From a virus, in the IMG/VR virus record IMGVR_UViG_3300042882_000268, positions 1 to 21,260 of that record: a stretch of 21,260 nt of DNA, one strand, 5' to 3'. Positions 1 through 21,260 of this stretch are shown here, in pieces; position 1 is the first letter of the stretch; the number at the start of each line of letters is the position of its first letter. The position numbers and the translations under genes are program-made. The notes under the pieces are model-generated. The model searched no databases and had not been told where the DNA came from. It saw only the letters and a program-made list of their open reading frames with translations.

Positions 1-1
1 G

Positions 2-322
2 TATTCTGTTTCTGGAAGCATTGACGCTGGTATTGTTCCTCAACTTGATAGTGTTCGAAGCCTTAATGAACTAATCAAAGCACTAAAGGGTAAAGACTTT
101 ACTGCTATGCGTAAGTGGGTTGTTGTCAACTCTGACATCGATCCATCACGTATCTATCGTTCGATCTATGATGGGTTGGCAGAGTATCTAAAACCAGAGA
201 GCATCCCTGGGGCTGTTGTTACTCTAGCCAAGTATCAATATCAGTCTGCGTTTGTTGCTGACCAGGAACTAAATCTGGTTGCGTGTCTAACTGAAATCAT
301 GGTAGAGTGTGAGGTCAAGTAA
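2..322 (+). CDS. 44: Sliding-clamp loader large subunit (T4 gp44), C-terminal part only
   Basis: The reading frame is open from the left edge (first full codon at position 2) to a TAA at 320-322, giving about 106 residues of a protein whose start lies outside the window. It matches the C-terminal collar region of T4 gp44: the segment SIDAGIV...L..LI.ALKGKD corresponds to T4 VLDAGIL...L.SLKNKD, and the end with YQ.AFVADQELNLVACL corresponds to T4 YHGIAANTELHLAYLF. gp44 is the ATPase that, with gp62, loads the gp45 clamp at replication forks. The AAA+ Walker motifs would lie upstream. The stop codon overlaps the ATG of the next gene (TAATG). Identification from remembered T4 sequence and supported by gp62 and regA downstream, so very likely. 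An internal ATG at 107 is not a start. Confidence 0.93.
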   Translation, partial: YSVSGSIDAGIVPQLDSVRSLNELIKALKGKDFTAMRKWVVVNSDIDPSRIYRSIYDGLAEYLKPESIPGAVVTLAKYQYQSAFVADQELNLVACLTEIMVECEVK

Positions 323-717
323 TGGTAGGTGCTATGAACTGGTCTAAAAATAAGGCCAAACAGAGAGTGATGCATCAATTTCACCAAGATAGGTTGGATG
401 CACAAAACGATGCTCTGGTCGCCGGCATAAAAGATAAAAAAAACAATGAAGCGATTGCTGCATTGAATGAAAAGCAAAAGTTTGAAATATATGGTGATGA
501 ATATAATCATATGGGTATTAGTAAACCTACTCGACAAACGCTTCTAAGACATAAGGATCAGAACAAAAATGTCAAATGTATCCATTGTGGTGGAGAATAT
601 ACTTTGATGGATATGGTATTTGAACACCGTTTTGGTATGTCTAAACCTTTATGGTGGTGTAAACATCCTACCTGCGATGGTGCAGGTTATGGAATGGACA
701 TTATTGAGAAAAAATGA
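322..717 (+). CDS. Small Cys-rich (zinc-ribbon-like) phage protein between genes 44 and 62
   Basis: This encodes 131 residues that I do not recognise as a named family. The N-terminal half is charged and Lys/Asn/Gln-rich, probably helical. The C-terminal half holds two cysteine pairs, C86-x2-C89 and C113-x4-C118, with several nearby histidines (H88, and H in the HRFG and KHPTC segments), which suggests one bound zinc. The ATG at 322 overlaps the gp44 stop and has GAGG at 311-314 as ribosome binding site; an ATG at 334 is an alternative. The stop TGA overlaps the gp62 start (ATGA). Its place inside the clamp-loader pair suggests a role with nucleic acid or the replisome, but that is inference from position only. 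Confidence 0.85.
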   Translation: MVGAMNWSKNKAKQRVMHQFHQDRLDAQNDALVAGIKDKKNNEAIAALNEKQKFEIYGDEYNHMGISKPTRQTLLRHKDQNKNVKCIHCGGEYTLMDMVFEHRFGMSKPLWWCKHPTCDGAGYGMDIIEKK

Positions 718-1121
718 CTGACCTGTTTAAAGATATCATTCCAAGCATCCTTCAAACTAAGAAGGATGTCTTGGAAAACGAAAAAGACTATACCGCTTTT
801 GTAGTGAACCGGGCTCTCTCGTTTCACTACGATTGTGCATTACAAGCAAATGAAATGAATAGGTTTCCAAGTTTGCCAGCCGATATGCAATACCACTATT
901 TACTAAATACCATACGTGGATATAAGCGTCCATTTAGACCATGGCAGAAACGTGAGACCATCGATGATCTAGAGGCCATTAAAGAGTATTACAACTACTC
1001 AAATGAAAGGGCTAAAGAGGTTATGGTTTTACTGAATGCCGACCAGATAGAAGAAATAAGAAAACGTATTCATAAAGGTGGCACAAATGACAGTAAACCT
1101 AGACGAGTTCGTGGAAGTTAA
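714..1121 (+). CDS. 62: Sliding-clamp loader small subunit (T4 gp62-like)
   Basis: This 135-residue protein matches the short gp62 form I know from T4-like cyanophages: near residues 25-60 it has YTAFVVNRALSFHYD followed by ANEMNR, then a YLLNTIR.YKRPF segment, an EAIKEYYNYSNERAKE segment and a final L..DQIEEIRKRI.KGGT. gp62 holds the gp44 ATPases in the clamp-loader ring and contacts the gp45 clamp. T4 gp62 itself is longer (about 187 residues), so this is a compact version. ATG 714 overlaps the stop of the preceding Cys-rich gene, and the last 35 bases overlap the start of regA; the 12 or so residues after KGGT are coded in this overlap. The KGGT codons also supply the regA ribosome binding site. 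Confidence 0.92.
   Translation: MTDLFKDIIPSILQTKKDVLENEKDYTAFVVNRALSFHYDCALQANEMNRFPSLPADMQYHYLLNTIRGYKRPFRPWQKRETIDDLEAIKEYYNYSNERAKEVMVLLNADQIEEIRKRIHKGGTNDSKPRRVRGS
1072..1095 (+). promoter_or_regulatory. regA translation start region inside gene 62 (possible RegA autoregulation site)
   Basis: An AAAGGTGG Shine-Dalgarno-like stretch at 1074-1081 sits five bases before ATG 1087. It decides the regA start in favour of 1087 over the in-frame GTG at 1078, which would lie inside this site. In T4, RegA binds initiation regions of its targets, including its own message. The AU-rich bases around the ATG here fit that pattern, but binding is inferred and not visible. Confidence 0.4.
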
Positions 1122-1500
1122 ACTCCCCGACCCTCAGGCCTTTTTAAAGGTTAAAGAGACATTGACACGTATAGGTGTAGCGTCTAAGAAAGACAAAACC
1201 CTGTATCAGTCATGTCACATACTACACAAGCAAGGTCACTATTACCTAGTGCATTTCAAAGAAATGTTCATGCTTGATGGTAAGTCTACAGATTTTTCAG
1301 ATGAAGATAAAGGTCGTCGTAACACGATTGCAAATCTTTTAGCAGAGTGGGGACTAGTTACTCTGGTTGAACCAGCCAAGAGTGCTGATCCTCTTACACC
1401 TCTGAATAGAATTAAGATCATTTCATATAGCGAAAAGCCAGAGTGGAACCTTGTTCAAAAGTATTCTCTCGGCAAGAAGAAGTTTACAGAATCAGAATAA
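1087..1500 (+). CDS. regA: RegA translational repressor of early genes
   Basis: This 137-residue protein (from ATG 1087) matches T4 RegA closely: FLKVKETLTRIGVA, then KDKTLYQSCHILHKQGHYYLVHFKEMF, then the D...RR..IA.LL..WGL and S...EW.LVQKYS.G segments all line up. RegA binds initiation regions of early phage mRNAs and blocks ribosome access, lowering synthesis of clamp loader, clamp and other early proteins; it acts in the cytoplasm and represses itself. The protein has about ten extra N-terminal residues and a few at the C-terminus compared with the 122-residue T4 protein. It overlaps the end of gene 62, as regA follows 62 directly in T4. Downstream, DNA polymerase gene 43 is absent and dut follows after 15 bases. 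Confidence 0.95.
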   Translation: MTVNLDEFVEVKLPDPQAFLKVKETLTRIGVASKKDKTLYQSCHILHKQGHYYLVHFKEMFMLDGKSTDFSDEDKGRRNTIANLLAEWGLVTLVEPAKSADPLTPLNRIKIISYSEKPEWNLVQKYSLGKKKFTESE

Positions 1501-1515
1501 GAAAGTGAGTTTGTT

Positions 1516-2151
1516 ATGGAAACATTGAAAGTTTTTAGAACCCATCCTAGCGTTAGAATGCCGGCACATCAAACTGCTCATGCTGCATGTTTCGATCTAG
1601 CATTTCAGGGTGTTGGTAAAAGAGAGATCAAAGGCTATTCGGGTAAGAACAAGCCAGTCACCAGACTATATTCATCTGGTGCTTTGACTATTAGTCCTGG
1701 TGATAGAATCCTCGTACCTACTGGAATGATTCTGATTATTCCTGAAGGATATTCGGTTCGTGTTCATGCTCGTTCTGGTATGTCTCTCAAGCAGGGTTTG
1801 GTTCTTGCTAATGCTGAAGGTGTTATCGATGCTGATTACACTGATGAACTGTTTGTATTGCTACATAACATTTCAGAGAACTCTATCACTATCAATGAAG
1901 GTGACAGAATTGCACAAGCAGAACTAGTTAAGAACGTTGAGTATGTGATTGAACAGACCCCGGTCCGTCCTATGCCAAAGTCTAATAGAGCAGGTGGATT
2001 TGGATCAACAGGCGTTTCGACAATTGCTGAAGTTTCAAATAAGCAGGATATGGTTGTCATAAATATTCCTGATACATTAAAGAAAATTGAGCCACCTCCT
2101 GTAAAGAGAGGTAGAGGGAGACCACCAAAGAATGCCACCAGTTCATCTTGA
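1516..2151 (+). CDS. dut: dUTPase (dUTP diphosphatase) with AT-hook-like C-terminal tail
   Basis: This 211-residue trimeric-type dUTPase hydrolyses dUTP to dUMP and pyrophosphate, keeping uracil out of phage DNA and supplying dUMP for dTMP. All five family motifs are visible: motif 1 around residues 20-29 (HAACFDLAF, with Ala-Cys-Phe-Asp instead of the common AGYDL), motif 2 RSG at 86-88, motif 3 GVIDADYTDEL from G102 with catalytic D105, motif 4 RIAQAEL near 135, and the Phe-containing motif 5 RAGGFGSTG from R158. Between motifs 1 and 2 there is an insertion of about 20 residues. The chain runs some 45 residues past motif 5 and ends in KRGRGRPPK (197-205), a good AT-hook core. A GAAAGTGAG stretch at 1501-1509 is the likely ribosome binding site. 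The last 20 bases overlap the PAAR gene. Confidence 0.95.
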   Translation: METLKVFRTHPSVRMPAHQTAHAACFDLAFQGVGKREIKGYSGKNKPVTRLYSSGALTISPGDRILVPTGMILIIPEGYSVRVHARSGMSLKQGLVLANAEGVIDADYTDELFVLLHNISENSITINEGDRIAQAELVKNVEYVIEQTPVRPMPKSNRAGGFGSTGVSTIAEVSNKQDMVVINIPDTLKKIEPPPVKRGRGRPPKNATSSS

Positions 2152-2812
2152 TCAGATGCTAAGATATTGCGGTGCTTTGACTCAAGTAACGGGTCAAAGC
2201 ACTGTTTTTATGAATGGTAAACTCGCTGCTGTTGAAGGTGATAAAGATACACACAATGATGGTGGGGATCTAATCCAGCAGTATGGTCCAGGTAATATCT
2301 TCATTGGTGGTAAAAAGTTAATCGTTGCTATGGGTGACAGAGCCGCACCCGATTCACAAGGGCTCGTTCAACATCCTTTCTCCCCTACAGATCCAGCACA
2401 AGGTTCATCTAGCGTATTTGCATATGGTGGTAAGGCCGGCGGCGGCCTCGGTAACATTACTGGTGGTGATCTAAATATAGGTGAACTTGTTTCTATCAAT
2501 GGTCAAGTCGTAGGACAAGTTAAGAATTTTATTAACATTGGCAACGGTCAAGCATCTGCTGTCATTCAAAACATGGGATCCCAAACACCTCAAGCCGGAC
2601 AGACTATAGTTGGCCAGGATACGGGTAACAGTTTAACCCTAACAAATTTTGAAAGAAGCAATGCATATGATCTTGCAAATACTTCTGTTGATTATACAGA
2701 AGTTATGATAGTAGCCGTTACAGATGATGCAGGCGTGATTGCAGTTGACCAACATTTCACTGGTAAGCCAAGCCAGGACTACAACTCAAGATACGTGGTA
2801 ACATCTGAATGA
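2132..2812 (+). CDS. PAAR-domain spike-tip protein (T4 gp5.4-like) with long C-terminal extension
   Basis: The first roughly 90 residues resemble a PAAR domain: a PPVHLDQM start, GQSTVFMNGKLAAVEGD followed by T-H-N-D-G-G, then GPGNIFIGGKKLIVAMGD and a later conserved His. PAAR proteins form the metal-stabilised conical tip of the central spike of contractile tails; T4 gp5.4 (97 residues) is the phage example. This one is 226 residues, so about 130 residues are added after the tip domain, Gly/Asn/Gln-rich with GQVVGQVKNFINIGNGQA-like beta-strand pattern and no family I can name. The extension may bind another baseplate or fibre part. The start overlaps dut, and the stop overlaps the giant fibre start (ATGA), so translation is probably coupled. 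The metal ligands cannot be assigned firmly from sequence alone. Confidence 0.82.
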   Translation: MPPVHLDQMLRYCGALTQVTGQSTVFMNGKLAAVEGDKDTHNDGGDLIQQYGPGNIFIGGKKLIVAMGDRAAPDSQGLVQHPFSPTDPAQGSSSVFAYGGKAGGGLGNITGGDLNIGELVSINGQVVGQVKNFINIGNGQASAVIQNMGSQTPQAGQTIVGQDTGNSLTLTNFERSNAYDLANTSVDYTEVMIVAVTDDAGVIAVDQHFTGKPSQDYNSRYVVTSE

Positions 2813-5800
2813 CAGTAAGAATAGATAACTTAACAAGAATCTGGGCTAACTCAAATACAGACCTTGTTGGTCTAGGAATGAATATCACGTCCACAGGACA
2901 TGGTGCTAACTCTAAGATTGTAAATTTCAATCTAAACGGTAACGCAGTATTCAGTGTTGATACTGCGGGATATGTATTCTATGGTGGTGGTGCTGTTTCA
3001 AACTCCACCATTAGTAATTCTCTTGTTGCTAACTCAATTGTTTCTAATTCTGGCCTCTTCAGCACACTTTCTGTAGGTAATACAAACTTTCAGGATCTAC
3101 TAGACGCTATCTATAACGCTAATAGTAATACCTATTCTGCTGCTGCTGACATTCTTGCACTATCACAAAACGCTAATGCTAGATTCGCATATCTAGAATC
3201 TCTTGCTAACGGATTAAGTCATTCAGTTAACGGTGCATATTTTTCTGCTAATACACGAGCAAACAATCTTGCAAATTCGATAAACGCATATAGCAATACG
3301 ATGAACATTGTATATACTCTATACAATGTTTCGTATCAAGCATCAAACATCGGTATTGCCGCTGCTTATGGCGCAGCAAATAACATTTACTATACTCTTA
3401 ACACTTATACAGGTATAATCAATACACAGGTCAACACCATCTATGGTATCACTAATACTATTTACCAAACAGTTAACACTGGCATTAGTCAGGTTTATGG
3501 ACAGGTCAACACCATCTATGGTATTACAAATACTGCACTACAGACTGTTAACAATGTAACTCAGGTAATCTCAGGTCAGGTTAACTCAATCTATGGTATT
3601 GTTAACAGTTCATATGGATATGTTAATACTGCGGTTTCAACAATCAACCAGCAGACTAACAGCGTCTATCAGTCAGTTAACTCAATCTATGGTATCACTA
3701 ACACATCTACCAGCCTAATCTATGGTCAGGCTAACATTGTATATAACCAAGTCAATACTATCTACGGTATTACCAATTCTGCTATTACAACAGTATATAC
3801 TGCCGCAAACTCTGTATATGCTACAACCAATACAATCTATGGTATCGTTAACAATTCGATTGACGTTTTCGGGCAGAACTATAACAACGCATATGCACAG
3901 ATTGTTGATATCTCTGAAAGAACAAACGCTGCTGTATCAACAATCTATAACACAACAAATGCCGCATCACAAGTAGCAAACGCACAGATTGCTGGTGCCC
4001 TTGGTCTAACAAATAATGTATTCTCATTAGCAAACTCAATCTTCACTTATGCAAATGGTGTAAGTAATACTGTAGGTAACAACTATACCTACTTCTTGAG
4101 TGAAACACAGTCTCTTACAAATACTAATATTGCGATAACAGCAAGAATAGATACATTATCTGCATATTCAAATGCTAATGCTTCATCTATTGCCGCCAAT
4201 ATCTCAACACTTGCTGCGACATATGTTACAGGTAATACTGCTGTTTCTGCTAGAGTGGATTCATTATCATCTTATTCTAATACTAATGCTGCATCACAAG
4301 GTGCAAACATTGCTACCCTAGCAACTACGGTAACAACTGCTAACAGCGCATTGTCTCTAAGAATTGACAACCTGGGTGCATACACAAACACCAACAATCA
4401 ATCATTGGCTGCTAACGTATCAACATTAGCACTAGCATATACATCTGGCAATACCGCTCTTGCTACACGTATCGATAACCTATCTGCATACAGCAATACT
4501 AATGCTCAGACATTGGCTGCTAATGTTGCAACTTTGTCTCAGGCATATACCTCAGGCAATTCTGCACTAGCGATCCGTATTGATAACTTATCTGCATATA
4601 GCAATACTAATTCTGCAACACAGAGCGCAAATGTATTCCAGTTAGTATCAGCATTTACAAATTCCAACAGTTCTATAGCACTTAGAATTGATGGACTTGC
4701 CTCATATGCTAACACTAATGCTGCTTCTTTGGCTGCTAACGTATCTACACTAGCAACCACAGTTGTTACAGGTAATACAGCACTAGCATCTAGAATCGAT
4801 AGTCTATCATCTTACAGTAATACTAATGCACAATCTTTGGCTGCTAATGTATCCACACTAACTGCTGCTTATACTACTGGTAATTCAGCAATAGCAACAA
4901 GAGTAGACAATCTTTCCGCATACAGCAATACCAATGCCGCTTCTTTGGCTGCTAATGTTAACACCTTGGCTGCCTCTTATGTTACAGGCAACTCTGCTCT
5001 TGCGGTAAGAATCGACAATCTATCATCATACAGCAATACCAATTCAAGTCAGCAGTCTGCTAATATTTCAACATTAGCATCAACCTTTACTACTGCAAAT
5101 AGTTCCTTGGCTCTTAGAATTGATGGACTATCATCTTATAGTAATACTAACTCACAGTCATTGGCTGCGAATGTATCTTCATTAACTGCTGCTTATACAT
5201 CTGGTAATACTGCTCTAGCAACTAGAATTGATAACCTTGGTGTATTCAGTAATACTAACAACCAATCTTTGGCTGCCAATATCAATACCTTGGCTGCATC
5301 ATATGTTACAGGTAACTCTGCTCTAGCAACTAGAATTGATAACCTAGGAACATATTCTAATACAAATGCACAAACACTAAGCGCAAATGTTAATACACTA
5401 GCATCTTCATATGTCAGCGGTAACTCCGCACTAGCAACTAGAATTGATAACCTAGGAACATTTAGCAACACTAATAACCAAACCATGGCTGCTAATGTTA
5501 ACACCTTGGCTGCTTCATATGTTAGTAGTAACTCTGCTATCACTTTAAGAATTGACGGTATGTCATCTTATAGCAATACTAATGCAGCCTCACTAGGGGC
5601 TAACATTGCTACCTTGGCAACCACAGTTGTTGCTGGTAATACTGCTCTAGCAACTAGAATTGACGGTATATCATCATATTCTAACACTAACGCACAGACT
5701 TTGGCTGCTAATGTTAACACCTTGGCTGCTTCTTATGTAAGTGGTAACTCTGCTCTTGCTACCAGAATTGATAGTCTTAGTGTGTATTCAAACACTAATG

Positions 5801-8800
5801 CTGCACAACAGTCTGCTAACATTTCCACTTTGGCTGCCACATATGTTACAGGTAACTCAGCACTCTCATTGAGAATTGATAACCTTGGGGCATATACAAA
5901 CACTAATGCTGCATCATTAGCAGCAAACATATCTTCTCTTGCATCTGCTTATACTAGTGACAATACTGCAATCGCAATAAGAATTGATTCGTTCTCAACA
6001 TTTGCAAATAATAGTGCTAACAATAACTTAATTAGTGCTAATGTTCAGACATTGGTTCAGGCATTTTCTAATAGTAATACTGCACTATCAAATAGAATCG
6101 ATTCGCTTTCTGCATATTCTAACACAAATGCACAAGTTTTATCTGCTAACGTTAACACATTGGCGGCTTCTTATGTAAGTGGTAATACTGCCCTAGCAAC
6201 CAGAATCGACAATCTTAGCACATACTCAAACAACAATAACCAGACTATGGCTGCCAATGTCAATACCTTGGCTGCTTCATATGTTAGTGGTAACTCAGCA
6301 TTAGCGATCCGTATTGACAACTTATCCGCATATTCAAATAATAACTCTGCACAGCAGTCTGCTAATGTAACTTCTCTGGTTTCTGCGTTTACAAATGCTA
6401 ACAGTTCTATAACACTTAGAATTGACGGTATGTCATCTTATAGCAATACTAATGCAGCCTCACTAGGTGCTAACATTGCTACCTTGGCAACCACAGTTGT
6501 ATCTGGCAATACCGCTCTTGCCACACGTATTGATAACTTATCTGCATATGGCAATACTAATAATCAGTTAATGTCTGCCAATATCAATACATTGGCTGCT
6601 ACATATGTAAGTGGTAACTCAGCCCTATCGACCAGAATTGACAATCTATCGTCATACGGTAATACTAATAATCAGTTAATGGCTGCCAATATCAATACAT
6701 TGGCTGCTTCTTATGTTACCGGCAACTCGGCCCTAGCAACCCGTATTGATAACCTATCATCTTATAGTAATACTAATGCTCAGGCACTAAGCGCAAACAT
6801 TAGCACCTTGGCTGCAACATATACTAGCAGCAATAGTGCTTTCAGTTTAAAACTTGATACTCTGAGTGCAAGTTTTAATAACTCAATCGGTAATGTTAGA
6901 TCATTCACTGTAGTATCTGAAGGATTCCAATCTACTATACCTGGTACACCAGGATTGTTCATTAATGGATCCCAAGTAAGTGCAAACTCTCCTTCACGCA
7001 GTTATAATGTTTGGACGATTGAAAGATCAAATGCAGCAGTTGTAGCATTTAGCACGTTCGACGTTTATTCATCTGGTGTTAATGCATCAAATATGGCACT
7101 ATACCTAAATGGTCTTGATAGCACTAAACTTGTTGCTATTTCAACCTATGATGAACCTCTAACAAACAGACTAACAAACGGTCTTGATAGTGCTATGTAT
7201 CGTTGTGGTGCATCTAGAATCGTATTTGGTAGTGCCGACTTCAAACTACGATCAGCATATATTCTTGTTGGTATTCCTGGACTTGGTGAAGGTTCTGGTG
7301 TTGAAACATATTCTGGTGCAGTTAATAATGATGCTAATGCATATTCTACATTCTCATTCTCTATTCGTGATGGATTCCCTGTTGGTCTTAGCGGTATTGC
7401 ATTAACATCTGCTAATATATCTTCTCTTGCAACAACTGTTGTAACTTCTAACAGTGCGTTGTCTTTGAGACTTGACAACCTTTCGTCATATGCTAACACT
7501 AATGCTGCCTCTCTAGGTGCAAATATTTCAACACTTGCATCTACAGTTGTTACGGGTAACTCTGCACTAGCAACACGTATTGATAACCTAAGTGCATTTG
7601 GTAACACTAACAACCAAACAATGGCTGCCAACATTAACACCTTGGCTGCTTCTTATGTTACTGGCAACTCTGCTCTTGCGGTAAGAATTGATAATCTTGG
7701 ATCATATTCAAATACTAATTCTCAAACATTGGCTGCCAATGTCAATACTCTAGCATCATCATATGTTAGCGGTAATACTGCCCTAGCAACTAGAATTGAC
7801 AACCTTGGTGTATTCAGCAACACTAACAACCAAACCATGGCAGCCAACATTAACACCTTGGCTGCTTCTTATGTCAGTAGCAATTCTGCTATGTCAATAA
7901 GAATTGATGGACTATCATCATATGGTAATACTAATAGTCAGACCCTGGCTGCCAACATTAACACTTTGGCTGCTTCATATGTTAGTGGTAATACTGCTCT
8001 TGCTACACGTATCGACAACCTTGGTGTCTTTAGCAATAGCAATAACCAAACCATGGCTGCCAACATTAACACCTTGGCTGCTTCATATGTTAGTGGTAAT
8101 ACTGCCTTAGCAACTAGAATTGATACACTATCTACATTTAGTAATACCAATAATCAAACCATGGCTGCTAACATCAATACCTTGGCTGCTTCTTATGTAA
8201 GTGGTAATACTGCCTTAGCAACAAGAATTGATAACCTAGGTGTCTTTAGTAATAACAATAACCAAACCATGGCTGCTAACATCAATACCTTGGCTGCTTC
8301 TTACGTAAGTGGTAATACTGCTCTAGCAACAAGAATTGATACACTATCTACATTTAGTAATACTAATAACCAGACTATGGCTGCCAACATTAACACTTTG
8401 GCCGCATCATATGTTAGCGGTAACTCTGCTCTGGCAACACGTATCGACAACCTTGGTGTCTTTAGTAATACTAATAACCAGACTATGGCTGCTAACATCA
8501 ATACCTTGGCTGCTTCATATGTTAGTGGTAATACTGCCTTAGCAACTAGAATTGATAACCTTGGTGTCTTTAGTAATACCAACAATCAGACTATGGCTGC
8601 TAACATCAATACCTTGGCTGCTTCTTATGTAAGTGGTAATACTGCCTTAGCAACAAGAATTGATAACCTTGGTGCATATTCAAATGCTAATGCTCGATCA
8701 TTGGCTGCTAATGTATCAACGTTGACTGCTGCTTATACAACGAGTAATTCAGCACTAGCATCAAGTATTACCACACTAACAACCAGAGTCGGTAATGTTA

Positions 8801-10509
8801 GAAACTATGTTGCCAGAAGTCTTGGACTTAATGCTTGGACTAGTCGTGGTTACCCAGTTAATGGTAAGGGTGGTTTGTATATTGACGGATCATCCACGCC
8901 TGTTGCTCCTGGTGCCGCTACATCAGTTCAAACAAGTTATAATCTATATGTTATTAATAGAGCAAATGGTAATGTTGTGTTTAGTAACTACTATGATTTG
9001 TTCTCAGCAGCATCTACATACGGTCCATTACTAGCAAGTAAGTTGAACTCGTTGGATAGTAATAACGTCATCGTTCTAACAACATTCGATGAACCTAGTT
9101 ATTATCATTTAACTTATGGTGTTGCAAATGCTGTTTATCGCTGCGGTGGATCTAGAAGCACATTTGCTGGTACATATTTTCCACCAGCAGCATGGGGTGA
9201 TACTACATGGCTATTAGCAAATCTATCTGATACAAGAGTTCAACAGTGGAAGTTTAGATCAGCATATGTTCTTGTCGGTATCCCTGGTCTAGGTGAAGGA
9301 ACAGGTCTTGAGAGATATGTTGGACCCGCTGATTCTAGTAATGAAAGCATTGCGGAAGTATCATTCTCTATTAGAGATGGATATGTAACTGGACTTCCGG
9401 GTTCTGGATCTACTGGTGAGGCTTCGATCTCACAAGTCTTTTCTACCGCTAATGGACTATCTGCCCAGTGGGCGGTTCAAGCCAGTGTTGGGGGTACTAG
9501 TGGTGGATTGGTATTTACAGGACTACAAAAAGCAGATGGATCGGGTGAAGTCTATACTCTAGATATTAATTCTAATGTTAATATTTACGGCAATCTTGTT
9601 GTTGCTGGTACTATTGACAATGCACAGTTGGCTGATTTCGCAGCCAGTCACTCTGCTATGACATCCGGAACAAAAAATTCTGGTATTGCATCTGTTGATA
9701 TTCGTGCAAATTCTCGTGTAGGTATATTTGCTTCTTATTCTGGATCAAACGATTTGAATCTGTCTGGTGGTAAATTGACTGTTTATGCTGACGGATATAA
9801 AGCACTAATCACACCATTACAGACATCAGGAGCCCTTACTACTCCAGTTACGACTATGACTGTATTCTCTGGTGTGTATCCTACAGGTAAGATTGCTCTA
9901 GCAGGTAGCGTAGATCAATCAAATTATTATTCATATTATTATGAGCAAACAAACTGGGAATATGTCTGTGCGTATGGTTGTGCCTGGTTGCCTGTCACAC
10001 GTGGTTATACCACTAACTATGTCGGTGCATGGGCCTTTGATGGTAGTGTTACATCAACATGGATAGCAAATTGGTCAAATACTGCAAAGGCCTGGATTCA
10101 ATATCAATTCACAACACAACAACAAGTCAGTAATGTTACGTTGATGGCATACTCAAGTGCTGCTGGTGGTACGGCTGCAAGAGCGCCAAAATCGTTGACT
10201 ATTGAAGGATCTAATAATAGAACTTCTTGGGTTGTTCTGAACACTATCAACAATTTGATCAACTGGGGTGATCAAGAAATCAGATATTTACCAACAGCAA
10301 CTTCAAATTCATATAACAATTGGAGAGTTAATGTAACTTCAGTTGTATCGGGCGCAGAAACATATCTCAACATGGCAGAAATCGGATTTATGATATATAC
10401 ACCTGTGCTGACATTCCCAAGACAAGTTCAGTTTTACGCTGATGTTGAAGGTGCCGCATCAACACCAACTGGATCTACAACAGTATATATAGTAGAACTA
10501 TCAAAATAA
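2809..10509 (+). CDS. Giant repetitive tail-fibre protein with two ILEI/FAM3-like and one discoidin-like domain
   Basis: This 2566-residue, Asn/Ser/Thr/Ala-rich protein has no signal peptide or membrane segment and is best read as a long host-recognition fibre. Order by residue: 1-100, N-terminal region with IVNFNLNGNAVFSVDTAGYVF, probably the attachment part; about 200-350, VNTIYGITNT repeats; 445-1346, 25 repeats of 36 residues; about 1347-1530, ILEI/FAM3-like domain 1; 1553-1984, 12 more 36-residue repeats; about 1995-2199, ILEI/FAM3-like domain 2; about 2204-2278, a DUF1983-like part (AQWAVQAS...VNIYGNLVVAGTI); about 2366-2537, a discoidin (F5/8C)-like domain; then a final beta segment. 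Regular hydrophobic residues in the repeats suggest a trimeric helical shaft, with globular sugar-binding domains as beads and tip. Translation is coupled to the PAAR gene by ATGA; a fibre chaperone candidate follows. Confidence 0.88.
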   Translation: MTVRIDNLTRIWANSNTDLVGLGMNITSTGHGANSKIVNFNLNGNAVFSVDTAGYVFYGGGAVSNSTISNSLVANSIVSNSGLFSTLSVGNTNFQDLLDAIYNANSNTYSAAADILALSQNANARFAYLESLANGLSHSVNGAYFSANTRANNLANSINAYSNTMNIVYTLYNVSYQASNIGIAAAYGAANNIYYTLNTYTGIINTQVNTIYGITNTIYQTVNTGISQVYGQVNTIYGITNTALQTVNNVTQVISGQVNSIYGIVNSSYGYVNTAVSTINQQTNSVYQSVNSIYGITNTSTSLIYGQANIVYNQVNTIYGITNSAITTVYTAANSVYATTNTIYGIVNNSIDVFGQNYNNAYAQIVDISERTNAAVSTIYNTTNAASQVANAQIAGALGLTNNVFSLANSIFTYANGVSNTVGNNYTYFLSETQSLTNTNIAITARIDTLSAYSNANASSIAANISTLAATYVTGNTAVSARVDSLSSYSNTNAASQGANIATLATTVTTANSALSLRIDNLGAYTNTNNQSLAANVSTLALAYTSGNTALATRIDNLSAYSNTNAQTLAANVATLSQAYTSGNSALAIRIDNLSAYSNTNSATQSANVFQLVSAFTNSNSSIALRIDGLASYANTNAASLAANVSTLATTVVTGNTALASRIDSLSSYSNTNAQSLAANVSTLTAAYTTGNSAIATRVDNLSAYSNTNAASLAANVNTLAASYVTGNSALAVRIDNLSSYSNTNSSQQSANISTLASTFTTANSSLALRIDGLSSYSNTNSQSLAANVSSLTAAYTSGNTALATRIDNLGVFSNTNNQSLAANINTLAASYVTGNSALATRIDNLGTYSNTNAQTLSANVNTLASSYVSGNSALATRIDNLGTFSNTNNQTMAANVNTLAASYVSSNSAITLRIDGMSSYSNTNAASLGANIATLATTVVAGNTALATRIDGISSYSNTNAQTLAANVNTLAASYVSGNSALATRIDSLSVYSNTNAAQQSANISTLAATYVTGNSALSLRIDNLGAYTNTNAASLAANISSLASAYTSDNTAIAIRIDSFSTFANNSANNNLISANVQTLVQAFSNSNTALSNRIDSLSAYSNTNAQVLSANVNTLAASYVSGNTALATRIDNLSTYSNNNNQTMAANVNTLAASYVSGNSALAIRIDNLSAYSNNNSAQQSANVTSLVSAFTNANSSITLRIDGMSSYSNTNAASLGANIATLATTVVSGNTALATRIDNLSAYGNTNNQLMSANINTLAATYVSGNSALSTRIDNLSSYGNTNNQLMAANINTLAASYVTGNSALATRIDNLSSYSNTNAQALSANISTLAATYTSSNSAFSLKLDTLSASFNNSIGNVRSFTVVSEGFQSTIPGTPGLFINGSQVSANSPSRSYNVWTIERSNAAVVAFSTFDVYSSGVNASNMALYLNGLDSTKLVAISTYDEPLTNRLTNGLDSAMYRCGASRIVFGSADFKLRSAYILVGIPGLGEGSGVETYSGAVNNDANAYSTFSFSIRDGFPVGLSGIALTSANISSLATTVVTSNSALSLRLDNLSSYANTNAASLGANISTLASTVVTGNSALATRIDNLSAFGNTNNQTMAANINTLAASYVTGNSALAVRIDNLGSYSNTNSQTLAANVNTLASSYVSGNTALATRIDNLGVFSNTNNQTMAANINTLAASYVSSNSAMSIRIDGLSSYGNTNSQTLAANINTLAASYVSGNTALATRIDNLGVFSNSNNQTMAANINTLAASYVSGNTALATRIDTLSTFSNTNNQTMAANINTLAASYVSGNTALATRIDNLGVFSNNNNQTMAANINTLAASYVSGNTALATRIDTLSTFSNTNNQTMAANINTLAASYVSGNSALATRIDNLGVFSNTNNQTMAANINTLAASYVSGNTALATRIDNLGVFSNTNNQTMAANINTLAASYVSGNTALATRIDNLGAYSNANARSLAANVSTLTAAYTTSNSALASSITTLTTRVGNVRNYVARSLGLNAWTSRGYPVNGKGGLYIDGSSTPVAPGAATSVQTSYNLYVINRANGNVVFSNYYDLFSAASTYGPLLASKLNSLDSNNVIVLTTFDEPSYYHLTYGVANAVYRCGGSRSTFAGTYFPPAAWGDTTWLLANLSDTRVQQWKFRSAYVLVGIPGLGEGTGLERYVGPADSSNESIAEVSFSIRDGYVTGLPGSGSTGEASISQVFSTANGLSAQWAVQASVGGTSGGLVFTGLQKADGSGEVYTLDINSNVNIYGNLVVAGTIDNAQLADFAASHSAMTSGTKNSGIASVDIRANSRVGIFASYSGSNDLNLSGGKLTVYADGYKALITPLQTSGALTTPVTTMTVFSGVYPTGKIALAGSVDQSNYYSYYYEQTNWEYVCAYGCAWLPVTRGYTTNYVGAWAFDGSVTSTWIANWSNTAKAWIQYQFTTQQQVSNVTLMAYSSAAGGTAARAPKSLTIEGSNNRTSWVVLNTINNLINWGDQEIRYLPTATSNSYNNWRVNVTSVVSGAETYLNMAEIGFMIYTPVLTFPRQVQFYADVEGAASTPTGSTTVYIVELSK
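3424..3855 (+). repeat. N-terminal VNTIYGITNT coding repeats of the fibre
   Basis: Within the fibre gene the peptide VNTIYGITNT and close variants (VNSIYGIVNS, VNSIYGITNT, TNTIYGIVNN) recur about eight times. The first three copies are 25 residues (75 bp) apart, the next spacing is 32 residues, so spacing changes by one heptad. The pattern of Val/Ile/Tyr at 3-4 spacing suggests a coiled-coil shaft different from the 36-residue array downstream. Confidence 0.75.
4141..6846 (+). repeat. Array 1: 25 tandem 108-bp units coding 36-residue fibre repeats
   Basis: Units read roughly T-R-I-D-N-L-S-x-Y-S-N-T-N-A-x-x-L-A-A-N-V-x-T-L-A-A-x-Y-V-x-G-N-x-A-L-A. The span is exactly 25 x 108 + 6 bp: unit 18 (near residues 1057-1094) carries two extra codons in an N-N-S-A-N-N-N stretch. 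Invariant or nearly invariant positions are RID, the NTN core, AN, L and GN/SN. Units are diverged (a handful of substitution types) except for local close pairs such as units 14 and 22. Thirty-six residues equal five heptads plus one, so a coiled coil would need a stutter in each unit. Confidence 0.95.
6871..7395 (+). other. ILEI/FAM3 (GG)-like domain, copy 1, inside the fibre gene
   Basis: After the GNVR junction the protein leaves the repeat pattern. It shows the order known from ILEI/FAM3 and the POMGNT1 stem: G-L-F-I-N-G, then YNVWTIERSNAAVV with FDVYSS, then L..LDSTKLVAISTYDEPLT, then a C-G-A-S-R segment, and RSAYILVGIPGLGEG, ending at SFSIRDGFPVGL. POMGNT1's stem of this fold binds sugars, so a lectin role is plausible. 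The domain call is by pattern memory only. Confidence 0.72.
7465..8760 (+). repeat. Array 2: 12 tandem 108-bp units coding 36-residue fibre repeats
   Basis: This array spans exactly 12 x 108 bp, preceded by a partial unit (about 7410-7464). Units at 8005-8652 are nearly uniform in protein (NNQTMAANINTLAASYVSGN), and those at 8005-8436 alternate NLGVFSN and TLSTFSN, a 216-bp two-unit period. Units at 8437 and 8545 code identical peptides but differ at ten bases, all silent. The uniformity is greater than in array 1 and suggests more recent expansion. Confidence 0.95.
8791..9405 (+). other. ILEI/FAM3 (GG)-like domain, copy 2, inside the fibre gene
   Basis: This copy also starts with GNVR and follows copy 1 in order: GGLYIDG, YNLYVINRANGNVVF, YDLFSA, L.SLDSNNVIVLTTFDEP, YRCGGSR, RSAYVLVGIPGLGEG and SFSIRDGYVTGLPG. 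It carries an insertion of roughly 20 extra residues rich in Trp, Pro and Leu between the CGGSR segment and RSAYVLVG (about nt 9170-9245). Copy 1 and copy 2 are clearly related but well diverged outside these motifs. Confidence 0.72.
9905..10425 (+). other. Discoidin (F5/8 type C)-like domain at the fibre C-terminus
   Basis: Residues about 2366-2537 show the F5/8C order: GAWAFDGSVTSTWIA, AWIQYQFTTQQQVSNVTLMAY, P.SLTIEGSNNRTSWVVLN, EIRYL, YNNWRVNVTSV and an N-M-A-E-I-G-F end strand. Domains of this fold bind carbohydrate (CBM32-type) or lipid through loops. An unusual Tyr-rich loop with a C-x3-C pair (CAYGC) is inserted before the first motif, near nt 9925-10015. Confidence 0.75.
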
Positions 10510-10521
10510 ACGGAGTGTGAT

Positions 10522-11013
10522 ATGAAGTATGTATTCTATAATCCTGCAAATGGTGCAATACTATCAGCCGGAGAAATGCAAGAATCTAATTTGGACAGTA
10601 TGATTGAACAGGGTTATGCAGTTATTAAGACTGGAGAGAGACTATATCCTGTTATCGGATATAAGGTTGATCTAGAAACAAAGCAGATAGTTGTTGATCC
10701 TGTTGACCCAACTCGTGAACCTGCTGTAAAGGCTGCGATTCGTGATGAATTGCTAAGAACAGATTATACACAGGCTACAGACGCATCAGAACATATTACA
10801 GAATCGGCTATAGCAGAATATAGAGATTATCGTAGAGTTTTGCGTGAAGCATATAACAAACCAGATTTTGTCCAAATAGTATTGGCTCTTCCTGAAAGAG
10901 ATCCGACAGGTAATGACCCATTCGGAAGATTTAGAAGATTGATAACATTACAGGAATATCAATCTGCGACCGCAGCGGCCAATACGGCGGCTAATACCGC
11001 AAATAGTGCTTGA
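10522..11013 (+). CDS. Tail-fibre assembly chaperone-like protein
   Basis: This 163-residue protein starts MKYVFYNPANGAILSAGEMQ, a compact beta-rich N-terminal region. Its middle has IRDELLRTDYTQATDA followed by AEYRDYRRVLREAYNKPDF, the same order as the R..LL..TDWTQ.PDA....W..YRQ.LRD motif found in many phage tail-fibre assembly proteins and tail chaperones. Such proteins help fibre trimers fold. Its place 12 bases after the giant fibre gene supports this. A CGGAG ribosome binding site is at 10511-10515. The last 15 residues are Ala/Asn/Thr-rich (ANTAANTANSA), echoing the fibre composition. The stop TGA forms part of the -35 box of the next promoter. Role is inferred from motif and position. 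Confidence 0.68.
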   Translation: MKYVFYNPANGAILSAGEMQESNLDSMIEQGYAVIKTGERLYPVIGYKVDLETKQIVVDPVDPTREPAVKAAIRDELLRTDYTQATDASEHITESAIAEYRDYRRVLREAYNKPDFVQIVLALPERDPTGNDPFGRFRRLITLQEYQSATAAANTAANTANSA

Positions 11014-11039
11014 CAATTATGTGACAATCACTATATAAT
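11010..11039 (+). promoter_or_regulatory. Consensus sigma70-type promoter before hsp20
   Basis: TTGACA at 11010-11015 and TATAAT at 11034-11039, both perfect, lie 18 bp apart, so transcription would start near 11046. The -35 box contains the stop codon of the fibre-chaperone gene. TGACAAT occurs twice 11 bp apart (11011-11017 and 11022-11028), which could be an operator on one face of the helix. No T4-type late promoter (TATAAATA) is seen here. Confidence 0.75.
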
Positions 11040-11044
11040 GATAC

Positions 11045-11072
11045 ATCGATAGCCGAAAGGTATCGGTTTTTT
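11045..11072 (+). terminator. GNRA-loop hairpin followed by a T-run, at the promoter's expected start point
   Basis: CGATA(G)CC pairs with GGTATCG around a GAAA loop (stem 11047-11054 with 11059-11065, one bulged G), followed by six T at 11067-11072. The shape is that of an intrinsic terminator closing the structural operon. The stem starts at almost the expected first base of the hsp20 promoter transcript, so it would also form the 5' end of that RNA, as an attenuator or a stabilising cap. Confidence 0.65.
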
Positions 11073-11096
11073 AATCTCGCTTAATAGGAGAACACA

Positions 11097-11645
11097 ATGT
11101 CAAACATTAAATGGAACACAGAAAACTTCGGTATCCCAGAATCCCTAGCCCGTAATCTAATCGGATTCGATACCATGCTGGAAAACTTCCGTCGTGCTAA
11201 TGAGCAACTGGCTAAAGCATCTAACTATCCTCCTTATAATATCAAAAAGATTGATGAAGAACATTTCGTGATTGAGATGGCTGTTGCTGGTTTCGGCAAG
11301 TCCAATCTTGATATTGAGTTGAAGGATGGTGAACTAACAATCACTGGTTCACATGATGCTGAAGAAGGTGATTACATCTATCAAGGCATTGCCAATCGTG
11401 CCTTTACTCGCAAGTTCACTCTTGCTGACACTGTTGTTGTAAAAAATGCGGAGTTAGTCAATGGTCTACTTAAAGTCGCTCTTGAACGTTATGTCCCCGA
11501 GGAAAAGAAAGCGAAGAAAATCGACATCATGGATCCGTTCGGTGTTCAGGAAACGACTAAGACACTATTGACCGAAGGTGCTAAGGCATGGACAGATACA
11601 ATGTCTACCATGATGGGCACTAACACCAAAACAAAGACTAAATAA
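11097..11645 (+). CDS. hsp20: Small heat-shock protein Hsp20 (alpha-crystallin family)
   Basis: This 182-residue IbpA-type chaperone holds unfolding proteins in an ATP-independent way in the cytoplasm. Visible features: YPPYNI at 44-49, then the alpha-crystallin domain with HFVIEMAVAGFGKSNLDIE, G.LTITG, IANRAFTRKFTLAD, V..AELVNGLLKVALER and VPEEKKAKKI, and the I-x-I motif IDI at 142-144. Phage Hsp20 genes are common in T4-like cyanophages. It carries an unusual 38-residue tail after I-x-I, ending in a Thr/Lys stretch. AGGAG at 11086-11090 is six bases before the ATG. With its own promoter and a terminator on each side it looks like a one-gene unit. Confidence 0.95.
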   Translation: MSNIKWNTENFGIPESLARNLIGFDTMLENFRRANEQLAKASNYPPYNIKKIDEEHFVIEMAVAGFGKSNLDIELKDGELTITGSHDAEEGDYIYQGIANRAFTRKFTLADTVVVKNAELVNGLLKVALERYVPEEKKAKKIDIMDPFGVQETTKTLLTEGAKAWTDTMSTMMGTNTKTKTK

Positions 11646-11655
11646 GTCTAACAAG

Positions 11656-11695
11656 GGGCGGGTCTCTGCGGAGTCTAAAACCCGCCCTACTTTTA
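11656..11695 (+). terminator. Strong intrinsic terminator after hsp20
   Basis: GGGCGGGT (11656-11663) pairs perfectly with ACCCGCCC (11680-11687); the loop contains a small inner hairpin CTC-TGCG-GAG (11664-11673). A short T-rich run (TTTTATT, 11691-11697) follows. It separates hsp20 from the glycan cassette, so the cassette should have its own start signal, which I could not identify in the remaining 15 bases before its first gene. Confidence 0.85.
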
Positions 11696-11710
11696 TTATG
11701 AGGTTATATT

Positions 11711-12454
11711 ATGGAACTCGTGATTACAAAACCCATTACAGTTATTACTCCTACAGTTGGCTCTCCTAAACTTTGGGACGCTATTGAAAGCGTTAAAGCA
11801 CAAACTTATCCTTGTAAGCATCTTATTGTTCTAGATGGTCCTGATGTTAAGGCCGATAGATTGCCTTGGGCATATAATGGTTATGAGAACTGTCACATCG
11901 TAAAGACACCAGAGAACACAGGTGCTAATGGATTCAATGGTCAGCGTATCTATGCTGCATATCCTCACCTAGTCAATTCGGATTACATTGCTTTCCTTGA
12001 TGAAGATAACTGGTTCGAACCGAATCATATTCAGTCACTAGTCGAAACGATTGAACGTAAGAACCTAGACTTTGCATACTCACTTCGCAAAATATTCTCT
12101 CCCACTAAGAAGTATGAATGTAATGATGAATGTGAAAGCCTAGGTAAGTGGCCAATCTTTTTGTCACGTGGCTCACAGTATGGTAATCAATTTCTAATCG
12201 ACACATCTGCCTATCTGTTCAAGAGAGAGTTCATCCAGAAAACTTGTCATCTATGGCATTCTGGTGCATGGGGTGAAGATCGTCGTTACTACTATGCGGT
12301 TAAGGACCATGCTAAGTATGATACGAATGGTGATTATACACTATGTTACCGTCTAGATGGTAACCCTAAATCAGTATCTAGAGAATTTTTTATCGAAGGT
12401 AACAAAACACAAGAAGCATATTATGGAGGAAACTTTCCATGGCGAAAGACTTAA
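11711..12454 (+). CDS. Family 2-type glycosyltransferase
   Basis: This 247-residue protein has the GT-A fold signature of GT2 enzymes: ITVITPTVGSPKLWDAIESVKAQTYP at about residues 9-34, the VLDGPD strand, a NTGANGFNGQR loop, and FLDEDNW with the metal-binding acidic group D97-E98-D99. A W-G-E-D-R segment near 190 is a plausible catalytic base region. It would transfer a sugar from a nucleotide donor; donor and acceptor are unknown. No membrane segments are seen, so it is cytosolic. The ATG has GAGG at 11700-11703. It is the first gene of the glycan cassette, and its end overlaps the next gene by 16 bases. Confidence 0.88.
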   Translation: MELVITKPITVITPTVGSPKLWDAIESVKAQTYPCKHLIVLDGPDVKADRLPWAYNGYENCHIVKTPENTGANGFNGQRIYAAYPHLVNSDYIAFLDEDNWFEPNHIQSLVETIERKNLDFAYSLRKIFSPTKKYECNDECESLGKWPIFLSRGSQYGNQFLIDTSAYLFKREFIQKTCHLWHSGAWGEDRRYYYAVKDHAKYDTNGDYTLCYRLDGNPKSVSREFFIEGNKTQEAYYGGNFPWRKT

Positions 12455-13329
12455 TTATAGGTGGAGCAAGCGGCTACGATTGGGACAAAGTTAAGTATTG
12501 GGTTAACTCAATCAAAGCAACTGGTTTCAAAGGTGACATTGTTCTAGTTGCAACAAATATTACGGTTGAGACATTACAAAAACTAGCAGAGAACGGTGTC
12601 AAGGTTCATGGGTATGGTCGTAAGACTGACACAGGCTTTGTCAATGATACAAAGAACGCACCACACGTAGAACGTTTTATTTACATCTGGGATTACTTGC
12701 AAAAGAATCCTGACTATCGTTTTGTTACTGTTACTGATACTCGTGACGTTATCTTTCAGAATGATCCTTCACCCTTTCTAGAAAAGCATCTATTCGGTAG
12801 AACACTCATTGCATCCTCAGAAGGCTTACTGTATAAGGACGAGCCATGGGGCAAACAGAATATGAGAGAAACGTTTGGTGACTATCTATACGAGACGTTC
12901 AAAGAATATCTAATCTGTAACGTGGGTGTCATATCTGGTTACCACGAAGATGTTAGAGACTTTATGTTGCTGCTATTTCAGCAGTCAATCAATCGTCCGA
13001 TTCCTATCGTTGATCAGGCAGTCTTTAACTTTCTTATCAACCAGTGCCCGTTCAAGGATGAAGTGCTAGTAGCAAGAAACAGTCTAGCATGGGCTGCCCA
13101 ACTAGGTGTTACCAAGCAAGCAATCGAAGCAGGTGCAGGTGATATCGGACTATCCGTTAGACAGAATCCTGCTTTACTTGATGAATATATAAAGTTATAC
13201 CAAGACGAACAGCCTATCATCGATGGTGCTACAGTCAGAACAGAACATAATGAGTTTTGTATTGTGCATCAATGGGATCGCATCCCATCATTGAAAGCAG
13301 AGATTGAGAGAAAATATGGAAACAATTGA
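12439..13329 (+). CDS. Putative glycosyltransferase (GT-A-like, TDTRDV motif)
   Basis: The 296-residue product starts with a beta strand and Gly-rich turn (LIIGGASGYDW), has a GDIVLVAT strand, and around residue 100 a D-T-R-D-V-I-F-Q segment (D100, D103) that resembles the acidic motif of several nucleotide-sugar transferases. Later it has an ICNVGVISGYHEDV segment and a P-I-V-D-Q-A-V-F-N-F region as in GT8/GT77-like enzymes, where the acceptor site usually contains a V-D-Q triplet. GGAGGA at 12425-12430 precedes the ATG, inside the end of the GT2 gene. I call it a transferase with moderate confidence and cannot give a sugar. Confidence 0.72.
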   Translation: MAKDLIIGGASGYDWDKVKYWVNSIKATGFKGDIVLVATNITVETLQKLAENGVKVHGYGRKTDTGFVNDTKNAPHVERFIYIWDYLQKNPDYRFVTVTDTRDVIFQNDPSPFLEKHLFGRTLIASSEGLLYKDEPWGKQNMRETFGDYLYETFKEYLICNVGVISGYHEDVRDFMLLLFQQSINRPIPIVDQAVFNFLINQCPFKDEVLVARNSLAWAAQLGVTKQAIEAGAGDIGLSVRQNPALLDEYIKLYQDEQPIIDGATVRTEHNEFCIVHQWDRIPSLKAEIERKYGNN

Positions 13330-14026
13330 GCAGGTTGATGGTATATTCTTTATTAGTAGTTGTCTAAACGCTAAGATAAAGAATGTATATACACTAGAAC
13401 AACGTTTTGCCCACACGATAGAGACGATTGAATCTATCAACAAGCATTGTCCAAAAAATATAAAAATTCTACATGACTCCTCAGTTGAAAAGCCTGACCA
13501 AGGTTATTTTGATTCACTCGCTGCAAATGGTATTGTTGTGATCTATACTGGTGAGAATCGAGATATTAAAGAACTAACCAGTCATGGTATGACTAGTGCT
13601 GCTGAATTGCTGTCAACCATGATAGCAATGACTTGGTATCATGATAATATCAAGGGAAAGTATACCTCTTTAAGAGCATATAAGATTTCTGGTAGATATA
13701 GGTTAAATGATGAGTTCATCTTACAAGATGATCGTTTCAAGGATGCCTTTGTTCACAATATGACTGTCGATTCATATATGCCACAAGAAAGACGTATTCA
13801 AACTGGAGCGTTTAAGGCATATGGTACTCGTCTGGTTCATTGGGATTATAATCTAATGGACACTTATTGCGAGGCTCTTCCTAAGATGTTTAATGATTGT
13901 GTTACCTTAGGTATTGATGCTGAACATGCTTATTGGAAACATCTACATACTTATAAGAACGTCGATCTCCCTAAGATCGGTGTTGAAGGATGGATTGCAC
14001 CTCTTGGTATTTTTGAAAAGGACTGA
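13316..14026 (+). CDS. Uncharacterised protein of the glycan cassette, possibly a glycosyltransferase
   Basis: From ATG 13316 (GAGAG at 13306-13310 just upstream) it codes 236 residues; an upstream in-frame TTG at 13304 would add four. I do not recognise a named family. Visible features: an N-terminal strand-loop (VDGIFFISSCLN), a helix with TIETIESINKHCPKNIKILHDSS, then a Y.SLRAYKISGRYRLNDEF segment in the middle, and W-D-Y-N-L and G-I-D-A-E-H-A-Y-W late in the chain. The arrangement with alternating strands and helices and the K-I-S-G-R-Y segment recalls small sugar-transferase-like proteins near polysaccharide genes. Overlap with the preceding gene (14 bases) and a 6-base gap to the next show operon membership. 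Confidence 0.8.
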   Translation: METIEQVDGIFFISSCLNAKIKNVYTLEQRFAHTIETIESINKHCPKNIKILHDSSVEKPDQGYFDSLAANGIVVIYTGENRDIKELTSHGMTSAAELLSTMIAMTWYHDNIKGKYTSLRAYKISGRYRLNDEFILQDDRFKDAFVHNMTVDSYMPQERRIQTGAFKAYGTRLVHWDYNLMDTYCEALPKMFNDCVTLGIDAEHAYWKHLHTYKNVDLPKIGVEGWIAPLGIFEKD

Positions 14027-14032
14027 TATATT

Positions 14033-14932
14033 ATGAGACTGTTAAAACTCGGATTCACAGATACCCTCCCTAGCATTGCTAACTACTTTGTTGAAGCATT
14101 GAAAACTCGATATGAGATTCATATCGATAATGATCAGCCTGACTATCTAATCTTTGGTGATAAGAACTTCGGTAACAACAATAATAGTTTTAATGACAAG
14201 AATTGTATCAAGATTTTCTTCACCGGTGAGAATGAACGTCCATGGGACTATCATTGTCACTATGCTATATCGTTTGATCATATTGAAGATGAACGTTGCT
14301 TCCGACTTCCGATCTATGTTCTCTATAACTTTGATCATAAGTTGATTGAGAATCGCAATCGTTCTCTTGAGGACTTGACCGAAGAAAAGAAGTTCGCTTC
14401 CTTTCTTGTAAATAACCCTCGTTGTGAAAAGCGTAATGCTTTCTATCAGCGTTGCCTAAACTATAAGGACTCTGGTTCTGCTGGTAAGTATCTTAACAAC
14501 ATTGGTGGTCCACTAGGTGGTACTCCAGTTGATAAGGTAAACTTTATGAATGGATATAAGTTCAATATCACATTCGAAAACTCTAGTTACCCAGGCTATG
14601 CAACAGAGAAGTTGATGGAAGCCCTATGTGCTAAGACAATCCCACTGTATTGGGGCAGCCCTACTGCTCCTATGGAGTTTAATCGCAAAGCATTCCTTAA
14701 CTGGCATGACTTTCAAGATGATGATGCTTTTTGGGAAGCGGTTGTTGAACTAGATAACAACCCTAAGTTGTATGAAGAAATGTATATGCAACCTGTATTC
14801 CCTAATGATGAAATTACTAAGTTCTTTGATAGAGAACGTTTTTTGAATTGGTTTGATAGACACGTATATAAAGGAGCGATTAATGTCCAGCACAGCCAAC
14901 AGAGCCCTGATCATTTCACCTACCGGGTGTAA
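14033..14932 (+). CDS. GT10-family fucosyltransferase homologue
   Basis: This 299-residue protein matches Helicobacter pylori alpha-1,3-fucosyltransferase along its length: FFTGENERPW...HYAISFD near residues 62-82, a LP-I-Y-V-L-Y segment, K.FASFLVNNP...RNAFYQ.C, then F181-E-N-S, G188-Y-A-T-E-K193, IPLYWGSP at 203-210, and an FN.KAFLN..DF segment. GT10 enzymes move L-fucose from GDP-fucose to GlcNAc or Glc, with inversion; the E in FENS and the YxTEK region bind the nucleotide. It lacks the C-terminal heptad repeats and amphipathic tail of the H. pylori enzyme and is a compact catalytic unit. Donor could be another GDP-sugar. The 3' end overlaps the next gene by 50 bases. An AAAGGA at 14016-14021 is the likely ribosome site. 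Confidence 0.92.
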   Translation: MRLLKLGFTDTLPSIANYFVEALKTRYEIHIDNDQPDYLIFGDKNFGNNNNSFNDKNCIKIFFTGENERPWDYHCHYAISFDHIEDERCFRLPIYVLYNFDHKLIENRNRSLEDLTEEKKFASFLVNNPRCEKRNAFYQRCLNYKDSGSAGKYLNNIGGPLGGTPVDKVNFMNGYKFNITFENSSYPGYATEKLMEALCAKTIPLYWGSPTAPMEFNRKAFLNWHDFQDDDAFWEAVVELDNNPKLYEEMYMQPVFPNDEITKFFDRERFLNWFDRHVYKGAINVQHSQQSPDHFTYRV

Positions 14933-15623
14933 TATACTAGAGCATGAAGATTATGAGAAGGGTAAGCATTGGCGTATGGCACATCCAGAACGCACATATG
15001 ATACCTGTGTTGTAGTATTCAATGAAGATTTTGAACCAGAACCTGGTACGTATGACATGATCATTCGTAAGAAGGGTTATAAGTATAAACTGATACCACA
15101 AATTGCTGACATGATCAAGTGGGAAAACTATGACTATATCGGATGTTGGGATGATGACTATGCTACTGACATTCGTTCTGTTAATCGTTCACTAGAACTT
15201 GCTAGACAGTTTGACTTCCGTTTCTTTCAGCAGGCAACCACATCTTATCAGTTCTTTGATTGTCTAAAGCACAACCCAGAATATGTGTTCACGGAAACAA
15301 ACTTCATTGAGTCTGGTGTTCCTTTCTTTAGAAATGATATCTTTAGAAAGTTTCTACATTTTCTAAATGAATATGATTATGTCGAATCAGAATGGGGCAT
15401 CGATAAGATCCTATGTCATCTGTTTCAAGGAACAGCACACGTTGTTCATGAAACAACTGTTAGACATATGCGTCCTGAAAGTTGGTATGATAAGACAAAT
15501 GCACATCATGAAATGGAATTATTGATGCGTGATTTCTTCCCTAAGTATATGAAGAAACATTTTGACATCGATTATCAGTATTCGGATATCCAGCAAACAT
15601 TGAGAGGATACAAACGTGGATAA
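14883..15623 (+). CDS. DUF707-like protein, putative glycan enzyme
   Basis: From ATG 14883, set by AAGGAG at 14870-14875, it codes 246 residues. Pattern and order resemble DUF707: a TCVVVFNEDF strand, Y.YKLIPQIADM, the YDYIGCWDDDY segment with acidic D90-D91-D92, a R-F-F-Q-Q-A-T stretch, FTETNFIESGVPFFRND, and a late W171-G-I-D174 motif. The D-D-D triad followed by an E-x-G-x-P region and a W-G-x-D motif is that of a GT-A-like transferase with metal site, although DUF707 has no established reaction that I know. An upstream in-frame ATG at 14853 lacks a ribosome site. Overlaps neighbours on both sides (50 and 8 bases). Confidence 0.75.
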   Translation: MSSTANRALIISPTGCNILEHEDYEKGKHWRMAHPERTYDTCVVVFNEDFEPEPGTYDMIIRKKGYKYKLIPQIADMIKWENYDYIGCWDDDYATDIRSVNRSLELARQFDFRFFQQATTSYQFFDCLKHNPEYVFTETNFIESGVPFFRNDIFRKFLHFLNEYDYVESEWGIDKILCHLFQGTAHVVHETTVRHMRPESWYDKTNAHHEMELLMRDFFPKYMKKHFDIDYQYSDIQQTLRGYKRG

Positions 15624-16410
15624 TCTAATTCGTGAAATTGACTGGGCGGAAGTAAAGCAAAGTTTCGTAAACGCAACTCCGTTCAACCACGTTGCGATTG
15701 ACAACTTCTTCCTGCCAGAAGTGGCAGCACAGATTTCATCAGAGTTCCCATCCTTTGATGACCCATCGCTCGGTCATTATAACAATGCTATTGAGCAGAA
15801 GAAGTGTTATAACAAGTGGGATAAGTTCCCCAAGACAACATATCAGGCTTTCACGATGTTGGGTCGTGAAAGTTTCCTAAGCAAGATGCGTTATATGATT
15901 GATGAACCCAATCTATGGATTGATTATGGATTGAATGGTGGTGGATGGCATATGCATGGTCCAGCAGGTAATCTTAATGTTCATCTAGATTATAACATTC
16001 ATCCTAAGTTAGGTGAGCAGAGAAAACTAAACATTATTATATACATGACACCAGAATGGAACAATGCATGGGGTGGTGGTCTGGAACTGTGGACACATGA
16101 TCCTGAAACAAAACGGCCAAAAGCACTTGACAAACTCGTAGATAATGTCTATAATCGTGCTGTTATATTCGATACAACACAAAATTCATGGCACGGATTA
16201 CCAAAGCATCTGACTTGTCCTGAAGGTGTGTATAGAAAGAGTTTGGCCGCTTATTATGTCCGTCCTGCTCCAGAAGGATCTGATCCTCGTGGTAAAGCAT
16301 TGTTCGCACCACGTGAAGATCAAAAGAATGATCCAGCAGTAGAGGAACTGATTCGTAAACGTGCCGACATATATACTGCTGAACAATACCATGCTGGTGA
16401 AAAGAATTAA
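15616..16410 (+). CDS. 2-oxoglutarate/Fe(II)-dependent oxygenase
   Basis: This 264-residue protein has the full facial triad of the superfamily: H123-L-D125 in NVHLDYN, the distal H193 in WHGLPKH, and R207 (YRKSLAAYY) 14 residues on to hold 2-oxoglutarate. The strand order between (RKLNIIIYMTP, GGGLELW, RAVIFDT) is the typical double-stranded beta helix. Such enzymes hydroxylate or oxidise a carbon of a protein, nucleotide or sugar, using O2. T4-like phages often carry several of unknown substrate. GTG 15616 is the likely start, with GAGAGGA at 15602-15608; no better in-frame start precedes the conserved FNHVAIDNF segment. Its place between transferase and nucleotide-sugar genes suggests a glycan or glycoprotein substrate, but that is inference. 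Confidence 0.9.
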   Translation: MDNLIREIDWAEVKQSFVNATPFNHVAIDNFFLPEVAAQISSEFPSFDDPSLGHYNNAIEQKKCYNKWDKFPKTTYQAFTMLGRESFLSKMRYMIDEPNLWIDYGLNGGGWHMHGPAGNLNVHLDYNIHPKLGEQRKLNIIIYMTPEWNNAWGGGLELWTHDPETKRPKALDKLVDNVYNRAVIFDTTQNSWHGLPKHLTCPEGVYRKSLAAYYVRPAPEGSDPRGKALFAPREDQKNDPAVEELIRKRADIYTAEQYHAGEKN

Positions 16411-16421
16411 GGAGAGTATGA

Positions 16422-17468
16422 ATGACTAAAACACTATTGGTTACTGGTGGTGCAGGCTTTATCGGTCACCATGTTATTGACTTGTTCCTCAAGAAAACTG
16501 ATTGGAACATTGTCTCTATTGATCGTCTAGATTATTCAGGTAATCTAAATCGTCTTGATGATGTTGTCCGTCGTCATGATCCTGAGACACGAAAGCGAGT
16601 GAAAGTTGTCTATGGTGACCTTCGTGCAGAGGTATCCGATCTACAAAGAAACTTTATTGGTGATGTTGATTACATTCTCCATATGGCTGCATCTTCACAC
16701 GTTGACCGTTCTATCGAAGATCCTATGTCATTCGTTATGGATAACGTTGTGGGTACAGTCAACATTCTAAACTATGCTCGTAAGTGTAAGAACCTAAAAC
16801 GTTTCATCTATTTCTCCACAGACGAAGTATTCGGTCCTGCTCCTGGTACTATCACATATGCAGAACGTGATCGTTATAACTCTACTAATCCTTATTCAGC
16901 ATCTAAGGCTGCCGGCGAAGAAATGTGTGTATCGTTCGAGAACACATATAAGTTACCAATCTTCATTACACATACAATGAATGTCTTTGGCCAGCGTCAG
17001 CATCCAGAGAAGTTTCTACCAATGTGTATTCGTAAGGTTCGTAATGAAGAAACAGTCACCATTCACTCAGATCCATCCAAGACTGTTCCTGGTTCACGTT
17101 TCTATATTCATGCTGCTGATGTTGCTGATGCAATGTATTTCTTGCTACATCTAACACCAGAGCAGGAAGCAAAGGTTCATGTGCCTGATTATGGTGGAGC
17201 CAAGTGTCCTAAGTTTAACGTTGTTGGTAAAGAAGAAATCAACAATCTAGAACTTGCTAAGTATGTTGCCGGAGCAGAAGGCAAGGAACTAAACTATGAA
17301 ATGGTTGACTTCCATTCTTCACGACCAGGTCATGATCTTCGTTATGGACTATCTGGTGAGTATATGAAGGAACTTGGTTGGGAACCAAAATATACATTGC
17401 GTGAACGTATTAAAGAAGTGGTCGACTGGTCACTTGCTAACCCAGAATGGATTGAGGTAACAGAATGA
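16422..17468 (+). CDS. NDP-sugar 4,6-dehydratase, RmlB type
   Basis: This 348-residue extended SDR enzyme has the NAD-binding motif G9-G-A-G-F-I-G15, the AASSHVDRSI segment, S132-T-D-E135 with Thr133, Asp134 and Glu135 of the dehydratase site, and the catalytic Y158-x3-K162. The D-E pair marks 4,6-dehydratases rather than plain epimerases, and the AASSHVDRSI segment points to the dTDP-glucose (RmlB) side over GDP-mannose or UDP-GlcNAc enzymes; nucleotide preference remains uncertain. The product would be a 4-keto-6-deoxy sugar, the precursor of rhamnose, fucose-like and branched sugars. AAGGAG at 16409-16414 lies before the ATG. ATGA overlap with the next gene. Fits the downstream C-methyltransferase, which acts on keto-deoxy sugars. 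Confidence 0.9.
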   Translation: MTKTLLVTGGAGFIGHHVIDLFLKKTDWNIVSIDRLDYSGNLNRLDDVVRRHDPETRKRVKVVYGDLRAEVSDLQRNFIGDVDYILHMAASSHVDRSIEDPMSFVMDNVVGTVNILNYARKCKNLKRFIYFSTDEVFGPAPGTITYAERDRYNSTNPYSASKAAGEEMCVSFENTYKLPIFITHTMNVFGQRQHPEKFLPMCIRKVRNEETVTIHSDPSKTVPGSRFYIHAADVADAMYFLLHLTPEQEAKVHVPDYGGAKCPKFNVVGKEEINNLELAKYVAGAEGKELNYEMVDFHSSRPGHDLRYGLSGEYMKELGWEPKYTLRERIKEVVDWSLANPEWIEVTE

Positions 17469-18046
17469 ACGGTGTAACATATACTATCGTAGATCCTATT
17501 AAAGATCCTGAAATCACCTGGATATCTGGTAGGGATGTCATGCCTCTCATTGAGGCACTTCCTACTGATAGCCCTGTTGGTATTGAGATCGGTGTTGATG
17601 AAGCACCAACTAGTTGGTACCTACTCAAGAGCATTCCAGGACTAAGACTATATGGTGTTGACCCATATCTAGGCTATCAAGATTGGTATCCTGGTGGGTG
17701 GATTAGTCAGGAATCAAATAATCAGAAGTATGAAAAGATGCGTGAACGTCTTGCACCATTTGGTGATCGATGGAAACATTATCGTCTAACGTCTGATGAT
17801 GCATTGCCATTGTTTCAGGATGATTCATATGACTTTATCTTCATTGATGGCTTGCATGAGTATGATCAAGTGCTAAAGGATTGTCGTAACTACTGGTCTA
17901 AGATTAAGAGCGGTGGTGTCTTTTCTGGACATGACTATAAAGTAATTGAAGGTGTCGGTCGTGCAGTTGACGAATTTGCTGCTGAAGTAGGAGCAACGGT
18001 TAACTATCTACCAGACAACGACGCCTGGTATTGGATTAAGCCTTAA
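17465..18046 (+). CDS. Class I SAM-dependent methyltransferase (Methyltransf_24-like)
   Basis: This 193-residue protein has a SAM-binding first motif GIEIGVDEAPTS (G39-E41-G43) with D66 in YGVDPY as the ribose-binding acidic residue, and a DFIFIDGLHEYDQV segment (D123, D128, H131) characteristic of the small methyltransferases near sugar biosynthesis genes, where Asp/His can hold a metal. It ends with GGVFSGHDY and a short C-terminal strand (YLPDNDAWYW). Substrate is unknown; an O-methylation of a sugar hydroxyl is the natural guess in this setting. The ATG overlaps the dehydratase stop (ATGA), with GAGG six bases or so before. Confidence 0.85.
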   Translation: MNGVTYTIVDPIKDPEITWISGRDVMPLIEALPTDSPVGIEIGVDEAPTSWYLLKSIPGLRLYGVDPYLGYQDWYPGGWISQESNNQKYEKMRERLAPFGDRWKHYRLTSDDALPLFQDDSYDFIFIDGLHEYDQVLKDCRNYWSKIKSGGVFSGHDYKVIEGVGRAVDEFAAEVGATVNYLPDNDAWYWIKP

Positions 18047-18061
18047 TAATTGGAGTTTGCT

Positions 18062-19264
18062 ATGGATTGGGAATGTCGTCCTATTAAGAAGTGTATTGCC
18101 TGTGGCTCAAGCGATCTGGTTCCTGTATTGGATCTTAACTCTCAGCCACTAGCAAACTCTTATAAGAAAAATAAGAATGAACCACAGGCAGAGTATCCTC
18201 TTGCTATCAATAGATGTGAGCATTGCTTTCATGTGCAGTTGACACATCAGGTTAATCCTGAACTCATGTTTAAGGATTATGCCTATGTGTCTGGTACTGC
18301 TAAGACATCATTGGTATACTTTGATTGGTTGATGCAGCAAATCGTCAAGCAATATGGTAAGACTCCGAAGAACGTTTTAGATATCGGCTGCAACGATGGT
18401 TCATTTCTAAATGCATGGGGTGGAACTGGTGCAAGCACTTATGGTGTTGATCCTGCTGAAAACCTCCATCATGTATCATCTAAGAACCATAGTGTTCATT
18501 GTGGCTTCTTTACCGGTAAAGAGTTTGGTGATAAGAAGTTTGATGTTATCACTTGTTTAAATGCATTTGCTCATAATGCGGATCAGTTATCATTGCTCAA
18601 GAATATTGGCAAGCGTATGCATGAGGACAGTCTATTGTTCTGTTCCGTGTCTCAGGCTAATATGATTTTGAATGGTGAGTTTGATACAATCTACCACGAG
18701 CATCTATCATTCTATAATATCAAGTCTGCTAGAGCGTTGTGTGAACGTGCTGGTATGCATCTAGTTGATGTTATTAGACATACTATTCATGGTGGTAGTT
18801 ATATCTTTGTTATATCTAAAGTCAAAGAAGCCAAGGTTCTTGTTCAAAATCTTATCGATGAAGAAGATATCATGGGCTTGTATGATCCTAAGACATATAT
18901 CAAATACACCGAGAAGTGCTATGACGTTGCTGGTAAGTTTGGTGATGCCATTCGTAAGTATCGCAAAGATGGTTATTGTGTGATTGGTTATGGTGCACCA
19001 GCAAAGGGTAATACTCTTATGAACTTTGCTAATGAGGGACCGGACTTTATCTTTGAAGATAATCCATTGAAGCAGGATCTATACACACCTGGCATGTCGA
19101 TTGAGATTCGTCAGCCTGCATGGTTGTTTCCACCAGATGCTAAGATACTCTGGGTTCCACTAGCATGGAACTTCTATGGTGAAATTGTTGATAAGATTAA
19201 GTTTCGTCGTGGTGCTTACAAAGATGCCTTCCTAAGATACTTCCCAGAGTTTAAAGTTGATTAA
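18062..19264 (+). CDS. NDP-keto-sugar C-methyltransferase (NovU/TylC3/TcaB9 type)
   Basis: From ATG 18062 (GGAG at 18058-ish region upstream, TTGGAG at 18050-18055) it codes 400 residues with all three family parts: an N-terminal zinc module with C11-x2-C14 and C52-x2-C55; a SAM domain with D107-I-G-C-N-D-G113; the Y211-H-E-H-L-S-F-Y catalytic segment; and a C-terminal Rossmann-like part starting with GYGAPAKGNTLMNF. Relatives add a methyl group to carbon 3 of dTDP-4-keto-deoxy sugars to make branched sugars such as mycarose or noviose; the H-E pair is the proposed base. With the 4,6-dehydratase upstream this predicts a branched deoxy sugar. Full-length compared with the 400-420 residues usual in the family. 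Confidence 0.92.
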   Translation: MDWECRPIKKCIACGSSDLVPVLDLNSQPLANSYKKNKNEPQAEYPLAINRCEHCFHVQLTHQVNPELMFKDYAYVSGTAKTSLVYFDWLMQQIVKQYGKTPKNVLDIGCNDGSFLNAWGGTGASTYGVDPAENLHHVSSKNHSVHCGFFTGKEFGDKKFDVITCLNAFAHNADQLSLLKNIGKRMHEDSLLFCSVSQANMILNGEFDTIYHEHLSFYNIKSARALCERAGMHLVDVIRHTIHGGSYIFVISKVKEAKVLVQNLIDEEDIMGLYDPKTYIKYTEKCYDVAGKFGDAIRKYRKDGYCVIGYGAPAKGNTLMNFANEGPDFIFEDNPLKQDLYTPGMSIEIRQPAWLFPPDAKILWVPLAWNFYGEIVDKIKFRRGAYKDAFLRYFPEFKVD

Positions 19265-20039
19265 AGCATATTATCACATACACCTCACAGACGATCCTTT
19301 AATCTGGACTTCTATCTTTCTAGAACAAATGAAATGTATTGAAGATTCTGGATTAAAGGCTCAACTCAATGAAATGAATATTACATGCATTGCACAAGAT
19401 GACGAGCGTATCGGAATGTTTGTGCAGTTGTGTAAGACATATGATATTCCTATCAAACTACAAATGGTTAGAAACCCATTTGACAATGATAAGGATATGC
19501 TATACAATAGAAACAGTGATAGTTCATTTACGGAAAGTATCACACTTAATAGGGTATGGGAAGACTGTAAGAATGAGGACATGAAAGTCCTATACTTTCA
19601 TTCTAAAGGATCAACCTCATACTCAACTAATGTTAATCTGGTCAACATAACCAAGCATAAGGAATATTATTATTGGCGTTCCTTTATGAATTGGGCTGTC
19701 TTAGATCGGTGGGCATGGTGTGAAAACGCATTAGAAAACCATGACATTGCTGGTGGTGATTATAAAGAAGTGCCGTCACCACATTTCTGTGGTAACTTCT
19801 GGTGGGCTACATCTAATCATATTAGACAGTTGCCTAATCCTCTAGATAAAACATGGTGGCATAAGTTGCAAGAAACGACGACAGACCCATGGATCAAACA
19901 AGCCCCAGTTAGAATGTATGATGAATTTTGGATAGGATCTAAAGAAAACATCAAAGCATATAATGTTATTGACTTAAAAGGTAGAAGTCCCGTGAGTGAT
20001 TGTATTACACAGTTGGATTGTGAAAGGTTATTTCGATGA
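19257..20039 (+). CDS. Putative glycosyltransferase-like protein (unnamed family), TTG start
   Basis: This 260-residue protein follows a pattern I have met in viral and bacterial glycan clusters but cannot name: an N-terminal YYHIHLTDD..W..IFLEQMKCIEDSGL, a middle ESITLNRVWEDCK..DMKVLYFHSKGSTS segment, a WRSFMNWAVLDRW helix, a HDIAGGDY strand and a HFCGNFWWATSNHIRQLPNP segment. The strand-helix order fits a nucleotide-sugar transferase. The only start that keeps the conserved N-terminus is TTG 19257, inside the end of the previous gene; later ATG codons from 19332 would remove it. The 3' end overlaps the following gene (ATGA). No strong ribosome site, so translation is probably coupled. Confidence 0.75.
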   Translation: MIKAYYHIHLTDDPLIWTSIFLEQMKCIEDSGLKAQLNEMNITCIAQDDERIGMFVQLCKTYDIPIKLQMVRNPFDNDKDMLYNRNSDSSFTESITLNRVWEDCKNEDMKVLYFHSKGSTSYSTNVNLVNITKHKEYYYWRSFMNWAVLDRWAWCENALENHDIAGGDYKEVPSPHFCGNFWWATSNHIRQLPNPLDKTWWHKLQETTTDPWIKQAPVRMYDEFWIGSKENIKAYNVIDLKGRSPVSDCITQLDCERLFR

Positions 20040-21260
20040 AAGTAGCGGTTATTGGTGCCGGTGGGCACGTTGGGTTCCCATTCTCTTGTGTGATTGCCAA
20101 TGCAGGCCACACTGTATATGGGATTGATATCAACCAATCTGCGGTTGATAAACTGAATAAAGGTATTGTGCCATATATCGAAGAAGGTGCTGCTGATTGT
20201 CTCAGAGACAATCTAAATAAAGAACGACTATTATTCACAACCGATTTTGACTTTATTGAGGATGTTGATGTCGTTGCCATTATGATCGGTACACCCGTAG
20301 ATGGAGAAGGCAATGCAAGACTTGATGATCTTTTTAATTTTCTTGACATTAATCTTATTCCTCGTATGAAGAAACACCAGTTGATTGTTCTTAGATCAAC
20401 TGTATCACCTGGTACAACCGAGGTTCTTCGTAAGCATATTAACAATGCTAAACAGTGGGTCGAGGGCATTGATTACTTTCTAGTATTCTGTCCTGAGCGT
20501 GTGCTTCAAGGCAGGTCTATCATTGAAACAACCAAACTACCACAGATCGTTGGTGCGTTCAATGATTTTTCTTATAAGTTCGCTAAGGATTTCTTTAGCA
20601 CTTTCATTACTAATCAAATCTTCCAACTGACTCCAAAAGAGGCAGAACTTGGCAAGTTGATGACCAATATGTATCGTTATGTTACTTTTGCGTTTGCCAA
20701 TGAAATGTGGATGATTGGTGAAAAGCATGGAGTGAACATTGACAAGGTTATTGACGCATGTAACTACGATTACCCTAGGCTGTCTGTTCCTCATCCTGGT
20801 CCTAATGTTGGAGGTCCTTGCCTATTCAAAGATGGTCGTTTTCTTCTTTCTGATATTCCTTTCGGCGATCTTATTCAAACTGGCTTCCTTATCAATGAGG
20901 GCATGCCAGAGTATGTCTTTAACCGTGTCAAGGAACTCAACCCTCAGATAAGCAAGGTGTTGATCCTTGGTGCTACCTTCAAGAAGGGTTGTGATGATAC
21001 TCGTAACAGCCTATCATTCAAGATGCGTAAGGTTTGTAAGAAGCATGGTGTTCAGTCTTGGATGATCGATCCATATCACATTGAGGATTTGAATGTGCCT
21101 CGTGAAGAAGAATTTGACGCTGTTATTGTAATGACGCCACACGACGAGTTTATTGATGGTAAGGCAATGGCATTTGACATTTCGCTATTCAGACAAGATT
21201 GTATTGTCGCTGATGTTTGGAAGATGTTTCCAGAAAGTAAACTAAGTAATACGGGCATCT
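20036..21260 (+). CDS. UDP-glucose/UDP-ManNAc/GDP-mannose 6-dehydrogenase family, 3' end outside window
   Basis: The frame is open from ATG 20036 to the right edge (408 residues seen, no stop). It starts KVAVIGAGGHVGFP, the NAD-binding strand and loop, with GID ending the second strand. The RSTVSPGTTEVL segment, K207 in GKLMTNMYRYVTFAFANE, and C262 in GGPCLFKDG are the active-site groups of this family: Cys forms the thioester in the two-step NAD-dependent oxidation of the sugar C6 to a uronic acid. The C-terminal NAD domain (VLILGATFKKGCDDTRNS) is also there. The GGPC.FKD type and the 'FKxGxDDTR' pattern fit the WecC branch as well as UDP-glucose dehydrogenases, so substrate is uncertain. 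Length so far is normal for the family. Overlaps the previous stop (ATGA). Confidence 0.92.
   Translation, partial: MKVAVIGAGGHVGFPFSCVIANAGHTVYGIDINQSAVDKLNKGIVPYIEEGAADCLRDNLNKERLLFTTDFDFIEDVDVVAIMIGTPVDGEGNARLDDLFNFLDINLIPRMKKHQLIVLRSTVSPGTTEVLRKHINNAKQWVEGIDYFLVFCPERVLQGRSIIETTKLPQIVGAFNDFSYKFAKDFFSTFITNQIFQLTPKEAELGKLMTNMYRYVTFAFANEMWMIGEKHGVNIDKVIDACNYDYPRLSVPHPGPNVGGPCLFKDGRFLLSDIPFGDLIQTGFLINEGMPEYVFNRVKELNPQISKVLILGATFKKGCDDTRNSLSFKMRKVCKKHGVQSWMIDPYHIEDLNVPREEEFDAVIVMTPHDEFIDGKAMAFDISLFRQDCIVADVWKMFPESKLSNTGI

Follow-up and report, generated by a model that had tools for sequence, protein, structure and literature searches.

The genome fragment studied here, from a T4-like myophage known only from environmental DNA, raises the question of what a phage would do with an unbroken run of genes for making and transferring sugars, and onto which acceptor these sugars would be placed. 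In the window (the whole stretch of 21,260 nucleotides analysed, record IMGVR_UViG_3300042882_000268), eleven genes with intact frames, A to K, follow each other on the plus strand between positions 11711 and 21259, with overlaps of 4-50 nt or gaps of 3-11 nt between neighbours (Table 1). The ORF coordinates agree with the tight packing described in an earlier reading made from the letters alone (the sequence-only reading), and enzyme families and folds support its proposal of a phage operon for sugar synthesis and glycan assembly. T4-like core families (clamp loader, gp62, regA, dUTPase and Hsp20) lie in the same window. Gene K is complete in a near-identical contig (L001), where epimerase and acyl-CoA dehydrogenase genes then follow.

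Table 1. The sugar cassette and the signals at its head and within it (all positions are those of the window)
Feature	Positions	Strand	Evidence or relation to neighbour
Sigma-70-type promoter of the hsp20 unit	11010-11039	+	perfect TTGACA-18-TATAAT
hsp20, gene preceding the cassette	11097-11645	+	phrog_432, 2.7e-37
CTAAATA, late-promoter-like	11638-11644	+	overlaps hsp20 stop codon; 73 nt before A
Terminator-like hairpin between hsp20 and A	11655-11688	+	-20.6 kcal/mol, z -3.6
A, GT2-family glycosyltransferase	11711-12454	+	PF00535, 3.3e-12
B, predicted glycosyltransferase, invariant TDxxD	12439-13329	+	overlaps A by 16; phrog_1579, 3.4e-11
C, predicted GT-A-fold glycosyltransferase	13316 (ATG) or 13304 (TTG) to 14026	+	overlaps B by 14 or 26
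D, GT10 alpha-1,3-fucosyltransferase-like	14033-14932	+	gap of 6 after C; FucT_N, Glyco_transf_10
E, predicted glycosyltransferase without known family, invariant DDD motif	14883 (ATG)-15623	+	overlaps D by 50
F, 2-oxoglutarate/Fe(II) oxygenase	15616-16410	+	overlaps E by 8; PF13640, 3.3e-13
Sigma-70-type promoter-like sequence inside F, possible internal early promoter	16127-16155	+	perfect
G, dTDP-glucose 4,6-dehydratase type (RmlB)	16422-17468	+	gap of 11 after F; GDP_Man_Dehyd, 9.5e-54
H, class I methyltransferase	17465-18046	+	overlaps G by 4; PF13578 (Methyltransf_24), 4.4e-15
I, predicted sugar 3-C-methyltransferase, TylC3/TcaB9 family	18050-19264	+	gap of 3 after H; D-mycarose 3-C-methyltransferase, 3e-55
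J, predicted GT-A-type fold, probably a glycosyltransferase	19257-20039	+	overlaps I by 8; Foldseek
Sigma-70-type promoter-like sequence inside J	19480-19508	+	11/12 (12/12 in L002, L003)
K, nucleotide-sugar 6-dehydrogenase, WecC/Cap5O-like	20036-21259	+	overlaps J by 4; open at record end

Enzymes of the cassette

Homology and fold establish the enzyme families. The RmlB-type dehydratase named in the sequence-only reading is found in G by its GDP_Man_Dehyd match; its TIGR01181 score of 244 bits lies under the family cut-off of 365, and it shares 67.6% identity with the 'nucleotide-sugar epimerase' in the sugar cluster of cyanophage S-SM2. Based on its sequence, I is predicted to be a sugar 3-C-methyltransferase of the TylC3/TcaB9 family: it carries in one chain a Zn-binding N-terminal domain (PF08421), a SAM domain (PF13489) and a C-terminal domain (PF08484) (Methyltransf_13/23/14 matches, 1.4e-19 to 2.8e-26), and it aligns over 374 residues with D-mycarose 3-C-methyltransferase, the alignment with 4rv9 including YHEH. 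The C-methyltransferase seen earlier stands; the solved structures closest to I are 3-C-methyltransferases (TylC3). TylC3 and TcaB9 act in the making of antibiotic sugars once further reactions, 2,3-dehydration among them, have taken place, and our domain search of A-J found no domain for such reactions. G and I alone would not complete a known nucleotide sugar, and we guess that the downstream epimerases act as 4-ketoreductases. K scores 282.6 bits with the nucleotide-sugar dehydrogenase model TIGR03026 (cut-off 189.8); the earlier assignment to UDP-sugar 6-dehydrogenases holds as to family, but K is nearer to UDP-ManNAc dehydrogenases than to UDP-glucose 6-dehydrogenase. Pfam matches likewise agree with the second methyltransferase (H) and the 2-oxoglutarate oxygenase (F) recognised before. 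The nearest PDB entry to F is OGFOD1 (1e-4); H, without PDB match, is possibly a sugar O-methyltransferase.

Six glycosyltransferases are predicted (A to E and J, the last being the least certain), where the sequence-only reading had counted at least two and maybe five besides the GT10 enzyme; C and J are recognised by predicted fold and B and E by family and motif. In the domain search D matches FucT_N (8.5e-19) and Glyco_transf_10 (8.1e-14), and in the PDB the alpha-1,3-fucosyltransferase 2nzw (1.4e-30). The predicted structure of C (pLDDT 92.3) gave Foldseek matches to a galactofuranosyltransferase (3.6e-6), glycogenin and BoGT6a. That of J (pLDDT 90.7) matches GtrB (9.1e-5) and XXYLT1 (3.1e-4), as well as the sugar nucleotidyltransferases TarI and IspD at like scores, and on this model J is probably a glycosyltransferase. 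The TDxxD motif of B is invariant across 20 sequences, and D89-D91 of E across 19. E matches nothing in Pfam, PHROGs or NCBIfam, and nothing significantly in the PDB. In annotated phage records, matches to I, B and E are weak, partial or missing: tblastn in 50,697 phage records returned none for E and only partial ones for B, covering 66% of the protein at most.

Over 19 residues, hydropathy stays at or below 1.69 in every cassette protein, so that none has a membrane-helix-like segment, and among the plus-strand ORFs of at least 120 aa within 9 kb of I in 81 sequences, one single ORF, unrelated, has three strong segments. Profile searches of nine related records, some of them fragments, found neither a Wzx-type flippase (PF01943; controls positive 13/14) nor an initiating transferase of the WbaP (PF02397; 9/14) or WecA type (PF00953; 12/14). 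Both approaches are in line with the earlier statement that a wzx-like membrane protein is missing. The cassette does not fit a self-contained Wzx/Wzy surface polysaccharide locus, the flippase and initiating transferase families being found in 0/9 records, fragments included.

Conservation and expression signals

The cassette is no chance assemblage, since other viral contigs carry its genes too, arranged in a related order. G lies near I in 43 of the 44 well-flanked loci and B in 38 of them; relatives retain a G+I core and swap other genes. The cassette is under purifying selection in relatives (dN/dS of A-K 0.027-0.201 between L003 and L004, similar to that of four phage genes for replication and regulation).

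The promoter sequence of the hsp20 unit is kept at 12/12 positions in all seven lineages sharing the site (10/12 and 8/12 in the more distant L069 and L075), and shuffled sequence contained no match. Between hsp20 and A, a late-type [ACG]TAAATA motif is found in six of seven lineages and a hairpin in all seven (with six distinct stems and z values between -2.1 and -5.5), a suggestive combination that may part the cassette from the early-type hsp20 unit. The six junctions are suggestive only, because the motif also lies in nearly half of the short gaps of two related phages (16/36 and 15/34; expected 2.2 and 2.3); moreover, it stands partly within the hsp20 stop codon, so that coding may contribute to its conservation. 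In L007 the stop-codon copy is lost and TATAAATA stands directly after, and the motif is absent from the junction of L004 and its duplicate L005. In relatives it also precedes the tail sheath, tail tube, head protease, baseplate and major head genes. The hairpin sits downstream of the motif, an odd placement for a leader. Overall, the junction signals lean towards late expression. The sigma-70-like sites within F and J, and one directly before A in L069 (11/12), would favour some early expression. At a second genomic site the late motif was not found directly before B, and upstream of several cassette types it was not seen at all.

Candidate acceptors of the glycan

We favour, at a probability of roughly 0.45, the reading that a virion protein is glycosylated late and in the cytoplasm over remodelling of the host surface, and infer substrates, order of transfer and timing as follows. 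G would produce a 4-keto-6-deoxyhexose nucleotide, I would put a methyl branch on C3 of this product, H and perhaps the downstream epimerases would finish the sugar, and K would yield the donor of a uronic acid. All six transferases, being soluble, would then add sugars successively onto a cytoplasmic acceptor, the first to act being A and B (which open the operon, B being the most widely kept), with D transferring fucose from host GDP-fucose. The acceptor, the least certain step, would most likely be one of the proteins of the phage particle itself, giving it a lineage-specific sugar coat. The cassette has the genetic outline of virus-encoded virion glycosylation, i.e., donor synthesis and several transferases with no membrane parts, and in cyanophage ACG-2014f a GT2 gene and a G homologue directly follow tail collar genes and a surface-repeat protein. 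Capsid and tail tube are reported to be glycosylated in mycobacteriophages (PMC12363180, PMC12619734), as are the virions of giant viruses (PMC10117803). We more tentatively propose an autonomous late protein-glycosylation pathway coating virions with lineage-specific oligosaccharides, including a 3-C-methyl-branched sugar, in which the swapped transferases would form a phage 'serotype' locus. The giant fibre encoded upstream, suggested earlier as a target, loses ground as a dedicated one: in 80 loci and two long related contigs its parts match only the near-identical L001, apart from a weak 33% N-terminal match in L003, and in relatives the cassette stands next to hsp20 with no such fibre.

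Soluble transferases can also use lipid-linked host intermediates as acceptors. It is conceivable, though in our view less likely than a virion target, that the transferases remodel the host surface by acting on lipid-linked or lipid A-core intermediates via the host flippase and ligase, so that the infected cell would no longer bind other phages or the progeny would be spared sticking to debris. The families of G, I and K are common in surface polysaccharide loci, which counts for this role, as do the early-type promoter-like sites inside the cassette. It has already been proposed for pelagimyophage glycosyltransferases (PMC7029224), and cyanophage clusters of this kind were named LPS clusters (PMC3037559). 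Yet with no initiating transferase, flippase or other multi-helix membrane protein found, it would rest wholly on host machinery, and the signals at the cassette head look late, when excluding competitors is less useful. The best relatives of B in bacterial genomes also speak against it, since their identity does not exceed 38% (37% across the whole protein) and no second cassette gene stands at 13/13 best loci (some of them short contigs); at weaker loci the matches to K, G, D or the epimerase are all distant.

That a host cytoplasmic target is glycosylated, or a small soluble glycoside made (e.g., a regulator or storage compound), seems improbable: all enzymes look soluble and glycogenin is among the fold matches of C, but six lineage-swapped transferases would resemble a surface antigen rather than a fixed intracellular target. 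Phage transferases and 2-oxoglutarate oxygenases can act in DNA hypermodification, and the sequence-only reading had listed phage DNA as a target. A T4-like glycosylation of modified bases would also be favoured by H, whose family PHROGs labels DNA methyltransferase (its Pfam match being the general Methyltransf_24), and by an early-promoter ORF of a 169-kb relative that by eye resembles a DNA cytosine methylase. This target nevertheless fares poorly and is very improbable: the thymidylate-synthase/dCMP-hydroxymethylase family is found in 0/9 related records, including contigs of 172, 169 and 162 kb (controls positive 9/14), F matches PF13640 (2OG-FeII_Oxy_3) and PF13661 and not the TET/JBP family, and we know of no role of C-methyl sugars and uronic acid in DNA modification. 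The Tet_JBP model (PF12851) matched 0/9 related records, but no control genome either. Least probable of all is that the DNA serves as filler in headful packaging or is a functionless acquisition in decay, of which the former was raised as 'stuffer DNA' for cyanophage LPS clusters (PMC3037559), given the intact frames, the low dN/dS and the steady proximity of G and B to I.

Related systems and significance

The closest systems are the 'LPS gene clusters' of the cyanophages S-SM2, P-SSM2 and S-SSM7, likewise T4-like with same-strand sugar genes, for which a function was proposed (PMC3037559). In S-SM2 the stretch encodes a transketolase, an alcohol dehydrogenase, a kinase and a pyrophosphorylase, whereas the present cassette has a 3-C-methyltransferase, a GT10 enzyme and a dehydrogenase for a uronic acid, with six transferases predicted in all. 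In DSL-LC02, a metagenome-assembled lake phage whose host is given as Synechococcus, a 4,6-dehydratase adjoins a C-methyltransferase 26% identical to I, and transferases and an FkbM methyltransferase follow, with no flippase listed in the stretch examined; it differs by its low identity and its GDP-mannose/GDP-fucose type pathway, and was discussed for DNA glycosylation and GDP-fucose (PMC10611076). Pelagimyophages, aquatic and T4-like, carry transferases and a UDP-glucose 6-dehydrogenase in host-recognition clusters, but these genes lie beside tail fibres or scattered in twos or threes, with GT8 most frequent, and the available part of that source names no C-methyl sugar pathway (PMC7029224). 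Chloroviruses, Megavirinae and mycobacteriophages encode sugar synthesis and transferases in clusters of six to 33 genes, with clade-specific sugars (PMC10117803, PMC7826918), one or two transferases being named for mycobacteriophages (PMC11256854); their glycans were seen on particles, whereas the glycan of our cassette is a predicted one.

Similar sugar-gene clusters are known in marine relatives, and the one described here is a variant of the 'LPS gene cluster'. A comparison of cyanophages in 2010 left it unclear whether such clusters work or are stuffer DNA (PMC3037559). Purifying selection, the division into core and swappable parts and the lack of a membrane partner argue against stuffer DNA and turn the choice between virion and cell surface into one open to testing. 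Should the glycan be placed on the particle, the sugar coat of these phages would be changeable, with consequences for how virions adsorb and are recognised, and such a pathway would be the equivalent, in viruses of bacteria, of glycosylation in chloroviruses and giant viruses.

Composition of the cassette and predicted enzymes

The sequence-only reading had described eleven tightly packed genes on one strand, running from 11711 to the end of the record, and this description is right, as neighbouring genes overlap by 4-50 bases or are separated by 3-11. The window covers an IMG/VR virus record of 21,260 bases in full. In its first half lie T4-like genes, namely those for clamp loader, gp62, RegA family, dUTPase, a PAAR protein, a fibre of 2566 residues and Hsp20. 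The last gene, K, is completed in the near-identical contig L001, where an NAD-dependent epimerase gene comes next and then one for an acyl-CoA dehydrogenase of 553 residues. Two related contigs of 172 and 169 kb have the same borders, with hsp20, the cassette, K, one or two epimerases, the acyl-CoA dehydrogenase and a few extra genes.

Predicted features of the cassette and its surroundings (window coordinates unless contig L001 is named)
Feature	Coordinates	Assignment	Basis or remark
Giant fibre	2809-10509	fibre protein	many similar repeats; 53% Ala/Ser/Asn/Thr
hsp20 promoter	11010-11039	sigma-70-type
hsp20 5' leader	11040-11097	candidate RNA thermometer	about 60 nt
hsp20	11097-11645	Hsp20
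Late motif	11638-11644	CTAAATA
Hairpin	11655-11688	terminator-like
Cassette A-K	11711-21259	eleven + strand genes	record ends inside K
A		GT2 transferase
B		matches phage transferase family	invariant TDxxD (20 sequences)
C		predicted transferase	no family match; model pLDDT 92.3; fold matches are GT-A enzymes: galactofuranosyltransferase, glycogenin, GT6 (best E 3.6e-6, TM 0.53)
D		GT10 fucosyltransferase-like enzyme
E		predicted transferase, no known family	invariant DDD in 19 sequences
F		2OG oxygenase	nearest solved relative OGFOD1, 1e-4
G	16422-17468	RmlB-type 4,6-dehydratase
H		second methyltransferase
I		sugar 3-C-methyltransferase	TylC3 match 3e-55
J		predicted transferase	no family match; model pLDDT 90.7; fold matches: GtrB, xyloside xylosyltransferase, also sugar nucleotidyltransferases e.g. 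TarI (best E 9.1e-5, TM 0.41)
K	20036-21259	nucleotide-sugar dehydrogenase	nearer UDP-ManNAc than UDP-glucose dehydrogenases
K in L001	11987-13219		complete gene
Acyl-CoA dehydrogenase in L001	14363-16024		just 3' of the cassette

Six transferases are predicted (A, B, C, D, E and J), with J the least certain of them because sugar nucleotidyltransferases are also among its fold matches; the structure models of C and J begin at, or just past, the start codon used. Profile searches of E and B against the PDB gave no significant match.

The acyl-CoA dehydrogenase gene is also present in the 172-kb and 169-kb relatives, and was counted in 6 loci. It is matched by 25 phage records, six of them over at least 80% of the length; these six are all labelled Acinetobacter phage MD-2021a (38-41%). 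As an indicator of the host it gave best identities of 57% in a class represented by 289 genomes and of 52% in another represented by 369, which is too little to name a host; to judge by contig titles of the seed genomes, the two classes are Alpha- and Gammaproteobacteria.

Core, exchanged parts and maintenance

Relatives of I are encoded in 506 stretches of viral contigs, of which the best 80 were kept (81 sequences with the window). Co-occurrence within 9 kb of I was counted in the 44 of these 81 with enough flanking DNA; as loci were picked by the presence of I from the best 80 of 506, the counts lean to close relatives, and they include near-identical contigs (e.g., L069/L070/L074, or L001 and the window). 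G was found in 43, B in 38, C in 29, A in 28, E in 25, J in 17, H in 16, D in 11, K in 10 and F in 7. Of the 70 sequences having more than 1.3 kb upstream, 47 have G directly before I. Other cassettes carry extras: a DegT aminotransferase, a fusion of nucleotidyltransferase and isomerase, or a hexapeptide-repeat protein that scores under the Pfam cut-off. The cassette has a core, G and I, and parts that are swapped around it, as in an antigen locus. It occupies at least two sites, one beside hsp20 and one between a gp41-like helicase (identified in locus L016) and a cytidyltransferase-family gene. In L009, L041 and similar loci, the fusion joins the nucleotidyltransferase to an isomerase of RpiB type; it lies 3' of I beside HAD and PfkB-like genes, and possibly represents a second sugar pathway.

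Among annotated phage records, I matched 8 (best 30%), B 9 partially and G 291 (led by S-SM2, 67.6%), and E none. The bacterial genome context of B was set aside, with distant relatives only and a second cassette gene in none of the 13 best loci.

C of the window is only about one third identical to C of the related loci L002 and L003 and has a different place in the operon, hence this slot has been exchanged. G is unusually conserved relative to its neighbours (93-97% identity among L002-L004 and the window), and its synonymous difference of 0.40-0.48 is at the low end, as would follow from a recent exchange between phages. Between the near-identical phages of L001 and the window, K differs sharply towards its 3' end (91% identity overall versus 98-100% in A-J), apparently through recombination at the edge of the cassette.

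Between L003 and L004, the pair quoted because all its values are finite (pairs lacking a finite value were omitted), dN/dS of the eleven cassette genes was 0.027-0.201, against 0.046-0.196 for the comparison genes gp62, RegA, dUTPase and Hsp20, with synonymous sites near saturation. The cassette genes are being kept, which weighs against stuffer DNA, a possibility mentioned for cyanophage clusters (PMC3037559). The glycan cassette is real and functional-looking.

Transcription signals and the hsp20 leader

Signals at the hsp20-cassette junction were compared in seven lineages (the window, L002, L003, L004, L007, L008 and L043). The near-duplicates L001 and L005 were not counted, nor were L069, L070, L074 and L075, which are more distant and do not have the junction in this form. 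A perfect sigma-70-type promoter precedes hsp20 in all seven lineages having this site; two long relatives contain 13 and 16 such promoters on both strands, and five shuffles per strand contain none. In the same two relatives, [ACG]TAAATA precedes structural genes, occurring in 16 of 36 and 15 of 34 short gaps versus 2.2 and 2.3 expected. Of ten genes with this late motif, hand-picked rather than random, eight were assigned by PHROGs to head, tail or DNA-end proteins and one to a cytidyltransferase family, and one had no match.

In six of the seven lineages the motif lies across the hsp20 stop or right behind it (in L007 the copy at the stop codon is lost and TATAAATA directly follows). Next comes a terminator-like hairpin, which every one of the seven has and for which six different stems are seen. 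The cassette therefore seems shielded from the early hsp20 unit, with a putative late promoter at its head, and a single early operon of hsp20 and cassette was dropped, since hairpin and motif stand between them. Against the late reading are the lack of the motif in L004, sigma-70-like sites inside F and J, an 11/12 sigma-70 site directly before A in L069, and the position of the hairpin downstream of the motif. At the second site, 10 of 11 loci of the B-C-G-I type have the motif behind gp41, with several genes between it and B, and it never stands directly before B; no late motif was seen upstream of the cassette in L013, L015, L049, L053, L057, L063 and L067. As a late promoter in the window, TATAAATA gave no signal (32 sites with at most one mismatch versus 46 expected).

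The hsp20 leader folds as two hairpins in the window and likewise in the six other lineages. The second pairs the AGGAGA ribosome site with an invariant UCUCGCU in 7/7, and so shares its U(U/C)GCU layout with ROSE-like RNA thermometers of the short kind that has two hairpins (PMC3669281). UUGCU also stands before AGGAG in L069 and L075. We predict that this phage leader is an RNA thermometer; none was named for phage hsp20 among the literature matches listed, and the Rfam scan of the window gave no ROSE match and two matches in all, both far under gathering scores.

Acceptor of the glycan

Flippase, WbaP-type and WecA-type families were looked for in nine related records, some of them fragments, and each was seen in 0 of 9, with positive controls. 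Hydropathy windows stayed at or below 1.69 in all A-K proteins. When the + strand ORFs of 120 residues or more that lie up to 9 kb from I were compared across the 81 sequences, a single one, outside the cassette, had three strong hydrophobic segments. This absence of membrane parts is not proof, because some of the nine records are fragmentary and single-helix anchors fall outside the models. The best fit would be soluble transferases acting in turn on a cytoplasmic acceptor.

Remodelling of the host surface through host machinery, as suggested for pelagimyophages (PMC7029224), is in our judgement plausible but somewhat less likely than a virion target. Phage DNA, a target proposed from the sequence alone, is unlikely as the acceptor, since none of the 9 related records has a match to the thymidylate synthase family. 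The TET family likewise had no match in these 9 records, nor did it have one in any control genome. The proposal of the giant fibre as a specific substrate was weakened and set aside: the fibre is not conserved with the cassette, being carried among the loci searched only by L001, with a weak N-terminal match in L003.

We tentatively favour a virion protein as the acceptor, on account of the late signals, the lack of export machinery among the families searched, the antigen-like swapping of cassette parts, and the gene pair of ACG-2014f, in which a GT2 gene and a G homologue lie directly behind tail genes.
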